From assembly GCF_900105765.1 (NCBI RefSeq), contig NZ_FNTX01000001.1, positions 186,001 through 250,000 of the forward strand: a stretch of DNA of 64,000 bases, given 5' to 3'. Under the pieces are notes generated by a model. That model was not told where the DNA came from. It saw only the letters and a list, made by a program, of their open reading frames with translations, and did no database searches. Position numbers and translations under genes: made by a program. Positions 1 to 64,000 of this stretch are shown piece after piece. This DNA is from Ruania alba (GTDB lineage Bacteria > Actinomycetota > Actinomycetes > Actinomycetales > Beutenbergiaceae). Position 1 is the first letter of the stretch. Each line of letters begins with the position of its first letter.

Positions 1-2
1 AC

Positions 3-404
3 GCCACGGGCGCTCTGCACGGGGTGCGTCTCGGGAACACCACGCCGGCGCACCTGGCGAGGGCCGCCGTCGAGGGGGTGCTGCTCGGCCTCGCGGACGG
101 CCTGAACGCGCTCCGGGCCCAGGGCGTGCCCGTGCATCGGGTGCTGCTCGTTGGTGGTGCCGCGCAGTCGGCGGCGGTGCGGCAGATCGCCCCGGACATC
201 CTCGGCGTGCCTGTCACCGTCCCGCAGCCGGGCGAGTACGTGGCTGACGGCGCGGCGCGCCAGGCCGCGTGGGCGCTCTCCGGTGCGGACGAGGCGCCGG
301 AGTGGGGACTGGCCGGCGCCAAGGAGTTCGGTGTCTCGGACGAGGTCGATGCGTCCCTCGCCGATCGATACGCGCAGGCGCGGGAGATGACCTTCGGAGC
401 CTGA
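3..404 (+). CDS. xylB: Xylulokinase, C-terminal part (5' end outside window)
   Basis: This is the last ~133 codons of a sugar kinase that begins upstream of the window. Family knowledge: FGGY kinases phosphorylate D-xylulose to xylulose 5-phosphate with ATP in the cytosol. Seen: the C-terminal nucleotide-binding signature VLLVGGAAQS, then DILGVPV and EYVADGAARQAAW, the arrangement of the last FGGY domain; the EYVA-GAARQAA wording is closer to XylB than to GlpK or GntK. The reading frame is open to the left edge. It ends 18 bp before the convergent transporter gene. A related pentulose kinase cannot be excluded without the N-terminal half. Confidence 0.8.
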   Translation, partial: ATGALHGVRLGNTTPAHLARAAVEGVLLGLADGLNALRAQGVPVHRVLLVGGAAQSAAVRQIAPDILGVPVTVPQPGEYVADGAARQAAWALSGADEAPEWGLAGAKEFGVSDEVDASLADRYAQAREMTFGA

Positions 405-422
405 CCTGCCTGTCACGGTCGC

Positions 423-1361
423 TCAGTGCAGCAGCGCCACCACACCCACCAGCAGTGGGATCGACAACGCCGTGGTGATCACCTGTGCATCGCGGGCGAT
501 CCGCAGGCCCCAGTTGAACTGCAACGCGTAGACCAGCACGTTCTGCGCCGTCGGGAGTGCGGCCATGAGCACGACGCCCAGCATGTGTTCCTCGTCGACC
601 CCCAGGCCGTGCGCTACGGCGAAGGTCAGGGCGGGATGCACCACCGCGCGCAAGGTGGCCACGATCGTCACATCGACCCAGTGGCCGCGCGGGCGCAGAT
701 CTGCAGGTCCGGTCGAGGGAGCCTCGGTGCGCCGCGTCGGGGCGAAGGACATCCCGAGCGTGAGCAGCGCCAGCGGAGCGGCGGTGGTGCCCACTAGGCG
801 CAGCGGCTGCAGGACCGCGTCGGGCGGGGTCCACGGCACCACGGCCAGTGCCAGGCCGATGAGCGCCCCGATGGTCAGCGGGCTGCGCAACGGGCGCAGG
901 AGCAGCTCGCGCCGGCTCGCCCCGGCCGTGTCCAGCACGGCGTAGGCGACTGGGGCGAGCACGAGCAGTTGCATGAGCATCGTGGGCACGACCGCGAGGG
1001 CGTCGGCGAGCACATAGATCGCCACCGGGATTCCGATGTTGCCGGCGTTGACGTAGCTGGCGGCGAGGCTGGCCACCGTGGCCTGCCCGCGCCCGCGCCG
1101 GAGCAGCACGCCGAAGATCACGACGGCGGCAGCCGCCACTGTCAGGGTGCTCAGCCACGTGGTGGCAGCCGTACGGGTGAGGAGCAGCGCCAGATCTGCT
1201 TCGCCGATCGTGGTGATCAGCAGCGAGGGGGTGGCCAGGGCGAAGACCAGGCGCGCCAGCACCTGCTGAGCTCCCTCGCCGAGCACCCGGAAGGTGGCCA
1301 GCACCCAGCCGGCGAAAGCGATCACCGCCATCGTGGCGAGTGCGGAGAGGACGGCGCTCAC
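423..1361 (-). CDS. AEC family (auxin efflux carrier-like) transporter
   Basis: A 312-residue integral membrane protein with about ten hydrophobic segments over its whole length, for example MAVIAFAGWVLATF near the N-terminus and a C-terminal LSIPLLVGVVALL helix. The repeat with SYVNAGNIGIPVAIYVL, and AALPTAQNVLVYA near the C-terminus, are hallmarks of the AEC/membrane transport protein family, whose members export or exchange organic acids such as malate or malonate. The substrate here is unknown. The GTG start overlaps the stop of the LacI-type regulator gene by four bases (GTGA), so the two are probably co-transcribed, which suggests the regulator controls this transporter. Confidence 0.82.
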   Translation of the reverse strand: MSAVLSALATMAVIAFAGWVLATFRVLGEGAQQVLARLVFALATPSLLITTIGEADLALLLTRTAATTWLSTLTVAAAAVVIFGVLLRRGRGQATVASLAASYVNAGNIGIPVAIYVLADALAVVPTMLMQLLVLAPVAYAVLDTAGASRRELLLRPLRSPLTIGALIGLALAVVPWTPPDAVLQPLRLVGTTAAPLALLTLGMSFAPTRRTEAPSTGPADLRPRGHWVDVTIVATLRAVVHPALTFAVAHGLGVDEEHMLGVVLMAALPTAQNVLVYALQFNWGLRIARDAQVITTALSIPLLVGVVALLH

Positions 1362-2371
1362 GAGGTGCTGCCGGCCGGCCCGGTGCTGGCCCGCTGGACC
1401 AGGCGGGGCCGGAAGTATGTCGGGCCAGGCGCCGTCTGTCCGGGGAACTGGAGCAACGCCTGCAGCTGGTCCCAGGCCTGCCTGCCCAGATCCGCCTGCG
1501 GCACCGACATCGTCGTCAGCGACGGACGTGCGTAGCGGGCGAAGTCGATGTCGTCGAAACCTGCCACCGACAGATCACCCGGAACGTTCACCCCGGCCTC
1601 GTCGAGCTTGCCGAGCAGACCGAAGGCGACCAGGTCGTTGAAGGCGATCACCCCCGTGGCACCCGAGTCGAGCACCACGTCCACAGCGCGGTATCCGTCC
1701 TCGATCATCGAGCCGCACGGCACGTCCTCGATCTTCACCTCCGGGTGGTCGGCCTGCCACTGGCGCAACCCGGCCAGCCGCGCCGCGTTCGAGGCACTCT
1801 CGGCCGGCCCGGTGAGGTAGAGCAGCGTGCGATGCCCGAGGTCGAGCAGGTGTTGGGCGACGGCCCGGATGCCGTGCACGTAGTCGACCGTGAGTGTGGG
1901 GACGTCGGAGCCGGTCAGCTCCCGGTTGACCAGCACGACCGGTCGGGTGGCGTCGAGGACCTGCACCAGTTCTGGTTCGGGCATCCGCGGTGAGCACAGG
2001 ATGAGGGCGTCACACTGGCGGCGCGCCTCGATGGCCAGCTCGGCTTCCCGCTGCGGCTCTTCGATGCTGTCGGCCACGAGGATCCGGTAGCCGGAGCGAC
2101 GTGCCGCCTGGTTCGCTCCACGCAGCACCTGCTGGAACATCGGGTTGCCGAGATCGGGCACGAGCAGCCCCACCGTCTGGGTGCGGCCGAGGGAGAGGCT
2201 GCGAGCGACCCGGCTGGGGGAGTAGTGCAGCCGTGCGGCCACCTCGCGCACGCGACCGGCCAGCTCAGGATCGACCGTGGCGTGGCCGTTCATCACACGG
2301 GAGACGGTTGCCCGGGAGACCTTGGCTTGGCGGGCAACCTCGGCGATGGTGGTGACGCCGTCGGTGCTCAC
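1358..2371 (-). CDS. LacI family transcriptional regulator
   Basis: A 337-residue repressor. The N-terminal lambda-like helix-turn-helix and hinge are plain (TTIAEVARQAKVSRATVSR at about residues 7-25, followed by VMNGHATV), and a periplasmic-binding-protein-like effector domain follows (TQTVGLLVPDLGNPMFQQVL; a late GDLSVAGFDDIDFARYA). A longer reading frame exists upstream to about 2494, but that extension is arginine-rich, runs into an inverted repeat and lacks homology, so I chose the GTG at 2371, which places the HTH right at the N-terminus as in the family. Effector unknown. The gene overlaps the AEC transporter gene and lies downstream of glpK on the same strand, separated by a strong inverted repeat. 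Confidence 0.88.
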   Translation of the reverse strand: MSTDGVTTIAEVARQAKVSRATVSRVMNGHATVDPELAGRVREVAARLHYSPSRVARSLSLGRTQTVGLLVPDLGNPMFQQVLRGANQAARRSGYRILVADSIEEPQREAELAIEARRQCDALILCSPRMPEPELVQVLDATRPVVLVNRELTGSDVPTLTVDYVHGIRAVAQHLLDLGHRTLLYLTGPAESASNAARLAGLRQWQADHPEVKIEDVPCGSMIEDGYRAVDVVLDSGATGVIAFNDLVAFGLLGKLDEAGVNVPGDLSVAGFDDIDFARYARPSLTTMSVPQADLGRQAWDQLQALLQFPGQTAPGPTYFRPRLVQRASTGPAGSTS

Positions 2372-2451
2372 TGTGCCTGCCCGGGGTATGTGGTCGCTCG
2401 CTGTCCGGACCATCCTAGGCAGAAACCGGTTCCTGCCGTGCCGGCGTCCGT

Positions 2452-2507
2452 GCGTTGCCACGGAATGTCGCTGGCGTGACCGGCCGAGCGACATTTCGTG
2501 GCAACGC
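2452..2507. repeat. 21-bp inverted repeat between glpK and lacI-type gene
   Basis: Arms at 2452-2472 and 2487-2507 are reverse complements with one mismatch (CACGGAATG against CACGAAATG), separated by 14 bp. It sits 28 bp past the glpK stop and upstream of the regulator start. There is no T-run, so it is either a U-less terminator for glpFK or an operator/repeat element. I cannot tell which from one copy. Confidence 0.6.
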
Positions 2508-2534
2508 GTTGGACGGCGCGTCGCGAGGGGCGAC

Positions 2535-4049
2535 CTACTCGGAGTCGTCGTCCACCCAGTCGAAGGACTTGGTGACAGCCTTCTTCCACAGGCGGTAGGT
2601 GCGCTCGCGCTCGTCGGCGTCCATCGACGGCTCCCACCGCTGGCCCTCGGCCCAGTTGTCGATCACGTCCTGCTCGCCGGACCAGAACCCGACGGCGATC
2701 CCGGCCGCGTAGGCGGCACCGAGTGCCGTGGTCTCGGCCACCTTCGGCCGGACCACGGGCACGCCCAGGATGTCTGCCTGGAACTGCATGAGCAGCTCGT
2801 TGGCGATCATCCCGCCGTCGACCTTCAGCTCGGTGAGGTCCACCCCGGAGTCGGCATTCATGGCGTCCAGCACCTCACGCGTCTGGAAGGCGGTGGCCTC
2901 CAGCGCAGCGCGGGCGATGTGCCCCTTGTTCACGAACCGGGTCAGACCGACCAGCACGCCGCGGGCGTCGCCACGCCAGTACGGGGCGAACAGCCCGGAG
3001 AACGCGGGCACGAAGTACGCGCCACCGTTGTCCTCGACACTCTTGGCCACCTCTTCCACCTCGGGTGCGGAGGAGATCATCCCGAGGTTGTCCCGCAGCC
3101 ACTGGATCAGTGAACCGGTGACGGCGATCGACCCTTCGAGGGCATAGATCGGCTTGTTGTCGCCGATCTTGTAGGCCAGCGTGGTCAGCAGGCCGTTCTC
3201 GGAGGGGACGATCTCCTCACCGGTGTTGATCAGCATGAAGTTGCCGGTGCCGTAGGTGTTCTTCGCCATGCCGACCTCGAAGCAGGCCTGGCCGAAGGTC
3301 GCGGCCTGCTGGTCGCCGAGGATGCCGGCGATCGGGATCCCGGGGACCATCCCCTTCGCCCGGCCTTCGCCGTACACCTCGGAGGAGGACTTGATCTCCG
3401 GGAGCATCGACAGCGGAATGCCCATGTCGCCGGCGATGTCGGCGTTCCAGGTGAGCGAGTCCAGGTTCATCAGCATGGTGCGGGAGGCGTTCGTGACGTC
3501 GGTGACGTGCACACCGCCCTCGGTGCCGCCGGTCATGTTCCAGATCAGCCAGGAGTCGGTGTTGCCGAACAGCAGGTCACCGGCCTCAGCCTTGGCGCGG
3601 GCACCCTCGACGTTGTCGAGGATCCACTTCACCTTGGGGCCGGAGAAGTAGGTGGCCAGCGGCAGCCCGCAGATCGCCTTGTACTTCTCTGCGCCCTCGT
3701 CGCCGGCGAGCTCGTCAGCGATCTTCTGGGTACGGGTGTCCTGCCAGACGACGGCGTTGTAGACCGGTTCGCCGGTGTTCTTGTCCCACACCACGGTGGT
3801 CTCTCGCTGGTTCGTGATGCCGACAGCGACGAGATCGGTGGAGGTGATGTTTGCCCGGGTGAGCGCCAGGCCCACCACCTCGCGGGTGTTGCGCCAGATC
3901 TCCATCGGGTCGTGCTCGACCCACCCCGCCTTGGGGAAGATCTGCTCGTGCTCGAGCTGACCGCTGTCGACGATCTCGCCGGCGTGGTTGAAGACGATCG
4001 CTCGCGTGCTGGTGGTGCCCTGATCGATGGCGAGGACGTACTGAGCCAT
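2535..4049 (-). CDS. glpK: Glycerol kinase
   Basis: A 504-residue FGGY kinase, the usual GlpK length; it converts glycerol plus ATP to sn-glycerol 3-phosphate in the cytosol. Seen: N-terminal phosphate loop [19 protein letters not shown], the glycerol-site run [38 protein letters not shown], and the C-terminal [21 protein letters not shown] clear ribosome binding site (AAAGGAGCACTC) precedes the ATG. It follows glpF after 62 bp on the same strand, so uptake and phosphorylation of glycerol are encoded together. No glpD is present in the window. Confidence is high because the match extends over the full length. Confidence 0.97.
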
Positions 4050-4111
4050 GAGTGCTCCTTTGCTCGTGGTGGTGTCCGCCAGGCGGCGAACGCGTTTCCG
4101 TCGGTGCTGGG

Positions 4112-4849
4112 TCAGAAGATCGCGGCCGCGCTCAGGCCACCGATGATGCCACCGATGATCGGGCCGAGCACCGGAACCCAGGAGTAGCTCCAGTCGCTCG
4201 TTCCCTTGCCCTTGATCGGCAACAGGGCGTGTGCGATGCGCGGGCCGAGGTCACGGGCCGGGTTGATGGCGTACCCCGTGGGGCCACCGAGGCTGGCGCC
4301 GATGCCGACCACGAGGAGTGCGACGGCGAGCGGTCCGAGCTGCCCGGCGGCTGCGCCGGCGAAGCCGAACGAAATCACCACGAAGACCAGCACGAAGGTG
4401 CCGACCACCTCAGTCACGACGTTCCAGCCGTAGGAGCGCATCGCCGGGCCGGTCGAGAAGACGCCCAGCTTGGTGGGTCCGTCGGAGTCGGCGTCGAAGT
4501 GGGTCTTGTAGGCGAGCCAGCACAGCACGGCGCCGAGGAAGGCTCCGGCCATCTGCCCCAGGATGTAGATGACGGCGTTGCCGGCGGTCGCCGGGATGTC
4601 CGGGCCGAGTTCTTCCACGCCGTTGGCGAGGAGGCCGATGGTCACGGCGGGGTTGATGTGCCCGCCACTGGAGATGGCGACGAAGACACCGGCGAACACG
4701 CCCAGCCCCCAGCCGAAGTTGACCATCAGGAAGCCGCCGCCATTGCCCTTGGTACCGGGCAGTGCGGCGTTGGCCACGACGCCGCACCCGAGCAGCGTCA
4801 GCATCATCGTCCCGAACAGCTCGGGAACAAAGATCGCGGTGAAGTTCAC
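4112..4849 (-). CDS. glpF: Glycerol uptake facilitator (MIP/aquaglyceroporin)
   Basis: A 245-residue channel of the major intrinsic protein family with six hydrophobic segments and both NPA boxes: [12 protein letters not shown] in the first half and [13 protein letters not shown] in the second. The Asp after the second NPA-R motif is the residue typical of glycerol-conducting rather than water-only channels. I chose the GTG at 4849 because [14 protein letters not shown] begins the first helix and an AGAAGAAAG sequence precedes it; a longer upstream frame is arginine-rich and not family-like. It is the first gene of glpF-glpK and faces away from the SorC-type regulator. Confidence 0.93.
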
Positions 4850-5057
4850 GATCGGACTCTCACTTTCTTCTCGGAAGTGTTCTGCGGTGCGGGTTCGGCG
4901 TCCGCGCCGTGTGCACGCTCGATGGGTCGGCCTTCCTGCGCAGGCCGTGGAGCCGACGCCGGCTCTGGCCCTCCCTGCACGCGTCTGCCTCCCCGTCGAG
5001 TTCGTGGCGAGTGCCCGCGTCGTTGCCGGGCCCCCTCGCGGCTCATGTTTGCTCCCA

Positions 5058-5097
5058 GCGCAAGAGTGCGCAAGCATCGTGCACATACGTGCAGGCG
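5058..5097. promoter_or_regulatory. Phased array of candidate operator half-sites
   Basis: Four related elements recur at 10-bp spacing: GCGCAAG at 5058, GCGCAAG at 5068, GTGCAC at 5079 and GTGCAG at 5089. The last two form a 14-bp imperfect palindrome TGCACATACGTGCA (5080-5093). The array lies 21-60 bp upstream of the SorC-type gene start, in the divergent region shared with glpF. One-turn spacing suits a tetrameric SorC/DeoR-type regulator. This is inference; no experimental site is known to me. Confidence 0.45.
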
Positions 5098-5118
5098 GTG
5101 CCGAGGGAGGCTGAAAGA

Positions 5119-6084
5119 GTGCGTGACGACGATGCCTACCGGGCGGCGACGATGTACTACCTGCAGGACCAGACCATGGAGGTCATCGCGAAGACGCTCG
5201 GCGTCTCCCGGTCCACGGTCTCGCGGCTGATCAAGATGGCGCGCGAGGAGGGCATCGTGCGGATCTCGTTGCGCCAACCGAGCGGGTCCGGCGCAGATCT
5301 GGGGCACCGGCTCTCGGCCAGCTTCGGGATCAAGGCGCACGTCGTGCCGGTGCGGGAGCGGGCCACGGAGGTGCACCGGCTGGAGCAGGTGGCCATGGTG
5401 GCCGCTCGGCTGATGGCGGAATGGGTCAGCGCGGACATGGTCGTCGGCGTGGCCTGGGGGACCACGGTGACGGCGATCGCCCGGCACCTGGCCCCGACCC
5501 CGGTCCGGGGCAGCACGGTCGTGCAGCTCAACGGAGCCGCCAACACCTTTGCCGGGGGCGTCACCTACGCAGGGGATCTGATCGCCACGATCGCCAGGGC
5601 GTTCGACTCCACACCGCACTTGTTCCCGGTGCCTGCGTTCTTCGACTTCGCCGAGACGAAGGCCGCGATGTGGCGGGAACGGAGCGTCCGCCGGGTGCTG
5701 GGAGTCCAGCGCAGGGTCGACATCGCCCTGTTCGGAGTGGGCGCACTCGCTGCTGACGTGCCCAGCCACGTCTACAACGCGGGCTACCTGGACGATGCCG
5801 AGATCGCCGAGCTCACCGCTGATCGGGTGGTCGGAGACGTGTGCACGGTCTTCCTGCGCGAGGACGGGACGTATCGGGACATCGCAATCAATGCGCGCGC
5901 CACCGGCCCGTCCCCTCGGGAGCTGCGCACGCTGCGCCGTCGGGTCTGCGTGGCGGTGGGTGAGGCGAAGGTGCCGGCACTGCTCGGTGCCCTGCGGGCC
6001 CGGGTCGCGACCGACGTGATCCTCGACGAGACCACGGCACGCGCGCTGCTGGAGCGGGTGCGCGCCGGCGGCGTGGCAGGCTGA
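5119..6084 (+). CDS. SorC/DeoR-type sugar-binding transcriptional regulator
   Basis: A 321-residue regulator. Residues ~19-40 form the helix-turn-helix (MEVIAKTLGVSRSTVSRLIK), and the rest is the SorC-family sugar-phosphate-binding domain (MVVGVAWGTTVTAIARHL, TVVQLNGAANTFAGG, IALFGVGAL). The GTG start at 5119 is set by AGGGAGG eight bases upstream. It is divergent from glpF-glpK, so glycerol or glycerol 3-phosphate is the obvious candidate signal and glpFK the candidate target; this is inference from position. Actinomycetes such as Streptomyces use an IclR-type protein (GylR) for this task, so a SorC-type neighbour is a different solution. Regulation of the sugar kinase at the left edge is also possible. 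Confidence 0.85.
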   Translation: MRDDDAYRAATMYYLQDQTMEVIAKTLGVSRSTVSRLIKMAREEGIVRISLRQPSGSGADLGHRLSASFGIKAHVVPVRERATEVHRLEQVAMVAARLMAEWVSADMVVGVAWGTTVTAIARHLAPTPVRGSTVVQLNGAANTFAGGVTYAGDLIATIARAFDSTPHLFPVPAFFDFAETKAAMWRERSVRRVLGVQRRVDIALFGVGALAADVPSHVYNAGYLDDAEIAELTADRVVGDVCTVFLREDGTYRDIAINARATGPSPRELRTLRRRVCVAVGEAKVPALLGALRARVATDVILDETTARALLERVRAGGVAG

Positions 6085-6089
6085 ACCCT

Positions 6090-6602
6090 ATGACCAGCGA
6101 TGCCGATCTCGTGATCCGTCCTGCGCGCCCTGCCGATGTGCGGACGATCCGCGAACTGGTCGTGCCGTACGCGGACGAGCGGATCCTGCTCGCGAAGGAC
6201 CTGGTGGGCTATTTCGAGTCGGTCCCGGAGTTCCTGGTGGCCACGCTCGCGGACGAGGTGGTCGGTTGCGGCGCTCTGCATGTGATGTGGGAGGACCTCG
6301 GCGAGGTCCGCACGCTGGCTGTGCGACGCGACCTGCTGGGTGACGGGATCGGGCACGCCATGCTGGATGCGCTGATCGAGCGTGCACGCTCCTACGGGTT
6401 GCACCGGGTGTTCTGCCTGACCTTCGAGGTGGACTTCTTCAGTCGGCACGGATTCACCCCGATCGAGGGCGACGTGGTCGAAGCGGAGGTCTACCGCGAG
6501 ATGCTTCTCTCCCGGGACGACGGGATCGCGGAGTTCTTGGATCTGGCGAGGGTGAAGCCGAACACGCTGGGCAATACCCGGATGCTGCGCACCCTCGAGT
6601 AG
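6090..6602 (+). CDS. argA: ArgA-type amino-acid N-acetyltransferase (GNAT)
   Basis: A 170-residue GNAT protein resembling the short stand-alone N-acetylglutamate synthase of actinobacteria (the Rv2747 type), which makes N-acetylglutamate from glutamate and acetyl-CoA at the start of arginine synthesis. Seen: IRPARPADVRTIRELV at the N-terminus, the acetyl-CoA loop VRRDLLGDGIGHAML, FFSRHGFTPI, and the C-terminal LDLARVKPNTLGNTRM typical of this group. It starts five bases after the regulator gene. No other arg gene is nearby, so the exact acceptor is assigned by family only. Confidence 0.78.
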   Translation: MTSDADLVIRPARPADVRTIRELVVPYADERILLAKDLVGYFESVPEFLVATLADEVVGCGALHVMWEDLGEVRTLAVRRDLLGDGIGHAMLDALIERARSYGLHRVFCLTFEVDFFSRHGFTPIEGDVVEAEVYREMLLSRDDGIAEFLDLARVKPNTLGNTRMLRTLE

Positions 6603-6671
6603 GCGGACGGGCTGGCCGCCGGGGAGTTCTCCCCAGTGCACCATGGTCCGGCTGCGGCTACGTTGAGCGCC

Positions 6672-6965
6672 ATGGGTAAGCGATTGGGCAGGTCGAGCCG
6701 GCGTTCCGGCGGTAGGTCCTTCGGTCGTCGCTCGAGCGGCGGGTCGTTCCGGTCCTCGCGGCGCTCGCGCGGTTCCTCGTCCTCGTTCGGTCGATCGTCC
6801 CGGTCGAGCCGGTCCCGCCGCTCTTGGGGCTCCTCGTCCGGCTCCTACCGATCCCGCCGGAACCGCTACTACGGCAACAACGGATCGTCGAGCCCGTACC
6901 GCTGGATATGGACTGTCGTGCTGGTGGCGGTGCTGTTGATCATGTGGGCGAGCCTCTCCGGCTGA
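6672..6965 (+). CDS. Small Ser/Arg-rich protein with C-terminal membrane anchor
   Basis: I do not recognise this 97-residue protein. Residues 1-65 consist almost only of Ser, Arg and Gly (RRSGGRSFGRRSSGG type strings), followed by a short Tyr/Asn-rich patch and a C-terminal hydrophobic segment (WTVVLVAVLLIMWASL), which suggests a tail-anchored membrane protein with a strongly basic cytosolic region. The ATG at 6672 is preferred over one 36 bases upstream because MGKRLGRSSRR begins the compositionally uniform part; no good ribosome binding site is visible. The basic region could bind nucleic acid or anionic polymers. Confidence 0.55.
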   Translation: MGKRLGRSSRRSGGRSFGRRSSGGSFRSSRRSRGSSSSFGRSSRSSRSRRSWGSSSGSYRSRRNRYYGNNGSSSPYRWIWTVVLVAVLLIMWASLSG

Positions 6966-6997
6966 ACCGCCCCGGCACGAGGTGAGATGCTGAGGCA

Positions 6998-8029
6998 GTG
7001 CGATACATCGTGATCGGCGCGGGCGGCGTCGGAGGAACCATCGGCGGCCGACTGCATGCCACTGGACACGACGTGGTGCTGGTGGCTCGGGGCGCACACG
7101 GTCGCGCACTGGCCGCCGACGGGCTGACCCTGCTCACCCCGGACGGGCCCGGGACGCATCAGATCCCGGTGGTGAGCCACCCGGACGAGCTTGCCGGCGG
7201 ATTGCGCCCCGGCGATGCGCTCGTGCTCGCCGTGAAAGGGCAGGACACTGCCGCGGCGCTCGATGTCTGGGCGGACGTCCCGGTGGCCTCCGGTGGCACT
7301 GCCGCCGAGCGGCTCCCGCTTTTCCTCGCGCAGAACGGTGTGGCCAACGAGCCCTTCGCGGCTCGGGTGTTCGACGACGTCCATGGCGTCTGTGTCTGGC
7401 TGCCGGCCACTCATCTCGAACCGGGAGTGGTGGTGGCTGAGGGCACTCCGGTGCACGGTGTGCTGCATCTGGGCAGGTGGCCGGGTGGTGTCGACGACGT
7501 CGACCGGCAGGTGGCCACGGATCTCGAGGCTGCCGGGTTCGCTGCCCCGCTGCGCGAGGATGTGATGCGCTGGAAGTACGCCAAGCTGCTCGGCAATCTG
7601 GGCAACGCCGTCGAGGCGCTCACCGGAACCGGCTCCGACGAGGCGCGCTCGATGCTCACTGACGTCCGTGCGGAAGGCGAGGCCGCGCTCGCTGCCGCGG
7701 GCATCATGGCGGCCACACCGCAGGAGGAGGCCGAGCTGCGCCCGACCATGCGCGTGGGTGAGGTCCCGGGGCATACCCGGCTCGGTGGTTCCAGCTGGCA
7801 GTCGTTGCGGCGCGGCACCGGGTCCATCGAGGCCGACTACCTCAACGGTGAGATCGCGATGCTCGGCCGCCGCCATGGGGTGCCGACACCACTGAACGAC
7901 ACGTTGACCCGTTGGGCGCGGCGGGCAGCGCGGACCGGCCAGGAGCCCGGCTCGTGCACGGTCGAGGAGGTCCGCCGAGCCGCCGAGGCGGTGCCGGTTA
8001 CGGACGGCGTGGACGCACCAGCACACTGA
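6998..8029 (+). CDS. Ketopantoate reductase family (PanE/ApbA) oxidoreductase
   Basis: A 343-residue NADP-dependent dehydrogenase of the 2-dehydropantoate 2-reductase family. The Rossmann nucleotide loop is at residues 6-12 (GAGGVGG, within YIVIGAGGVGGTIGG), FLAQNGVANE follows in mid-protein, and the catalytic Lys-containing helix is visible as MRWKYAKLLGNLGNAVEA, matching the family W-K-N-N pattern. True PanE makes pantoate for coenzyme A, but many actinobacterial paralogues act on other 2-oxo acids, and no panB/panC lies here, so I give no gene symbol. Its 3' end overlaps the convergent membrane-protein gene by 32 bases. Confidence 0.8.
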   Translation: MRYIVIGAGGVGGTIGGRLHATGHDVVLVARGAHGRALAADGLTLLTPDGPGTHQIPVVSHPDELAGGLRPGDALVLAVKGQDTAAALDVWADVPVASGGTAAERLPLFLAQNGVANEPFAARVFDDVHGVCVWLPATHLEPGVVVAEGTPVHGVLHLGRWPGGVDDVDRQVATDLEAAGFAAPLREDVMRWKYAKLLGNLGNAVEALTGTGSDEARSMLTDVRAEGEAALAAAGIMAATPQEEAELRPTMRVGEVPGHTRLGGSSWQSLRRGTGSIEADYLNGEIAMLGRRHGVPTPLNDTLTRWARRAARTGQEPGSCTVEEVRRAAEAVPVTDGVDAPAH

Positions 8030-8516
8030 CCCGCACGATCGCGATCACCACGGCGACCTGAACCACCAGGACCGCGCCCACGACGGCACCGATCAGCCCG
8101 GCCGGTTCGGCGATCACCCATGCCGTCACCCCCGCTACTGCCACCGCCAGGGCGACCCGCAGCAGCAGCGCCAGGCGCCTCGCGGTCACCTCGACCTGGC
8201 GCCGTGGCACCCCGTCGGTGACGGCGCGGACGGTCTCGGCCGAGCCTGGTGCACCGATGCGGCGCACCAGGCCGATCCACCCCACACCGGCGAGCACGGC
8301 GGCAACGATCGCCAGCAGCTGCCCGGCCGCGAGCATCGACAGCCCGGCCAGCACGCGCTGGTCGTCCCATTCCTGACCGGCCATCTGCAGGGCCCCGGTG
8401 CCGATGAGTGTCAGCACCAGGGCCATCCCGCACATTGCAAAGAGGGTACGGGTATGAGCCCGCAGGGCGCGCGCGATCACCACATCGGGTGGGAGGGGCG
8501 CGGTGGACATGTTCAT
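7998..8516 (-). CDS. Hypothetical four-helix membrane protein
   Basis: I do not recognise a family for this 172-residue protein. It has four hydrophobic segments: FAMCGMALVLTLIGTGAL, LSMLAAGQLLAIVAAVLAG, LLLRVALAVAVAGVTAWVI and a long C-terminal AVVGAVLVVQVAVVIAIVRV, with a charged loop between the second and third. It is the last gene of a minus-strand run behind mutY (14 bp gap) and overlaps the convergent reductase gene by 32 bases. Codon use looks like the neighbours. No enzymatic motif is visible. Confidence 0.65.
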   Translation of the reverse strand: MNMSTAPLPPDVVIARALRAHTRTLFAMCGMALVLTLIGTGALQMAGQEWDDQRVLAGLSMLAAGQLLAIVAAVLAGVGWIGLVRRIGAPGSAETVRAVTDGVPRRQVEVTARRLALLLRVALAVAVAGVTAWVIAEPAGLIGAVVGAVLVVQVAVVIAIVRVSVLVRPRRP

Positions 8517-8529
8517 GACAGTAGTGGGT

Positions 8530-9420
8530 TCAGGAGTCGGGAAGCCGGTAGCCGGTCACCACACCGTCGAGATCCCTGACGGCAGTGAGCAGCTGGTCAG
8601 TGAGGAGTCCGGTCAGGACGCGGGCGAGCTGGTCGCCGTCAGGCCACAGGTCTCGCACCTGATCGGGCCGCAGCTCGTCCTCGGTGCGCAGGGCGGCCAG
8701 CACCCGACCACGCGCCTGCCGGTCGGTCCCGTGCCAGGCCTGGGTGCGCCGTCGGGCGGCATGCTCGTCCGGTGGGTAGCCGGCCGCTCGCCAGCGGCAC
8801 TGTGCGGCGACCGGACAGTCCGCGCACCGTGGTGCGCGGGCGGTGCACACCAGTGCGCCGAGCTCCATCACAGCCACGTTCCACCGCGCCGAGGTCTCCG
8901 GGTCGGCCGGGAGCAGGTCGAGGGCGGTCGCCGTCTCGGCGCGGCGCGGGGACGGAGGCGGCAGCGCTGTCCCGTGCACGAGGCGGCCCAGCACCCGCCG
9001 CACGTTCGTGTCCAGGACCACCGACCGCCGTCGGAACGCGAACGCGGCGACAGCGGCCGCCGTGTAGGACCCGATTCCCGGCAGGGCGAGCAGGTCCTCC
9101 TCGTCGGACGGCACCTGCCCACCGTGCCGTTCGGTGATCGCGATGGCCGCCTCGCGCAGCCGCAGTGCACGGCGTGGGTAGCCGAGCCGGTCCCAGGCGC
9201 GCAGCACCTGTGCCGGGGTGGCCGCGGCGAGATCGGCGGGGGTGGGCCATCGCTGCAGCCACGCCCGCCATGCGGGCTCCACCCGCACCACCGGGGTCTG
9301 CTGGAGCATGATCTCGCTGACCAGCACGCTCCACGCGGAGGCGTCGGGGGAGCGCCACGGAAGATCCCGGGCGTGCGTGGCGTACCAGCCCATGACGGCG
9401 GGATGCAGGTCGGTGTTCAT
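8530..9420 (-). CDS. mutY: A/G-specific adenine DNA glycosylase
   Basis: A 296-residue MutY that removes adenine mispaired with 8-oxoguanine during base excision repair. Seen: SEIMLQQTPVVRVEP with the catalytic Glu, helix-hairpin-helix LPGIGSYTAAAVAAFAF, catalytic Asp in VVLDTNVRRVLGR, and the [4Fe-4S] loop with C-x6-C-x2-C-x5-C spacing (CTARAPRCADCPVAAQC). A C-terminal region of about 80 residues follows; it is shorter than the MutT-like domain of E. coli MutY, as in many actinobacteria. It lies six bases behind the peroxidase gene on the same strand. Confidence 0.94.
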   Translation of the reverse strand: MNTDLHPAVMGWYATHARDLPWRSPDASAWSVLVSEIMLQQTPVVRVEPAWRAWLQRWPTPADLAAATPAQVLRAWDRLGYPRRALRLREAAIAITERHGGQVPSDEEDLLALPGIGSYTAAAVAAFAFRRRSVVLDTNVRRVLGRLVHGTALPPPSPRRAETATALDLLPADPETSARWNVAVMELGALVCTARAPRCADCPVAAQCRWRAAGYPPDEHAARRRTQAWHGTDRQARGRVLAALRTEDELRPDQVRDLWPDGDQLARVLTGLLTDQLLTAVRDLDGVVTGYRLPDS

Positions 9421-9426
9421 CGTGAC

Positions 9427-10617
9427 TCAGCCTAGGAGCGTCTCACCGATGTACCCACCGTCAGCGCAGCCCGGCGGGATCGCGAACACGGCCGAACCGA
9501 CCGGTGTGGTCCACTCGTTCAGTAGGTCCAGATCGTCCAGGCGGCGCTGCACCGGGACGAACTGACGCACCGGATCGGCCTGCATCGCGACGAAGATCAG
9601 GCCGCTGTCGGAGAGCTGCCCGGCCGGTGGCGGGTCGTCGTAGTTGTACCCGCGGCGCAGGAAGCGTTCAGCCACGTTCGGCGAACGGGCACGCCGTATG
9701 TGCGCATACTCGGCGATCACGGGGAAGCCGCGTTCATCGACCGCATCGAAGTCGGGGTCGTCGTGCTCGCGGGTTCCGGTGATCGGTGCGCCGTTGTCCA
9801 GCCGGCGGCCCACGGCGCCTTCCCGGTCCACCCGGGCCACCCGGTCCCATCCGTCGAGGTCCATCGCGATGCGCCTGATCACGACGGAGGTGCCGCCGTC
9901 CAGCCAGCCTCCGGAGTGCCAGACGAGCTGATCGAACTCCGCCGTGCCTGGGGCCGGGTTCACCGTGCCGTCCACCTGGCCGAACAGGTTGCGCATGGTG
10001 GTGCCCGGGGCGGTGGAGCCGCGGGCGTTCCGGAAACCGTGCTGGACCCAGCGCACTGAGGCAAACTGCCGGGCGTCCTTGCTGAGCATCCGCACAGCGT
10101 GTGCGACTGCGACGGGATCGTCCGCGGCCACGAGGAGCAGCAGATCGCCGCCGCTCCAGGCCTCGGTGAGTCTGTCGATTTCGAATGCGGGCAGTGGACT
10201 GAGCCAGTCGGGGACCGGGCCGCCGGCGCGGGTGACGAGCTCGCGGCCGAAGCCGAAGGTGATCGTCAGGGCCGACGGCGTGTGGGCCAGCTCTCGTTCG
10301 GTGTCGCCGAGCGCTGGGCGACCCTGGGTGAGTCGGGCGGCATCGTCGCTGAGCAGCCGCATCATTCGGCGGATGCCGGTGAGATCTGTCTCTGGCAGCA
10401 GGTCCAGCGCCACGTGTGCGGCGTGGGCCTGAGGTGGGACCGTCACACCCGTCTGGTGCCGGCCGTGGAACGGGACGGTGCGCGAGCCGGTCGCTGTGGG
10501 AGTCTCGCGAGCGGTGGCGACCCGGTCGATCCCGAGGGCGGCGGCTGCCCCCCAGCCGACGACGGCGCTACCGATGAGCGCCTGCCGCCGACTGGGGCCA
10601 TGGTGGGAATCCGACAT
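9427..10617 (-). CDS. Dyp-type haem peroxidase, Tat-exported
   Basis: A 396-residue dye-decolorizing peroxidase of the EfeB/TyfA-like exported class. The N-terminus has a twin-arginine signal (SRRQALIGSAVVGWGAAAA, residues ~9-27). The family GxxDG motif appears as GQVDGTVNP with the catalytic Asp, and the proximal haem-ligand His lies in YAHIRRARSPN, followed by LRRGYNYDD. Such enzymes use hydrogen peroxide to oxidise diverse substrates outside the membrane; in Efe systems they work in iron uptake, but no efeU/efeO is adjacent. The ATG overlaps the stop of the PCuAC lipoprotein gene (TGATG), so the two are coupled. Confidence 0.9.
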   Translation of the reverse strand: MSDSHHGPSRRQALIGSAVVGWGAAAALGIDRVATARETPTATGSRTVPFHGRHQTGVTVPPQAHAAHVALDLLPETDLTGIRRMMRLLSDDAARLTQGRPALGDTERELAHTPSALTITFGFGRELVTRAGGPVPDWLSPLPAFEIDRLTEAWSGGDLLLLVAADDPVAVAHAVRMLSKDARQFASVRWVQHGFRNARGSTAPGTTMRNLFGQVDGTVNPAPGTAEFDQLVWHSGGWLDGGTSVVIRRIAMDLDGWDRVARVDREGAVGRRLDNGAPITGTREHDDPDFDAVDERGFPVIAEYAHIRRARSPNVAERFLRRGYNYDDPPPAGQLSDSGLIFVAMQADPVRQFVPVQRRLDDLDLLNEWTTPVGSAVFAIPPGCADGGYIGETLLG

Positions 10618-11177
10618 CAGCTGTCCTCGTGTTCCATCGACTCGTCCGACTCGCTGGGGTGGTAGTCCTCCCCGGCGGGAACGTCCTTGGCAGGCACGGT
10701 GACGGTCACCGTGCTGCCGTCGGCGAGCTCGAGACCGATGGTGATGTCGGCACCAGCCTCGATGGGTTCTGGAACGTCGAGCATCATCAGATGGGTGCTG
10801 CCCGGTTCGAGGAGCAGTTCCCCGCCGGGAGGCAGGGTGAAGCCACCGTCGGCTTCCTGCATCTGCATGTCACCGTCGGCGTCGTCGACCATCTCGTGCA
10901 GGAGCATCTCACCGGCGGCGGCTGAGGTGGCTGCGGTGATGGTCACCTCGGTGCTGGTGGGGTTGCTGAGCGTGCCATACGCGGCGCTGCTCTCGCCGTC
11001 GGTAGCGGCCACCCAGCCGTCCGCGAACTCGATCGACTCTGTGGCGGAGTCGGTGGGCTGACCGCTGGGTGAGGTGCACCCGGCGAGGCCGGCACCGAGC
11101 AGTGCTGCGGTGAGGATCGCACCGGCGCGGAACGGGCGCGTGCGTCGGGCAGGGGTAATCATCAGGGCGTGCGTCAT
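10617..11177 (-). CDS. PCu(A)C copper chaperone lipoprotein
   Basis: A ~186-residue exported protein of the copper chaperone PCu(A)C family, which hands Cu(I) to cytochrome oxidase or other extracytoplasmic proteins. A lipoprotein signal ends in LLGAGLAGC. The metal-site elements are visible: a His-x-Met pair in MLLHEMV, Met-rich DMQMQEAD, and the C-terminal HLMML, matching the H-M...H-x-M pattern. The C-terminus is acidic. The start is uncertain: ATGs at 11192, 11177 and 11162 are all in frame; I chose 11177 because GGAAG lies just upstream, but the 11162 start would also leave a complete signal peptide. It overlaps the peroxidase gene. Confidence 0.85.
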   Translation of the reverse strand: MTHALMITPARRTRPFRAGAILTAALLGAGLAGCTSPSGQPTDSATESIEFADGWVAATDGESSAAYGTLSNPTSTEVTITAATSAAAGEMLLHEMVDDADGDMQMQEADGGFTLPPGGELLLEPGSTHLMMLDVPEPIEAGADITIGLELADGSTVTVTVPAKDVPAGEDYHPSESDESMEHEDS

Positions 11178-11316
11178 CATTCTTCCGTTCATCGGCACGG
11201 CACGGTGGGTGCCCGTCAGTCGAGCACGCAACCATGCCGCAGCAGGGTCTGTGGCTGGACGCGCAGGGGAGGCGCGACCATGTCCCCGGCACCGTGTGGA
11301 GTGGTACCGAGGTGGT

Positions 11317-11916
11317 TCAGAGGACCTGCAGATGCGGCGGCCCGCGGTGCGGAGCGCGGGCGAGGATCACTCGCATCGACGGTGTCTCGCGCCGCTGCAC
11401 GGCACGGAAGCCGGGACGGTTCGCGCAGAACGGGCGGGGCCGGGCCTCGCGTGGCCCGACGAGCGCGGTCAGGAGATCGTGCGCCGAGCGGTGCAGCCAG
11501 GCCAGCACGGTCTCGGCGTGGTGCAGCGCCACCGCCGTGAGTAATGCACCAGTGAGGTGGGTGAGGGACATCTGGGCGTCCGGGGCCACCCCCGAGGCCA
11601 GGTCCAGCGGGAATGACGGGGCGCCGTGATGGTGTTCGCCTGTGCTCCCGGCACTCTGTCCTGTAGGTGTCCCGACGACGAACAGGGCATGGAAGGCGAA
11701 GTGGCTCACTGTGGTGGAGACGGCCAGTCCGGCGAGCCGGATGCGCGCTTGGGCGATGTTCACTGCCACCAGGCAGGAGAAGATCAGCGGGACGAGGAAA
11801 CCCCAGACCCCGGGTACTGCGCCACCGCCGGCGATGTGTGCCACAGCAGCGAGACCGGTGGAGACGCCGGCGGCAATGGATCCACGAACCAGCCGTGCGT
11901 GCCGCCGAGTCATCAC
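11317..11916 (-). CDS. Hypothetical membrane protein upstream of PCuAC/DyP genes
   Basis: A 199-residue protein I cannot assign. Four hydrophobic stretches are visible (SIAAGVSTGLAAVAHIAGG, VWGFLVPLIFSCLVAVNIA, LAGLAVSTTVSHFAFHALFVV and LTGALLTAVALHHAETVLAWL), with a His-containing loop (GEHHHGAP) and further His in the last two helices, which would suit a metal-linked role. The basic C-terminal 50 residues are likely cytosolic. It is on the same strand as the PCuAC and peroxidase genes, 139 bp ahead. A role in copper handling is inference from context and His content only. Confidence 0.6.
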   Translation of the reverse strand: MMTRRHARLVRGSIAAGVSTGLAAVAHIAGGGAVPGVWGFLVPLIFSCLVAVNIAQARIRLAGLAVSTTVSHFAFHALFVVGTPTGQSAGSTGEHHHGAPSFPLDLASGVAPDAQMSLTHLTGALLTAVALHHAETVLAWLHRSAHDLLTALVGPREARPRPFCANRPGFRAVQRRETPSMRVILARAPHRGPPHLQVL

Positions 11917-11986
11917 ATCGCCACTTTTTCACAATGCGCAGGCTGGCGTTGCCGAACGGGACCAGGGGTTGACAGCGCTGGGGCGC

Positions 11987-12748
11987 TCAACGCTTTCCGC
12001 GGCGCGGTCGACGCCCACCGGGGCGCGGCGACCGACCCGTGTGCGGACGACTCCCGCGGCCTTGCGCACCGCTGCGGCGTCCGCGGGAGGTGCCGCCCGC
12101 CGGAGGAGTGTCACGAACACTCTCCGACGGTTGTGCCCGGGGGCGACCCCGCGAGGAGTTGACGGTGCGGCCGCGCACGATCCCGATCATGTCCTCGGTC
12201 TCGTCCGTCTTGGCGTCGGTGAGCCAGCTGAGTGCCACTGGCGCTACAGGTGCGTCGGTGAGGAACCGGTAGGTGAGGTCGCGGCGGTGGTACAGCCGAG
12301 CGAGCGACTGTGGGACGACCAGGACGCCGATCCCTGCGGCGACGAGCGCGATGGCGGCCGCGGTGTTCTCCGGGCGATGTTCTGCGACTGTTCCTGGGAG
12401 ACCGTCAGGCCAGTCGAGCACGTCGTCCTGAGGGTGCAGCACTGTCTCAGTGGCGAGGTCGTCGAGGGTGGCTTCTTCGCGGTCGTCCAGTGCTGCGACC
12501 ACGTGATCGGTCGGGGTCACCACGACCGGTGCCTCCTCGTACAGCACGATGGCACTGAGCAGCTCGCGGTCCACCGGGAGCCTGAGCAAGGCCGCGGAGA
12601 CCTCGCGCTCGCGGACCGCGCGCTCGGCGTCCGCGGCGTCCAGGGGGACGAGCTCGAGCGGGGTGGCGTGACGCTGCGACCAGATGCGTGCCCACTTCGC
12701 CGGCGTCACCCCGGGCACGTAGCCGAGGCGGAAGGGCTGCGGCGTCAT
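11987..12748 (-). CDS. LysR substrate-binding-domain protein lacking the HTH
   Basis: A 253-residue protein starting directly with a LysR effector-binding fold: PFRLGYVPGVTPAKW, a middle VVVTPTDHVVAALDDREE, and AAAIALVAAGIGVLVVPQSLARLYHRRDL near residue 140, all standard for the ligand-binding half of LysR regulators. There is no N-terminal DNA-binding domain and no room for one before the divergent gene. Instead, the last ~55 residues are a Ser/Arg/Gly-rich basic tail. It pairs head-to-head with a DUF5997 gene, a pairing I recall from other actinobacteria. It may sense a small molecule and act through the partner or the basic tail. Confidence 0.75.
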   Translation of the reverse strand: MTPQPFRLGYVPGVTPAKWARIWSQRHATPLELVPLDAADAERAVREREVSAALLRLPVDRELLSAIVLYEEAPVVVTPTDHVVAALDDREEATLDDLATETVLHPQDDVLDWPDGLPGTVAEHRPENTAAAIALVAAGIGVLVVPQSLARLYHRRDLTYRFLTDAPVAPVALSWLTDAKTDETEDMIGIVRGRTVNSSRGRPRAQPSESVRDTPPAGGTSRGRRSGAQGRGSRPHTGRSPRPGGRRPRRGKR

Positions 12749-12858
12749 GGGGTCAGCGTAACCGGGGTGGGCGGGCGACGGTTGGGCGGGTGGCCGCCGA
12801 GGAGGGCCCGTGGCGGCTGAGGAGGGCCGAGGGGAGCGCGAGGGGGCATACTGACCGG

Positions 12859-13266
12859 ATGGCTGCCTCGGATGCCGCTCAGCGGATGAAACCCATCACC
12901 GCCGCGAAGAAGCTCGGGATCTACCTCCCAGCCGCGCCGGAGGAGTTCCAGCACGCGACGTTCACGCGCGGCGAGCTGGAAGAGCTGGAGCGCAAGCCTC
13001 CAGACTGGCTCGCCGAACTACGGCGCAACGGCCCGCACCCACGCCCAGTGGTGGCTGGACGGCTCGGCGTCTCGATCTCGGGCCTGGTTCGTGCAGGTGT
13101 GACCGAGGCGCTGACCACGGCCGACATTGACGCGCTGCGAGCCGACCCGCCGGAGTGGTTGGTCCAGGAGCGGGCGGTGCAGGAGCAGGTGCGCGCCGAA
13201 GAAGAGGAGCTGCAGCGGCGGCGTGCGGCTGCAAAGGCAGCCCGGGGGCGCCCGGATCAGAAGTAG
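12859..13266 (+). CDS. DUF5997 family protein
   Basis: A 135-residue protein of the actinobacterial DUF5997 type. The conserved N-terminal block reads MKPITAAKKLGIYLPAAPEE, followed by a repeated 'W-L-x-x-R' layout (PPDWLAELRRNGPHPRPVVA and PPEWLVQERAVQEQ), a middle segment GRLGVSISGLVRAGV that looks helix-turn-helix-like, and a highly charged C-terminal coil (QVRAEEEELQRRRAAAKAARG). Function is unknown. The ATG at 12859 is chosen because family similarity starts about ten residues later. Divergent from the LysR-domain gene; the two could form a split regulator, which is speculation. Confidence 0.75.
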   Translation: MAASDAAQRMKPITAAKKLGIYLPAAPEEFQHATFTRGELEELERKPPDWLAELRRNGPHPRPVVAGRLGVSISGLVRAGVTEALTTADIDALRADPPEWLVQERAVQEQVRAEEEELQRRRAAAKAARGRPDQK

Positions 13267-13374
13267 CGCCGAGGCGTAGGCGTCGGCTCGCGGACGGGGC
13301 CACAATCTGGCCGCCTCGGGCACTCGCCGACGTGGCGCGACCCGCGCGCGTCGTCCACGGGTTACCGTCGCATC

Positions 13375-14490
13375 GTGCCGAATCAGAACCGTTCCGAGTC
13401 GTCCGGACGCCGCCCTCGCGCGACGTCGGGGCGTGCTAGCGGCACGCAGCGACGATCGGGCGCGCGGCGGAGTACGGGAGCGGCGAAGACGACCAGGGGC
13501 GCGGCGTCGACGAAGGGGGCTGCCGGTACGAAGGGTGCGCCCGGTGCGAAGCGTGCTGGCGGCACGAAAGGGGCCGCTGGCGGCACGAAGGGTGCTGCTG
13601 GCGGCACGAGGCGCGCGAGCGAAGCGGCCCGCCCCGCCAAGGGTGCCGGTTCGAGCCGCAGCGGCGGGAGTCGGTCCGGAGGCTCCGGGACCGGGCCGGG
13701 GAGCCGACGTGGCGCCGGCGGGGCGAAAGGCACGAGCACGACCAGGGCCGCTGGGGGCTCGTCCGGCCGTGGTGGATCCGGCGCTCGCGGCTCCCGATCT
13801 CAGACCGCGAAGACAGCCGCGAGAGGAGGCGGAGGACCGCGGCCGCCGTCCCGTGGCACGGTCGACCCAGCGACGTATCGTCGCCGACGGATCACGGTGG
13901 CGGTGGTGGCGCTGCTACTGGTGGCGGGTATCGCGTTCGGCGGCACCGTGCTTGCGCAGACGCTCATGGATCGGTTCGGTGGGACGGGGGCAACGGCGGG
14001 GCCATTGGAGGACGGCACGGTTGAGCCGACGCCGACGCCGACACCGACACCGACGGAGTCCATCACGCCGGATGAAGAGGCACTCGCCAACCCTGTTGCA
14101 TGCGTGCCCGATGTGGTCGATGTGGCGATCGGGCTCGAGTCCGCGAATGTGCGCGCGGGGTCCGAGGTCCCCGTTGGTGTCACGATCACCAACTCGGGAC
14201 AGGTGGCATGTCTCCTCGACGTCGGGCACGGCAGCCTGGACATGACAGTGACCTCTGGTGGTGATCGCGTGTGGACCACCGCCCAGTGTCCCTCCGGGCC
14301 GGCCGAACGCCCCATCCTGTTGGACGCGGGTGCGGCGGAGGAGACGGCTCTCACGTGGGGCGGACGGCGCAGTGCCGACGGATGCCCGGCCGATGCAGCC
14401 GAGGCAGAGCCGGGCACGTATCGGGTCACCATCGGCCTCGATGTTGACGGCACGGAGGTCGGCACGGACGAGGTTCTGACACTGCGGTGA
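13375..14490 (+). CDS. Low-complexity basic protein with one TM helix and extracytoplasmic domain
   Basis: A 371-residue protein in three parts. Residues ~1-165 are low complexity, rich in Gly, Ala, Arg, Lys, Ser and Thr, with repeated units of the KGAAGGT type. Residues ~173-197 form a single transmembrane helix (TVAVVALLLVAGIAFGG). A PT-repeat linker (PTPTPTPTPTES, ~218-230) leads to a ~135-residue extracytoplasmic domain with two or more cysteines (NPVACVPD, GQVACLLDVG, AQCPSG, DGCPAD) that looks like a beta-sandwich. I do not recognise the family. The basic N-terminal part would lie in the cytoplasm and could bind DNA or RNA. The start is GTG. Confidence 0.6.
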   Translation: MPNQNRSESSGRRPRATSGRASGTQRRSGARRSTGAAKTTRGAASTKGAAGTKGAPGAKRAGGTKGAAGGTKGAAGGTRRASEAARPAKGAGSSRSGGSRSGGSGTGPGSRRGAGGAKGTSTTRAAGGSSGRGGSGARGSRSQTAKTAARGGGGPRPPSRGTVDPATYRRRRITVAVVALLLVAGIAFGGTVLAQTLMDRFGGTGATAGPLEDGTVEPTPTPTPTPTESITPDEEALANPVACVPDVVDVAIGLESANVRAGSEVPVGVTITNSGQVACLLDVGHGSLDMTVTSGGDRVWTTAQCPSGPAERPILLDAGAAEETALTWGGRRSADGCPADAAEAEPGTYRVTIGLDVDGTEVGTDEVLTLR

Positions 14491-14708
14491 CGGTGCAGAG
14501 GGCCTGGGTTTGCTGGTGCTGCCTCGTTCCCGCTGTTCGGCGGTGATGAGAGCGTTCGCCCTGCCCGTGAATCATCGCGACGCAGCCAATATCCCGGCCG
14601 GGAGCCTCGGGCTGGCTACGTGCCCGATGGCTACCGGCCTGGTGCCGGCACCGGACACACCGATGGCCCCGTCGACGGGTGGTGTCGGCGGGGTTCGGGG
14701 CGGGGTGG

Positions 14709-16415
14709 TCAGTCTGGTGGTGGGTCGGTGTGGCCGGGTGGATGCGAGTGTGTGGAGTTGCCGGCGTGGCGGCCGGCATCACCGAGATCACCGGGATCGC
14801 CGGGATCGCCGGGAGGTTCAGCCGCACCATATGGGGGATGCCTGTGACCACCGGGCGGACTGCTCCCTGGTGGTCGGACTGACCCAGCGCTCGGGATGGG
14901 ATACGTGCCGGAGGGCGTGACCAGGTACTGCACACCATCGGGCGCGGCCCAGTAATACACGCCCGGTGTGATCATCGAATACGACCACCCGGTGTGAGTT
15001 TTCGCCCGGTGATGACGTCGGCACAAGGCGGCCATATTCACCGAACTGGTTCGGCCGCCGCGGTCGAAGGGAACACTATGATCCTGATCGGCAGAACGAG
15101 CATTGCGGTGGCAATAGGGGAACCGGCACCGTCCATCACGAAGAATGATCTGTTCACGCAGTGTCGGACTGGACTCATACGTGGACGCGGAGGTGAATCC
15201 TGCGAGATCGATCACGGGACGGACGAGGATTCGTCCTGCGGTGGCGCACCAGTGGCGAATCTGTTCTTTCGAGACCGGTGATTTGGTGTTTTCGCACCGG
15301 CCCACGATCCCGGAGCCGAACTCAGGGCCCGTTTCACCAGAGTTACCCGCACCCTCACCGGTACCGGAGCTCTCACCGGTGCCGGTTCCGGCGTGGTCGT
15401 TGAGGGCGTCGGCGGGCAGGTGGAGGTAGAGCATCACGGTCCGACCCATCCCACCGGCCGCACCTGGCGCCCCCACGATGCTGGTCCCGGTCGTGGTGGT
15501 CGGTGCTGCGTCACTGCCGGAAACTCCTTCACTGCCACCGTCACCGCTGCCGGGGATGGGGAGGGTGGTGTGTCCGCGGGCGAGGTCACCGATGGCGATG
15601 GAGCGGCGCACGTCCTCGCTGGTGCCGGGTAGGAACCCGGCCAGTACGCGTGCTTGGTCGGTCACCGCAGCCTCAAGGTCGATGGCGTCAGCCTGGTCGA
15701 GGCCGCCCTCGACCCGCACCACCGACCCCACACCCAGTCCTGGTCCAGGTGCCGCGGTGGTGCCTGCCTCGTCGAGGCGGATGTCGAAGTGGCGCCCCTC
15801 CAATGCTGCTTGTTCGTCTTTGGCGGCTTGGTCGGGGTCGAAGGTGGCCATGGCGGCACTCACGGTGCGTTCGATCTGAGCGGTCGTGCAGGTTCCGATT
15901 GTCCAGGCGACCTGGGCGTCCACCCAGGCGGCACCGGCGAACGGGAGGCGTTTCGTCATCCGGGTCACTGTCCGGGCCCGGTGGATGCTGACCTGCCCGG
16001 CCCGTACCCGGGACCACAACTGGGGTAGCCGGTAGGCGAGCTCGACCACCACACCCACATAGGCCAGGGCTGCTTCGTTCGACTGCCCCAACGCCGTGGC
16101 CAACCGGGTGAACTCCAGGTCCGAGACCAATGGGGCACCATCCCCGGCCAACCGCATCGGCTGCTCCGTCCCCGGCAGGCCCGCGTGCTCGTCCGGAACC
16201 GGCATGCCCGCGTGTTCATCAGGGTCGAACACCGGCCCACCCCTCAAGGCGCCCAGGGTGGCCGGGTCGATCGCCCGCTCACCCACCCAGGCGATCACCA
16301 ACTCGGCACGCTCGACATCAACCGCCCGAGCCGTGGTGACGTTCTCCCGCAGGGCAGCCAGCACCGCATTCCCGGCCGGAGCCGAGAACGCGGAACCAGT
16401 GGCTGTCGAGGTCAT
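14709..16415 (-). CDS. DUF222 / HNH endonuclease signature protein (13E12 repeat type)
   Basis: A 568-residue member of the DUF222-HNH family abundant in actinobacteria (13E12 repeat proteins of mycobacteria). The N-terminal DUF222 part includes VERAELVIAWV, LGQSNEAALAYV and GQVSIHRARTVTRMTKRL; the HNH nuclease region near residues 430-480 shows CRFPYCHRNARSADQDH, PFDRGGRTSSVNMAALC and RRHHRAKTHTG, so zinc-binding Cys pairs and the catalytic His are present. A Pro/Gly/His tail with short 9-bp DNA repeats (~14788-14815) ends the protein. Biological role is unproven for the family; some copies behave as mobile or multicopy elements. A partial copy of its own 5' end precedes it. Confidence 0.85.
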   Translation of the reverse strand: MTSTATGSAFSAPAGNAVLAALRENVTTARAVDVERAELVIAWVGERAIDPATLGALRGGPVFDPDEHAGMPVPDEHAGLPGTEQPMRLAGDGAPLVSDLEFTRLATALGQSNEAALAYVGVVVELAYRLPQLWSRVRAGQVSIHRARTVTRMTKRLPFAGAAWVDAQVAWTIGTCTTAQIERTVSAAMATFDPDQAAKDEQAALEGRHFDIRLDEAGTTAAPGPGLGVGSVVRVEGGLDQADAIDLEAAVTDQARVLAGFLPGTSEDVRRSIAIGDLARGHTTLPIPGSGDGGSEGVSGSDAAPTTTTGTSIVGAPGAAGGMGRTVMLYLHLPADALNDHAGTGTGESSGTGEGAGNSGETGPEFGSGIVGRCENTKSPVSKEQIRHWCATAGRILVRPVIDLAGFTSASTYESSPTLREQIILRDGRCRFPYCHRNARSADQDHSVPFDRGGRTSSVNMAALCRRHHRAKTHTGWSYSMITPGVYYWAAPDGVQYLVTPSGTYPIPSAGSVRPPGSSPPGGHRHPPYGAAEPPGDPGDPGDLGDAGRHAGNSTHSHPPGHTDPPPD

Positions 16416-16624
16416 GTCTTTATTCTCGCAGAAGGCACTGACATTGCGCTGGACAGCGTCAGCACCTGTGGATAAGTTCCGCTCAGACGAGAGATGGTGA
16501 TACCCCGTCCTGGACCATTGACACAGAATCCCTCAGCCAGCGGCTCAGGAATGCTCATCCACACGGCAGCCAGCTCGTTCTCGACCCGTACCGAGAACAT
16601 GGAACCAGTGGTTGTCGACGTCAT
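16412..16624 (-). pseudogene. Partial duplication of the DUF222 gene 5' end (70-codon remnant frame)
   Basis: A 70-codon frame starts MTSTTTGSMFSVRVENELA, recalling MTSTATGSAFSAPAGNAVLA of the next gene. The DNA around both starts is alike as well: in about 34 bp over the start region only a few bases differ (shared CGAGAAC, GGAACCAGTGG, TGTCGA, GTCAT), and similarity continues upstream (a shared CCTGTGGA). After ~23 codons the similarity is lost and the frame runs to a stop that overlaps the ATG of the full gene (ATGA). I read this as the remnant of a tandem duplication; whether it is still translated as a short upstream frame is open. Confidence 0.55.
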
Positions 16625-16938
16625 CCCCACATTCTTCCAGCGGGGTATGACAGTGGACCGACCCAGTCAAGTTCCTGTGGAACAGAAGCGCAGGCCGCGG
16701 CGTCGGTGTTGTTCCCAGGATTCTGACGGTCCGAAGGGTCTGAGAAGCTCGCGCATTCCCTGCGTACCTCCTCAACCACCTGCCGACTCGCATCATGGGG
16801 CGCCTCACCACGGCACGTTGGACGAGAACCACCGTCGGCTGCACCACGGTGAGGTGCGTCAGCCGTGTGCGACGAGCTCCAACGCTCACGTGCTCTGAGC
16901 TGCCTCAGTGCCCGCACTGCTTCAGCGTCCGCGCAGAC
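16625..16938. other. Non-coding stretch upstream of the DUF222 remnant
   Basis: About 310 bp between the duplicated DUF222 5' end and the disA stop. The first ~70 bp still resemble the region upstream of the full DUF222 gene. Beyond that I see only arginine/serine-rich chance frames, no RNA gene and no convincing hairpin. It probably holds the promoter of the DUF222 gene and decayed sequence. Confidence 0.5.
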
Positions 16939-18054
16939 TCAGGCGAATCGCTCCAGCAAGGACGATTCGGCCTGCCGTGACAATCCCTCGCGGACGGATC
17001 GCGCTCGCTGGGTGCCCACACTGTGCACCACCTCGAGGTCGTCGATCGTGGCGGCGAGCATCTTCTGGAGGGTGCCGAAGTGCTCGACCAGGTCCGTGAC
17101 CACTGACATCGGCAGCCTCGGGATCCGAGTAAGGATCCGATAGCCGCGCGGCGCGATAGCCGAGTCGAGCGAGTCTCCCTGGCGGCCACCCACGCCGAGG
17201 ATGCGGGCGATCTGCGTGAGGTCGATCAACTGGGTGGAATCGAGTGCGGCAAGTGCAGCAAGTACCTCGTCCAGGCTCCGAGTGTTGCGCGAGTCCACGT
17301 AGTCGCGCGCGACGAGCTCGAGGTCCGGTCCGATACCACCGATCAGCTCGTCGAACTGCAAGGAGAGCAGGCGGCCGTTGGTCCCGAGCTCGACCACGTA
17401 GTCGGAGATCTCGGCGGAGATCCGGCGCACCATCTCCAGCCGCTGCATCACGGCCGCGACGTCGCGCACGGTCACCAGGTCTTCGATCTCCAGCGCGGAG
17501 AGGGTGCCGGACACTTCGTCGAGTCGTGACTTGTACCGCTCGAGCGTTGCCAGCGCCTGGTTGGCCCGCGAGAGGATCACGTCCGAGTCCTCCAGCACAT
17601 ACCGCTGCCCACCGACGTACAGGGCGACGATCCGCATCGACTGACTCACCGAGATCACCGGGAATCCGGTCTGCTTGGCCGTTCGCTCCGCCGTGCGGTG
17701 CCTGGTGCCTGACTCTGTCGTCTCGATCGAGGAGTCCGGGAGCATCTGCACCGCCGCCCGCAGGATCCGTGCTGCACCGTGGTCCACCACGATGGCGCCG
17801 TCCATCTTCGCGAGCTCGCGCAACCGCGTGGAGGAGAACCGCACATCGAGCTCGAACCCGCCGGAGCAGATCGAGGCCACCGTGTCGTCGTAGCCGAGCA
17901 CGATGAGCGCCCCGGTGCGTCCACGCAGGATCCGTTCCAGCCCGTCGCGCAACTCGGTCCCGGGTGCTACCGCGCGCAGGGTCTCGCGCAACAACGGGGG
18001 GAGTGTGGAATCGGGCACCCGAGGGCCTTTCTGCAGCTCTGCGTGAGTCATCAC
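16939..18054 (-). CDS. disA: DNA integrity scanning protein, diadenylate cyclase
   Basis: A 371-residue DisA, which condenses two ATP into cyclic di-AMP and scans DNA for branched structures. The DAC domain contains DGA (residues 85-87, in [13 protein letters not shown]) and GTRHR (116-120); a linker and a C-terminal helix-hairpin-helix domain follow ([22 protein letters not shown]). The GTG at 18054 overlaps the radA stop as GTGA; the next codon is ATG, which would give a TGATG junction, so the start is uncertain by one codon. Co-transcription with radA is evident. Cyclic di-AMP often controls potassium import; the Trk genes lie 4 kb away. Confidence 0.96.
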
Positions 18055-19517
18055 GGGTCGACCGGTCGGATGGAGGTGAGTCGGCCCTTCTCAGCCTTCA
18101 TCGTAGTCGCCGGGTGCCGAGTCGGGGCGGGAGACCGCAACCCGTCCAGAGTGAAGAGCGCGTTGTGGATCGTGGCGACCTCCAGCAGCCGGACGTTTTC
18201 CGGAAGGCGGCCGGCCGTGCCACTGGTCCCGATCGGGACCAGCACTCGCCGATAGCCGAGCCGCGCGGCCTCGGCCAGGCGCTGGGACATCATGCCGACG
18301 CGGCGGATGTCGCCGGAGAGTGAGACCTCGCCGATTGCGGCAAAGTCGAGCGGGATCGCGATCTCGTTCGCCGCTGACGCGATTGCCAAGCACACGGCGA
18401 GATCCGTTGCTGGATCAGTGGAACGCATCCCGCCGACTGTGGCGGTGAAGATGTCCTTGTCGTGCAGGCGGACGCCCGCCAGACGCTCGGTGATCGCGAT
18501 CAGCATCGACACGCGCGAGGTGTCCAAGCCGCTCACGCCACGGCGCGGGTTCGGCGCTGTGCTCGGGGAGACCAGTGCCTGCATCTCTGCGATCATCGGT
18601 CGCCTGCCCTCGACAGTGACCGTGAGGCAGGTACCCGGGACCGGCGAGGCGCGCAGGCTGCGGAACAGGCTGCTCGGGTCAGCGACCTCAACGATCCCGC
18701 CATCGGTCTGCTCGAAACAGGCCACTTCGTCCGCGGGACCGAACCGGTTCTTGATCGCACGCAGCATCCGCAGGGGTGTCTGCTTGTCCCCCTCCATCGC
18801 CAGCGTGGTGTCGGCGATGTGCTCGAGCGCGCGCGGCCCGGCGAGCGTCGACTCCTTGGTGACCTGCCCCACCAGGAACATCGGCAGGTTCCGGGCCTTG
18901 GCCAGGCGGGTGAGGGTGGAGGCCACCTCCATCACCTGCGCCACTCCACCAGCGCGACCGTCCACCTCGGCAGACGCGATCGCCTGCACCGAGTCCACGA
19001 TCATCAGGGCGGGTTCGCCGTCCAGGGCGTCCAGGTGCCCGAGCGTCTCGCTCAGCTCGTTGCTGTCGGCGAGGAGCAGGTGTTCGTCGGCGGCCCCGAT
19101 CCGACGCGCGCGGGTGGCCAGCTGCTGCACCGACTCCTCGCCGGAGACGTACAGCACCGGCCGGTCGGTCGCGGCGGCCACCGCATCCGCCGCGGTGAGC
19201 AAGAGCGTGGACTTGCCGGCCCCCGGTTCACCGGCCAGCAGTACCACCTGACCCGGCACCAGACCGCCGCCGAGCACTCGATCCAGCTCGCGCAGTCCGG
19301 TGGAGAGCCGCGAATCCACGGAATCGACCTCGATCTCGCGGACGCGCCGCGCCGGACGCAGCGGAGCACGGGTGGTCCGGGTGGATTTCAGCCCCGCCGC
19401 CGTGGTCGGCGCTGCCTCCTCGATCGTGGCGTAGGCGCCGCACTTCTGGCAGCGGCCGTACCACTTGGCGAACTCCGCGCCGCAGTCGCCGCACACGAAT
19501 GTGCTCTTGGCCCTCAT
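18051..19517 (-). CDS. radA: DNA repair protein RadA (Sms)
   Basis: A 488-residue RecA-like ATPase that helps process recombination intermediates. Seen in order: N-terminal C4 zinc finger (C9, C12, C23, C26 in [18 protein letters not shown]), Walker [12 protein letters not shown], the RadA-specific KNRFG motif in [11 protein letters not shown], and the C-terminal Lon-protease-like domain ending with [16 protein letters not shown]. The ATG at 19517 is chosen because the zinc finger follows at once; an upstream frame of 35 codons is not family-like. It overlaps disA by four bases, an arrangement common in Gram-positive bacteria. Confidence 0.96.
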
Positions 19518-19676
19518 GCTGTGCTCCTCATCGCGCTCACGGTATCGCCCGGTGCTGACACTGCGCCGCCGCAACCCACACCCTGTCCTGCCCGTCCCTG
19601 CTCGAGCTGCTGCAGCGCCCACCCCGCCACGTACAGTTCCCCTAGCGGATACCGACCAGCAGAGGTGAAGCGCACC

Positions 19677-20315
19677 ATGACAACCGATGGGGATGCACCC
19701 CAGGAGCCCTCGGAACCTGAGGGAACGAGTGAGGACCCAGCCGCTGCCCGGCCGGCGCGGACAGCCAGATGGCGCGTGATCGCTCTCGGCGGCGTCGTCC
19801 TCGTCCTCCTGATCGTGCTCGCCGTCTTGTTGGTGCCCCGACTGGCCGGCGACGGGCCCGCCAGATCCACGGCAGAGCCGGTTGCCAAGCCCACACCGGA
19901 GCCCACGGCCCCGGACCCCATCGATCGGGACACCTCCACCCCGTTGCTCGAAGCGCTCCCTGACCAGGTGGACGGGTACGCCGTCACGGCACAGGAGGAG
20001 GTCGATCCGCTGGACCAGGACGCTCTGGAGACTTGGCAGCTCACCTATACCGATGCCGAGGACTCGGTCACGCTCCAGCTGGCCCAGTGGGAGGAGGCCG
20101 AGGAAGCCACCGAGGTGTTCACCGATCTGACCGACGGGGTGGACCCCGTCGAGTCAGGTGCCGTCCAGGTCGACGGGTCCGATGCCGGGCAGTATGTCGT
20201 CGCAGAGACCGACGACGGCGCCCGCGCGACCTGGACGAACGCTACGGTCGTGCTGATCGTTAATGGGCCCGACGTCGAGACAGTGACGGCCTTCTATCTC
20301 GCCTACCCCCTCTGA
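19677..20315 (+). CDS. Hypothetical single-TM protein with acidic extracytoplasmic domain
   Basis: I do not recognise a family. The 212-residue product has an acidic N-terminal tail of ~30 residues, one transmembrane helix (VIALGGVVLVLLIVLAVLLV, ~35-55), a Pro/Thr-rich linker (PVAKPTPEPTAPDP) and a ~140-residue outer domain that begins LLEALPDQVDGYAVTAQEEV and is rich in Glu and Asp. The repeated 'W-x-LTYTDAEDSVTLQLAQW' style strands suggest a small alpha/beta or beta fold. No cysteines or catalytic motif are seen. It is divergent from radA and 28 bp ahead of proC, so it may be co-transcribed with proC. Confidence 0.65.
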   Translation: MTTDGDAPQEPSEPEGTSEDPAAARPARTARWRVIALGGVVLVLLIVLAVLLVPRLAGDGPARSTAEPVAKPTPEPTAPDPIDRDTSTPLLEALPDQVDGYAVTAQEEVDPLDQDALETWQLTYTDAEDSVTLQLAQWEEAEEATEVFTDLTDGVDPVESGAVQVDGSDAGQYVVAETDDGARATWTNATVVLIVNGPDVETVTAFYLAYPL

Positions 20316-20343
20316 CGGGGCGACCACCGATCAAGGAGCACAG

Positions 20344-21162
20344 ATGGCGAACTCCAGTTCCACCGCATTCATCGGCATCGGCGTGATGGGGGAGGCGATC
20401 CTCACCTCGGTCCTGCGCACCGTCGACCCGCAGCACGTCCGGGTAGCCGACGGCCGGGTCGAGTACGCACGTGAGCGCGCCGCCGCCCACGGGGTCCGCG
20501 CCGCTGCGAGCAACACCGAGGCCGTGGACGGCGCAGCGGTCGTGCTCCTCGCCGTCAAACCGAAAGACATCGGAGCCGTCGCCGAGGAGATCGCCCCGGC
20601 GATCACGCCCGGTGCCGTCGTGGTCAGTGTGGCTGCGGGGATCTCGACGGCGTTCCTCGAGTCCCGCTTGCCCGCCGGCACTCCCGTGGTCCGGGTGATG
20701 CCGAATACGCCCGCCACGATCGGTGCGGGAGTCAGCGTGCTCAGTGCCGGGACGCACGCCACACCGGCCCACCTGGACCAGATCAGCACCCTGCTCGAGG
20801 GCACGGGTGCTGTCTACCGGGTGGACGAGCCGTACCAGGATGCCGTGACGGCCATCTCCGGGTCGGGCCCGGCGTACGTCTTCTACCTCATCGACGCCCT
20901 TGCCGAGGCCGGCGTGCTGGGCGGTCTCAGCCGTGATCTGGCGCGCGACCTGGCCGTGCGCACGGTGGCCGGTGCGGGTGCGATGGCCCAGCAGACCGGT
21001 GAGCACCCGGTGGTACTCCGAGAGCGAGTGAGCTCCCCGGCCGGCACCACGGTGGCAGCACTGCGCGAGCTCGACGAACGTGGCGTCCGGGCTGCGGTGA
21101 TCGCCGCTGCGGAGACGGTCCGTACCCGCTCGATAGAGATGGGCCGCGAGCTCGATTCGTAG
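20344..21162 (+). CDS. proC: Pyrroline-5-carboxylate reductase
   Basis: A 272-residue P5C reductase, the last enzyme of proline synthesis, using NAD(P)H. Seen: N-terminal nucleotide fold FIGIGVMGEAILTSVL, LLAVKPKDIGAVAEEI, the MPNTPATIGAGVSVLS loop, and the C-terminal signature ISGSGPAYVFYLIDALAEAG followed by SSPAGTTVAALREL. Length is normal. ATG start eight bases after an AAGGAG ribosome binding site. The order proC, then an HTH protein and bS22 a few kilobases on, recalls the proC (Rv0500), Rv0500A, Rv0500B region of mycobacteria. Confidence 0.95.
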   Translation: MANSSSTAFIGIGVMGEAILTSVLRTVDPQHVRVADGRVEYARERAAAHGVRAAASNTEAVDGAAVVLLAVKPKDIGAVAEEIAPAITPGAVVVSVAAGISTAFLESRLPAGTPVVRVMPNTPATIGAGVSVLSAGTHATPAHLDQISTLLEGTGAVYRVDEPYQDAVTAISGSGPAYVFYLIDALAEAGVLGGLSRDLARDLAVRTVAGAGAMAQQTGEHPVVLRERVSSPAGTTVAALRELDERGVRAAVIAAAETVRTRSIEMGRELDS

Positions 21163-21201
21163 TGTTCTCCACGCGCGTGCAACATCGCTATTGTGCTGCG
21201 C

Positions 21202-21918
21202 ATGGCGATCGACCAGATACAACGTGAACTCAGCGACCACCGTAGCTTCGGCAAGTCCCTCCGTCTCGAACGCGGCTCCCAGGCAGTCGCCCTGCTGTTC
21301 CTCATGTTCGGTGGCATCGGTGTGCTGTGGAACCTTCGCTCCACCATGCGCACCCTCGACAACGACTTCTCCCTGATCGGAAGCCGCCAGTTCTGGCGGG
21401 TGTTCTGGTCCACGTACGGGGAGAACGACGTGGTCACCGTCTGGCTGTACGTCATCGTCATCGGTGCACCGATCATGCTGCTGATCGCGCTCGCGTTCTT
21501 CCTCTACTCAATGATCTCGCGCAATGCGTTGTACGCGAAGCTGTACCGCGACTACCTGGACCGCGGTTACCTCGCCCTCGCCCGCGAGACCGGCCTGCGG
21601 GTGTCTTCGGACAAGAAGTCCCAACCGCTCAGCGTCGACCTGCTGACGCACCCGTCGCTGTCCGAGCAGGACAACGACGGGCTGCTCCAGCACGTGCGCC
21701 AGCAGGTCGGCACCGGCGGACCCCAGGTCGTCCAGTGGGAGACCGCTCTGGGCAAGCCACGAGCGCTGGCCCGACCGGTGCCGCTGGCGCAGGTGATGCC
21801 CGGGATGCCCGAGGGGCCCCTGCTGAGCGCGAGCAAGCACGCCCGGCGGGCCGTCGTCGTCATCCATCCCCAGGCAGGACAGAAGGCGACCGCCCTGCGC
21901 GCCTACGACGTGAAGTAG
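21202..21918 (+). CDS. Hypothetical two-TM membrane protein
   Basis: A 238-residue protein not recognised by me. Two membrane helices are plain (AVALLFLMFGGIGVLWNL and VWLYVIVIGAPIMLLIALAFFLYSMI), separated by ~45 residues with several aromatics. The C-terminal ~130 residues are soluble and contain a cluster of basic residues at the membrane edge (YAKLYRDYLDRGYLALARE). ATG at 21202 is preferred over a GTG three codons upstream. It follows proC and converges with the trkA gene with only 15 bp between them, so no terminator fits. Function unknown. Confidence 0.6.
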   Translation: MAIDQIQRELSDHRSFGKSLRLERGSQAVALLFLMFGGIGVLWNLRSTMRTLDNDFSLIGSRQFWRVFWSTYGENDVVTVWLYVIVIGAPIMLLIALAFFLYSMISRNALYAKLYRDYLDRGYLALARETGLRVSSDKKSQPLSVDLLTHPSLSEQDNDGLLQHVRQQVGTGGPQVVQWETALGKPRALARPVPLAQVMPGMPEGPLLSASKHARRAVVVIHPQAGQKATALRAYDVK

Positions 21919-21933
21919 TGGGCGCCGGCGGGG

Positions 21934-22629
21934 TCACGGCCGGGCGGCGAACTTCTCCAGCAGCACGGTGTCCCCGGAGAGGATCAGTGTGTCGCCGGCG
22001 TCGATCCTCGTCTGCGCGGTGGCGTACTCGAACGGTTGCCCAGGCTGCTTCACCCCGATCACCGTGACGCCATACTTCGCCTTGATGTCGACCTCGCCCA
22101 CGGTGAATCCGTGCGTTTCCTTCGGCGGGCGCATCTTCACGATGGTGAATCCGTCCTCGAGCTCGATGAAGTCGAGCATCCGGCCCGAGACCAGGTGCGC
22201 CACCCGCGCACCCGCATCGTGCTCGGGGTAGACCACGTGGTGGGCGCCGATGCGTTGCAGGATCCGTCCGTGCTCGGCCGAGATCGCCTTCGCCCAGATC
22301 AGCGGGGTGCCCAGGTCCACGAGGTTGCCGGTGATCAGCACGCTCGCCTCCAGCGAGGTCCCGACTCCGACGATGGCGATCGGGAAATCCGTCGCCCCCA
22401 CCTGCTCGAGCGCCACCGGGTTGGAGGCGTCGGCCTCCACCAGCGGGATCCGTCCGCTCCAGTCGCGGATCAGGTCCGGGTCCCGCTCGACGGCGAGCAC
22501 GTCGCGGCCGAGCTCGTCCAGAGTCGCGGCGAGCGCTCCACCGAACCGGCCGAGGCCGATCACGAGCACACTTGCGTCGTGGCCCTGGTCGCTGTTCGAC
22601 CTCGTCCCTCGTGCGAACTTCTTATCCAA
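21934..22629 (-). CDS. Trk/Ktr potassium uptake NAD-binding subunit
   Basis: A 231-residue cytosolic gating subunit (TrkA/KtrA type). The RCK-N Rossmann domain starts VLVIGLGRFGGALAATLDE, and WSGRIPLVEADASNPVALEQVG follows; the C-terminal RCK-C (TrkA_C) domain covers the last ~75 residues (FTVGEVDIKAKYGVTVIGV). Such subunits form rings that bind NAD(H)/ATP and open the partner channel; in some bacteria the RCK-C domain binds cyclic di-AMP. The start is a TTG at 22629, overlapping the trkH stop by eight bases, with GAGGAG some 13 bases upstream. One-domain length matches KtrA rather than the duplicated TrkA of E. coli. Confidence 0.9.
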   Translation of the reverse strand: MDKKFARGTRSNSDQGHDASVLVIGLGRFGGALAATLDELGRDVLAVERDPDLIRDWSGRIPLVEADASNPVALEQVGATDFPIAIVGVGTSLEASVLITGNLVDLGTPLIWAKAISAEHGRILQRIGAHHVVYPEHDAGARVAHLVSGRMLDFIELEDGFTIVKMRPPKETHGFTVGEVDIKAKYGVTVIGVKQPGQPFEYATAQTRIDAGDTLILSGDTVLLEKFAARP

Positions 22630-24019
22630 TGGTCGGCCTCTCCTCGGGGAGTCGGATCACGCGGCGGCGGTCCCGCAGGGCGAGTGCCGCGGCCAGGGTC
22701 ATCGTGCCGATCCGGCCGGCGAACATCAGCGCGACCAGCACGTACTTGGCGGAATCGGGAAGCGTAGGCGTGATGCCGGTGCTCAGCCCACAGGTGGCGA
22801 ACGCGGAGATCACCTCGAACAGCACCACGTCCAGGTGCAGGTCGGTGAGCACCAGCAAGGCGAGTGTTCCGGCCCCCACCATCGTGGCGCCCACGAACGC
22901 CACCGCGATCGCCACGCGAAGTACGCCGGGGGCGATCCGTCGTCCGAATGCCTCGATGTCCGGGTCTCCGCGCGATTCGGCGAGGATGGCCAGGACCATG
23001 ACGGCGAACGTCGTCACCTTGATCCCACCGGCGGTGGAGGCGCTGCCTCCACCGACGAACATCAAGGCGTCCTGGACGAGCCAGGTGGCCTCGGACATCG
23101 TGCCGATGTCGACGGTGGAGAAGCCCGAGGAGCGCGGGGTGCCACCGGCCAGTAGCGCAGCCAAGATCCGGTCCGCCACCGGCAGGGCCCCGAACGAGCG
23201 CGGGTTGGCCCACTCCATCGCACCGATGACGACGGTGCCCACCACGTACAGCACCGTGCTGGTGGCCAGGGTCAACTTGGCGTGCAGGGACCAGTGCCGC
23301 GGTCTGCGCCAGCTGCCGGCGATCGACAGGATCGCCGGGAATCCGAGAGCACCGACGAATCCACCGACGATGATCGGCAGGTTCATCCACCAGTCCCCGA
23401 CGTAGGCGCCGAGGCCGCCCACCTCGATGATGAAGCCGGCATTGTTGAAGATCGAGACGGACTGGAACGCCGCGTGCCAGATGGCGGTGCCCGGGGAGAG
23501 CCCGAGCAACAGGTACTTCGGTAGCAGCACCACGAACAGTGCGCTCTCCAGCACGGCGATCGTGACCAGAACCACCCGCACCAGAGAGCCGACCTCACCG
23601 AGTCGCGTGGTCTTGGTCTCGGCCGCAGCGAGCAGCTTCTGGGTCAGCCCGATCCGGCGGGAGACCGCCAGGCCGAGGATCGAGGCGAGCGTCATCACAC
23701 CGAGCCCGCCGATCTGGATCCCGATCAGGATCACGGCCTGCCCGAACGTGGACCAGTACACCGCGGTGTCCACCGTCACCAGTCCCGTCACGCAGACCGC
23801 CGATGTGGCCGTGAACAGCGCGTCGGCGAACGGGGCCCGATCCCCGGAAGCGGTGGCGATCGGGAGCGAGAGCAGGGCCGTCACGACGGCGATCACCGAG
23901 GCGAACACCATCAGGGTCAACCGCGCCGGGGAGCGACGAGCGACGTCATCAACGCGTTCGCGCAGCCGTGCCAGCACACCGACGTCGTCGCCGGAGCGGA
24001 ACGTGCGCTCGCCTGCCAC
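22622..24019 (-). CDS. TrkH/KtrB family potassium transporter membrane subunit
   Basis: A 465-residue K+ channel-like subunit with four M1-P-M2 repeats. Selectivity-filter glycines appear in FTATSAVCVTGLVTVDT, VSIFNNAGFIIEVGG, AGGTPRSSGFSTVDIG and ISAFATCGLSTGITPTL. The mid-protein loop SASTAGGIKVTTFAVM is the gating loop typical of KtrB/TrkH. I chose the GTG at 24019 because AGGAGAACC lies directly upstream; an in-frame GTG at 24040 lacks one. Partner of the RCK subunit encoded next. The pair is likely responsible for sodium-coupled or voltage-driven K+ uptake. Confidence 0.93.
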   Translation of the reverse strand: MAGERTFRSGDDVGVLARLRERVDDVARRSPARLTLMVFASVIAVVTALLSLPIATASGDRAPFADALFTATSAVCVTGLVTVDTAVYWSTFGQAVILIGIQIGGLGVMTLASILGLAVSRRIGLTQKLLAAAETKTTRLGEVGSLVRVVLVTIAVLESALFVVLLPKYLLLGLSPGTAIWHAAFQSVSIFNNAGFIIEVGGLGAYVGDWWMNLPIIVGGFVGALGFPAILSIAGSWRRPRHWSLHAKLTLATSTVLYVVGTVVIGAMEWANPRSFGALPVADRILAALLAGGTPRSSGFSTVDIGTMSEATWLVQDALMFVGGGSASTAGGIKVTTFAVMVLAILAESRGDPDIEAFGRRIAPGVLRVAIAVAFVGATMVGAGTLALLVLTDLHLDVVLFEVISAFATCGLSTGITPTLPDSAKYVLVALMFAGRIGTMTLAAALALRDRRRVIRLPEERPTIG

Positions 24020-24144
24020 GGTTCTCCTGATGGTCGCCACTGCCGAACGTGCCTACTGTGCCACGCCGCGGCCCGCGCACCGACTGGCCGCGCGGCGCGG
24101 GCGTGAGAGTGCACCGGGACGGCTCTCCCGCGCTACGGTGAAGC

Positions 24145-25326
24145 ATGCCCTTCCCCGCGACCGTGCCGTGGAGCGACGACCTGCTCGCGTACGACTTCGG
24201 TGCCGGGCACCCGATGGCCCCGATCCGGCTGCGCCTCACCTTTGACCTGATCGAGGCACTGGGACTGCTCGAGGCGCCCGGGGTCGACCTCGTCGGCGTG
24301 CAGATCGCTACCGACGACGAGCTCACCATGGTGCATGAGCCCGAGTACGTCGCCGCGGTGCGCGCCGCCTCTGCAGGTCAGCCTGATCGCGTACGAGGTC
24401 TGGGGACCACCGATGACCCGATCTTCGCTGGCATGCATGACGCCTCCGCTCGGATCGCGGGTGCCACGCTGACCGGAGCGCGCGCGGTCTGGCAGGACGA
24501 ACCCCGGCGGGCGGTGAGCCTCGCCGGCGGGATGCACCACGCGATGCCTGGCCGTGCCGGTGGCTTCTGCATCTACAACGACGTCGCCGTGGCCATCGCC
24601 TGGTTGCTCGGACAGGGGTGCGAGCGGGTGCTGTACCTGGATGTCGATGCCCATCACGGGGACGGTGTGGAACGGACCTTCTGGGACGACCCGCGAGTGG
24701 TGACGATCTCGGTGCATCAGAGTGGCCAGACCTTGTTCCCGGGGACCGGGTTCGCTCAGGACGTGGGTGGTCCGCAGGCGCGCGGTTCGGCGATCAACCT
24801 CGCCTTGCCGGAAGGGACCGGGGACGTCGCGTGGTTGCGGGGTATCGAGGCCGTCGCCGGGCCGGTGGCGGCCGAGTTCGCGCCACAGGTGATCGTGAGT
24901 CAGCACGGCTGTGACACCCATCATCGCGACCCGCTCACCGGGATGAACATCTCCGTTGACGGTCAGCGGATGGCCGCCCAGCTGGTGGGTCAGTGGGCCG
25001 ACCAGCACGCCGCTGGACGATGGTTGGCCACCGGTGGGGGTGGGTACGACATCGTCTCCACCGTGCCCCGCTCGTGGGCGCATCTGTTGGCCATCGCTGC
25101 CGGGGCGCCGATCCCCCCTGAGGCGCTGGTTCCCGAGGGGTGGCTGCGTCGGGTGCGCGAGATGACCGACGCCGAGCTGCCGGCCACGATGTCGGACGGT
25201 GTCGTGGCGCAGGTGCATAGCTGGGTCGACGGATTCGACCCCGCAGACCCGGTGGACCAGGCCATCGGGGCGACCCGCCGAGCAGCCTTTCCCTGGCGCG
25301 GTCTTGACCCGCTGACGGCGGAGTGA
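24145..25326 (+). CDS. acuC: AcuC-like histone-deacetylase-family protein
   Basis: A 393-residue zinc-dependent deacetylase. The HDAC core is complete: GGMHHAMPGRAGGFCIYND with the paired His, YLDVDAHHGDGVERTFW with metal-binding Asp and His, ISVHQSGQTLFPGTG, SQHGCDTHHRDPL with the second Asp, and ATGGGGYD near the C-terminus. In Bacillus, AcuC reverses acetylation of acetyl-CoA synthetase; in actinobacteria the gene commonly stands beside the HTH gene seen here. No acuA or acs is present in the window. Divergent from the Trk genes. Confidence 0.9.
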   Translation: MPFPATVPWSDDLLAYDFGAGHPMAPIRLRLTFDLIEALGLLEAPGVDLVGVQIATDDELTMVHEPEYVAAVRAASAGQPDRVRGLGTTDDPIFAGMHDASARIAGATLTGARAVWQDEPRRAVSLAGGMHHAMPGRAGGFCIYNDVAVAIAWLLGQGCERVLYLDVDAHHGDGVERTFWDDPRVVTISVHQSGQTLFPGTGFAQDVGGPQARGSAINLALPEGTGDVAWLRGIEAVAGPVAAEFAPQVIVSQHGCDTHHRDPLTGMNISVDGQRMAAQLVGQWADQHAAGRWLATGGGGYDIVSTVPRSWAHLLAIAAGAPIPPEALVPEGWLRRVREMTDAELPATMSDGVVAQVHSWVDGFDPADPVDQAIGATRRAAFPWRGLDPLTAE

Positions 25327-25369
25327 TGCAGGCGAGAGGTTCCCGTGGAGGCCCTTTTACCCCTAGGAT

Positions 25370-25417
25370 GCTCATCTGGGGCCCATGCAGATGAGCCAGC
25401 GGTGCACTGCCTGCACC
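25370..25417 (+). promoter_or_regulatory. Two hairpins in the leader of the HTH gene
   Basis: Perfect 9-bp arms GCTCATCTG (25370-25378) and CAGATGAGC (25388-25396) are followed by a second hairpin with arms GGTGCA/TGCACC (25401-25417). They lie 32-79 bp before the HTH start. A TAGGAT (25364-25369) just upstream is a possible -10 box, which would place both hairpins in the 5' untranslated region; alternatively the first could end acuC transcripts. No recognised riboswitch class. Confidence 0.45.
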
Positions 25418-25448
25418 GACGGTGAGAGAAAAGAGGGAGACGAGGGAC

Positions 25449-25664
25449 ATGGCTGACGCCACCGCGCCGCGCTTCCTCACCGTTGCCGAGGTAGCCGAGA
25501 TGGCGCGAGTCTCTCGAATGACCGTCTACCGCATGGTGCACTCGGGCGAGCTCCCTGCAATCCGCGTGGGTAAGTCCTACCGGGTGCCCCAGGCGGCCGT
25601 CGAGGAGATGCTCTCCGGCGGTCTCGAGGACTGGGGTGAGACCCGGTCCGTGTCCGGCCGCTGA
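25449..25664 (+). CDS. Excisionase-type (MerR-like) helix-turn-helix DNA-binding protein
   Basis: A 71-residue protein made of one winged HTH: FLTVAEVAEMARVSRMTVYR followed by MVHSGELPAIRVGKSYRVP and a C-terminal helix AAVEEMLSG. This is the excisionase/BldC-like fold conserved next to the bS22 gene in actinobacteria (Rv0500A in mycobacteria); despite the Pfam name there is no phage context here. ATG at 25449 with GGGAGACGAGGGAC upstream. The DNA target is unknown; chromosomal synteny makes a developmental or housekeeping regulator more likely than an excisionase. Confidence 0.88.
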   Translation: MADATAPRFLTVAEVAEMARVSRMTVYRMVHSGELPAIRVGKSYRVPQAAVEEMLSGGLEDWGETRSVSGR

Positions 25665-25682
25665 GCCCGCGCGCACGCCCGG

Positions 25683-25699
25683 CTGGTCCGAAGGACCAG
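25683..25699 (+). terminator. Short hairpin after HTH gene
   Basis: A 7-bp stem CTGGTCC/GGACCAG closed by a GAA triloop, 18 bp after the HTH stop codon. GC-rich, no U-tract. Possible terminator or attenuator ahead of the bS22 leader. Confidence 0.35.
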
Positions 25700-25717
25700 G
25701 CCCGGCGGTACGGCGGG

Positions 25718-25780
25718 TAAGATGGGTCGGTGTTCTGTCCAACCTGAACGCTCTGAGCACGCAACGTGCGCGTTCAGGTT
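25718..25780 (+). promoter_or_regulatory. Candidate -10 box and nested hairpin leader of the bS22 gene
   Basis: TAAGAT (25718-25723) is a plausible -10 element; a matching -35 is not obvious. It is followed by an 11-bp perfect stem (25741-25751 with 25770-25780) whose 18-base loop itself contains GCACG/CGTGC. The structure would lie in the untranslated leader, ending 31 bp before the start codon of the tiny ribosomal-protein gene. It could control translation or terminate early; inference only. Confidence 0.45.
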
Positions 25781-25811
25781 CCTGTTCTTAGTCCAGTCGT
25801 AGTGAGGTCCC

Positions 25812-25910
25812 GTGGGTTCGGTCATCAAGAAGCGTCGTAAGCGGATGGCGAAGAAGAAGCACCGCAAGCTGCTCCGCAGGACGCGTCACCAGCGCCGCAA
25901 CAAGAAGTAG
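25812..25910 (+). CDS. Small ribosomal protein bS22 (AURKAIP1/COX24-domain, 32 aa)
   Basis: A 32-residue, extremely basic peptide with 20 Lys/Arg residues. It starts with GTG (GSVIKKRRKRMAKKKHRKLL) and ends with RRNKK, which matches the short actinobacterial protein with the AURKAIP1/COX24 motif (Rv0500B). In mycobacterial ribosome structures this protein is the additional small-subunit protein bS22 near the decoding site. It is too short for ordinary gene finding but family and neighbourhood (proC, HTH protein, then glutaredoxin) support it fully. Its upstream region carries a nested hairpin. A likely terminator was not found right after the stop. Confidence 0.92.
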   Translation: MGSVIKKRRKRMAKKKHRKLLRRTRHQRRNKK

Positions 25911-26026
25911 CCGACTCCGCCGAGAAGGCGGAGCGCACTCGTTGCGCCAGCGCCGGGCCGGATCGCTCGCCTTCGAGCGGTCCGGCCTTTCGCGCGCTCG
26001 GAAACCCCTCGCGTACCCTGGGTCGT

Positions 26027-26263
26027 GTGGACCCCCGCGTGACTCTCTACTCCCGACCCGGATGCCACCTGTGCGACGATGCGCGCCGCGTGGTGCGCGC
26101 CATCTGCGCGCGGACGGGAGACGAGTGGTCCGAGGTGAACATCGACGATGATGCCGACCTCACCACGCAGTACGGGGAGCTGATCCCGGTCGTCCTCGTC
26201 GACGGCCGGCAGATCGGGTACTTCCGGATCGATCCGGCACGCCTGCAGGCTGCTCTCGGCTGA
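26027..26263 (+). CDS. Glutaredoxin-like family protein
   Basis: A 78-residue thioredoxin-fold protein of the DUF836/glutaredoxin 2-like type: VTLYSRPGCHLCDDARRVV with the C-x-x-C pair, an intervening helix, and the cis-Pro strand LIPVVLVDGRQIGYFRIDP. GTG start. Such small proteins reduce disulfides; actinobacteria often lack glutathione and use mycothiol, so the electron donor is unknown. The gene ends at a strong hairpin shared with the convergent yceI gene. Confidence 0.85.
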   Translation: MDPRVTLYSRPGCHLCDDARRVVRAICARTGDEWSEVNIDDDADLTTQYGELIPVVLVDGRQIGYFRIDPARLQAALG

Positions 26264-26273
26264 TCCGCAGACG

Positions 26274-26331
26274 ACGACGGTGGCCTGAATGCCGTCGATC
26301 GTTCAGATCGCGACACCCAGGCCACCGTCGT
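26274..26331. terminator. Bidirectional terminator-like hairpin
   Basis: A 14-bp perfect stem (26274-26287 with 26318-26331; ACGACGGTGGCCTG and its complement) with a 30-base loop containing a further GATC...GATC pairing. It lies between the convergent glutaredoxin and YceI genes, so it can serve both. No U-tract, as is usual in high-GC actinobacteria. Confidence 0.7.
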
Positions 26332-26349
26332 GGTGGCGTGCGGAGGTGC

Positions 26350-26898
26350 TCAGGCCTGCTTCGCGGCCTGGACCTCGATCGAGATGGTGACCTTGTCACC
26401 GACCAGGAGGCCGCCGCCCTCGAGGGCGACGTTCCAGGTGAGGCCGAAGTCCTTGCGTGAGATGACGGTCTGAGCGGAGAAGCCGACCTTCTCCTCACCG
26501 TCTCCGGTGGCGAGGGCGCCGTTGAACTCCACCTCGAGCGCCGCATGCTGCGTGACGCCGTTGATGGTGAGGTCGCCGTGCAGGGTGAACTCCGCACCGT
26601 CGCCCTCCACGGACGTGCTGGTGAAGGTCCACTGCGGGTTGCTCGCGGAGTCCCAGAAGTCGGGGCTGGTCAGGTGCCCGTCACGCTGCTCGTTGCCGGT
26701 GTGCACCGAGCCGGACTCGATCGTCACCTGCGCAGCGGAGTCGGCGAAGTTCTCGGCCACGGTGAACGTTCCACCGAAGTCGGTGAAACGGCCCCGCACC
26801 TTGGAGATGCCGGAATGCCGGACGACGAACCCGACCTCGCTGTGGACAGTGTCGATGGCGTAGATACCGACGGGGACGGTGGTCACGGTGGTGCTCAC
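26350..26898 (-). CDS. YceI family protein
   Basis: A 182-residue lipocalin-like protein of the YceI/polyisoprenoid-binding family: YAIDTVHSEVGFVVRHSGIS, KVRGRFTDFGGTFTV, GNEQRDGHLTSPDFWDS, and the closing GDKVTISIEVQA. Members bind isoprenoid chains such as quinone tails in a beta barrel. Unlike E. coli YceI it has no signal peptide, so it is cytosolic. GTG start with AAGGAG upstream. Divergent from a MarR regulator that probably controls it. With menaquinone genes downstream, a quinone-related ligand is tempting but unproven. Confidence 0.88.
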   Translation of the reverse strand: MSTTVTTVPVGIYAIDTVHSEVGFVVRHSGISKVRGRFTDFGGTFTVAENFADSAAQVTIESGSVHTGNEQRDGHLTSPDFWDSASNPQWTFTSTSVEGDGAEFTLHGDLTINGVTQHAALEVEFNGALATGDGEEKVGFSAQTVISRKDFGLTWNVALEGGGLLVGDKVTISIEVQAAKQA

Positions 26899-27006
26899 TG
26901 GGGGACTCCTTCAGAAAATGGTTGAATGTTTCACTAAATACGGTGCCGGACAACTACTCTCCTGTCAAGAGAAACCACGAGAGACAGATCACCTGGAGGG
27001 ACCGAG

Positions 27007-27477
27007 ATGACACAGCCGCGATGGCTGGACCAGGAGCAGCAGCGCCATTGGCGGTCCCTGCTGGAAGGATGCTGGTCACTCTTCGAGGCGCTCGGTCGTG
27101 ATCTTGAGGAAGCCGCTGAGCTGTCCATGAACGAGTACGAAGTGCTCGTGCGGCTCAGTGAGTCAGAAGACCGTGCCCTGCGCATGTCCGCGCTCGCCGA
27201 CCAGGTCGTCTCGTCCCGCTCCCGCCTCACCCATACCGTGCGCCGGATGGAGTCGGCCGGGCTGGTCGAGCGCCGCACCAGCTGTGACGACGGACGCGGG
27301 GTGGACTGTGTGCTCACCGATGCCGGGTACGACCGCTTGGTGGCCGCGGCGCCCGCGCACGTGGAGTCCGTGCGCCGACGGCTCGTGGACGTCCTCACCC
27401 CCGAACAGCTGACGGCGGTGGGGGAGGCGTTCGAGCGGGTCACCCTCGAGCTCGAGGCCGACCACCAGGACGAGTAG
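27007..27477 (+). CDS. MarR family transcriptional regulator
   Basis: A 156-residue winged-helix repressor. Seen: ELSMNEYEVLVRLSESEDRALRM leading into the HTH (SALADQVVSSRSRLTHTVRRM) and the wing VERRTSCDDGRGVDCVLTD, then the dimerisation helices. Strong ribosome binding site GGAGGG before ATG. Its divergent neighbour is yceI; the intergenic stretch contains an AT-rich segment (TTGAATGTTTCACTAAAT around 26922-26939), a reasonable place for the operator, though no clean palindrome is visible. Confidence 0.9.
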   Translation: MTQPRWLDQEQQRHWRSLLEGCWSLFEALGRDLEEAAELSMNEYEVLVRLSESEDRALRMSALADQVVSSRSRLTHTVRRMESAGLVERRTSCDDGRGVDCVLTDAGYDRLVAAAPAHVESVRRRLVDVLTPEQLTAVGEAFERVTLELEADHQDE

Positions 27478-27488
27478 GCGGTTTCATC

Positions 27489-27527
27489 AGCCACCGCCCA
27501 AGGTGAGCCGCCTCACGTGCGGTGGCT
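27489..27527 (+). terminator. Nested hairpin after the MarR gene
   Basis: A 9-bp perfect stem (AGCCACCGC at 27489-27497 with GCGGTGGCT at 27519-27527) encloses a second stem GTGAG/CTCAC. It begins 12 bp after the marR stop and ends 46 bp before the phosphatase start, so it may separate the two units. Confidence 0.5.
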
Positions 27528-27573
27528 CCGCCGTCGTGCCCTCACCCCGGGCGGAGTTTGCGACACTGTTGCC

Positions 27574-28218
27574 ATGGCGTACACCACGGTCCACCTGCTC
27601 CGGCACGGCGAGGTCTACAACCCCGAGCGTGTGCTGTACGGCCGTCTCGACGGCTATCACCTCTCCGAGCGGGGACGGGAGATGGCCGCACGGGTCGCGA
27701 GCACCCTGCACGAGCGTGGTGCTGACATCGTCTCGGTGACCGCCTCGCCGCTGCTGCGCGCACAGGAGACAGCCGCTCCCGTGGCTGAGGCGTTCGGCCT
27801 GAAGATCGCCAGCGACGAGCGGGTGATCGAGGCAGGGAATGACTTCGAGGGCAGCGCCGTGGCCAAGAATCCCGCTCAGCTGCTGCACCCGGCGCGCCTG
27901 GTGAAGCTGCTGAACCCGTGGCGCCCCTCCTGGGGTGAGCCATATGTGGAGGTGATCGCCCGCATGACGGCGGCTGTCCGGGAGGTGCGCGCTGCCGCCG
28001 AGGGGCATGAAGCCGTCGTGGTCTCTCACCAGCTGCCGATCTGGGCGATGCGCCGCCACCTCGAGGGACGGTCCATGGTGCACGACCCTCGGCAGCGGCG
28101 ATGCACCCTCGCGTCGCTGACCTCCCTCACCTTCGACGACGGCACGCTCGTGGCGCTGGACTACGAGGAGCCGTGCCGTGACCTGCTCCCGGACTCCTCC
28201 ACGGCGGTCCTGCCGTGA
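27574..28218 (+). CDS. Histidine phosphatase family protein
   Basis: A 214-residue member of the phosphoglycerate-mutase-like superfamily. The catalytic motif LLRHGEVYNPERVLYGRLDG is at residues ~8-27, a second RAQETAAP block follows, and the late VVVSHQLPIWAMRR provides the second catalytic His. It is a phosphatase rather than a glycolytic mutase by length and lack of the mutase insert. The stop overlaps the start of the next gene (GTGA), tying it to the cytochrome c assembly operon, a linkage seen in many actinobacteria; its substrate is unknown. Confidence 0.87.
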   Translation: MAYTTVHLLRHGEVYNPERVLYGRLDGYHLSERGREMAARVASTLHERGADIVSVTASPLLRAQETAAPVAEAFGLKIASDERVIEAGNDFEGSAVAKNPAQLLHPARLVKLLNPWRPSWGEPYVEVIARMTAAVREVRAAAEGHEAVVVSHQLPIWAMRRHLEGRSMVHDPRQRRCTLASLTSLTFDDGTLVALDYEEPCRDLLPDSSTAVLP

Positions 28219-28823
28219 ACCTGCGGTTCCCCGAGTTCACCGGGCCGCGGCGGCGGGGCGTCCTGCTCGGCGGCATGGCCGCTGTGCTCGTGCTCGCCGG
28301 ATGTTCCGGCCAGGATGCCATCACCGACGACGGCGTGACCTCCGGCTACGTCGCGGGAGACGGCACCATCGAGACCTGGGCGCCCGCCGAGCGGAGCGAG
28401 CCGGTCGAGCTCAGTGGCGAGAGCTATCACGAGGAGCCGGTGGACATCGCCGACTGGCGCGGCGGCCCCGTGGTGCTGAACTTCTGGTACGCCGAGTGCC
28501 CACCCTGCCGGGCCGAGGCGCCCGACCTCGCCCAGGTGTCGCAGGACTACGCCGACGACGGTGTCCACTTCCTCGGGGTGAATCACACCAACGACGCCGG
28601 CACTGCGCTGGCGTTCGAGCGCCGCTTCGACGTGCCCTACCCGAGCCTGCACGACCGTGATGCCGAGGGCGTGGCAGCCGTGCAGGGGGTGGTGCCGCTG
28701 CAGGCGATGCCGAGCACCGTGGTGCTCGACGCCGAAGGTCGAGTGGCCGCACGGGTGATCGGCCTGGTCGAGGCGAGCACGCTCAGCGGCCTGCTCGACG
28801 ACGTGCTCGCCGAAGCACCATGA
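28215..28823 (+). CDS. resA: ResA/TlpA-type thioredoxin lipoprotein
   Basis: A 202-residue extracytoplasmic thiol-disulfide reductant for System II cytochrome c assembly; it keeps the haem-binding Cys pair of apocytochrome reduced. A lipoprotein signal ends VLVLAGC with the lipid Cys at 30. The thioredoxin fold contains NFWYAECPPCRAEAP with active-site Cys 95 and Cys 98, and AMPSTVVLD with the cis-Pro. GTG start overlapping the phosphatase gene, ATGA overlap with ccdA. Electron supply by CcdA is expected from the adjacent gene. Confidence 0.92.
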   Translation: MNLRFPEFTGPRRRGVLLGGMAAVLVLAGCSGQDAITDDGVTSGYVAGDGTIETWAPAERSEPVELSGESYHEEPVDIADWRGGPVVLNFWYAECPPCRAEAPDLAQVSQDYADDGVHFLGVNHTNDAGTALAFERRFDVPYPSLHDRDAEGVAAVQGVVPLQAMPSTVVLDAEGRVAARVIGLVEASTLSGLLDDVLAEAP

Positions 28824-29623
28824 ACTGGCTGAACGACCTCGGCGCCACGTTCGCCGAGACCGTCTTCTCCGGCTCCATGCTGGCGGCCGCGCCGGTGGCA
28901 CTGATCGCCGGATTCATCTCCTTCGCCTCCCCGTGCGTGCTGCCGCTGGTGCCCGGTTACGTCGGTTACGTCGGTGGCATGGTCGGCGCCGACACCGCGG
29001 GCACCCGGTCGGGAGGAGGCGGCACCGCCACCGTGGCCGCCCCGGCGCGTCGGCGTCTCGTGCTCGGAGTGCTCGCCTTCGTGGCCGGCTTCACCGCCGT
29101 GTTCACCGCCACCACGATGGCCCTGGCCGGTGTCGGCCTCGCGCTGGTGCAGTGGCAGGAAGAGATCACCCGGGTGCTCGGTGTGGTGGTGATCCTGATG
29201 GGGTTGGCCTTCCTCGGCGCCGTGCCTTTCCTGCAGCAGGAACGCCGGATCCAGCTCAGCCCGCGCGCCGGGGTCTGGGGAGCGCCGCTGCTCGGCGTGG
29301 TGTTCGGCCTCGGCTGGATCCCGTGCATCGGTCCCACTCTTGCCGCTGTACAGACCCTCGCGATCAATGGCGCCGACCCGGCGCGCGCCCTGGCGCTGGT
29401 GCTGCTCTACTGCGTAGGACTGGGCCTGCCGTTCGTGCTCGTGGCGCTCGGCCTGCGCTCGTCCCAGCGTATGCTCACCGTGCTGCGGCGGCACCGGCTG
29501 CTCATCAAGCGGATCGGCGGCAGCCTGCTGGTACTCATCGGTCTCGCGCTGGTGACTGGCCTGTGGGGGCAGCTGGTGGGTTCGCTGCAGGGCCTGATCG
29601 CCGACTTCGAGGTGCTCGTATGA
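28820..29623 (+). CDS. ccdA: Cytochrome c biogenesis protein CcdA
   Basis: A 267-residue membrane protein of the DsbD/CcdA transmembrane family with six to seven helices. It moves reducing equivalents from cytosolic thioredoxin to ResA. The two redox cysteines are visible in SFASPCVLPLVPGYVGYV and GWIPCIGPTLAAV. The loop between the first helices is Gly/Ala rich. It overlaps both neighbours by ATGA junctions, showing a single translationally coupled operon. Confidence 0.94.
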   Translation: MNWLNDLGATFAETVFSGSMLAAAPVALIAGFISFASPCVLPLVPGYVGYVGGMVGADTAGTRSGGGGTATVAAPARRRLVLGVLAFVAGFTAVFTATTMALAGVGLALVQWQEEITRVLGVVVILMGLAFLGAVPFLQQERRIQLSPRAGVWGAPLLGVVFGLGWIPCIGPTLAAVQTLAINGADPARALALVLLYCVGLGLPFVLVALGLRSSQRMLTVLRRHRLLIKRIGGSLLVLIGLALVTGLWGQLVGSLQGLIADFEVLV

Positions 29624-31260
29624 GCTACGAACCGGTCGGGCTGAAGGGGGCGGCGTACCCCGAGCAGGAACGGGCGGCCCGGGGTGGCGCCACCGGTGGA
29701 CCGAGGCTCGGAATGCGTGGCTGGCTGCGCTGGGTCTGGCGCCAGCTCACCAGCATGCGGGTGGCCCTGATGCTGCTTCTGCTGCTCGCCGTGGTCGCCC
29801 TGCCTGGTGCCTTCTTCCCGCAGCGGTCGGTGGACCCGAACGCGGTGCTGCAGTACTACCGGGACAGCCCCGACACCGCCGAGCTGCTGGACGCCCTGTT
29901 CCTGTTCGACGTGTATTCCTCCCCGTGGTTCTCCGCGGTGTACCTGCTCCTGTTCACCTCCCTGATCGGGTGCATCGTGCCGCGCACCTGGTCCCACCTG
30001 AAGAACCTGCGCTCCGAACCCACCCGGGTGCCGCGCCGCCTCTCCCGGTTCGAGGTCCGTTCCGAGCTCCGCACCGGCGGTACCCCTGCGGAGACCGAAC
30101 GCACCCTCCTGGCCGCCCTCGGCAGGCGGTACGCCCACCGCACCGGGATCGAGGAGGTCACGACGGCGTCCGGTACGCCGGTGCAGATCCGCACCATCTC
30201 CGCCGAGCGAGGAAAGGGGCGGGAGGCCGGCAACCTGCTCTTCCACCTCGCCCTGGTCGGACTGTTGGTGGTGACGGCGTGGGGCCAGCTGGTGCACTAC
30301 CGGGGACAGATCGTGGTGGTCGAGGGCCACACGTTCGTGAACGCCCCGCTGGACTACGACTCCTTCGACACCGGCGCCTGGTTCGATGCCGAATCGATGG
30401 AGCCGTTCCGGCTGCGGCTCGACGACTTCTCCTCCGTCTTTACCGACGACGCACAGCCCCGTGACTTCACCGCGTCGGTGACGATGCTCTCCCCGGACGG
30501 GGCTGAGCAGCAGCAGGACATCGTGCTGAACCAACCCCTCGAGACCAATTCCACCCGCGTCTACCTCACCGGCAACGGGTACGCCCCGAACGTCACGGTC
30601 ACCGATGGTGACGGTGAGGTGGCGTTCGCCGAGCCCACCATGTTCCTGCCGTCGGGGGATCTGTTCTACACCTCCAACGGTGTGATCATGGCGCCGGACG
30701 CGAACAGCGGCGAGCAGCAGCTGGGGTTCAGTGGGGTGCTCCTGCCGACAGTCATCGAGAGCCCCGAGGGTGAGCCGATGGGTTCGGCCTACCCGGAGGC
30801 GATCGACCCGGTGCTGGTGCTCACCCTGTACGTCGGGGACCTGGGCCTCGACGACGGGCAGCCGCAGAACCTGTTCACCCTGGACACCACGAATATGGAC
30901 GAGGTGACCGCCGCCGACGGTGACCCCGTCCGGCTGGTGCTCCGCCCGGGCGAGACCCTGGAGCTCCCAGACGGTCTCGGCACCATCACCTTCGAGGACC
31001 TGCCCCGGTTCGCCGCGCTGGACGTGCGCTATGACCCGTCCATCGCCTCGATGGGCGTCTTCGCCGGACTCGCATTCGTGGGCCTGATCGCGTCGTTGTT
31101 CCTGCCGCGGCGCCGGGTCTGGGCGAAGATCGCCCCGGGACCGGACGGCACTACAGTGGTGACGGCGGCAGCGCTGGCCCGTGGGGACGATCCGGGACTG
31201 CGTCGTGAGCTGGACCGAATCCTCGACCCCCTCGGCCGGCAGACGAAGGAGAACCCGTGA
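29620..31260 (+). CDS. resB: Cytochrome c biogenesis protein ResB (Ccs1)
   Basis: A 546-residue membrane protein of System II haem ligation. Helices: MRVALMLLLLLAVVALPGAFF near residue 47, AVYLLLFTSLIGCIVP near 105, LLFHLALVGLLVVTAWGQL near 207, and a C-terminal VFAGLAFVGLIASLF helix; a large extracytoplasmic domain lies between the last two. ResB with CcsB/ResC transports haem and attaches it to apocytochrome c. ATG at 29620 overlaps the ccdA stop; an upstream in-frame extension of >200 codons is a shadow of ccdA and was discarded. Confidence 0.93.
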   Translation: MSYEPVGLKGAAYPEQERAARGGATGGPRLGMRGWLRWVWRQLTSMRVALMLLLLLAVVALPGAFFPQRSVDPNAVLQYYRDSPDTAELLDALFLFDVYSSPWFSAVYLLLFTSLIGCIVPRTWSHLKNLRSEPTRVPRRLSRFEVRSELRTGGTPAETERTLLAALGRRYAHRTGIEEVTTASGTPVQIRTISAERGKGREAGNLLFHLALVGLLVVTAWGQLVHYRGQIVVVEGHTFVNAPLDYDSFDTGAWFDAESMEPFRLRLDDFSSVFTDDAQPRDFTASVTMLSPDGAEQQQDIVLNQPLETNSTRVYLTGNGYAPNVTVTDGDGEVAFAEPTMFLPSGDLFYTSNGVIMAPDANSGEQQLGFSGVLLPTVIESPEGEPMGSAYPEAIDPVLVLTLYVGDLGLDDGQPQNLFTLDTTNMDEVTAADGDPVRLVLRPGETLELPDGLGTITFEDLPRFAALDVRYDPSIASMGVFAGLAFVGLIASLFLPRRRVWAKIAPGPDGTTVVTAAALARGDDPGLRRELDRILDPLGRQTKENP

Positions 31261-32228
31261 ATATCGAGCTCGACATCTGGAGCACCCTCTTCGTCTACGC
31301 GGCGATGGCCTGCTACACGGTGGCCATGGTGGCGTTCGCCGTCGACATCTCCGCCCTCGGCGGCGGTGCGAGCAAGGGCCGGCGCCGTCGCGCGGCCGGG
31401 ATCGGGATGACCACCACCTGGCTCGCCGTCGCGGTGCTGGCCGTGGGCACCCTGCTGCGGGCGCTCGCGGCCGGGCGGGTGCCGTGGGCGAACATGTACG
31501 AGTTCACCCTCATGTTCACCTTCTTCCTGACCGCGATCTTCCTCGTGGTGCAGCAGCGGCGGGACATCCGCTACGTCGGTGTCGGCGTGACCCTGCTCTC
31601 CTTGCTCGCGCTCGGTCTGGCGGTGACGAGCCTGCACGTCGCGGCCGACGGGGTGCAGCCGGTACTCGACAGCTACTGGCTCGTTATCCACGTCTCCGTG
31701 GCCACGCTCGCCACCGGTCTGTTCGGTGTGAGTGCCTTGGTCTCGATCCTGCAGCTGGTCCGGGGGCGCGGTCATGACCAGGGCAGTGCCGCCGGCACTG
31801 CTGCCCCGCAGGGCCCCGACGGCGGGTCCCCGGCTTCGGGGGAGGGGGGCACCGTGGCCACGGCTACCGCGCCGCCCCAGGCCACGCGTCTGAGCCGTGT
31901 GCTGGAGGCACTGCCGCCCGTCATCGATCTGGAGCGGGTCGCGTACCGGCTGAACGCCGTCGGGTTCGTGGCCTGGACGTTCACCCTGGTGGCCGGTGCC
32001 ATCTGGGCTGAGCACGCCTGGGGTCGCCCGTGGGGCTGGGATCCGAAGGAGACCTGGACGTTCGTGATCTGGGTGATCTACGCCGCGTACCTGCACGCCC
32101 GGGTGACCACCGGCTGGGCGGCGAACAAGTTCGCCTACTTCGCGCTCGTCGGCTTCATGGCGCTGCTGGCCAATTTCTATATCGTGAACATCTTCTTCAA
32201 CGGCCGGCACTCCTACTCGGGCTTGTGA
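31257..32228 (+). CDS. ccsB: Cytochrome c biogenesis protein CcsB (ResC/CcsA family)
   Basis: A 323-residue haem handling protein. The tryptophan-rich WWD motif is present (HAWGRPWGWDPKETWTF), along with eight hydrophobic segments and conserved His in LVIHVSVATLATGLF and YLHARVT. The linker between helices 5 and 6 (~residues 175-215) is unusually rich in Gly, Ser and Ala. GTG start with AAGGAG, overlapping the resB stop by GTGA. The last 16 bases overlap the convergent PLDc_N gene. Completes the System II set with ResB. Confidence 0.94.
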   Translation: MNIELDIWSTLFVYAAMACYTVAMVAFAVDISALGGGASKGRRRRAAGIGMTTTWLAVAVLAVGTLLRALAAGRVPWANMYEFTLMFTFFLTAIFLVVQQRRDIRYVGVGVTLLSLLALGLAVTSLHVAADGVQPVLDSYWLVIHVSVATLATGLFGVSALVSILQLVRGRGHDQGSAAGTAAPQGPDGGSPASGEGGTVATATAPPQATRLSRVLEALPPVIDLERVAYRLNAVGFVAWTFTLVAGAIWAEHAWGRPWGWDPKETWTFVIWVIYAAYLHARVTTGWAANKFAYFALVGFMALLANFYIVNIFFNGRHSYSGL

Positions 32229-32584
32229 CCGCCTGAGGATCCGTTCTCGGATCCGTTCTCGGATCCGTTCGACTCGTCGTCCTCGTCCTCGGGGGCGTCC
32301 GCCGGGGGCTTCGGCTTGGTACGCCGGTCCAGGTCGGCGAGGAAGGCGGCGTCGTCGTCGGGGGCGAGCGGTTGGGTGCGCTGTGGCCTCGCCGGGCGGC
32401 CGGATGCCCCGGGGCTGCGAGAGACCGCCAGCCAGATGATCGCGCCGAGCACCGGAAGCGCGATGATCAGGGTCACCCACAGCCAGGTGGGTATCCCTTT
32501 ACGCCGCTCTTCCTCGCCTCCGACGCAGTCGATCACCGAGTACACCGTGAGGGCCAGCACAGCCAGGAACAGCAGGATCCTCAT
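32213..32584 (-). CDS. PLDc N-terminal-domain membrane protein
   Basis: A 123-residue protein with two helices (LLFLAVLALTVYSVIDCV and WLWVTLIIALPVLGAIIWLAV) of the 'phospholipase D nuclease N-terminal' (PLDc_N) type, which despite its name has no nuclease domain. The C-terminal half is hydrophilic and acidic and ends in an Asn-Gly-Ser-Glu repeat encoded by a 12-bp tandem DNA repeat (GGATCCGTTCTC, 32237-32270 on the plus strand, almost three copies). Its 3' end overlaps ccsB. Such proteins are frequent next to ccsB and menaquinone genes in actinobacteria; role unknown. Confidence 0.75.
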   Translation of the reverse strand: MRILLFLAVLALTVYSVIDCVGGEEERRKGIPTWLWVTLIIALPVLGAIIWLAVSRSPGASGRPARPQRTQPLAPDDDAAFLADLDRRTKPKPPADAPEDEDDESNGSENGSENGSSGGHKPE

Positions 32585-32606
32585 CCGATGAGCCTACGCT
32601 GTGTTC

Positions 32607-32948
32607 ATGCCTGTTCTCGTCTACAGTGTGCTGCGCATCCTGCTCATCGTCGCGGCCGGTCTAGGTCTCTACCTGGCCGGGATGCGTGGGGTGCTGCTGG
32701 TTGCTGCGGCTGTGCTGATCGGGGCCGGGCTGAGCTACGTGCTGCTGGACAGGTTCCGCCGTGCCTCGGCTGCCTGGCTGCAGGAGCGAGGCGGCGGTCG
32801 GCCGAGCAAGTTCGCTGAGGCGATGGGATCGGATGCCCGCGAGGAGGACGAGATGCTAGCCGGGATGCAGGACCCACCATCGACGGCGGAGCCCGACCCT
32901 GAGAACTCAGACGAGAAGAACGACCCCGAGGCCCAGCCCGAGCGCTAG
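32607..32948 (+). CDS. DUF4229 family membrane protein
   Basis: A 113-residue protein with two N-terminal helices (YSVLRILLIVAAGLGLYLAG and VLLVAAAVLIGAGLSYVLL), a short basic stretch (DRFRRASAAWLQE) and an acidic tail (DPENSDEKNDPEAQPER). This is the DUF4229 layout, commonly found beside menA in actinobacteria. ATG at 32607 preferred over a GTG two codons upstream. Its 3' end overlaps the convergent menA gene by 42 bases. Confidence 0.75.
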   Translation: MPVLVYSVLRILLIVAAGLGLYLAGMRGVLLVAAAVLIGAGLSYVLLDRFRRASAAWLQERGGGRPSKFAEAMGSDAREEDEMLAGMQDPPSTAEPDPENSDEKNDPEAQPER

Positions 32949-33776
32949 CTCGAGCAGCCCGGTCCGGGCAAGCACCTGGATGAGCTCGCGGCCCGAGGCA
33001 CCACCGAGAACCTGCGCCGAGAGTCGCAGCACCGGTAGCACCAGCCCGATCAGCAGCAACGCCCACGGCGCCCAGAACGCGATGGCCAGTGCACAGGCCA
33101 CCGCAGCGAGCAGCAGGACAACGTAGGCAAGGCGGGCACGCCGTTCGCCCAACCGCACCGCGAGGGTGCGCTTGCCGGCGACCTCGTCCGTGGGGATGTC
33201 CCGGATGTTGTTCACCATCAGCAGCGCGCACGCCACGGCACCGATCGCGCAAGCCGCCAGCACCGCCGGTCCGGTGATCGTGCGAGCCTGGGTGTAGGTG
33301 GTGCCCAGGGTGGCGACCAGGCCGAAGAACACGAAGACGGCCACCTCGCCGAGTCCGCGATAGCCGTAGGGGTTCCGGCCGCCGGTGTAGAACCAGCCGG
33401 CCAGCACGCACGCAGCCCCCACGGCGATCAGCCACCACGTCCCGGCGAGCGCACAGAGCAGCACCCCGAGCACACCAGCCACGGCGAAGGCGGCGAATGC
33501 CGCCCGCTTCACTGCCCTCGGGGCCACGGCCCCGGAGGCGGTCAGTCGCACCGGCCCCACCCGCGCATCGTCGGTACCACGGATGCCGTCGGAATAGTCA
33601 TTCGCGAAGTTCACCGCCACCTGCAGGGCGAGTGCCACCCCCGCAGCGAGCAGCGCCCGGACGGGGGAGGCAGCGCCGGCGAACGCGGCGGCTCCGGTGC
33701 CCGCGAGCACCGGAGCCAGGGCGGCTGGCAGGGTGCGCGGGCGTGCGCCGGTGGCCCAGTCACGCAGGGTGGGCAT
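32907..33776 (-). CDS. menA: 1,4-dihydroxy-2-naphthoate polyprenyltransferase
   Basis: A 289-residue UbiA-family membrane enzyme that attaches a polyprenyl chain to 1,4-dihydroxy-2-naphthoate, giving demethylmenaquinone. The prenyl-diphosphate-binding Asp motif is NFANDYSDGIRGTDD near residue 56, and a second Asp-containing loop is MVNNIRDIPTDEVAGKRTLA near residue 189. About eight to nine helices. It lies 86 bp behind menE on the same strand. The product is the substrate of the MenG methyltransferase encoded at 55.7 kb. Confidence 0.95.
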   Translation of the reverse strand: MPTLRDWATGARPRTLPAALAPVLAGTGAAAFAGAASPVRALLAAGVALALQVAVNFANDYSDGIRGTDDARVGPVRLTASGAVAPRAVKRAAFAAFAVAGVLGVLLCALAGTWWLIAVGAACVLAGWFYTGGRNPYGYRGLGEVAVFVFFGLVATLGTTYTQARTITGPAVLAACAIGAVACALLMVNNIRDIPTDEVAGKRTLAVRLGERRARLAYVVLLLAAVACALAIAFWAPWALLLIGLVLPVLRLSAQVLGGASGRELIQVLARTGLLELALGLGLGVVLLV

Positions 33777-33862
33777 GCGGGCTCCGATCGAGAAGGGGGA
33801 CGGCTCGAAGAAGGATAGTCAATCCCGGCCCTGGAGATTGCATGTCGTTCTGGGCTGCCGGG

Positions 33863-35008
33863 TCAGTGCACCTCGGCGGTGCCGTCGGCAACGGCGCGGG
33901 CGGCGAGGTCGCCGGCCGCGCGCCGATCGACCTTCCCGGGGCCGCGGTGGGGTAACGCTGCGACGCGGACCAGCGCACGGGGTGCGTACGGGCCGCCACC
34001 AGCCTCGGTGCGCAGGGCCGCCAAGGTGGACCGGCCCACGACGACGGCCGTCACCAGCTCGCCCCAGGTCGGGTCCGGGACGCCGACCACCACGCACTCC
34101 TGAAGACCTGCTGCTTCGGACAGTCGGCGCTCCACCTCGTGGGGATGGACGTTCACGCCACCGGTCACCAGGACGTCGTCCAATCGGCCGTGCACGACCA
34201 GTCGGTCATCCGCCCAGGAGCCCGAGTCGGTGGTGCGCAACCAGCGCCGGCCCTCCTCGGTCACCAGCTCCGAGGTGGCTGCACCGGCCGCCCCGGCGTC
34301 GTGACCAGGTGCCTGCAGATAGGCCTCGGCGAGCACCGGTCCGCTGATCTCGATCCGGCCACTGGCCGCCAGCCGGACCGTCACGCCCTGGAGCGGGACG
34401 CCGTCGTACACGCACCCGCCGCACGTCTCGGTCATCCCGTAGGTGGTGACCACGGAGATGCCGGCCTGCCGGGCCCGCTCGAGCAGCGGTGCCGGGGTGG
34501 CGGCGCCGCCCACGAGCACTGCGGCGCAGGTGCGCAGTGCGGCGAGCGCGCCGCTGGCGTTGGAGTCGAGCACCCGCACCAGCTGCGTCGGCACCAGGGA
34601 CACGTATCGAGGCACGTCGGTGCGCATCCGGGTGATCGCAGCGGCCAGCTCGGCCGGGTTGAACGGGCCCTCCGGCGTGAGCTCCGGCTCCGTGCCCGCC
34701 TCGAGCGAACGGACCAGGACCTGCACCCCGGCCACGTGGTCCGGCGGCAGGGTCAGTAGCCACTGCCCAGGTCCGCTGAGCCGCTCATGCGTAGCCGCCG
34801 CGCTCGCGCGGAGGGCTGCGGCGCTCAACGCCACGGCGCGGCTCGTGCCGGAGGTGGATCCGGACGTGCCGAGCACCAGCGCGAGGCCGGGATGGTCGAG
34901 TGCCTGAGCGCGGACTCGCTCGGCCGCGGGGCCGACCAGCAGGGGCGGTCCGCCGGCGAGCGCCTCCTGGAGCCGGGGCAGCAGGCTGGGTACGGCGGGA
35001 CGAGGCAC
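33863..35008 (-). CDS. menE: o-Succinylbenzoate-CoA ligase
   Basis: A 381-residue acyl-CoA synthetase that activates o-succinylbenzoate with ATP and CoA, shorter than E. coli MenE as in other actinobacteria. Seen: P-loop LVLGTSGSTSGTSRAVALS, the TTYGMTETCGGCVYDGVPL adenine-binding block, RTTDSGSWADDRLVVHGRLDD, and the C-terminal hinge and lysine (HRGPGKVDRRA). GTG at 35008 chosen because PAVPSLLPRLQEALAGG starts the domain; a much longer upstream frame is a shadow of the divergent lipoprotein gene. Works with MenC upstream and MenB downstream in the pathway. Confidence 0.93.
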   Translation of the reverse strand: MPRPAVPSLLPRLQEALAGGPPLLVGPAAERVRAQALDHPGLALVLGTSGSTSGTSRAVALSAAALRASAAATHERLSGPGQWLLTLPPDHVAGVQVLVRSLEAGTEPELTPEGPFNPAELAAAITRMRTDVPRYVSLVPTQLVRVLDSNASGALAALRTCAAVLVGGAATPAPLLERARQAGISVVTTYGMTETCGGCVYDGVPLQGVTVRLAASGRIEISGPVLAEAYLQAPGHDAGAAGAATSELVTEEGRRWLRTTDSGSWADDRLVVHGRLDDVLVTGGVNVHPHEVERRLSEAAGLQECVVVGVPDPTWGELVTAVVVGRSTLAALRTEAGGGPYAPRALVRVAALPHRGPGKVDRRAAGDLAARAVADGTAEVH

Positions 35009-35054
35009 GTGCTCAGGGTACGGGCCCAGCGGCCGGACCTCGTAGAGTAGGCGG

Positions 35055-36173
35055 GTGCCCGCTGTCGCGCTCCCGACCCACCGACGCCCTCGTCGCGCTG
35101 CCCCATGGGCGGCGTCCTTGCTGGTGCTGGCCTTGGCGGCCGGATGTTCGGCCGGGGAGGACCCGGAACCCTCGCCGACACCGACCACCTCATCCCCGTC
35201 GCCCACGCCGAGCCCGTCACCGACGCCCGTGATCGCGGACAAGCAGGCGCCGCCGGAGCCGGAGATCACCCCGCGGTGGCCGCTCACCGGGGAAGTGGCG
35301 GGCGAGGAGCTGTCCGACCGGCCCGCCCTGTCGATCAAGATCGAGAACTCGGAGCAGGCGCGCCCGCAGACGGGCCTGCAGGCCGCGGACGTGGTGTGGG
35401 AAGAGATGGTGGAGGGTGGGATCACCCGGTTCAATGCCGTCTACCACTCGGACCTGCCGGCCCAGGTGGGACCGATCCGGTCGGTCCGTCCGATGGACTC
35501 GGCCATCTCCGCGCCGTACGGCGGGCTGCTGGTGGCCTCCGGCGGCCAGGCCCCCTTCATCAACAGCATCCGCAATGCCGGACTGCAGGTGCTCACCGAC
35601 GACCTCGGGCACGGCGGATTCACCCGCAGCAGCGCCCGGTTCGCCCCGCACAACCTCTACGGCACGCCGTCCCTGTTCCTGGACCAGGCCGACGGTGGCC
35701 ACTCTGACCCGCCTGCTGAGCAGCTGGAGTTCTCCCGCCGCGCCGAGGGCGCGACGGCTGTCACCGACGGAAGCCCTGCGGACGGTGTGCAGATCTCCTT
35801 CCCGCGCGCAACGCCGTCGTGGGTCTGGAGCGCGAGCGACGACGCGTGGCGGCGCAGCGAGGGCGGCGACTCGGCCACCACAGAGGATGCCGGGCGAATC
35901 ACGGCAGTGAACCTCGTGGTGCTGCGGGTCCAAGTCTCCACCACCGCCTATGTGGACCCCTCGGGAGCCAATGTGCCCGAGACGATCATGTCCGGCAGCG
36001 GCGAGGCGATCGTGGCCAGCGGGGGACGTTCGCTTGAGGTGACCTGGTCCAAGGACGGTCCGAGCGACCCGCTCGTGCTGACCACCTCCGACGGCGAGAC
36101 GGTCGAGCTGGCCCCAGGCAACACATGGATCGAACTGGTGCCCACGTCGGGCTCCAGCGTCCGCATCTCCTGA
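35055..36173 (+). CDS. DUF3048 (YerB-like) lipoprotein
   Basis: A 372-residue exported lipoprotein. The signal peptide ends LVLALAAGCSAG; a Pro/Thr/Ser linker (SPTPTTSSPSPTPSPSPTP) follows. The DUF3048 domain begins around residue 75: PLTGEVAGEELSDRPALSIKIEN, ARPQTGLQAADVVWEEMVEGG, ITRFNAVYHSDLPAQVGPIRS, and the C-terminal DUF3048_C part (LEVTWSKDGPSDPL) closes it. B. subtilis YerB is the known relative; its biochemical function remains unclear, a cell-envelope role is assumed. GTG start, divergent from menE. Confidence 0.88.
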   Translation: MPAVALPTHRRPRRAAPWAASLLVLALAAGCSAGEDPEPSPTPTTSSPSPTPSPSPTPVIADKQAPPEPEITPRWPLTGEVAGEELSDRPALSIKIENSEQARPQTGLQAADVVWEEMVEGGITRFNAVYHSDLPAQVGPIRSVRPMDSAISAPYGGLLVASGGQAPFINSIRNAGLQVLTDDLGHGGFTRSSARFAPHNLYGTPSLFLDQADGGHSDPPAEQLEFSRRAEGATAVTDGSPADGVQISFPRATPSWVWSASDDAWRRSEGGDSATTEDAGRITAVNLVVLRVQVSTTAYVDPSGANVPETIMSGSGEAIVASGGRSLEVTWSKDGPSDPLVLTTSDGETVELAPGNTWIELVPTSGSSVRIS

Positions 36174-36200
36174 CTATGACGAGCCTTCGAGGAGCCTCAC

Positions 36201-36968
36201 TTGAGTGACGTGCGTATCGGTGTACAACTGCAGCCCCAGCATGCGGGGGAGTACGGGCTGATCCGGGACGCGGTGCTCCGCGCCGAGGAGGCCGGGGTGG
36301 ACGTGGTGTTCAACTGGGACCACTTCTACCCGCTCACCGGCGACCCGGACGGCTACCACTACGAGTGCTGGACGATGCTCGGTGCCTGGGCGGAGCAGAC
36401 CGAGCGGGTGCAGATCGGTGCGCTGGTGACCGGCGGCGGATACCGCAACCCGGACCTGCTGGCCGACATGGCCCGTACCGTCGACCACATCAGCGGTGGC
36501 CGGCTGATCCTCGGCGTCGGCGCCGGGTGGAACGAGCGGGACTACACCGAGTACGAGTACGAGTTCGGCACCCCGGGTACGCGCCTCGCCCTGTTCAAGG
36601 AGTACCTTCCCCGGATCGTCTCCCGGCTGGAGCGGCTGACCCCACGCGCCGCCGGGGACCTGCCCGTGCTGGTCGGCGGTGGTGGTGAGCGCAAGACGCT
36701 GCGCCTGGTGGCCGAGCACGCGAACATCTGGCACGGCTTCGGCGACCTGGAGACCTTCACGCACAAGAGTGGCGTGCTCGAACGGCACTGCGCCGACGTG
36801 GGCCGGGACCCGGCCGAGATCGCCCGGTCGACCGGTTGGCCCGGGGTCGAGCAGGCCGAGGAGTTCGTCGCAGCCGGTGCGAGCCTGTTCACCATCGGCA
36901 CCAGTGGCCCGGACTACGACCTGGACGAGGTGCGGGCGGCAGTCGCCTGGCGGGACACGCGCGGCTGA
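36201..36968 (+). CDS. LLM class F420-dependent oxidoreductase
   Basis: A 255-residue luciferase-like flavin/F420 TIM-barrel enzyme. Seen: GVQLQPQHAGEYGLIRDAVL at the N-terminus, VFNWDHFYPLTG, a mid-protein GALVTGGGYRNPDLLADMA and DHISGGRLILGVGAGWNERDY, typical for F420-dependent members. The start is TTG at 36201, marked by CGAGGAG eight bases upstream and by the N-terminal strand SDVRIGVQLQ. Substrate unknown. It starts 27 bp after the DUF3048 gene and may be co-transcribed. F420 use is assigned by family, not seen. Confidence 0.85.
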   Translation: MSDVRIGVQLQPQHAGEYGLIRDAVLRAEEAGVDVVFNWDHFYPLTGDPDGYHYECWTMLGAWAEQTERVQIGALVTGGGYRNPDLLADMARTVDHISGGRLILGVGAGWNERDYTEYEYEFGTPGTRLALFKEYLPRIVSRLERLTPRAAGDLPVLVGGGGERKTLRLVAEHANIWHGFGDLETFTHKSGVLERHCADVGRDPAEIARSTGWPGVEQAEEFVAAGASLFTIGTSGPDYDLDEVRAAVAWRDTRG

Positions 36969-37080
36969 CACGTCCACCCACGGGATGATGCCGAGGTGAG
37001 TCACCGGGGTGACCCGTCGGCGTCAGGTCGATCCTGGGGGCCGATGTGGCACCCGACGCCCCGGCGCGAGGATCGATCAC

Positions 37081-37242
37081 ATGACGACGATCGATGCTCG
37101 AGATGGAACCGACCCGCGCCCCGTGCGGGACTCCCTGCTGCCCGCTGCCTTGTCCCTGATCGCCGCGCTCGCGGTGCTCAGCGGCCTCGCGGCCGTCGCC
37201 GGCTTCGCGGTGCGCGCCGCGGTCGGTTTCTTCGCGGGCTAA
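37081..37242 (+). CDS. Small hypothetical single-TM protein (53 aa)
   Basis: A 53-residue product with a charged 15-residue N-terminus (MTTIDARDGTDPRPVRD) and one long hydrophobic segment of Ala/Leu/Val. A moderate ribosome binding site (GAGGATC) precedes the ATG. It lies between the LLM oxidoreductase and the convergent FAD-enzyme gene, with 16 bp to the latter's stop. I recognise no family; coding is likely from codon pattern and start context only. Confidence 0.45.
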   Translation: MTTIDARDGTDPRPVRDSLLPAALSLIAALAVLSGLAAVAGFAVRAAVGFFAG

Positions 37243-37258
37243 TTCGAGGTCGCTGTGA

Positions 37259-38635
37259 TCACGCCGAGGTGGCCGGTGGGACGTTCTGGTTGAGCCGGAA
37301 CACGTTGTCCGGGTCCCAGGTGGCCTTGACGGTCGCGAGCCGGTCCCAGGTCGTCTCCGGGTAGGCGGTGCGCACGCGATCGGGACCTTCGTCGGCGACG
37401 TGGTTCACCTCGACGGCGCTCGCCCAGGGGCGGAGCCGGTCCCAGCAGCGTTCGGCCCACTGCTGGTACGGACCCACGTCGTTCTCGCCCGGGGGCCAGG
37501 CACCGGCGATCTCGAGGTTGTAGGCAACATCCCGGTGTGCGAAGGCGGTGGCCGCGGGGTCGACCCTCGCCACGGCTCCGCCGAGCGGGAGTATCAGGAC
37601 ACTGCTCATCCCGGGCGGAAGGTCGTCGGTTTCGTGGACCAGCGTGGCCACGGCGTCATCGGGCAGATCCGCGAGCAGGTGTGCGCGCATGTGGAATCCG
37701 GCAGACCCGTTGAAGCCGTCGAAGAGGTGCTGGAGCTCGGCGAACGGCATCGGCCCCACGAGATCGGCCGCCGGTTCCGCAATCTGGCGCAGCGGCGCGA
37801 TCACCGAGTCGCCCTCGGTCAGGTCTCCGGTCCAGCAGATGGCCACCAGGACCGCGGGCGCGCCCTGCAGGTCGGCGGGGACGAACGGCGCCGGCGGGGC
37901 GGTGGTGAGAGCCGCCATGACGCTGAGTTGCTCCGAGGAGGCGTTCAGGTCCCGCAGCGTGACGAGCACGTCATGGACCCGGTCACGCGGGTAGACCAGC
38001 ATGCCGCCGTACACCGTCGGCAGCGGGTGGAGCTGAATGGTCACCGACGTCGCGATCCCGAAGTTCCCGCCGCCCCCGCGCAGGCCCCAGAACAGATCGG
38101 GGTTCTCGTCCTCGGCTGCCCGAACGACGCGACCGTCCGCGGTGACAACGGTGGAATCGAGCAGGTTGTCGCACGCCAGGCCGTACTCGCGGGCCAGCCA
38201 GCCGATCCCGCCTCCGAGCAGCAGTCCGCTCACTCCGACGCCCGAGACGTGGCCGCCGACCGGGGCGAGGCCGTGCTCGGCGGCGGCATCGGCGACCATG
38301 CCCCAGCGGACTCCCGGCCCGATCCGGGCGCACGGTGTCTGCGGATCGATCTCGATCTGGTCCATCCCACCGAGGTCGATGACGATGCCGTCGTGACAGG
38401 TGCCGTGACCGGCGAAGCTGTGCCCGCCGCCGCGTACGGCCAGGGGGACGTCGTGCTGTCGTGCGAGCGCGACGACCTCGCGCACGTCCTCGACCGAGCG
38501 GCAGCGCACCACTGCCCGCGGGTATCGATCCACGGCGGCGTTCCACACCCGCCGTGCCGCGTCGTACTCCGGGTCACCAGGGCGGACCACGGGCGGCGAC
38601 AGTGCGGCCAGGGCGTCGTCCAGGAGAGTTGACAT
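37259..38635 (-). CDS. FAD-linked (BBE-type) oxidoreductase
   Basis: A 458-residue berberine-bridge-enzyme-like flavoprotein. The FAD PCMH domain contains the covalent-attachment His region VRGGGHSFAGHGTCHDGIVI and the loop VGGHVSGVGVSGLLLGGGIG followed by WGLRGGGGNFGI. The C-terminal BBE motif is present as DRLATVKATWDPDNVFRLNQN. Such enzymes oxidise sugars, alkaloids or other alcohols with oxygen. GAGGAGG precedes the ATG. No clear partner gene; the substrate cannot be predicted. It is on the minus strand and convergent with a small membrane-protein gene. Confidence 0.88.
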   Translation of the reverse strand: MSTLLDDALAALSPPVVRPGDPEYDAARRVWNAAVDRYPRAVVRCRSVEDVREVVALARQHDVPLAVRGGGHSFAGHGTCHDGIVIDLGGMDQIEIDPQTPCARIGPGVRWGMVADAAAEHGLAPVGGHVSGVGVSGLLLGGGIGWLAREYGLACDNLLDSTVVTADGRVVRAAEDENPDLFWGLRGGGGNFGIATSVTIQLHPLPTVYGGMLVYPRDRVHDVLVTLRDLNASSEQLSVMAALTTAPPAPFVPADLQGAPAVLVAICWTGDLTEGDSVIAPLRQIAEPAADLVGPMPFAELQHLFDGFNGSAGFHMRAHLLADLPDDAVATLVHETDDLPPGMSSVLILPLGGAVARVDPAATAFAHRDVAYNLEIAGAWPPGENDVGPYQQWAERCWDRLRPWASAVEVNHVADEGPDRVRTAYPETTWDRLATVKATWDPDNVFRLNQNVPPATSA

Positions 38636-38738
38636 GAGCGAACCTCCTCGAACCTCACTGCCAGGCTACTCCGGTGGTACCTGAAGCCAAGGGCCTGGGG
38701 AGTGGCGTGGCCCCACTCGCGTCGGCGACTGACGACCT

Positions 38739-39500
38739 CTAGATGAGGACGCTGGCGATGCGGAGGTCGACACTGCACACGGGGCATGTCGCATTGCCGA
38801 ACAGGTAGCGGAACTGGTCGGCGACACGCTGTCGGTCATTCTGGGTGGCGAGATCGAGAAGCCGTGCTTCGGTCCCAGCAACATTCGCTGTGGGTTTGAC
38901 CGGCGTCGATCCTTCGCTCACGTCCTGACGAGTGACCGTGGCTGGAAGATCGTCGATGTGCAGGACCAGAGCCGCAGCGCACCCAGCGCATTCCATCGGC
39001 GCTTCACCGTCCGCAAGATAGCTGAGGTTTCTTGACCAAGGACCGCCATCCTCGAATGACGTCAAGGTCTCGAGGCCGTAGATGAACTCGAGGTCAGTTC
39101 CTGCGAGTTCAATGCCCCGTTCTGCGATCGCGTGCAACTGTGCGACTTCTGCCCCGTATCGCCGGCGCACCGCGGCTGGCTCCTCCGGCCCATCGATGGA
39201 GGCAAGGATGGCGCCCGCGAGTTGGAGCGGGGCGGAATAGCCGCGAGGGTCCTGGCTCAGACACATAGCCGTCAGGATCGGCAGGGCAGCGTAGCTCGCG
39301 CTGTACACGGTGCCCTGGTGACAGAGGGCGGTCCAGAGGTCATCCCAGCAGTCGTCGAAGGCTGTGCCCGACGCCGCCGCACGGCGGAGCATCGCGGGGA
39401 CCATCTCGGCGCTGCCGTACCCGCACCGAAGTGAGGCCCAGTCGTCCTCCGTCTTGCCGCGTGCGAAGCCCACGTCGAGACGGTACCTGTCAGGAATCAT
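38739..39500 (-). CDS. Hypothetical protein with C-terminal CxxC pairs
   Basis: A ~253-residue protein I cannot name. An N-terminal region with YRLDVGFARGKTEDDWASL is followed by LWTALCHQGTVYSASYAALPILTAM and by alpha-helical repeats (APLQLAGAILASIDG) resembling HEAT-like proteins of actinobacteria that carry the same HQGTVYxASYAA block. Two Cys pairs near the end (ECAGC and TCPVC) could bind zinc. ATG at 39500 is a choice; a TTG at 39614 would add 38 residues and overlap the upstream gene. It follows the next listed gene on the same strand. The paired small genes here look accessory. Confidence 0.55.
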   Translation of the reverse strand: MIPDRYRLDVGFARGKTEDDWASLRCGYGSAEMVPAMLRRAAASGTAFDDCWDDLWTALCHQGTVYSASYAALPILTAMCLSQDPRGYSAPLQLAGAILASIDGPEEPAAVRRRYGAEVAQLHAIAERGIELAGTDLEFIYGLETLTSFEDGGPWSRNLSYLADGEAPMECAGCAAALVLHIDDLPATVTRQDVSEGSTPVKPTANVAGTEARLLDLATQNDRQRVADQFRYLFGNATCPVCSVDLRIASVLI

Positions 39501-39588
39501 CGCGGCACGCCAGTATCCGGGTAGGCCCTTGGAGCGCACCGCCGGTTCACCGTCGCAGCCCGGCCCTACGGCGGCCCGTCCTAGTGGC

Positions 39589-39930
39589 TCATCGAAACTC
39601 ACGGACGACTTCAATCAGGCCGACGATGTGCCGGTTGAACTCGTCAAGGTCTTCCGCGGGGATCCAGTACTCCAGGATCGTCTGCCCTCCAGCTTGCTGG
39701 ACGTCGTACTGGTCGAGGAAGGCTCTCTCGACCTCGAAGCGCGTCACGTAGCCCACGCCGCTTGCCTTGACGTTCCAGTCGCGGGCGATCCGAACGGCGT
39801 ACTCCTCGCTGAGAACGGGGTAGAAGATCGGCTGCTCGGGCAGCCGTGCCGGCCACGCACGCCATCCGGAGGCCGCCACCAGGTCGAGCTCGTCCGGACC
39901 TGTCGGACGCCAGAGTGTGACGGTTTCCAT
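39589..39930 (-). CDS. Small protein of the 'ADP-ribosylation/crystallin J1' annotated type
   Basis: A 113-residue cytosolic protein with a well-conserved pattern seen in many bacteria: LWRPTGPDELDLVAASGW, RLPEQPIFYPVLSEEYA, ARDWNVKASGVGYVTRFEV, and EYWIPAEDLDEFNRHIVG at the end. These are commonly annotated 'ADP-ribosylation/crystallin J1' but no catalytic activity is known to me. ATG start at 39930. It precedes the hypothetical CxxC-protein gene and probably shares its transcript. The region looks less GC-rich in its codons than the flanking men genes. Confidence 0.65.
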   Translation of the reverse strand: METVTLWRPTGPDELDLVAASGWRAWPARLPEQPIFYPVLSEEYAVRIARDWNVKASGVGYVTRFEVERAFLDQYDVQQAGGQTILEYWIPAEDLDEFNRHIVGLIEVVREFR

Positions 39931-39985
39931 CCACGCAACCTAGCTCACGCACGTTCTCCACGCCGTGGAGCGGCGGCATCTGCTC

Positions 39986-40017
39986 GCCGTCAACGCGCGT
40001 GGCGAGTTCCTGACGGC
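39986..40017. terminator. Hairpin downstream of menB
   Basis: A 7-bp perfect stem GCCGTCA (39986-39992) with TGACGGC (40011-40017), seven bases beyond the menB stop. Weak but well placed as a terminator; no U-tract. Confidence 0.4.
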
Positions 40018-40023
40018 TCGGGA

Positions 40024-40983
<960 letters not shown>

Positions 40984-41234
40984 TGTAGTCAGCAGAGCGG
41001 CCGAAGCCCCATCGGCTCACCGGCCACTGTCCATGCCGCAGTGGGATACTTCGCCTCGTTTCTGTCTGGCCATGGCGGCACCTATCGACCTGCTTTCGCC
41101 GATGCCGAATCGACGTTGTACTTCCCCGACGAACGGAGTGCACTCTCGCTAGCGGTCGGAGCCGGACATGCGACTCGCAACCAATGACCTGGAGCGCATG
41201 CCGTGCCACGAGTTCGACAGAGAGAGACAACGCA

Positions 41235-42536
41235 ATGAAGCGAACCTGGATAACCTTTGGCGCGCCGGCACTCGCTGGTGCGCTCGCCCTGACAGCGTGC
41301 AGCAGCGATGCCGAGAGCAGTGGCGGCACGGAGAACGAAGCCGTCGAGGAGATCACGCTCTCGGCGTGGAGCGTCAGCATCACACCGGAGTTCAATGCGC
41401 TGATCGACGCCTACAATGCGCAGAACCCGGACACCCCGGTCGCGATCCAAGAGTACAACGCGACGGAGTACAGCACGCAGATCATTGCGGACCTGGCTGC
41501 TGATTCAGCCCCGCACCTCATCACCCTCAAGAGCCTCAACGATCTCATCACGCTGCACGAGGGTGACCAGCTCCTGGACGTGTCCGACATCGCCGCGGAG
41601 AACGATCCGCCGATCGTCGGCCTGGACACCTATACGATCGATGACGTCACGTACGCGATTCCGTTCCGTCAGGACGCCTGGTACCTGTTCTACAACAAGG
41701 ACCTGTTCGACGCTGCCGGGATCGAGTACCCGGACGGGTCGTGGACGTGGGACGACTACGCCGCCGCTGCCGAGGAGTTGACCGAGGCGTTGGACGCCGC
41801 CGGATCCGACGCCTACGGCACCTTCCAGCAGCACTGGGGCGACCTCGTCCTGGCGTTCGCGAACACCCAGGATCCGGAGGCGGACGTGCTTTCCGGTGAG
41901 TGGGAGTACCTGGTGCCCTGGTACGAGCGAACGCTTGCGCTGCAAGACGCGGGAGCGCAAGTCACGTACGGATCGATCACTACCAACTCAACCGACTACA
42001 AGGCTGTCTTCGGCACGCAACAGACGGCGATGATGCCGATGGGGTCGTGGTACGTGGGCGTGCTGCTGGCTCAGCAGGAGAGTGGTGACGCGGATGACTT
42101 CGCGTGGGGTTTCGCGCCCGCTCCTCAGCCCAATGCATCCACTATCGAATCGCCCGTCTCGCCGGGATCGCCGACCGGGATCGGAATCAACTCGGGGGTA
42201 TCCGGCCCGGAGCTGGACGCAGCACGAGACTTCCTGGCGTTTGTCGCCAGCGAGGAAGCGGGCGTCGCTGTGGCCGAGGTGGGGATCTCCCCTGCATATG
42301 GCAGCGAGGCAGTCACCGACGCGTACTTCTCGGTGAGTGAAATGCCGTCGGACGACCTGTCCAGTTTCGCCTTCGCGGAGAGTGCGCCCCGCTTGGGATT
42401 CCCCGTCGATGAGCTCACTCCGTCCCTGCAGAACATCCTGAACGATGCTCACTCGGCGATCCTCGCCGGGACGGTCTCCCCGGCCGACGGCATCGCCGAG
42501 GCGATGGAGCGGGCGCAGTCCGAGGTGCTCGGCTAA
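41235..42536 (+). CDS. ABC transporter sugar-type solute-binding lipoprotein
   Basis: A 433-residue extracytoplasmic binding protein of the MalE/UgpB type (family 1). The lipoprotein signal ends ALALTAC with lipid Cys 22. Seen: ITLSAWSVSITPEFNALID, YAIPFRQDAWYLFYNKDLFD, DGSWTWDDYAAAAEEL, and a C-terminal helix that ends EAMERAQSEVLG. First gene of the import operon with two permeases. No ATPase gene is in the cluster, so it must borrow a shared MsmK/MalK-type ATPase. The ligand cannot be told; family members bind oligosaccharides or glycerol phosphate. The downstream enzymes hint at a glycoside or aromatic conjugate. Confidence 0.92.
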   Translation: MKRTWITFGAPALAGALALTACSSDAESSGGTENEAVEEITLSAWSVSITPEFNALIDAYNAQNPDTPVAIQEYNATEYSTQIIADLAADSAPHLITLKSLNDLITLHEGDQLLDVSDIAAENDPPIVGLDTYTIDDVTYAIPFRQDAWYLFYNKDLFDAAGIEYPDGSWTWDDYAAAAEELTEALDAAGSDAYGTFQQHWGDLVLAFANTQDPEADVLSGEWEYLVPWYERTLALQDAGAQVTYGSITTNSTDYKAVFGTQQTAMMPMGSWYVGVLLAQQESGDADDFAWGFAPAPQPNASTIESPVSPGSPTGIGINSGVSGPELDAARDFLAFVASEEAGVAVAEVGISPAYGSEAVTDAYFSVSEMPSDDLSSFAFAESAPRLGFPVDELTPSLQNILNDAHSAILAGTVSPADGIAEAMERAQSEVLG

Positions 42537-42608
42537 CCCCACCCACTCTCGCACCGGCCGGCCGCGCACCGCGGCCGGCCGGTGCCCCTTGAATCGACGA
42601 GGAGAACC

Positions 42609-43544
42609 ATGGCGACGACGGCTGTGGACGCCTCCGCTGCACCGACGCCACCACGGCGCCGGGCCCGCAGCAGCAGGCTCACGCTTCGCAACACCTTCAT
42701 CGGGTGGACCTTCATCCTGCCCAACTTCATCGGCTTCGCGGTGCTCACGCTCGTGCCGGTGCTCATCCTGTTCTACCTCGCCTTCACGTCCTGGAACGCG
42801 TTCGGGCAGGCGGACTGGATCGGCTTGGAGAACTTCGAGCGGCTGCTCACCGACGGCACGTTCCACACCGCGCTGGCCAACACCGCCTACTACGCGCTGA
42901 TGCACATCCCCCTCACGCTGGCGGCCTCGCTCGGTCTGGCACTGCTGCTGAACCACAAGATGCGTGGGATCGCGTTCTTCCGCACCGTGGCGTTCTTCCC
43001 CTACATCACCTCGATCGTGGCGATCGCGGTGGTCTGGAACATGCTGTTCTCCCCCGATTCGGGTCCGATCAACCAGTTCCTGATGGCGGTGGGGATCGAC
43101 AACCCGCCCGGATGGACCACCTCGGCCAGCTGGTCGATGCCCTCGATCGTGCTGGTGAGCGTGTGGCGCGAGATGGGCTACTACATGCTGCTGTTCCTGG
43201 CTGGGCTGCAGGCCATCCCGCGCGAGCTCTACGAGGCCGCCCGGGTGGACGGTGCGCACGCGGTCCAGCGGTTCTGGAACGTGACCGTGCCGAGCCTACG
43301 ACCCACCACGTTCTTCGTGACTGTGATCCTGACGATCCAGAGCTTCAAGATCCTCGACCTGATCCTGGTGATGACCGACGGCGGCCCCGGCACCTCAACC
43401 CTGGTCCTCGCCCAGTACATCTACCGCAAGGGCTTCGAGGAGAACGACTTCGGCTACGCCTCCGCCGTGGCGGTGGTGCTGTTCTTCATCTGCCTCGCCC
43501 TCACGGTGGTGCAGTTCCTGCTGAACAAGAGGAGGGAGGTCTGA
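42609..43544 (+). CDS. ABC sugar permease, MalF/UgpA type
   Basis: A 311-residue inner-membrane permease with six helices. Helix 1 is FIGWTFILPNFIGFAVLTLV; the EAA-loop that contacts the ATPase is visible as ELYEAARVDGAHAVQRFWN, followed by TVPSLRPTTFFV. ATG at 42609 with GAGGAG before it. TGATG junction with the next permease. Forms a heterodimer with it and receives substrate from the binding protein 5' of it. Confidence 0.93.
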   Translation: MATTAVDASAAPTPPRRRARSSRLTLRNTFIGWTFILPNFIGFAVLTLVPVLILFYLAFTSWNAFGQADWIGLENFERLLTDGTFHTALANTAYYALMHIPLTLAASLGLALLLNHKMRGIAFFRTVAFFPYITSIVAIAVVWNMLFSPDSGPINQFLMAVGIDNPPGWTTSASWSMPSIVLVSVWREMGYYMLLFLAGLQAIPRELYEAARVDGAHAVQRFWNVTVPSLRPTTFFVTVILTIQSFKILDLILVMTDGGPGTSTLVLAQYIYRKGFEENDFGYASAVAVVLFFICLALTVVQFLLNKRREV

Positions 43545-44431
43545 TGGCCACCGTCACCCTCGATCGCCCCAGCACGGCCACTCCCCAGCTGCGCAAGGAC
43601 CCCAAGGCGGGCCGCAGGCTCGTCGCCCGGGTGCTGCTGTACGTGGCGCTGATCGTCGCAGCGGCTGCGATCATGCTGCCGTTCTTCTGGATGGTGACCT
43701 CCTCGCTGAAGATGAACAACCAGGTCTTCTCCGTCCCGATCCAGTGGCTGCCCGACCCGGTGGTCTGGCGCAACTACCTCGACATCTGGGCCAAGGCCGA
43801 CATGCTGAACTGGGTCAAGAACACCCTGATCCTGTCGGTCTCGGTGACCTTCCTGCAGGTCCTCACCGGCAGCTTCGCCGCCTACGGCTTCTCCAAGATG
43901 CGCTTCCCCGGCCGGGACGTGCTGTTCCTGACCTACGTGGCCACCATCGCGGTGCCGTGGCAGGCGTACATGATCCCGCAGTTCATCATGCTCTCCAAGG
44001 CCGGACTGTCGAACACGTTGTGGTCGATCCTCGCGCTGCAGACGTTCAGTGCGTTCGGGGTCTTCCTGATGAAGCAGTACTACGAGTCCATCCCGGAGGA
44101 GCTCTCCGAGGCGGCCCGGATCGACGGGCTCTCGGAGTACTCGATCTGGCGCAAGATCGTGCTGCCGCTCTCCGGCCCGGCCGTGGCCACGCTGACGCTG
44201 CTCACGTTCGTCAACACCTGGAACGATTACCTCGGCCCGCTGATCTACCTGCGCGACCGGGACATCTGGACCATCCAGATCGGGCTGAAGTCCTTCGTGT
44301 CCCAGTACAACGCCGAATATGCGCTGATCATGACCGGCTCAGTCATCTCGGTGCTGCCGATCGCGCTGATCTTCATGCTCGGGCAGCGCTACTTCGTCCA
44401 AGGAATCGCCACCGCGGGGCTCAAGGGCTGA
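43544..44431 (+). CDS. ABC sugar permease, MalG/UgpE type
   Basis: A 295-residue permease with six helices: LLYVALIVAAAAIMLPFFWMV first, and the EAA-loop EELSEAARIDGLSEYSIWR in the second half followed by KIVLPLSGPAVAT. ATG overlaps the stop of the MalF-type gene (TGATG), so synthesis is coupled. AGGAGGGAGG provides a strong ribosome binding site. Together with its partner it forms the channel of the importer. Confidence 0.93.
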   Translation: MATVTLDRPSTATPQLRKDPKAGRRLVARVLLYVALIVAAAAIMLPFFWMVTSSLKMNNQVFSVPIQWLPDPVVWRNYLDIWAKADMLNWVKNTLILSVSVTFLQVLTGSFAAYGFSKMRFPGRDVLFLTYVATIAVPWQAYMIPQFIMLSKAGLSNTLWSILALQTFSAFGVFLMKQYYESIPEELSEAARIDGLSEYSIWRKIVLPLSGPAVATLTLLTFVNTWNDYLGPLIYLRDRDIWTIQIGLKSFVSQYNAEYALIMTGSVISVLPIALIFMLGQRYFVQGIATAGLKG

Positions 44432-44433
44432 CG

Positions 44434-45180
44434 ATGGTGACCATGGTGGGCACGGAACGGGGCCAGCGGCCGGAGCGGCGACGCTTGCGGATGCCCTCGG
44501 CCCAAACCTGGGAAACAGTGATCGGCATCGGGTACCTGGTGCTCGGCACCAACGCGATGTTGCTGGTCGGCGCCCTGCCACTGGTGGTGCTGCTGGTCAG
44601 CACCGATCCGGTCACGTCCTGGCCGGCGCTGCTGGGTGCGGGTGTGCTCGCCACACCCGCACTCACCGCCGGTTTCGCGGTCTTCACCCACTACTCCCGC
44701 ACGCATGGCACCGAGGTGATCCGCACCTTCTGGCGCTCCTGGGCGGCGCACCTGCGCCGCTCACTCGCCGTCGGACTCCTATGGACCACGACGGCGGTGA
44801 TCCTGGTGGTGGACGTGCTCGCCCTGTGGGGCGCCACCCTGGGCGCCGTCCTCACCCCTGTCTTCGTGGTGCTGTTCCTGCTCGCCACCGCGACGGCGTT
44901 GCTCGCCCTGGTGGCGAGCGTCGAGCGCCCGGACGCCCGGCTCCGGGACGTCCTACGGGCCTCGCTCTACCTGGGCCTACGACGCTGGTACCTGACCGCG
45001 GTGTCCTTCCTGGTGCTGGGCCTACTCGCGGGACTCTTCGTGATCCACCCGGCCCTCGCCGTCGGGCTGGCCGCGACCCCGCTGCTCTATGCGGTGTGGG
45101 GGAACTCCCGCTACACACTCAAACCGGTACTGCCCCAGGGATCCGCGATCCGCTTCTCAGGTCTTCCCGGACGGAACTGA
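44434..45180 (+). CDS. YesL/DUF624-like membrane protein
   Basis: A 248-residue membrane protein with six hydrophobic segments (TVIGIGYLVLGTNAMLLVGA, LPLVVLLVS, ALLGAGVLATPALTAGFAVF, and more). The pattern and the place directly behind MalFG-type permease genes match the DUF624/YesL family, which accompanies carbohydrate ABC importers and is thought to aid them or sense their state. An HYSRTHGTEVIRTFWRSW block between helices is typical. ATG at 44434 is two bases after the permease stop; a second ATG at 44443 is possible. Confidence 0.72.
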   Translation: MVTMVGTERGQRPERRRLRMPSAQTWETVIGIGYLVLGTNAMLLVGALPLVVLLVSTDPVTSWPALLGAGVLATPALTAGFAVFTHYSRTHGTEVIRTFWRSWAAHLRRSLAVGLLWTTTAVILVVDVLALWGATLGAVLTPVFVVLFLLATATALLALVASVERPDARLRDVLRASLYLGLRRWYLTAVSFLVLGLLAGLFVIHPALAVGLAATPLLYAVWGNSRYTLKPVLPQGSAIRFSGLPGRN

Positions 45181-45192
45181 ATGCGAGTGCCG

Positions 45193-45210
45193 ATGCCGAG
45201 GATTCGGCAT
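45193..45210. promoter_or_regulatory. 18-bp palindrome before the IclR-type gene
   Basis: Perfect 7-bp arms ATGCCGA (45193-45199) and TCGGCAT (45204-45210) with a 4-bp spacer, 51 bp before the regulator start. IclR-type proteins bind such palindromes, often autoregulating. A matching half-site CGATGCCGA occurs at 41100-41108, in the promoter region of the ABC operon. Inference. Confidence 0.45.
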
Positions 45211-45260
45211 GGCCGATGGCGGCCTTGGCATTGCGGGACCGCGTCCCTACCGTCGTCGGT

Positions 45261-46130
45261 GTGAGCACTCGTAAGGCTAGCGTCGGCGTCCAGTCGGTCC
45301 ATCGTGCGCTCGACGTGCTGGAGGTCGTCACGCGGTCGGGTCCACTCGGCGTCACTCAGATCGGCCAACTGGTCGGCCTACCGCCCTCGACCGCACATGG
45401 ACTGATTCACACCCTCACGATGCGTAACTATCTGGTGCGGGTTCGCGGCGGATACGCCCTCGGCCCGGCCGCCATCGGCTCGGGCAGCTGGCACGATCAC
45501 GCAGCCAAGCTCGTCGCCCACGTCGATCCCATTCTCGTCTCCTTGAGTGCACGTGCACAACTCGCGTCGACGGCGACGGTCCTGGTCGGACGCGAGGCAC
45601 GCATCGTGGCGTCGACGCCCAGCCCGGGAGTACTGGGAATGCGGGTTGAGCACGACGTCTGGAAGGACCCGCTCAAACTTGCTACGGGGTGGGTCCTGGT
45701 GGCCTTCGGCGACCGCAAGCACTGGGGGGACTACATCGCCCGCACCGACCTCTCGCCGCGGCTCTATCCCTCCTGGCGGCAGGTGTTCGCACAGATCCGC
45801 GAACACGGACTGGCACTCAATCCCACACGCGATCCTCGGTCCGCCGTCAGTATCGCGATGCCCGTGCGCGCCCGCAATGGCGAGGTCCTGTGCTCGCTGG
45901 GTCTCTTCACACCCGCCTACCTCGCTGCAGACGTGATGAACCCTGCGGCCCTGGACATGCTCTATGAGGCGTGCAGCGAGGCGTCGCAGGCGTTCGGGGG
46001 CGAGGTCAACCGCCCCGCACCACCCGACTTTGCAGCGCTTCGGCGCCACCTGCCGGACAACCTTCTGCACAGCGACCACCTGTCGCGGCACCGGGACAGT
46101 ACAGATGAAGGAGATTTAGATGAGCAGTAG
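45261..46130 (+). CDS. IclR family transcriptional regulator
   Basis: A 289-residue IclR-type regulator. The N-terminal winged HTH is VGVQSVHRALDVLEVVTRSG, LGVTQIGQLVGLPPSTAHGL, followed by VRVRGGYALGPAAIGSG; the C-terminal GAF-like effector domain contains ASTATVLVGREARIVAST and RSAVSIAMPVRARNGEVLCSL. IclR regulators commonly control degradation of aromatic acids or sugars. GTG at 45261 starts just before the HTH. Its 3' end overlaps the amidohydrolase gene by 11 bases, so it is part of the operon it presumably regulates. Confidence 0.88.
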   Translation: MSTRKASVGVQSVHRALDVLEVVTRSGPLGVTQIGQLVGLPPSTAHGLIHTLTMRNYLVRVRGGYALGPAAIGSGSWHDHAAKLVAHVDPILVSLSARAQLASTATVLVGREARIVASTPSPGVLGMRVEHDVWKDPLKLATGWVLVAFGDRKHWGDYIARTDLSPRLYPSWRQVFAQIREHGLALNPTRDPRSAVSIAMPVRARNGEVLCSLGLFTPAYLAADVMNPAALDMLYEACSEASQAFGGEVNRPAPPDFAALRRHLPDNLLHSDHLSRHRDSTDEGDLDEQ

Positions 46131-47277
46131 AGCGACCACAGGGAGCGCCGGAGTCGTCATCGACGGCGATGTGCACAACGCACTTCCCGATCTCGACCGG
46201 TTCATCCCGGCAGTCTGGGCCGGGGGATGGCGCACAGCTTCGGTGCCGACCAGCCACAACTACGCGAATCCGCGTGGTGGAGTCGCCCGGAAGGATGTCA
46301 CCCCGCCGAACGGCGGTGCGCCGGCGAGTGACCCGTACTTCCTGATCTCCGATCACCTGGATCCGTATGGGATCGACTACGCAATCCTCACCGGGCCCCA
46401 CCTGATCCACCTGGGCACGGATCTGGATTACCAGAACATGATGGCCAGGGCGATGAACGAATGCACCGCCGCCACCTGGCTGACCATCTCGGACCGGTTC
46501 CGCGGCTCGATCCTGGTGAACCTCGATGACCCGCACGCGGCGGCCCGTGAGATCAGACACTGGGCGAGCGACAAACGCTTCGTCCAGGTCATCGCAGCTG
46601 CCGCCACGCGGCGTCCGATCGGCCAACGGGAGTTCTGGCCGATCTTCGAGGCCTGCAGCGAGACCGGCCTACCGCTGGCCGTCCACCCCGGCACCGAGGG
46701 TGCCGGCACCGCTTTCCCGCCCACGCCCATGGGGTGGCCTTCCCGGTACATGGAGTGGCACAACATCCTCCCGATCGGCTACATGGCGCAGATCAACTCA
46801 CTGGTCACCGAGGGCGCCTTCGAGCACTTCCCCTCGTTGCGGTTCATCGCGATCGAGGGCGGGACGGCATGGCTCCCGCACCTGATGTGGCGGATGAACA
46901 AGAACTACAAGGCGCTGCGGGACACCACCCCGTGGCTGACGCGCCTGCCGTCGGAGTACATCCTCGACCATGTTCGCCTGACCACCCAGCCGATCGAAGA
47001 GCCCAGGCGTCCCGAAGAACTCACGCAGATCCTCGCCATGATCGAGGCCGAACGCACGCTGATGTTCTCCTCGGATTACCCCCACTGGGACTACGACAAC
47101 GCCAACCTCATCCTCACCGCGATCGATTCCTCGACGCGTGCACGCATCATGGGGGAGACCGCCGCCGAGCTCTACGGGATCATCCGGATGCCGCTGCCGG
47201 AGGATCTCCCGGCGCACCTGCCGGCAACGGACGAGCCGGTCGAGCAGCCGATGACCGAAGCGGTCCCCGTCGAATGA
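46120..47277 (+). CDS. Amidohydrolase-2 family metal-dependent hydrolase/decarboxylase
   Basis: A 385-residue TIM-barrel enzyme of the amidohydrolase_2 (PF04909-type) group, which includes ACMSD, gamma-resorcylate decarboxylase and lactone hydrolases. Metal-ligand motifs: VIDGDVHNALPDLDRF (D-x-H) at the N-terminus, GLPLAVHPGTEGAG in mid-barrel, and MFSSDYPHWDYDNANL near the end. GAAGGAG ribosome binding site. It overlaps the next gene by ATGA, so it is co-produced with the Rieske-reductase fusion. A decarboxylation or C-C hydrolysis step on an aromatic-derived acid is the likely chemistry; the exact substrate is unknown. Confidence 0.85.
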   Translation: MSSRATTGSAGVVIDGDVHNALPDLDRFIPAVWAGGWRTASVPTSHNYANPRGGVARKDVTPPNGGAPASDPYFLISDHLDPYGIDYAILTGPHLIHLGTDLDYQNMMARAMNECTAATWLTISDRFRGSILVNLDDPHAAAREIRHWASDKRFVQVIAAAATRRPIGQREFWPIFEACSETGLPLAVHPGTEGAGTAFPPTPMGWPSRYMEWHNILPIGYMAQINSLVTEGAFEHFPSLRFIAIEGGTAWLPHLMWRMNKNYKALRDTTPWLTRLPSEYILDHVRLTTQPIEEPRRPEELTQILAMIEAERTLMFSSDYPHWDYDNANLILTAIDSSTRARIMGETAAELYGIIRMPLPEDLPAHLPATDEPVEQPMTEAVPVE

Positions 47278-48635
47278 CCATCGCGACACCCGCCACGAAC
47301 CAGCTCATCCCGGATCATCCGGTCGGTCCCGAGACGGCGGAGATTGCCCGCGTCGAGGACGTCCCTCCCGCAGGTCACGGCGCATTGCGCTGTGACGTGA
47401 ACGGCACACCGATCGGCCTGTATCGCGTCGCGGACGAGATCCGAGCCTGGCGCAATGTATGCCCGCACGAAGCTGCCCCGGTCTGCCGTGGACCGGTCAC
47501 GGGCACCCGACTGCAGTCCGCCGTGTACGAGTACACCTACGGCCGCGATCGCGAGGTGTTGCGCTGCCCCTGGCACGGCTGGGAGTTCGACCTAGCCACC
47601 GGCGACCACCTCGCCGAAGGGTCCGGCGCCAAGCTCCGCTCCCACCCCATCCACGTTCAGGACGGTCGTATCTACGACGCCTCCAACCGCGGTCTGATGC
47701 ATAAGCGTGATCTCGTCGTCGCTGAGGTGGACCGGGTCGGGCACGTTCTCGTCCTCGACCTGAGCGCCGCGGACGGGGGCAGCCTGCCGGCATGGTCCCC
47801 GGGCGCCCATATCGAGCTCGCGCTTCCTTCCGGCCGGGTGCGTCACTATTCTCTGTGCGGCAATCCGCGGGAGAAGTACCGGTACCGCATCGCTGTGCTC
47901 GCCGAAGCGGGCGGACGCGGCGGCTCGCGCGAGTTGCACGAGATTGCCACGCGCGGCGCGTGCCTGCGGATGAAGGCGCTGCGGAACAGGTTTCCGCTGC
48001 GGTACGCCCCGCACTACCTGTTCATTGCCGGTGGCATCGGGATCACGGCCATCCTGCCGATGATCACGATGGTCGCCCGGCGTGGTGGTTCCTACCAGGC
48101 CGTCTACATCGGCCGAGACCAGGCGGGGATGCCGTTCGGCTCGGAGCTCGCAGCAGTCCCGGCTGTGACGATGATCGGCACGAGCGTGGCCGGCCGCCCC
48201 GAGATCGCGGCGCTCGTGGCCGATCTGCCCGCGCACACCGCCATCTACTGCTGTGGCCCGGAGTCGCTGACGTCCGCGGTACGTGCCGCCGTCGCCGCGA
48301 CCAGTCGTGACCTCCCGGTGCACACCGAACGGTTCACGAGCACGCCCGTATCGAACAGCTCGGAGTCTGACCGTCCCTTCGAGGTCACCCTCGCCCGCAC
48401 CGGGCGCACCCTGCAGGTGCCCGCTGATGACACGCTCCTGAACACCCTTCGACGGCATGGCATCGCGCGGGACTCCTCCTGTGAGCAGGGGTGGTGCGGT
48501 AGTTGTGAGACAACCGTGGTCAGCGGTACTCCGATCCACCGTGACTCCATCCTGGATGCCGACGAGCACGATGACGCCGGCACCATGATGATCTGCACCA
48601 GTCGCGCCACCGGAACCGTCGTCCTCGACGCCTAG
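47274..48635 (+). CDS. Rieske - flavin/NAD reductase - [2Fe-2S] ferredoxin fusion protein
   Basis: A 453-residue three-module electron-transfer protein. (1) Residues ~20-135: a Rieske domain with C63-P-H65 and C98-P-W-H101; the 32-residue spacer between the ligand pairs is about twice the classical 15-17. (2) ~142-350: a phthalate-dioxygenase-reductase-like module with RHYSLCG (flavin) and FIAGGIGITAILPM (NADH), ending YCCGPESLTSAV. (3) ~368-453: plant-type ferredoxin with C-x4-C-x2-C-x29-C (CEQGWCGSC ... MMIC). Modules 2-3 are the normal PDR/VanB layout; the N-terminal Rieske addition is unusual. No oxygenase catalytic subunit is encoded nearby. ATGA overlap with the amidohydrolase gene. Confidence 0.9.
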   Translation: MTIATPATNQLIPDHPVGPETAEIARVEDVPPAGHGALRCDVNGTPIGLYRVADEIRAWRNVCPHEAAPVCRGPVTGTRLQSAVYEYTYGRDREVLRCPWHGWEFDLATGDHLAEGSGAKLRSHPIHVQDGRIYDASNRGLMHKRDLVVAEVDRVGHVLVLDLSAADGGSLPAWSPGAHIELALPSGRVRHYSLCGNPREKYRYRIAVLAEAGGRGGSRELHEIATRGACLRMKALRNRFPLRYAPHYLFIAGGIGITAILPMITMVARRGGSYQAVYIGRDQAGMPFGSELAAVPAVTMIGTSVAGRPEIAALVADLPAHTAIYCCGPESLTSAVRAAVAATSRDLPVHTERFTSTPVSNSSESDRPFEVTLARTGRTLQVPADDTLLNTLRRHGIARDSSCEQGWCGSCETTVVSGTPIHRDSILDADEHDDAGTMMICTSRATGTVVLDA

Positions 48636-48723
48636 CGACGCCACGGATCGCCGGCTCGGCACCGGCCATGCTGGCGTGGTCCGGTTCGGATCGTGCCGGA
48701 TCAGCCGCCAGGTCAGGCGGCGG

Positions 48724-49263
48724 TCAGGCGGCTGGGCAGCTGAGGTCGAGCAGTTGTGCGGCGAGGGCGGCCGGATCGCCGCCCTCGCTCAACGCCGTGA
48801 TCGCTGCACCGTCGATCACCGCGACCACGAGAGCGGCGTCGAGGCCGAGCGGGCCGGCGATCTGCGTGAGGGCCGCGTCCACCCGGGGTCGTCCCGCGGC
48901 ATAGGCGGCGGCAACCTGCTGGCTGCGGCCGGCTCCGGCGAGGTGTTCGTAGTGCCCGCGCACCCGCTCCGGTTCGGGGAGCACCGCGGCGACGGCGGCG
49001 CTGATCCGCTGCGATCGGCTCGCCCGGGGGTCGAGCTCGGCCGCCACGCGCTCTGCGTGGTCCGCCCAGCCGCGCACGATGCGTTCGCCGGCCGCGCCGA
49101 GCAGTTCCTCGAGCGAGGAGAAGTAGTAGGTGGTGGCCGAGAGCGAGCACCCGGCACGGGCGGCCACCTCTCGGTGCGTGCAGGTGCCGGGGCCCCGCTC
49201 CAGCAACAGGTCCGCCGCAGCGGTGATCACCGAGTCCCGCCTGCGCGCCCCCTTCGAAGGCAT
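48724..49263 (-). CDS. TetR family transcriptional regulator
   Basis: A 179-residue repressor: MPSKGARRRDSVITAAADLL, LERGPGTCTHREVAARAGCS and LSATTYYFSSLEELLGAAGE form the HTH; the rest is the helical ligand domain. Its ATG overlaps the stop of the SMR exporter gene (TGATG), so the two form an operon with autoregulation likely through palindromes upstream of the exporter. The stop codon lies within a tandem 11-bp repeat (GGTCAGGCGGC twice, 48711-48732). Confidence 0.88.
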   Translation of the reverse strand: MPSKGARRRDSVITAAADLLLERGPGTCTHREVAARAGCSLSATTYYFSSLEELLGAAGERIVRGWADHAERVAAELDPRASRSQRISAAVAAVLPEPERVRGHYEHLAGAGRSQQVAAAYAAGRPRVDAALTQIAGPLGLDAALVVAVIDGAAITALSEGGDPAALAAQLLDLSCPAA

Positions 49264-49586
49264 CAGTGCTCCGAACCGGCCAAGTTCAGGCCGACCACAC
49301 CCGCGACGATCAGCACCAGCGAGACGATCTTGATCACGCTGACACCCTCGCTCAGCCAGACCATCCCGACCACCGCCGTCAGGCTCGCGCCGATCCCGAC
49401 CCAGACCGCGTAGGCGGTGCCGACCGGGAGGCTGCGCAGTGCGTAGGCGAGCCCGGCCATGCTCGCCGCGAGCGAGACGCCGAATACCACCGACGGCCAC
49501 AGTCTTGTGAACCCTTCCGATGCCTTCAGGCTCGTCGCCCATACGGTCTCCAGCATCCCGGACACGATCAAGATGACCCACGCCAT
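49263..49586 (-). CDS. sugE: Small multidrug resistance protein, SugE/Gdx-like
   Basis: A 107-residue four-helix exporter of the SMR family. The essential Glu is at residue 13 in SGMLETVWATSLKASEGFTR, a wording closer to SugE/Gdx guanidinium exporters (LK.S.GFTRL.PS) than to EmrE. GTAYAVWVGIGASLTAVVGM is the second signature. ATG at 49586 is placed seven bases after AAGGAGG; a GTG one codon upstream is too close. Exports small cations such as guanidinium in exchange for protons; quaternary amines are possible. Operon with TetR; no guanidine riboswitch seen. Confidence 0.85.
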   Translation of the reverse strand: MAWVILIVSGMLETVWATSLKASEGFTRLWPSVVFGVSLAASMAGLAYALRSLPVGTAYAVWVGIGASLTAVVGMVWLSEGVSVIKIVSLVLIVAGVVGLNLAGSEH

Positions 49587-49602
49587 CACGCCACCTCCTT
49601 AT

Positions 49603-49648
49603 TTCTAGTACAAAAGTACCAGAATATAGAACTGGTTGCCCAACCGGT
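49603..49648. promoter_or_regulatory. Two palindromes in the SMR-menC intergenic region
   Basis: Arms TTCTAGTAC (49603-49611) and GTACCAGAA (49616-49624), one mismatch, AAAA spacer; and arms ACTGGTTG (49631-49638) and CAACCGGT (49641-49648), one mismatch. They lie 17-62 bp upstream of the SMR ATG and are the likely operators for the TetR protein encoded in that operon. They are also within 40-85 bp of the menC start. Confidence 0.5.
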
Positions 49649-49686
49649 CCTGCACGCGGGTGGTTCGGGGGCCGTATCCTTGCCGA

Positions 49687-50625
49687 GTGAGGACGGCGTG
49701 CTACTCGATCGGGCTCCGCACCCGGTTCCGCGGCCTGGACCGCCGGGACGGCATGCTGATCCAGGGGGAGGCCGGCTGGGGCGAGTTCTCCCCGTTCTGG
49801 GAGTACGGCCTCGCGGAGTCCCGCGCCTGGTGGGCGGCCGCCCACGAAGCCGCCACGCTGCCCTTCCCCGACCCGGTGCGCGAGAGCATCCCGGTGAACG
49901 TCACCGTCCCGGCCACCACCCCCGAACGGGCGCACGCTATCGTCATCGCCGGCGGCGGCTGCCGCACCGCCAAGGTGAAGGTCGCCGAACCGGGCCAGAC
50001 CCTCGCCGAGGAGCAGGCCCGCCTCGAAGCCGTCCGGGACGCGCTCGGCGCGAGCGGGGCGATCCGGATCGATGCCAATGCCGCCTGGGACCTGGACGAG
50101 GCACGCCGCCGGCTGCCGATCCTGGACCGCGCCGCTGGCGGCCTGGAGTATGCCGAGCAACCCTGCGCGGCCGTGGCCGACCTGGCCGCGCTGCGCCGTC
50201 GCCTCAGCCTGCCCATCGCCGCGGACGAGTCGATCCGCCGCGCCGAGGACCCGTATGCCGTGGCCCGCGCCGAGGCGGCCGACGTGGTGGTGCTCAAGGT
50301 GCAGCCGCTCGGCGGGGTGCGCGCGGCACTGCGGATCGCCGAGCAGATCGGACTGCCTGCAGTGGTCTCCTCGGCCCTGGAGACCTCCGTCGGGATCGCG
50401 GCCGGGGTGGCGCTCGCAGCGGCCCTCCCAGAGCTTCCCTACGCCTGCGGCCTGGCCACGGTGCACCTCTTCGACCGGGACGTCACCGACGACCCGCTGC
50501 TCCCCTCCGGTGGTGAGCTTCCGGTACGCAGGGCGGCACCTACGCCCGCGCTGCTGGCGGCAGCAGCTGCCGACGAGACGCTGACTGCCCGGTGGCAGGA
50601 ACGCCTGGCTGCCTGCCGTGACTGA
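49687..50625 (+). CDS. menC: o-Succinylbenzoate synthase
   Basis: A 312-residue enolase-superfamily enzyme that dehydrates SHCHC to o-succinylbenzoate in menaquinone synthesis. Catalytic Lys pair in TAKVKVAE, metal ligands Asp in RIDANAAWDL, Glu in LEYAEQPCA, Asp in IAADESIRR, and the second catalytic Lys in VVVLKVQPLGG. GTG at 49687 chosen because VRTACYSIGLRTRFRG begins the capping domain. It overlaps the next gene by eight bases. menD follows after that, completing a menC-GNAT-menD unit. Confidence 0.94.
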   Translation: MRTACYSIGLRTRFRGLDRRDGMLIQGEAGWGEFSPFWEYGLAESRAWWAAAHEAATLPFPDPVRESIPVNVTVPATTPERAHAIVIAGGGCRTAKVKVAEPGQTLAEEQARLEAVRDALGASGAIRIDANAAWDLDEARRRLPILDRAAGGLEYAEQPCAAVADLAALRRRLSLPIAADESIRRAEDPYAVARAEAADVVVLKVQPLGGVRAALRIAEQIGLPAVVSSALETSVGIAAGVALAAALPELPYACGLATVHLFDRDVTDDPLLPSGGELPVRRAAPTPALLAAAAADETLTARWQERLAACRD

Positions 50626-51091
50626 CCGGGGAGCCCAGGTGCGGGCGCCGCGCGCCGACGACTTGCCCGCCCTCGCCGACCTGAAGATCGCCTGGTCTGC
50701 GCCCGAACGAACGGTCTCCCTCTCGGAGCGCACCCATTTCATTGCCTCACTGGCGCGGTGGATGGCTGATCGCGAGGACCGGCTCGTCTGTCGGGTGGCC
50801 GAGGTGGACGGCACGCTGGTCGGGATGGCTTGGCTGGTGCTCGACGAACGCGTACCGAATGTCGACGACGCGCACCGCATGACGGGTGATGTGCAGAGCG
50901 TCTTCGTCCTCGCCGAGCACCGGGGCCATGGCATCGGCACCATGCTGGTGCGGTCGTTGTGCGAGGCGGCTGACGCCGTCGGCGCGCGACTGTCGGTGCG
51001 GGCGAACGACGCGTCGGTGCCGCTCTACCGGAGCGCTGGCTTCGTGGCGGCTGGGGCGCTGCTGGAACGCCGGCCCGGGGCAGCGCCGTGA
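50618..51091 (+). CDS. GNAT family N-acetyltransferase
   Basis: A 157-residue acetyltransferase. Seen: VRAPRADDLPALADLKIAW, the acetyl-CoA loop VFVLAEHRGHGIGTMLVRSL and LSVRANDASVPLYRSAGF, the usual GNAT motif order. Acceptor unknown. GTG start inside the menC 3' end (8-base overlap); menD begins 13 bp after it, so it sits within the men operon although no acetylation step is needed in menaquinone synthesis. May be a passenger or modify a small molecule or protein N-terminus. Confidence 0.82.
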   Translation: MTDRGAQVRAPRADDLPALADLKIAWSAPERTVSLSERTHFIASLARWMADREDRLVCRVAEVDGTLVGMAWLVLDERVPNVDDAHRMTGDVQSVFVLAEHRGHGIGTMLVRSLCEAADAVGARLSVRANDASVPLYRSAGFVAAGALLERRPGAAP

Positions 51092-51104
51092 CAAGATCGC
51101 GAGC

Positions 51105-52745
51105 ATGACCAATCCCTCCACCCTCCGCGCCCGCGCCGTAGTGACCGCGCTGGTGGCCGCCGGGATTCGCGACGTGGTGCTGGCACCGGGGTCGCGCAGC
51201 GCACCGCTTGCCTACGCCCTGCACGCCGCTGAGGACGCCGGCTGGCTCCGAGTGCACGTCCGCGTCGACGAACGATCCGCGGGCTTCGTCGCGCTCGGCA
51301 TCGCCCGGGTGCGCCCGGCGGCCGTGGTCACCACCTCGGGCACGGCCGTGGCCAACCTGCACCCCGCGGTGCTCGAGGCGAGCCACTCCGGGGCGCCGCT
51401 GATGATCGTCAGCGCCGACCGGCCGCACGAGTTGCGCGGTGTGGGTGCGAACCAGACGACCGACCAGGTGAAGGTGTTCGCCACGGCGGTGCGTAGCTTC
51501 ACCGAGCTGCCCGCTGACGACGCCGATCCGATGCGCGGGGTGCGCAGCGCCGTCACCCGGGCCGTGGCCGCCGCCACCGGCGCCCGCACCCGTGCCCCGG
51601 GGCCGGTACATCTGAACGTCGCCTTCCGGGACCCGCTCACCCCCGACGACGGCCCTTGGGCCGGTGAGGTCCCTGCACCGGTGCAGGTGGTCGCCACCGG
51701 ACCAGTGGAGCCTGTGGTGCTGCCGCGTGGTCCGCGCACCGTGGTCGTGGCCGGTGACGGGGCTCACCGCGCTGGACCCGTCCAGGAGGTGGGCTCTTGG
51801 GGCTGGCCGGTTCTCGCCGAGCCGTCCTCCGGCCTGCGGGGGGCCGCCACCGCTGTGGCGGCCGGCCGGGTGATCGCCGACGAGCTCGCCCGCGAGATCG
51901 AGCGGGTGGTGGTGCTCGGCCGGCCCACGCTGAGCCGGCCGATCACCCGGCTGCTCGCCCGGGACGACCTGGACGTGGTGGTGGTGTCAGGCAGGGCCGA
52001 CTGGGCCGACGTGGCCGGCACCGCACGCGTGGTCGCCGACGCCATCGCCGTGCCCGGCGATCTCGGGGCGGGCGAGCGGGACTGGCTGCACCGGTGGCAG
52101 CTGGCCTCGGCCGCCGCGATCACCGCACTGGACAGGCCGCGCCCTCTCGACGGACCGACGGTGGCCCACGCCGTGCTCGGGGCCGGCGGGACCGTGCTGC
52201 TCGGCTCCTCGATGGCAGTACGCGACGCCGACCTCGCGGCACCGGCCGGTCCGGCGTTCGCAGCGGCCCAGGTGCTCGCCAACCGTGGCCTGGCCGGCAT
52301 CGACGGCACCATCTCCACCGCCACCGGTGTGGCCCTGACCGGTACACCGGTGCGAGCCCTGATCGGGGATATCACCTTCCTGCACGACGTCGGCGGCCTC
52401 GCCCGCGGGAGGTTCGAGCGCGAGGTGGACCTGCAGGTGATTGTGCTCAACGACGACGGGGGATCCATCTTCGCCACGCTCGAGCACGGGAAGGAGGAGC
52501 ACGCCGAGACCTTCGGCCGGTTCTTCGCCACCCCGCAGAGTGTGGACCTGGCCGCGCTCGCGGCCGGCTTCGGCGCCCGGCACCAGGAGGTCCGCACCGT
52601 CAGCGAGCTGATGGACGCGCTCGACCAGGGCATCCATGGACGCAGCGTGATCGAGGTGCGCCTGGATCCCGCCGGTGCACACGAACGCGCCGAGAGGCTC
52701 ACCGGCTCGGTACGCCAGGCCGTCCGGAGTGCGCTGGGCAGCTGA
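51105..52745 (+). CDS. menD: SEPHCHC synthase (menaquinone synthesis)
   Basis: A 546-residue thiamine diphosphate enzyme joining isochorismate and 2-oxoglutarate. Seen: VVLAPGSRSAPLAYALH, VRVDERSAGFVALGIAR with the ThDP-activating Glu, VTTSGTAVANLHPAVLEASH, SADRPHELRGVGANQT, and the C-terminal ThDP/Mg site LIGDITFLHDVGGL with VIVLNDDGGSIF. ATG at 51105, 13 bp after the GNAT gene. Consumes the product of MenF, encoded 2 kb further on. Confidence 0.96.
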   Translation: MTNPSTLRARAVVTALVAAGIRDVVLAPGSRSAPLAYALHAAEDAGWLRVHVRVDERSAGFVALGIARVRPAAVVTTSGTAVANLHPAVLEASHSGAPLMIVSADRPHELRGVGANQTTDQVKVFATAVRSFTELPADDADPMRGVRSAVTRAVAAATGARTRAPGPVHLNVAFRDPLTPDDGPWAGEVPAPVQVVATGPVEPVVLPRGPRTVVVAGDGAHRAGPVQEVGSWGWPVLAEPSSGLRGAATAVAAGRVIADELAREIERVVVLGRPTLSRPITRLLARDDLDVVVVSGRADWADVAGTARVVADAIAVPGDLGAGERDWLHRWQLASAAAITALDRPRPLDGPTVAHAVLGAGGTVLLGSSMAVRDADLAAPAGPAFAAAQVLANRGLAGIDGTISTATGVALTGTPVRALIGDITFLHDVGGLARGRFEREVDLQVIVLNDDGGSIFATLEHGKEEHAETFGRFFATPQSVDLAALAAGFGARHQEVRTVSELMDALDQGIHGRSVIEVRLDPAGAHERAERLTGSVRQAVRSALGS

Positions 52746-52874
52746 GCACCGGTCCGCCGTCGGGACCGCCCGGTAGAGCTAGGGAGACAGGACTCTCAGG
52801 GGACTCCCAGGAACAGTTCAGCCGCACGACAGGTCCGCGCGTTGTCATAGGTCCATCACCACGAGGAGGACCTG

Positions 52875-54257
52875 ATGAACGAGCAGCACCACCCACACGC
52901 AGACCGGCCGCGCGAACCCCGTGGGGACTGGCCGACGCCGTCCCAGTACGGGTCTGGTGCGCACGCCCAGCCTGCGGCGACCCAGCCCGAGGCGACGCAT
53001 TGGCCGGCAACGGGCGGGCCGTCCAACCCGTACGCATGGTCGGCGCCCAGCGCAGCCGGCCTCCCAGGGCAGAACCCCGGTGGGTACGGTCACGACATGC
53101 AGCATGCCTCCGCGCCCACGACCCATGCGCCGGCCGCTCCCCATCCGCCGCAGGTCGCTGCTCCGCGAGGAAAGCGCCAGCGGCCCTGGTTGATGGTGGG
53201 CGTGGCGGCGGTCCTCGCCGCCGGGCTCGCCAGTGGTGGGACCGCCCTGGTGCTGGACGGCTCCCACGCGGCAGACTCGGGTCTGACCCAGGTCCCGTCG
53301 GGCACCACAGTGTCCCCGGCCGCCGACGGCAGCCCCGACTGGCAGGCGGCGGCCGAGTCGGTTCGCCCGAGCGTGGTGGCCATCGACGCCGCCTCTCAGC
53401 AGGGGCAGGGCGCCGGTTCCGGCGTGATCATCGACGCCGAATCCGGGTACGTGCTGACCAACAACCACGTGGTCGAAGGAGCCCAACAGCTCGCTGTCAC
53501 GCTCAGCGACGGGCGGATGTTCGAGGCGGAGATCATCGGTACTGATCGGGCCACCGACCTCGCCGTGCTGCAGCTCGCGGACCCGCCGGACGATCTCACC
53601 GCTGCCACGCTTGGCACGTCCGAGGACGTCACGGTCGGTCAGGGTGTGATGGCGGTCGGGAACCCGCTCGGACTGGACTCGACCGTGACCACCGGGATCG
53701 TCTCAGCGCTGGACCGTCCGGTGAACACCACCGATCAGCGGTCCCAGGAGTCCGTGGTCACGAACGCCATCCAGATCGACGCGGCGGTCAACCGCGGCAA
53801 CTCCGGTGGGCCGTTGTTCGACGCCGAGGGGCGCGTCATCGGCATCACCTCATCGATCGCCACCGACGGCCAGTCCTCGGGCAGCATCGGTCTGGGCTTC
53901 GCGATCCCGGTGGACCTGGCCACGGACATCGCCGATCAGTTGATCGCCAACGGGGCGGCTGAACATGCCTATCTGGGTGTGACGCTCACCGACGAGATGG
54001 TGACGGCAGATGGTTCCACTCGGACCGGGGCGGCGGTGCGCGAGGTGCTCGACGGTACTCCGGCTGCCGAGGCGGGGCTGCGCTCCGGCGACGTGATCGT
54101 GCAGATCGACGACGACAGCGTCGGAAGTGCAGCGTCGCTCACCGGCTACGTCCGCACCTACGCCTCCGGCGACGAGGTGACGCTCAGCGTCGCCCGCGAC
54201 GGTGAGCTGAGCCAGGTGACGGTCACCCTGGCCGCGCGTGAGGATGTGCCCTCCTAG
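52875..54257 (+). CDS. HtrA-like serine protease with PDZ domain
   Basis: A 460-residue trypsin-like quality-control protease. Residues 1-100 are a Pro/Gln/His-rich cytosolic tail; one transmembrane helix follows (LMVGVAAVLAAGLASGGTAL); the protease carries the triad His198 (LTNNHVVEG), Asp228 (DRATDLAVLQL) and Ser310 (NRGNSGGPLFD); a PDZ domain ends the protein (AAEAGLRSGDVIVQIDDDSV). Domain order matches membrane-bound actinobacterial HtrA/PepD. ATG with GAGGAGG. Located between menD and menF but likely not part of quinone synthesis. Confidence 0.93.
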   Translation: MNEQHHPHADRPREPRGDWPTPSQYGSGAHAQPAATQPEATHWPATGGPSNPYAWSAPSAAGLPGQNPGGYGHDMQHASAPTTHAPAAPHPPQVAAPRGKRQRPWLMVGVAAVLAAGLASGGTALVLDGSHAADSGLTQVPSGTTVSPAADGSPDWQAAAESVRPSVVAIDAASQQGQGAGSGVIIDAESGYVLTNNHVVEGAQQLAVTLSDGRMFEAEIIGTDRATDLAVLQLADPPDDLTAATLGTSEDVTVGQGVMAVGNPLGLDSTVTTGIVSALDRPVNTTDQRSQESVVTNAIQIDAAVNRGNSGGPLFDAEGRVIGITSSIATDGQSSGSIGLGFAIPVDLATDIADQLIANGAAEHAYLGVTLTDEMVTADGSTRTGAAVREVLDGTPAAEAGLRSGDVIVQIDDDSVGSAASLTGYVRTYASGDEVTLSVARDGELSQVTVTLAAREDVPS

Positions 54258-54264
54258 AGAGTTT

Positions 54265-54320
54265 CGACGGGCCTGAGCGAGCTCGTGCCACATCTGGCAT
54301 GACGGCGCTCAGGGCCGTCG
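54265..54320. terminator. Bidirectional terminator between htrA-type gene and menF
   Basis: A 15-bp stem with one mismatch (54265-54279 with 54306-54320; arms CGACGGGCCTGAGCG and CGCTCAGGGCCGTCG). The loop contains a second stem TGCCA/TGGCA, giving a nested structure. It lies between convergent genes and can serve both. No U-tract. Confidence 0.7.
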
Positions 54321-54342
54321 ATAGTTTCACGAGGAGGTTTGC

Positions 54343-55641
54343 TCAGCGCCCCAAGGCGGTCCGCATCGGCTCCAGCTTCGCCTCGGACTCGGCGATCTCA
54401 GCCTCCGGGTCCGAGGCCGCGACGATGCCGCACCCGGCGAACAGCCGCAGCGACCGGCCGTCCGGAGCCACCTCGGCCGAACGCAGGGCGATGCCCCACT
54501 CACCGTCGCCGTCGGCGCCGATCCACCCGACCGGGCCGGCGTACCGGGCGCGATCCATCGACTCGTGCTCGGCGATGATCCGGGCGGCCACGTCGGTGGG
54601 GGTGCCGCACACGGCCGCCGTCGGGTGCAGTGCCGCCGCCACCTCGAGCGAGGACATGTCGGCGTGGGTGTCGTCCAGTACCGCGGTCACGTCAGTGGCC
54701 AGGTGCATCACGTTCGGCAGATGCAGCACGAACGGAGCCTCCGGCGCACTGGTGGAGGCCACGTACGGCTCGAGGGAGCGCGTGAGGGAGTCCACCGCGA
54801 ACTCGTGCTCCTCCAGGTCCTTCGACGACCGGGCAAGGGAGGCGGCTCGGGCCAGATCAGCCTCATCATCGCCGGTGCGCTGGATGGTTCCGGCGAGCAC
54901 CCGGGAGGAGATCAGGCCGCGCTCGCGGCGGACCAGGAGCTCCGGGGTGGCGCCCACCAGAGAGTCGACGGCGAACGTCCAGCAGGTCGGGTAGTCCTCT
55001 GCCAGCGCGCTGAGCAGGCTCCGGACGTCCACGGGGGAGTCCAGGCGGGCAGTCACGTCGCGGGCCATCACCACCTTGGCAACATCGCCGCCCCTGATCA
55101 GCCGCACCACATCGGCGACGGCGTCCCCCCAGTCCGATGCACCCAGGGCACCGTCGGCGTAGCTCACCTCGGGGCGGGCCAGCGGTGCGTCCCGGGCGGT
55201 GCGCAACGCCGTCGGGTTGGGCGGCGGCTGCAGCTCGGAGGCCGAGGTGATGGTGGTCAGCCAGGCTGCCCCGCCGCGCCGTCCGGCAACCACTCGAGGC
55301 ACGATCAGGGTGCCGCCGGCCTCGGAATCTGGTGAAAAGGCAAACGAGCCGAACGCCACCGGCCCAGTGCCCGGGCGGCGCACCTCGTCGCGCACCACCA
55401 TGTGCTGGGCAAGGTCGCGCCAGCGCTGGTCCGCCTCGGCGAACCGGTCCTCGCCGTGGGTCTCGATCCGCAGCGCCTCGCCCCAGCCGACGATGCCCTC
55501 ACCGCGGCGTACCCAGGCGAGTGCGTCGGCGGGGCTGGCCGCGGGAAGCAGATCGAAGAGGGCGCCGAGTGCCTCGTCGGGGACGGAGATCGTCCGTGCG
55601 AGCAGCGTCGGCGGCCAAGGCTCAGGGGCGGCGTCGGTCAT
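54343..55641 (-). CDS. menF: Isochorismate synthase
   Basis: A 432-residue chorismate-binding enzyme that converts chorismate to isochorismate, the first menaquinone step. Seen in the C-terminal half: [79 protein letters not shown] and [20 protein letters not shown], all typical of the MenF/DhbC/EntC group. No siderophore genes are nearby, so menaquinone is the natural role. Divergent from menG. Confidence 0.93.
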
Positions 55642-55739
55642 CGTTGGTCAGCCTATTGCGGTCAGGAGTCGTTGCACCCGCCGGAGCCGGTGATGCTGGT
55701 CACGCACCTGCTCACCCGCGGCTACGTCATGATGGAGGC

Positions 55740-56435
55740 ATGTCACGAGCCAGCCTGGCCAAGGATCCCCGTGAGGTCGCGGGGATGTTCGACGGTGTCG
55801 CACCCGCCTACGACCTCACCAACGATGTCCTCTCGATGGGGATGGACCGTCTCTGGCGGGTGCAGACCCGAGCCGCGGTGGCCGCCGCGCCGGGGGAGCG
55901 GGTGCTGGACCTGGCCGCCGGGACCGGCACGTCCAGCGAGCCGTACGCCGATGCCGGCATCGACGTGGTTCCGTGCGACTTTTCCGCCGGGATGGTCGCC
56001 GTGGGCAAGCGCCGCAGGCCCGACCTCGACTTCGTCGTCGGGGATGCCACCGCGTTGCCCTTCGCTGACGCCACGTTCGATGCGGTCACCATCTCGTTCG
56101 GGCTACGCAACGTGGTCGACACGACGGCGGCCCTCGCCGAGATGTTCCGCGTCACCGCTCCCGGTGGCCGGCTGGTGATCTGCGAGTTCTCCACCCCGCC
56201 GAACGCCGCATGGCGAGGCTTGTACGGGTTCTACCGGGACCAGGTGCTGCCACGGGTCGCCTCCCTGGTGAGTTCCAATACCGACGCCTACTCCTATCTC
56301 TCGGAGTCCATCGCGGACTGGCCGGACCAGCGCGCGCTCGCGGGGCTGCTGCACGAGGCGGGTTGGCGTTCGGTGGCCTACCGCAACCTCAGCGGCGGGA
56401 TCGTGGCACTGCACCGGGCGACGAAGCCGGCCTGA
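55740..56435 (+). CDS. menG: Demethylmenaquinone methyltransferase
   Basis: A 231-residue UbiE/MenG-family SAM methyltransferase. SAM site [19 protein letters not shown]; family motifs [50 protein letters not shown] and the late [12 protein letters not shown]. It adds the C2 methyl to demethylmenaquinone, using the MenA product. ATG at 55740 preceded by GATGGAGGC. The order menG, menJ, nuo is shared with other actinobacteria. Confidence 0.95.
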
Positions 56436-56792
56436 CGCCGTCCCTCGCAACCCCTCTCAGAACTCGAACGTCGCTCTGGCTACCGCCGCAACCGTCAGAT
56501 CGACGTTCGATTCTCGGTGTGGGGGCACCAGCCGTCCCGGAGCATGAGAATTACGGCACTCTCGCGTAGCGAAAAATTGGCGGAATATGGGGCCGGAGCG
56601 GGTGTGCCCGTGGTCTCGGTCACGCCCCTGTCGGGGTAGCCTAGGCGTCGAGAACCGACCCGCCGACGCAGGTTCGGTGCTCCGCCGTGGCCGCATGCCG
56701 GAGGCGCTGACATCCCCGAAGGACTCAGCGCAGCAGGTGGGCGACCGGGTGTACCTGAAGCAGATCAGCGACGAGACAGGTCAGGTGGAAGC
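56436..56792. other. 357-bp gap between menG and menJ: hairpin and likely promoter
   Basis: A hairpin with perfect 10-bp arms (TCGAACGTCG at 56464-56473, CGACGTTCGA at 56501-56510) begins 28 bp past menG and may terminate it. The gap then contains the only AT-rich run here (GCGAAAAATTGGCGGAATAT, 56569-56588) and a TAGCCT (56637-56642), each a possible promoter element for menJ-nuo. I could not fit a full -35/-10 pair. No RNA gene or conserved frame is visible. Confidence 0.45.
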
Positions 56793-58088
56793 GTGCGCAG
56801 CACAACCGATGACGCGGATGTCATCGTCGTTGGCGCAGGCCCCGCCGGTGCTGCCAGTGCCCACTATCTCGCCGCTGCCGGCCTTGAGGTGCTGCTGCTG
56901 GAGAAGGCCACCTTCCCGCGCGACAAGATCTGCGGCGACGGCCTCACGCCCCGAGCCGTGGCCGAGCTCATCCGGATGGGGGTACCCACCCGCGCCGAGG
57001 ACGGCTGGATCCGCAACCGCGGTCTCCGGGTGATCGGTGGCGGGCACACCATCCACCTGCCCTGGCCGCAGATCGAGCGCTACCCCGACTACGGGCTCGC
57101 CAAGGCACGGACCGATCTGGACAGCACGCTCGCGTACCACGCCCGCGCCACCGGCGCCAAGCTTCTCGAAGGCACCTCCGTGACCGGGCCGCTGCTCGAC
57201 GAGCGCACCGGCAGGGTCGTCGGCGTGCAGGCGAAGCAGGTCGATGCCCGAGGACGCCGCGTGGAGGGTGAGCCGTTGACGTTCCGAGCGTCGGTGGTGA
57301 TCGGGGCCGACGGCGTCTCCGCCCGGATGGCCACCTCGCTCGGCCTGGCCAAGATGGACAGCAGGCCCATGGGAGTGGCTGTCCGCACCTACTTCCGCAC
57401 CCCACGCCACGACGACGAGTGGATGGAGTCCCACCTCGAGCTCTGGGACGGCGAGCCGGGCAGGTCCCAGCTGCTCCCCGGCTACGGCTGGATCTTCCCG
57501 CTCGGCAACGGCCTGGCGAATGTCGGACTCGGGTCCGTCAACTCCACCGCCACGGCCACCCAGCTCGACTACAAGGCGCTCTTCGCCGCGTGGATGCGCA
57601 ATGCGCCGCCCGAATGGGAGTTCACACCGGAGAACCAGGAGGGGCCGGTGCGCGGTGCCGCCCTGCCGATGGCGTTCAACCGGCAGCCGCTCTACACCCG
57701 CGGCCTGCTCCTGGTGGGCGACTCCGGCGGCATGGTCTCCCCGTTCAACGGCGAGGGAATCGCCTACGGTCTGCAGGCCGGCCGGGTGGCGGCCGATGTG
57801 ATCGCCCAGGCGCTCGCACGCACCAGCGACGATGCCCGGGAACGCACACTGGCGACCTACCCCGAGCGGATGCGTGCCGACCTGGGCGGGTACTTCACCC
57901 TTGGTCGGGCGTTCGTGAAACTGATCGAGAACCCGCAGGTGATGCGGATCTGCACCAAGCACGGCCTGCCCCGCCCCACGTTGATGAAGATCGTGCTGAA
58001 GCTGCTCTCGGACTGTTACGACACCCGCGGTGGGGACCCCACCGATCGGGTCATCACGGCACTGACCAAGATGGTGCCGGCCGCATGA
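56793..58088 (+). CDS. menJ: Geranylgeranyl reductase family / menaquinone chain reductase
   Basis: A 431-residue FAD-dependent reductase. Rossmann loop VIVVGAGPAGAASAHYL, then LLEKATFPRDKICGDGLTPRAV, the mid motif VIGADGVSARMA, and LLVGDSGGMVSPFNGEGIAYGLQAGR, all marks of the geranylgeranyl reductase family. In mycobacteria the homologue MenJ saturates one isoprene unit of menaquinone; that role fits the neighbouring menG and nuo. GTG at 56793 with AGGTGGAAG upstream. Its stop overlaps a short frame by ATGA. Confidence 0.88.
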   Translation: MRSTTDDADVIVVGAGPAGAASAHYLAAAGLEVLLLEKATFPRDKICGDGLTPRAVAELIRMGVPTRAEDGWIRNRGLRVIGGGHTIHLPWPQIERYPDYGLAKARTDLDSTLAYHARATGAKLLEGTSVTGPLLDERTGRVVGVQAKQVDARGRRVEGEPLTFRASVVIGADGVSARMATSLGLAKMDSRPMGVAVRTYFRTPRHDDEWMESHLELWDGEPGRSQLLPGYGWIFPLGNGLANVGLGSVNSTATATQLDYKALFAAWMRNAPPEWEFTPENQEGPVRGAALPMAFNRQPLYTRGLLLVGDSGGMVSPFNGEGIAYGLQAGRVAADVIAQALARTSDDARERTLATYPERMRADLGGYFTLGRAFVKLIENPQVMRICTKHGLPRPTLMKIVLKLLSDCYDTRGGDPTDRVITALTKMVPAA

Positions 58089-58177
58089 GCGCGAGGAGCC
58101 CCCGCGTAGGGACGCCGAGGCACGAGGTGTACCGGAGCGAGGCACCGCAGCGGGCGTGGAAGGCAGACACAGCATGA
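58085..58177 (+). CDS. Short frame 1 between menJ and nuoA (30 aa), repeat-bearing
   Basis: An ATG that overlaps the menJ stop (ATGA) opens a 30-codon frame, MSARSPRVGTPRHEVYRSEA in its first part, that ends at another ATGA with the next short frame. Its sequence shares MSARS...E(V/L)YRSEAPQ with the short frame before nuoC, and the DNA of both is a repeat. I know no family. It may be a real coupled micro-gene, or just a repeat that happens to be open. No own ribosome binding site; translation would need re-initiation. Confidence 0.35.
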   Translation: MSARSPRVGTPRHEVYRSEAPQRAWKADTA

Positions 58178-58263
58178 GAGAACCCCAGACCAAGGCGACG
58201 ACGCCGTGCCATCGTGGCCGGCCGCCGTCGGGAAGCTACACCGCCCGAAGGAAGAACTCATGA
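58174..58263 (+). CDS. Short frame 2 between menJ and nuoA (29 aa)
   Basis: A 29-codon frame that starts in the stop of short frame 1 (ATGA) and ends in the start of nuoA (ATGA). The peptide begins MREPQTKATTPCHRGRPP and ends in a basic run (ARRKNS). GGAAGG lies ~11 bases before its ATG. The nuoA ribosome binding site (GAAGGAAG) is inside its 3' end. Unrecognised; coupling between menJ and nuoA is the plausible role if translated. Confidence 0.35.
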   Translation: MREPQTKATTPCHRGRPPSGSYTARRKNS

Positions 58264-58619
58264 CCAACCCGTACGTCCCGCTGCTGATCATGGGCCTGCT
58301 CGCGCTCGTGATGGGCCTGGCCGGGCTCGCCTCCAGCGTGGTGATCGGCCCGAAGCGGTACAACAAGGTGAAGGTGGACGCCTACGAGTGCGGTATCCAG
58401 CCCTCACCGCACGCGGCGACCGGTCGCTTCCCGGTGAAGTACTACATCGTGGCGATGACGTTCATCATCTTCGACATCGAGGTCGTGTTCCTCTACCCGT
58501 GGGCGGTCTCGTTCTCCGAGCTCGCCACCTTCGGGCTGATCGCAATGCTCACGTTCCTCGTGCTGATCACCGTGCCGTTCGTCTACGAATGGCGCCGTGG
58601 CGGCCTGGACTGGGACTGA
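58260..58619 (+). CDS. nuoA: NADH-quinone oxidoreductase subunit A
   Basis: A 119-residue membrane subunit of complex I with three helices ([61 protein letters not shown]). The conserved segment [21 protein letters not shown] and the [11 protein letters not shown] run are diagnostic. It sits beside the quinone channel, together with NuoH/J/K. ATG with GAAGGAAG upstream; first gene of the nuo operon. Confidence 0.96.
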
Positions 58620-58635
58620 GGAAGGAGGAGAAACC

Positions 58636-59193
58636 ATGGGACTCGAAGACAAGCTTCCTAGCGGATTCATGCTCGGCAAGGTGGAGGACCTGGTGGGCTG
58701 GGTCCGCAGCTCATCGATGTGGCCGGTCACGATGGGTCTGGCCTGCTGCGCGATCGAGATGATGGCCACCGGGACCTCCCGGTTCGACATCTCCCGGTTC
58801 GGCATGGAGGTCTTCCGGGCCTCGCCGCGCCAGGCGGACCTGATGATCGTCTCCGGTCGGCTCAGCCACAAGATGGCCCCGGTGATCCGCACCGTGTACG
58901 ACCAGATGAGCGACCCGAAGTGGGTCATCTCCATGGGTGTGTGCGCCTCCTCGGGTGGCATGTTCAACAACTACGCGATCGTGCAGGGTGTGGACCACGT
59001 GCTCCCGGTCGACGTGTACCTGCCCGGCTGCCCGCCGCGGCCGGAGATGCTGATCAACGCCATCCTCGAGCTGCACGAGCAGGTCGTGAAGAACGAGCCG
59101 CTCGCCGGCAACCGGGCCGAGGTGCGCGCCAAGGTTGAGGCGGCGGCGCTCGAGGCTGTGCCGACGCACCAGATGAAGGGGCTGTTGGCGTGA
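58636..59193 (+). CDS. nuoB: NADH-quinone oxidoreductase subunit B
   Basis: A 185-residue subunit carrying the terminal [4Fe-4S] cluster N2 that reduces menaquinone. Cluster cysteines appear in [23 protein letters not shown] and [18 protein letters not shown] before the ATG. The stop is followed two bases later by a GTG that opens a short frame leading to nuoC. C-terminal ~25 residues ([20 protein letters not shown]) form an extension common in actinobacteria. Confidence 0.97.
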
Positions 59194-59195
59194 AT

Positions 59196-59300
59196 GTGAG
59201 CGCGAGGAGCCGTCAGATTCCGCCGCAGGCACGGACGACGAGGAACGAGTTGTACCGGAGCGAGGCACCGCAGTGTTCGCGCAAGGAGGGCGTCGCGTGA
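59196..59300 (+). CDS. Short frame 3 between nuoB and nuoC (34 aa), repeat-bearing
   Basis: A GTG two bases after the nuoB stop opens a 34-codon frame ([20 protein letters not shown] at its start) that ends in the nuoC start (GTGA). The part ELYRSEAPQ and the leading SARS match short frame 1. The nuoC ribosome binding site (AAGGAGGG) lies inside it. Function unknown; alternatively a non-coding copy of an interspersed repeat. Confidence 0.35.
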
Positions 59301-60064
59301 CGGACGGGGAGAACAAGGACGAGGTGACCAGCCCGGCCCAGGAGGCGCAGGAGGCTGGTTCGCAGAATCTCGAGCAGGTGACCCAGCCCGGCGGGCGAGC
59401 CCCGCTGGACGTCGTCGAGGTCCGCTCCGGCATGTTCGGCGTCAGTGGCACCGGAGACACCTCCGGCTACGGTGGTCTGCAGCGTGTGGTCGCCCTTCCG
59501 GGAGCGTCGTCGCGCCCCTACGGCAGCTACTTCGACGAGGTGGTCGACATCCTCGCCGAGGTGCTCGGCGAAGCCGGTGTGGCCTACGACGACGCGGTCG
59601 AGAAGGTGGTGGTGTTCCGCGACGAGTGCACGCTGTTCGTGCGGCCCGAGCACCTCCCCGTGGTGGCCCGTTCGTTGCGGGACGATCAGGACCTGCGGTT
59701 CGAGCTGTGCCTGGGCGTCTCCGGGGTGCACTACCCCGGGGACGAAGGTCGTGAGCTGCACGCCGTGTACCCGCTGTTCTCGATCACGCACAACCGGGCG
59801 ATCCGGCTGGAGGTGGCCGTCTCCGACGCGGATCCGCACTTGCCGACGATCGTCGACACCTACCCGGCCAACGACTGGCACGAGCGTGAGGCCTGGGACT
59901 TCTTCGGGATGATCTTCGACGGGCACCCCTCCCTGGCTCGTATCCAGATGCCGGACGACTGGCCCGGCCACCCGCAGCGCAAGGACTACCCGCTCGGCGG
60001 GATCCCGGTCGAGTACAAGGGCGCCGAGGTACCGGCACCCGACAACCGGAGGTCGTACAACTGA
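59297..60064 (+). CDS. nuoC: NADH-quinone oxidoreductase subunit C
   Basis: A 255-residue peripheral-arm subunit of complex I (30-kDa type). An acidic, Gln/Glu-rich N-terminal tail of ~45 residues is followed by the conserved domain with [36 protein letters not shown], and the signature [20 protein letters not shown] ending in [18 protein letters not shown] at 59297 fixed by AAGGAGGG six bases upstream. Stop overlaps the nuoD start. Confidence 0.95.
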
Positions 60065-61434
60065 TGACTACGCCACCCACCTCTCCCGCCGCCGGCCCGC
60101 AGGCGACCGGCCCGGCCGGTGCCGCTGACGGCGCCCGCGAGTACACCGCCAGCGGCGGCGACTGGGAAGAGATCAGCGCCGACGCCGAAGCCAATGCGGA
60201 CGAGCGGATCGTCGTCAACATGGGCCCGCAGCACCCGTCCACGCACGGCGTGCTCCGGCTCGTGCTGGAGATCGAGGGCGAGACCGTCACCGAGGCCCGG
60301 GGCGGGATCGGCTTCCTGCACACCGGCATCGAGAAGAACATGGAGTACCGCACCTGGACTCAGGGCGTCACGTACTGCACCCGGATGGACTACGTGGCTC
60401 CGTTGTTCCAGGAGGTCGCGTACTGCCTTGCGGTGGAGAAGCTGCTCGACATCACCGACGACGTGCCGGAGCGGGCCAGCCTGATCCGGGTGCTGATGAT
60501 GGAGCTCAACCGGATCTCCTCGCACCTGATCGCCCTCGGCACCGGCGGGAACGAGCTCGGCGCCACCACGATGATGACGATCGCGTTCACCGCGCGTGAA
60601 GAGATCCTGCTGATCTTCGAGGCCATCACCGGCCTGCGGATGAACCACGCCTACATCCGCCCCGGCGGGGTCGCCACCGACCTCCCCCCAGGTGCTACCC
60701 AGCAGGTCCGTGAGTCCATCCCGACCATCCGGGACCGGATCGCGCAGATGGAGAAGCTGGCGCTGAAGAACCCGATCTTCCTCGGCCGGTTGCAGGGGGT
60801 GGGATATCTGCCCCTCGCGGGCGCGATGGCTCTCGGCGCCGCCGGACCGATCCTGCGGTCGGCGGGGCACCCCTTCGACCTGCGCAAGACGCAGCCGTAC
60901 TGCGGGTACGAGACCTACGACTTCGAGGTCCCGACCCATACCGACGCCGATTCCTACGCCCGCGTGGTGCTCCGGTTCAAGGAGATGCGGGAGTCGCTGA
61001 AGATCGTGCAGCAGGTGCTGGACCGGTTGGAGGCGCAGGACCGCACGGGCAAGCAGCCGGTGATGGTGGCGGACAAGCGGATCGCCTGGCCCGCACAGCT
61101 CTCCGTGGGCAGCGACGGTCAGGGCAACTCGCTGGACCACATCCGCAAGATCATGGGCACCTCGATGGAGGCGCTGATCCACCACTTCAAGCTGGTCACC
61201 GAGGGCTTCCGGGTGCCGGCCGGGCAGGTGTACCAGCAGATCGAGCACCCCAAGGGTGTGCTCGGGGTGCATCTCGTCTCCGACGGCGGAACGCGCCCGT
61301 ATCGCGCGCACTTCCGTGATCCGTCGTTCAACAACCTGCAGACTCTCGGGATGATGTGCGAGGGAGGTTCGATCGCCGACGTCGTGGTCGCCGTCGCATC
61401 GATCGACCCGGTGATGGGAGGGGTGGACCGCTGA
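60064..61434 (+). CDS. nuoD: NADH-quinone oxidoreductase subunit D
   Basis: A 456-residue 49-kDa-type subunit forming the quinone-binding pocket with NuoB. Seen: [74 protein letters not shown], and the C-terminal [14 protein letters not shown]. An Ala/Gly-rich ~35-residue N-terminal extension precedes the conserved part. TGATG junctions on both sides. Confidence 0.97.
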
Positions 61435-62276
61435 TGGCCACGACTACGACCCGCTACTCCGGCGACGTCCTGGAGCGCCTCCGGAGTGACGCCCAGGCGA
61501 TCCTGGCGCGCTACCCGGAACCTCGGTCCGCGCTGCTGCCGCTGCTTCACCTCGTCCAGTCCGAGGACGGCTACGTCAGCCCCGCGGGCATCGGCTTCTG
61601 TGCCGATGTGCTCGACCTCTCCCGCGCATCGGTCTCGGCCGTGGCCACGTTCTACAGCCAGTACAAGCGCCACCCCAACGGCACCTACACCGTGGGCGTG
61701 TGCACGAACACGCTCTGCGCCGTGATGGGCGGGGACACGATCTTCGACCACCTGGCCGACAAGCTCGGCATCGGGCACGACGAGACCACCGAGGACGGCA
61801 CCATCACCTTGGAGCGGGTGGAGTGCAACGCCGCCTGCGACTACGCCCCGGTGATGATGATCAACTGGGAGTTCTTCGACAACCAGACTCCCGCCTCGGC
61901 TGCCGAGACGGTGGACAAGCTGCTCGCTGGCGAGCCGGTGGCCCCCACCCGCGGTGCGCACAGCGTGGCCACCTTCAAGGAGGTCTCCCGGGTGCTCGCC
62001 GGTTTCGACGACGGTCGCGCCGATGAGGGCACCGGCGCCGGTCACGCCAGCTTGGTGGGGCTCGACCTTGCCCGCAAGAACGGCTGGCATGCTCCCGGTG
62101 CGGATGCGGAAGAGCACGCGGACGCGGGCGGTCCGGAGACCGCCGCGAAGGCCGCCGAGTCCGGCACCGACCCCGTCGGCGACGAGGGCTCCAGTGCAGA
62201 GCGGAAACCACGCACACCGTCGGACACCTCGGCCGAGACGGTGGCCGAGACTGACGAGAAGGGGACCAACGCATGA
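61434..62276 (+). CDS. nuoE: NADH-quinone oxidoreductase subunit E
   Basis: A 280-residue 24-kDa-type subunit with a thioredoxin-like fold holding a [2Fe-2S] cluster: VGVCTNTLCAVMGG (C-x4-C) and LERVECNAACDYAPVMM (C-x3-C). The conserved domain ends near residue 180; the remaining ~90-100 residues are a hydrophilic, Glu/Ala/Thr-rich tail (EEHADAGGPETAAKAAESG) likely disordered. Works with NuoF for NADH oxidation. ATGA overlap with nuoF. Confidence 0.95.
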   Translation: MATTTTRYSGDVLERLRSDAQAILARYPEPRSALLPLLHLVQSEDGYVSPAGIGFCADVLDLSRASVSAVATFYSQYKRHPNGTYTVGVCTNTLCAVMGGDTIFDHLADKLGIGHDETTEDGTITLERVECNAACDYAPVMMINWEFFDNQTPASAAETVDKLLAGEPVAPTRGAHSVATFKEVSRVLAGFDDGRADEGTGAGHASLVGLDLARKNGWHAPGADAEEHADAGGPETAAKAAESGTDPVGDEGSSAERKPRTPSDTSAETVAETDEKGTNA

Positions 62277-63574
62277 GTGCCCTCGCACCGATCTTGAGCG
62301 ACATCTGGGACGCGCCGCAGTCCTGGAAGTTGTCGACCTACGAGTCCCGGCACGGCTACGAGGGCCTGCGCAAGGCCCTGGAGACCGACCCGGCCGAGCT
62401 GATCACGATGGTCAAGGACTCCGGGCTGCGTGGCCGAGGTGGCGCCGGCTTCCCCACCGGGCTCAAATGGAGCTTCCTGCCCAAGCCCGACGGTGGCCCG
62501 CGCTATCTCGTGGTGAACGCGGACGAGTCCGAGCCGGGCACCTGCAAGGACATCCCGCTGATGCTGGCGAACCCGCACTCCCTCATCGAGGGCGTGGCGA
62601 TCACCTCCTTCGCGATCGGCAGCCACCACGCGTTCATCTACCTGCGTGGCGAGGTCGTGCACGTGTACCGGCGGCTGCTGGCCGCCGTCGCCGAGGCGCG
62701 CGAGGCGGGCTTGGTCGGCAAGGACGTGCTTGGTACCGGCTATGACCTGGAGATCACGGTGCACGCCGGTGCCGGTGCCTACATCTGCGGGGAGGAGACG
62801 GCGCTGCTGGACTCCCTCGAGGGCCGGCGCGGTCAGCCGCGACTGAAGCCGCCGTTCCCGGCTGTGGCCGGCCTGTACGCCCGGCCCACCGTAGTGAACA
62901 ACGTCGAGTCGATCGCCTCCGTTCCCGGCATCATCCGCCACGGGGTGGACTGGTTCGCCTCGATGGGCACCGAGAAGTCCAAAGGCCACGGCCTGTTCTC
63001 GCTCTCCGGGCACGTCACCAAGCCCGGCCAGTACGAGGCGCCACTGGGGATCACCTTCCGCGAGCTGCTCGACATGGCCGGTGGCATCCGGGACGGGCAC
63101 CGCCTGAAGTTCTGGACCCCGGGCGGGTCGTCCACCCCGATCCTCACCGACGAGCACCTGGACGTGGTGCTCGACTACGAGTCCGTCGGTGCCGCCGGTT
63201 CGATGCTCGCCACCCGCGCCCTGCAGGTCTTCGACGAGACCACCTCGGTCGTGCGGTGCGTGACCCGCTGGATCGACTTCTACCAGCACGAGTCCTGCGG
63301 GAAGTGCACACCCTGCCGGGAGGGCACCTTCTGGTTGAAGCAGATCCTGCAGCGTATCGAGGCAGGTCAGGGCACCGAGTCCGACATCGATCTGCTGCTC
63401 GACGTGGCCGGCAATATCGAGGGACGCTCCTTCTGCGCCCTGGGTGATGCTGCCGCGACCCCGGTCAAGAGTGCGATCACCTACTTCCGCGACGAGTTCG
63501 AGCAGGGTCTGCACACCCCCGCCTGGGAACTGTTCCCCTATGAAGCCAACGCCGCTATCGGAGTGACGTCATGA
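62273..63574 (+). CDS. nuoF: NADH-quinone oxidoreductase subunit F (NADH-binding)
   Basis: A 433-residue 51-kDa-type subunit with the NADH and FMN sites and cluster N3. NADH/FMN loop [20 protein letters not shown] site [20 protein letters not shown] followed by [14 protein letters not shown]; [4Fe-4S] cysteines in [17 protein letters not shown] and the distal Cys in [13 protein letters not shown]. Full length. ATGA overlaps on both sides with nuoE and nuoG. Confidence 0.97.
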
Positions 63575-64000
63575 CCGCTCCCACCACCACGACCAACGAC
63601 GCCGTCAGCAAGCCCGACGACGTCACCCTCACCATCGACGGGGTCGAGGTCTCGGTACCCAAGGGCACCCTGGTGATCCGCGCCGCCGAACAGATCGGTG
63701 TGCAGATCCCCCGGTTCTGCGACCACCCACTGCTCAAGCCTGCCGGTGCGTGCCGCCAGTGCCTGGTGGAGGTGGCCGCGCCGGACCGTGAGGGCAACGT
63801 CCGCCCGATGCCGAAGCCACAGACCTCCTGCACCCTCGAAGTCATGCCTGGGATGCAGGTGAGCACCCAGCATTCCTCGGAGGTGGCGGAGAAGGCGCAG
63901 CGCGGGCAGATCGAGTTCCTGCTGATCAACCACCCACTGGACTGCCCGGTCTGCGACAAGGGTGGCGAGTGCCCGCTGCAGAACCAGGCACTCTCGAACG
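63571..64000 (+). CDS. nuoG: NADH-quinone oxidoreductase subunit G, N-terminal part (cut by window end)
   Basis: The first 143 codons of the 75-kDa-type subunit. Seen: [20 protein letters not shown], the [2Fe-2S] cysteines in [20 protein letters not shown], the later SCTLEV, and the beginning of a [4Fe-4S] motif [20 protein letters not shown]. The frame is open at the right edge; the molybdopterin-oxidoreductase-like remainder lies outside. Confidence 0.95.

Follow-up and report, generated by a model that had tools for sequence, protein, structure and literature searches.

Several described enzyme systems lie close to the locus considered here. AibH1H2GF is the three-component aminoisobutyrate (Aib) monooxygenase of Rhodococcus wratislaviensis. 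According to passages of its description (PMC7782822), AibH1, AibH2, the Rieske protein AibG and the reductase AibF are all required for Aib hydroxylation; AibF bears FMN and prefers NADH. The ligands in AibH2 are given as D25, H27, H211, E265, D337 and H340, with D342 in the second sphere, and this acidic second-sphere residue is said to be kept only in binuclear members. The class name 'amidohydrolase-related dinuclear oxygenases' (AROs) is used in passages of PMC10811679, which report the structures 8SM6–8SM9 as members. The survey described there used small Rieske proteins (<250 aa) as its finder; SfbO was assayed with ascorbate, and for SfbO and its kin no native substrates were inferred by the authors. 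Among the passages of PMC7782822 and PMC10811679, a native ARO electron chain is shown only for AibH1H2. In PDB titles, the AROs go by the name 'TruffO'.

The other group of relatives concerns electron donors. NdmD, the caffeine demethylase reductase, serves the Rieske oxygenases NdmA, NdmB and NdmC, with an NdmE-like glutathione-S-transferase partner needed for NdmC (passages of PMC4408171 and PMC12445004). Phthalate dioxygenase reductase (2PIA) joins a reductase to a plant-type ferredoxin, with no Rieske domain and nothing else fused. The self-sufficient P450s (CYP116B46, 6LAA; 6KBH) have the same reductase and ferredoxin half; they lack a Rieske module and carry a fused P450 heme domain instead.

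The locus lies in a window of 64,000 nucleotides from Ruania alba, the whole stretch of DNA that was analysed. Its relevant features are as follows.

40024–40983: menB (NCBIfam PRK08321)
40989–48763, no strand given: accessory cassette between menB and TetR/SMR/menC/menD, not found at this place in 5/5 same-genus genomes that have both flanks
41184–42536, + strand: ABC solute-binding protein (PF01547)
42582–43544, + strand: ABC permease 1 (PF00528)
43544–44431, + strand: ABC permease 2 (PF00528)
44470–45180, + strand: DUF624 membrane protein (PF04854)
45186–46130, + strand: IclR-type regulator (PF09339, PF01614), overlapping the ARO start; start codon provisional
46120–47277, + strand: predicted ARO, 385 aa (PF04909; matches to 8SM7 and SfbO; ligands)
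47274–48635, + strand: Rieske – FMN/NADH reductase – plant-type ferredoxin fusion, 453 aa, predicted electron donor of the ARO
47340–47684, + strand: Rieske module of the fusion, about residues 23–137 (ligands C63, H65, C98, H101; PF00355)
47700–48335, + strand: FMN/NADH module of the fusion, PDR/VanB type, about residues 143–354 (FMN by homology only; phmmer, Foldseek)
48384–48632, + strand: plant-type [2Fe-2S] ferredoxin module of the fusion, about residues 371–453 (C403, C408, C411, C441; PF00111)

The original prediction described a 453-residue chain with Rieske, flavin/NADH and plant-type ferredoxin parts, and this is borne out by frame, motifs, Pfam and Foldseek. A single unbroken frame runs from the ATG at 47274 to the TAG at 48635. 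Two Pfam domains score above cut-off: Rieske PF00355 at residues 23–113 (2.8e-12), with the ligand motifs C63-x-H65 and C98-x2-H101, and Fer2 PF00111 at residues 372–446 (7.9e-13), with cysteines spaced C403-x4-C408-x2-C411-x29-C441. The flavin/NADH part gives only a weak Pfam match (NAD_binding_6; 23.0 bits, cut-off 22.2). It contains the reductase motifs RHYSLCG at 190 and GGIGIT at 253, and matches 2PIA, 6LAA (1.2e-59) and 6KBH in phmmer; by Foldseek, the second half of the fusion resembles 2PIA (E 1.0e-29), with 6LAA also matched. GC3 is nearly equal across the gene (Rieske part 0.813, reductase part 0.825). In the AlphaFold model (mean pLDDT 87.6), the modules are confident and their placement between one another is less so; with a pTM of 0.65, relative module placement is left open. 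The four Rieske ligands are kept in all 34 alignment rows that cover them (33 further rows are gapped there), and the four ferredoxin cysteines likewise in 34/34 covering rows. The RxYS motif fell within a misaligned stretch of alignment A1 and was left out of the conservation counts. The closest relatives of the Rieske module are mostly ARO-linked stand-alone Rieske proteins.

The gene upstream, whose stop overlaps the fusion start by 4 bp (ATGA), encodes an amidohydrolase TIM barrel (PF04909, 2.2e-33; Pfam). Its best solved match is 8SM7 (E 1.9e-95; 45.6% identity over 338 positions), and SfbO, 8SM6, is also close (E 5.5e-74; 40.1% identity over 344 positions). All nine closest solved relatives are of the ARO family (8SM7, 8SM6, 8SM8, 8SM9 and AibH1H2 chains); PtmU3 follows, and then decarboxylases, in the same order by sequence and by fold (Foldseek). 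The model has a pLDDT of 88.4 and aligns to 8SM7 with a TM score of 0.95, normalised by target length. The predicted metal ligands are D17, H19, H189, E246, D319 and H322, with D324 as acidic second-sphere residue; these columns were aligned directly to SfbO and 8SM7; the correspondence with AibH2 is limited to motif and spacing. The gene thus combines the PF04909 barrel, the six ligands, the second-sphere acid and a Rieske gene alongside, and it is the only ARO-like gene in the window's genome (E <= 0.001). An identity as ordinary amidohydrolase was rejected on the basis of the ligands and the best-matching structures. The 'amidohydrolase' at 46120–47277 is very probably the missing oxygenase, a member of the ARO family; such a protein would bind a dinuclear metal site and carry out O2-dependent C–H hydroxylation. 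The anion-binding Arg pair of SfbO is replaced (R232 by H214, R235 by L217), as it is, again by His/Leu, in 8SM7. This makes a sulfonate-like substrate less likely, and the SfbO test substrates may not apply. The HMMER alignment placed only four of the five residues of the anion site; SfbO Y280 (paper numbering) fell on an Asp.

The likeness to AibH1H2GF, as far as the passages of its description go, is considerable: both systems have an amidohydrolase-fold dimetal oxygenase, with the same six ligands and second-sphere Asp, and both encode a Rieske ferredoxin and an FMN/NADH reductase adjoining it. The differences are twofold. Ferredoxin and reductase are two proteins in AibH1H2GF, whereas the single chain of the window corresponds to AibG plus AibF; and AibH2 has the partner subunit AibH1, whereas only one ARO-like gene was found here. 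Separate carriers and two amidohydrolase subunits, the marks of an AibH1H2GF-type system, are therefore both missing. SfbO and 8SM7 are the closest solved structures, with the same ligand set and an adjoining Rieske gene according to passages of their description; the Arg pair sets SfbO apart, and 8SM7 belongs to another clade of the ARO tree than the fused-type pair. With NdmD, as partially described, the fusion shares Rieske, FMN, NADH and C-terminal plant-type [2Fe-2S] ferredoxin modules in one chain; the two sequences were compared through the ferredoxin domain only (6ICM). The partners differ: Rieske oxygenases for NdmD, an ARO here. The window system is neither an NdmD system nor a three-component system of the AibH1H2GF type.

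The association between Rieske carrier and ARO extends well beyond this genome. It was examined in 79 loci that a similarity search with the redox protein, and not with the amidohydrolase, had brought up, plus one further locus (L110), making 80. The 79 are the distinct loci among the best 80 of at least 585 confirmed matches, so the sample is enriched for close kin. Amidohydrolase frames (91 in total, E <= 1e-10) occur in 79/80 loci. All six ARO ligands are present in 78 of the 91 frames; of these, all but two (76) carry an acidic residue, Asp or Glu, where the window ARO has D324. Among the 13 frames that fall short, eight are gapped at ligand columns (cut or partly aligned) and five have a changed ligand, three of the five being AibH1-like partners in Kribbella. 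A six-ligand ARO is found in 73/80 loci; the seven without are L006, L007, L008, L015, L046, L047 and L076, of which L047 has Rieske genes and no amidohydrolase match. In 62/80 loci, no more than 300 bp separates the Rieske gene from a six-ligand frame on the same strand, and the linkage spans several phyla. A full reductase frame is nearby in only 9/79 loci (L038 has a partial one at a contig end); a linked reductase is thus not essential to the family.

Fusion of the donor is, by comparison, rare in the genomes searched. None of the 79 similarity-found loci has an open frame of 120 aa or more that combines Rieske and Fer2 motifs, and in Kribbella (L002, L003, L009) the two halves are adjoining separate frames. 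A second fusion homologue was found in a genome of another genus of the same family (G020; L110:9724-11034, 436 aa). It has Rieske and Fer2 domains above cut-off with NAD_binding_1 between them, and is 54% identical to the window fusion over 428 positions, with the frame intact. The amidohydrolase upstream of it is 72% identical to the window ARO, and the two genes again overlap by ATGA. The same fusion in two genomes is neither chance nor the product of a sequencing error that merged two genes, a candidate explanation which it rules out. Full-length fusions occur in 2/59 relatives (E <= 1e-20) and 2/396 genomes of the order (E <= 1e-40), the window's genome included in each case; in the class-level search (394 genomes, E <= 1e-60), the window's genome is the sole full-length row among the matches listed. 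The three samples overlap, four candidates per genome were scored in the order and class searches, and the fusion frequency covers these samples only. A plasmid search with the redox protein (P0001) matched 689 records; at least 80% of the query was covered in one, H14, a P450/oxidoreductase, and none of the matches in the 25 of 689 records listed begins before residue 80. The original prediction would have been overturned by an architecture both common and already characterised. The latter holds in so far as NdmD, which serves Rieske oxygenases, has the same set of modules; the former does not hold in the genomes searched.

Phylogeny offers a view on how the fusion arose. The ARO tree comprises 44 rows (42 of the 71 rows of alignment A2, 8SM7 and SfbO). 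In it, the two AROs of the fused type form a sister pair (100/99), with the ARO of a Desertihabitans locus (L013) adjoining (100/99), all within a 22-row clade otherwise made up of Paenibacillus and Verrucomicrobiota; 8SM7 falls in another Paenibacillus clade. The Rieske tree (36 rows) likewise unites the fused pair (100/98) and again places it closest to L013, with moderate support (88/82). The Rieske frame of L013 stops 55 residues past the last ligand, and no reductase match was found in the flanks of that locus. Since both trees, which were midpoint-rooted for drawing only, place the fused pair beside a stand-alone version, the fusion looks derived; most simply, it would have arisen once, from a stand-alone ferredoxin. 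In the tree of the reductase domain (35 rows), the two fused rows are sisters (99/95) and their place among PDR/VanB reductases is open; recruitment of this half from an ARO-linked reductase is unsupported by that tree.

The genomic setting points to an accessory function. Solute-binding protein, two permeases, DUF624 protein, IclR regulator, ARO and fusion form a one-strand row of seven genes, which may well be a single transcript. Among seven other genomes of the genus, six were examined and five have both flanks (L126–L129, L131); L130, interrupted by a contig end, was left out. In all five, menB adjoins menC–menD, three of the genomes having TetR and SMR in between, and the seven cassette genes have no match at that place (E <= 1e-15). 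G+C is 66.1% in the cassette and 69.5% in the rest of the window; the 7.56-kb stretch with the lowest G+C in the whole window begins at 41000 (in steps of 500). The cassette is an accessory unit in the menaquinone locus, either acquired or retained in a patchy manner. No repeats were found at its ends within 40900–48800; promoter and terminator scans gave about as many sites as shuffled sequence, and no family matched the region 38739–39614. Across the loci, the neighbours seen repeatedly are components of ABC importers, along with some frames that resemble regulators; the clusters were judged by eye, and some are antisense. Overall, a two-component ARO system, its donor fused once in one (probably actinobacterial) family and travelling as an accessory cassette, is the history that we consider likely.

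The most probable reading (about 85%) is that the fusion is a one-chain electron donor for the adjacent ARO, which would hydroxylate an imported small solute. It draws on architecture, ligands, gene order and overlap, co-occurrence, phylogeny and the lack of rival Rieske oxygenases. For the metals, electron path and O2 chemistry, we infer the following scheme. NADH would pass a hydride to the FMN of the fusion, from which single electrons would flow to the plant-type [2Fe-2S] cluster, on to the Rieske cluster and then to the dimetal site of the ARO. This site (Mn/Fe or Fe2), held by the six predicted ligands, would bind O2, and the ARO would hydroxylate a C–H bond in a small solute that the operon's ABC importer takes up. 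The relay from NADH to the neighbouring amidohydrolase that had been proposed is thereby supported, with the difference that the amidohydrolase is very probably the oxygenase. The description 'without an oxygenase partner' is accordingly most likely wrong, an oxygenase of another fold very probably being encoded at 46120–47277; the narrower statement that the cluster has no oxygenase alpha subunit is right as regards that of a Rieske oxygenase.

Alternatively, the fusion might serve a distant oxygenase, either a Rieske oxygenase or a P450, with the amidohydrolase as an ordinary hydrolase or decarboxylase. The closeness of the reductase half to the reductase part of a self-sufficient P450 (6LAA, 1.2e-59), the 4/35 rows of the reductase tree whose frames also carry a P450 heme motif, and the presence of one cytochrome P450 in the genome would fit this. 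That P450, however, is directly preceded by a ferredoxin reductase frame of the FAD-containing, pyridine-nucleotide-disulphide type (Reductase_C exactly at cut-off), with which it presumably works, and it was rejected as partner on this ground. Neither fusion-bearing genome (G000, the window's, and G020) has a match to the Rieske-oxygenase catalytic domains PF00848 or PF19112, profiles that were each positive in 4/14 control genomes. The alpha subunit that defines a Rieske oxygenase system, with Rieske and mononuclear iron domains, was not found in the window's genome. Its Rieske domains over cut-off number four, the fusion included, and the other three ORFs (118, 136 and 367 aa) are not oxygenase-like. 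A reading of the ORFs, as opposed to a family search, suggests that L081 holds a suf-linked ferredoxin, L082 a lipoprotein-like Rieske protein and L084 a QcrA of the cytochrome bc type. The suggested genome-wide look for an orphan oxygenase subunit thus yielded no Rieske-oxygenase candidate, and the distant oxygenase once envisaged is unsupported. Given the ATGA overlap that couples fusion and ARO in either genome, and an ARO that retains the dinuclear ligand set, this alternative is very improbable.

An oxygenase-independent redox enzyme had also been put forward; examples would be a diaphorase, or an enzyme that reduces what the amidohydrolase makes. An isolated PDR-type module, AibF, does show diaphorase activity (passages of PMC7782822), yet it is difficult to account for a Rieske–ARO linkage over several phyla unless electrons pass to the ARO. 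As the neighbouring amidohydrolase is very probably an oxygenase itself, the idea is unsupported and barely credible. The remaining alternative concerns role only and overlaps the main explanation on mechanism: the predicted oxygenase pair may work in biosynthesis or detoxification and not break down a solute that has been imported. PtmU3, which belongs to the same superfamily, is an enzyme of diterpenoid biosynthesis (passages of PMC7782822). Moreover, only transporter, DUF624 and regulator genes lie beside the pair, and no gene for a later catabolic step was found in the operon. Against this stand the ABC importer genes of the row (solute-binding protein, two permeases), and two ORF clusters containing the window's permease frames, which cover 43/81 and 42/81 sources. 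Such a role is unlikely, though less so than the alternatives above. Near the G020 pair are genes for an Asp/Glu racemase, a Gfo/Idh/MocA dehydrogenase and a protein resembling xylose isomerase, which give no more than a hint of a sugar- or cyclitol-like compound.

The individual parts of the preferred reading, an ARO fed by a one-chain donor, are already known, as far as the cited sources go: the module set in one chain from NdmD, and a Rieske-fed ARO from AibH1H2GF. A fused donor for an ARO was not found in the open-access literature among the matches listed; the ARO survey, limited to Rieske proteins of <250 residues in the passages of PMC10811679, could not have seen it. AROs are a large and hardly characterised class of dimetal oxygenases. 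The fused donor is a defined relay, expressible together with its oxygenase from two overlapping genes, so that assays could be driven by NADH and the proposed order of electron transfer tested directly. An 'orphan' Rieske reductase may thus be matched to an oxygenase hidden beneath a hydrolase annotation.

The ARO operon, which encodes the predicted amidohydrolase-related dinuclear oxygenase (ARO) and the Rieske–reductase–ferredoxin fusion, is an accessory cassette. It was not found at the menB–menC/menD place in any of the five same-genus genomes that hold both flanks, and its G+C content is lower than that of the rest of the window. A repeat search over 40900-48800 revealed none at the cassette ends. 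The menaquinone genes of the window are scattered over 32907-52745.

32907-33776 (−), menA
33863-35434 (−), menE-like; match below the curated cut-off
37259-38635, berberine-bridge-type FAD oxidase (PF01565, PF08031)
38739-39614 (−), ORF of 291 residues
40024-40983 (−), menB
40989-48763, whole ARO operon cassette, between menB and TetR/SMR/menC/menD
45186-46130, IclR regulator gene, inside the ARO gene row
49636-50625 (+), menC
51099-52745 (+), menD

The FAD oxidase lies outside the cassette; BagK/FevA1 are remotely related to it, with a match below the cut-off. No Pfam family was found for the 291-residue ORF.

Kribbella clusters L002, L003 and L009 have separate Rieske and reductase proteins and two amidohydrolase genes each; one product has all six metal ligands, and in the other, which is AibH1-like, Gln occupies the third ligand position. 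In four pseudomonadotal loci (L006, L007, L008, L015), the amidohydrolase that accompanies the Rieske protein and the PDR-type reductase is remote (27–29% identity; first metal motif unaligned); these loci perhaps form a separate branch.

In the window, the IclR gene and the start of the ARO gene share 11 bp; in G020, an other-genus genome of the same family, the IclR gene lies downstream on the opposite strand. The G020 fusion homologue (locus L110) has these genes in its vicinity:

L110:3619-8732 and L110:14418-15737, genes near the G020 copy

They encode a xylose-isomerase-like TIM barrel, an Asp/Glu racemase, a metallo-β-lactamase-fold protein and a Gfo/Idh/MocA dehydrogenase, a possible clue to the substrate.
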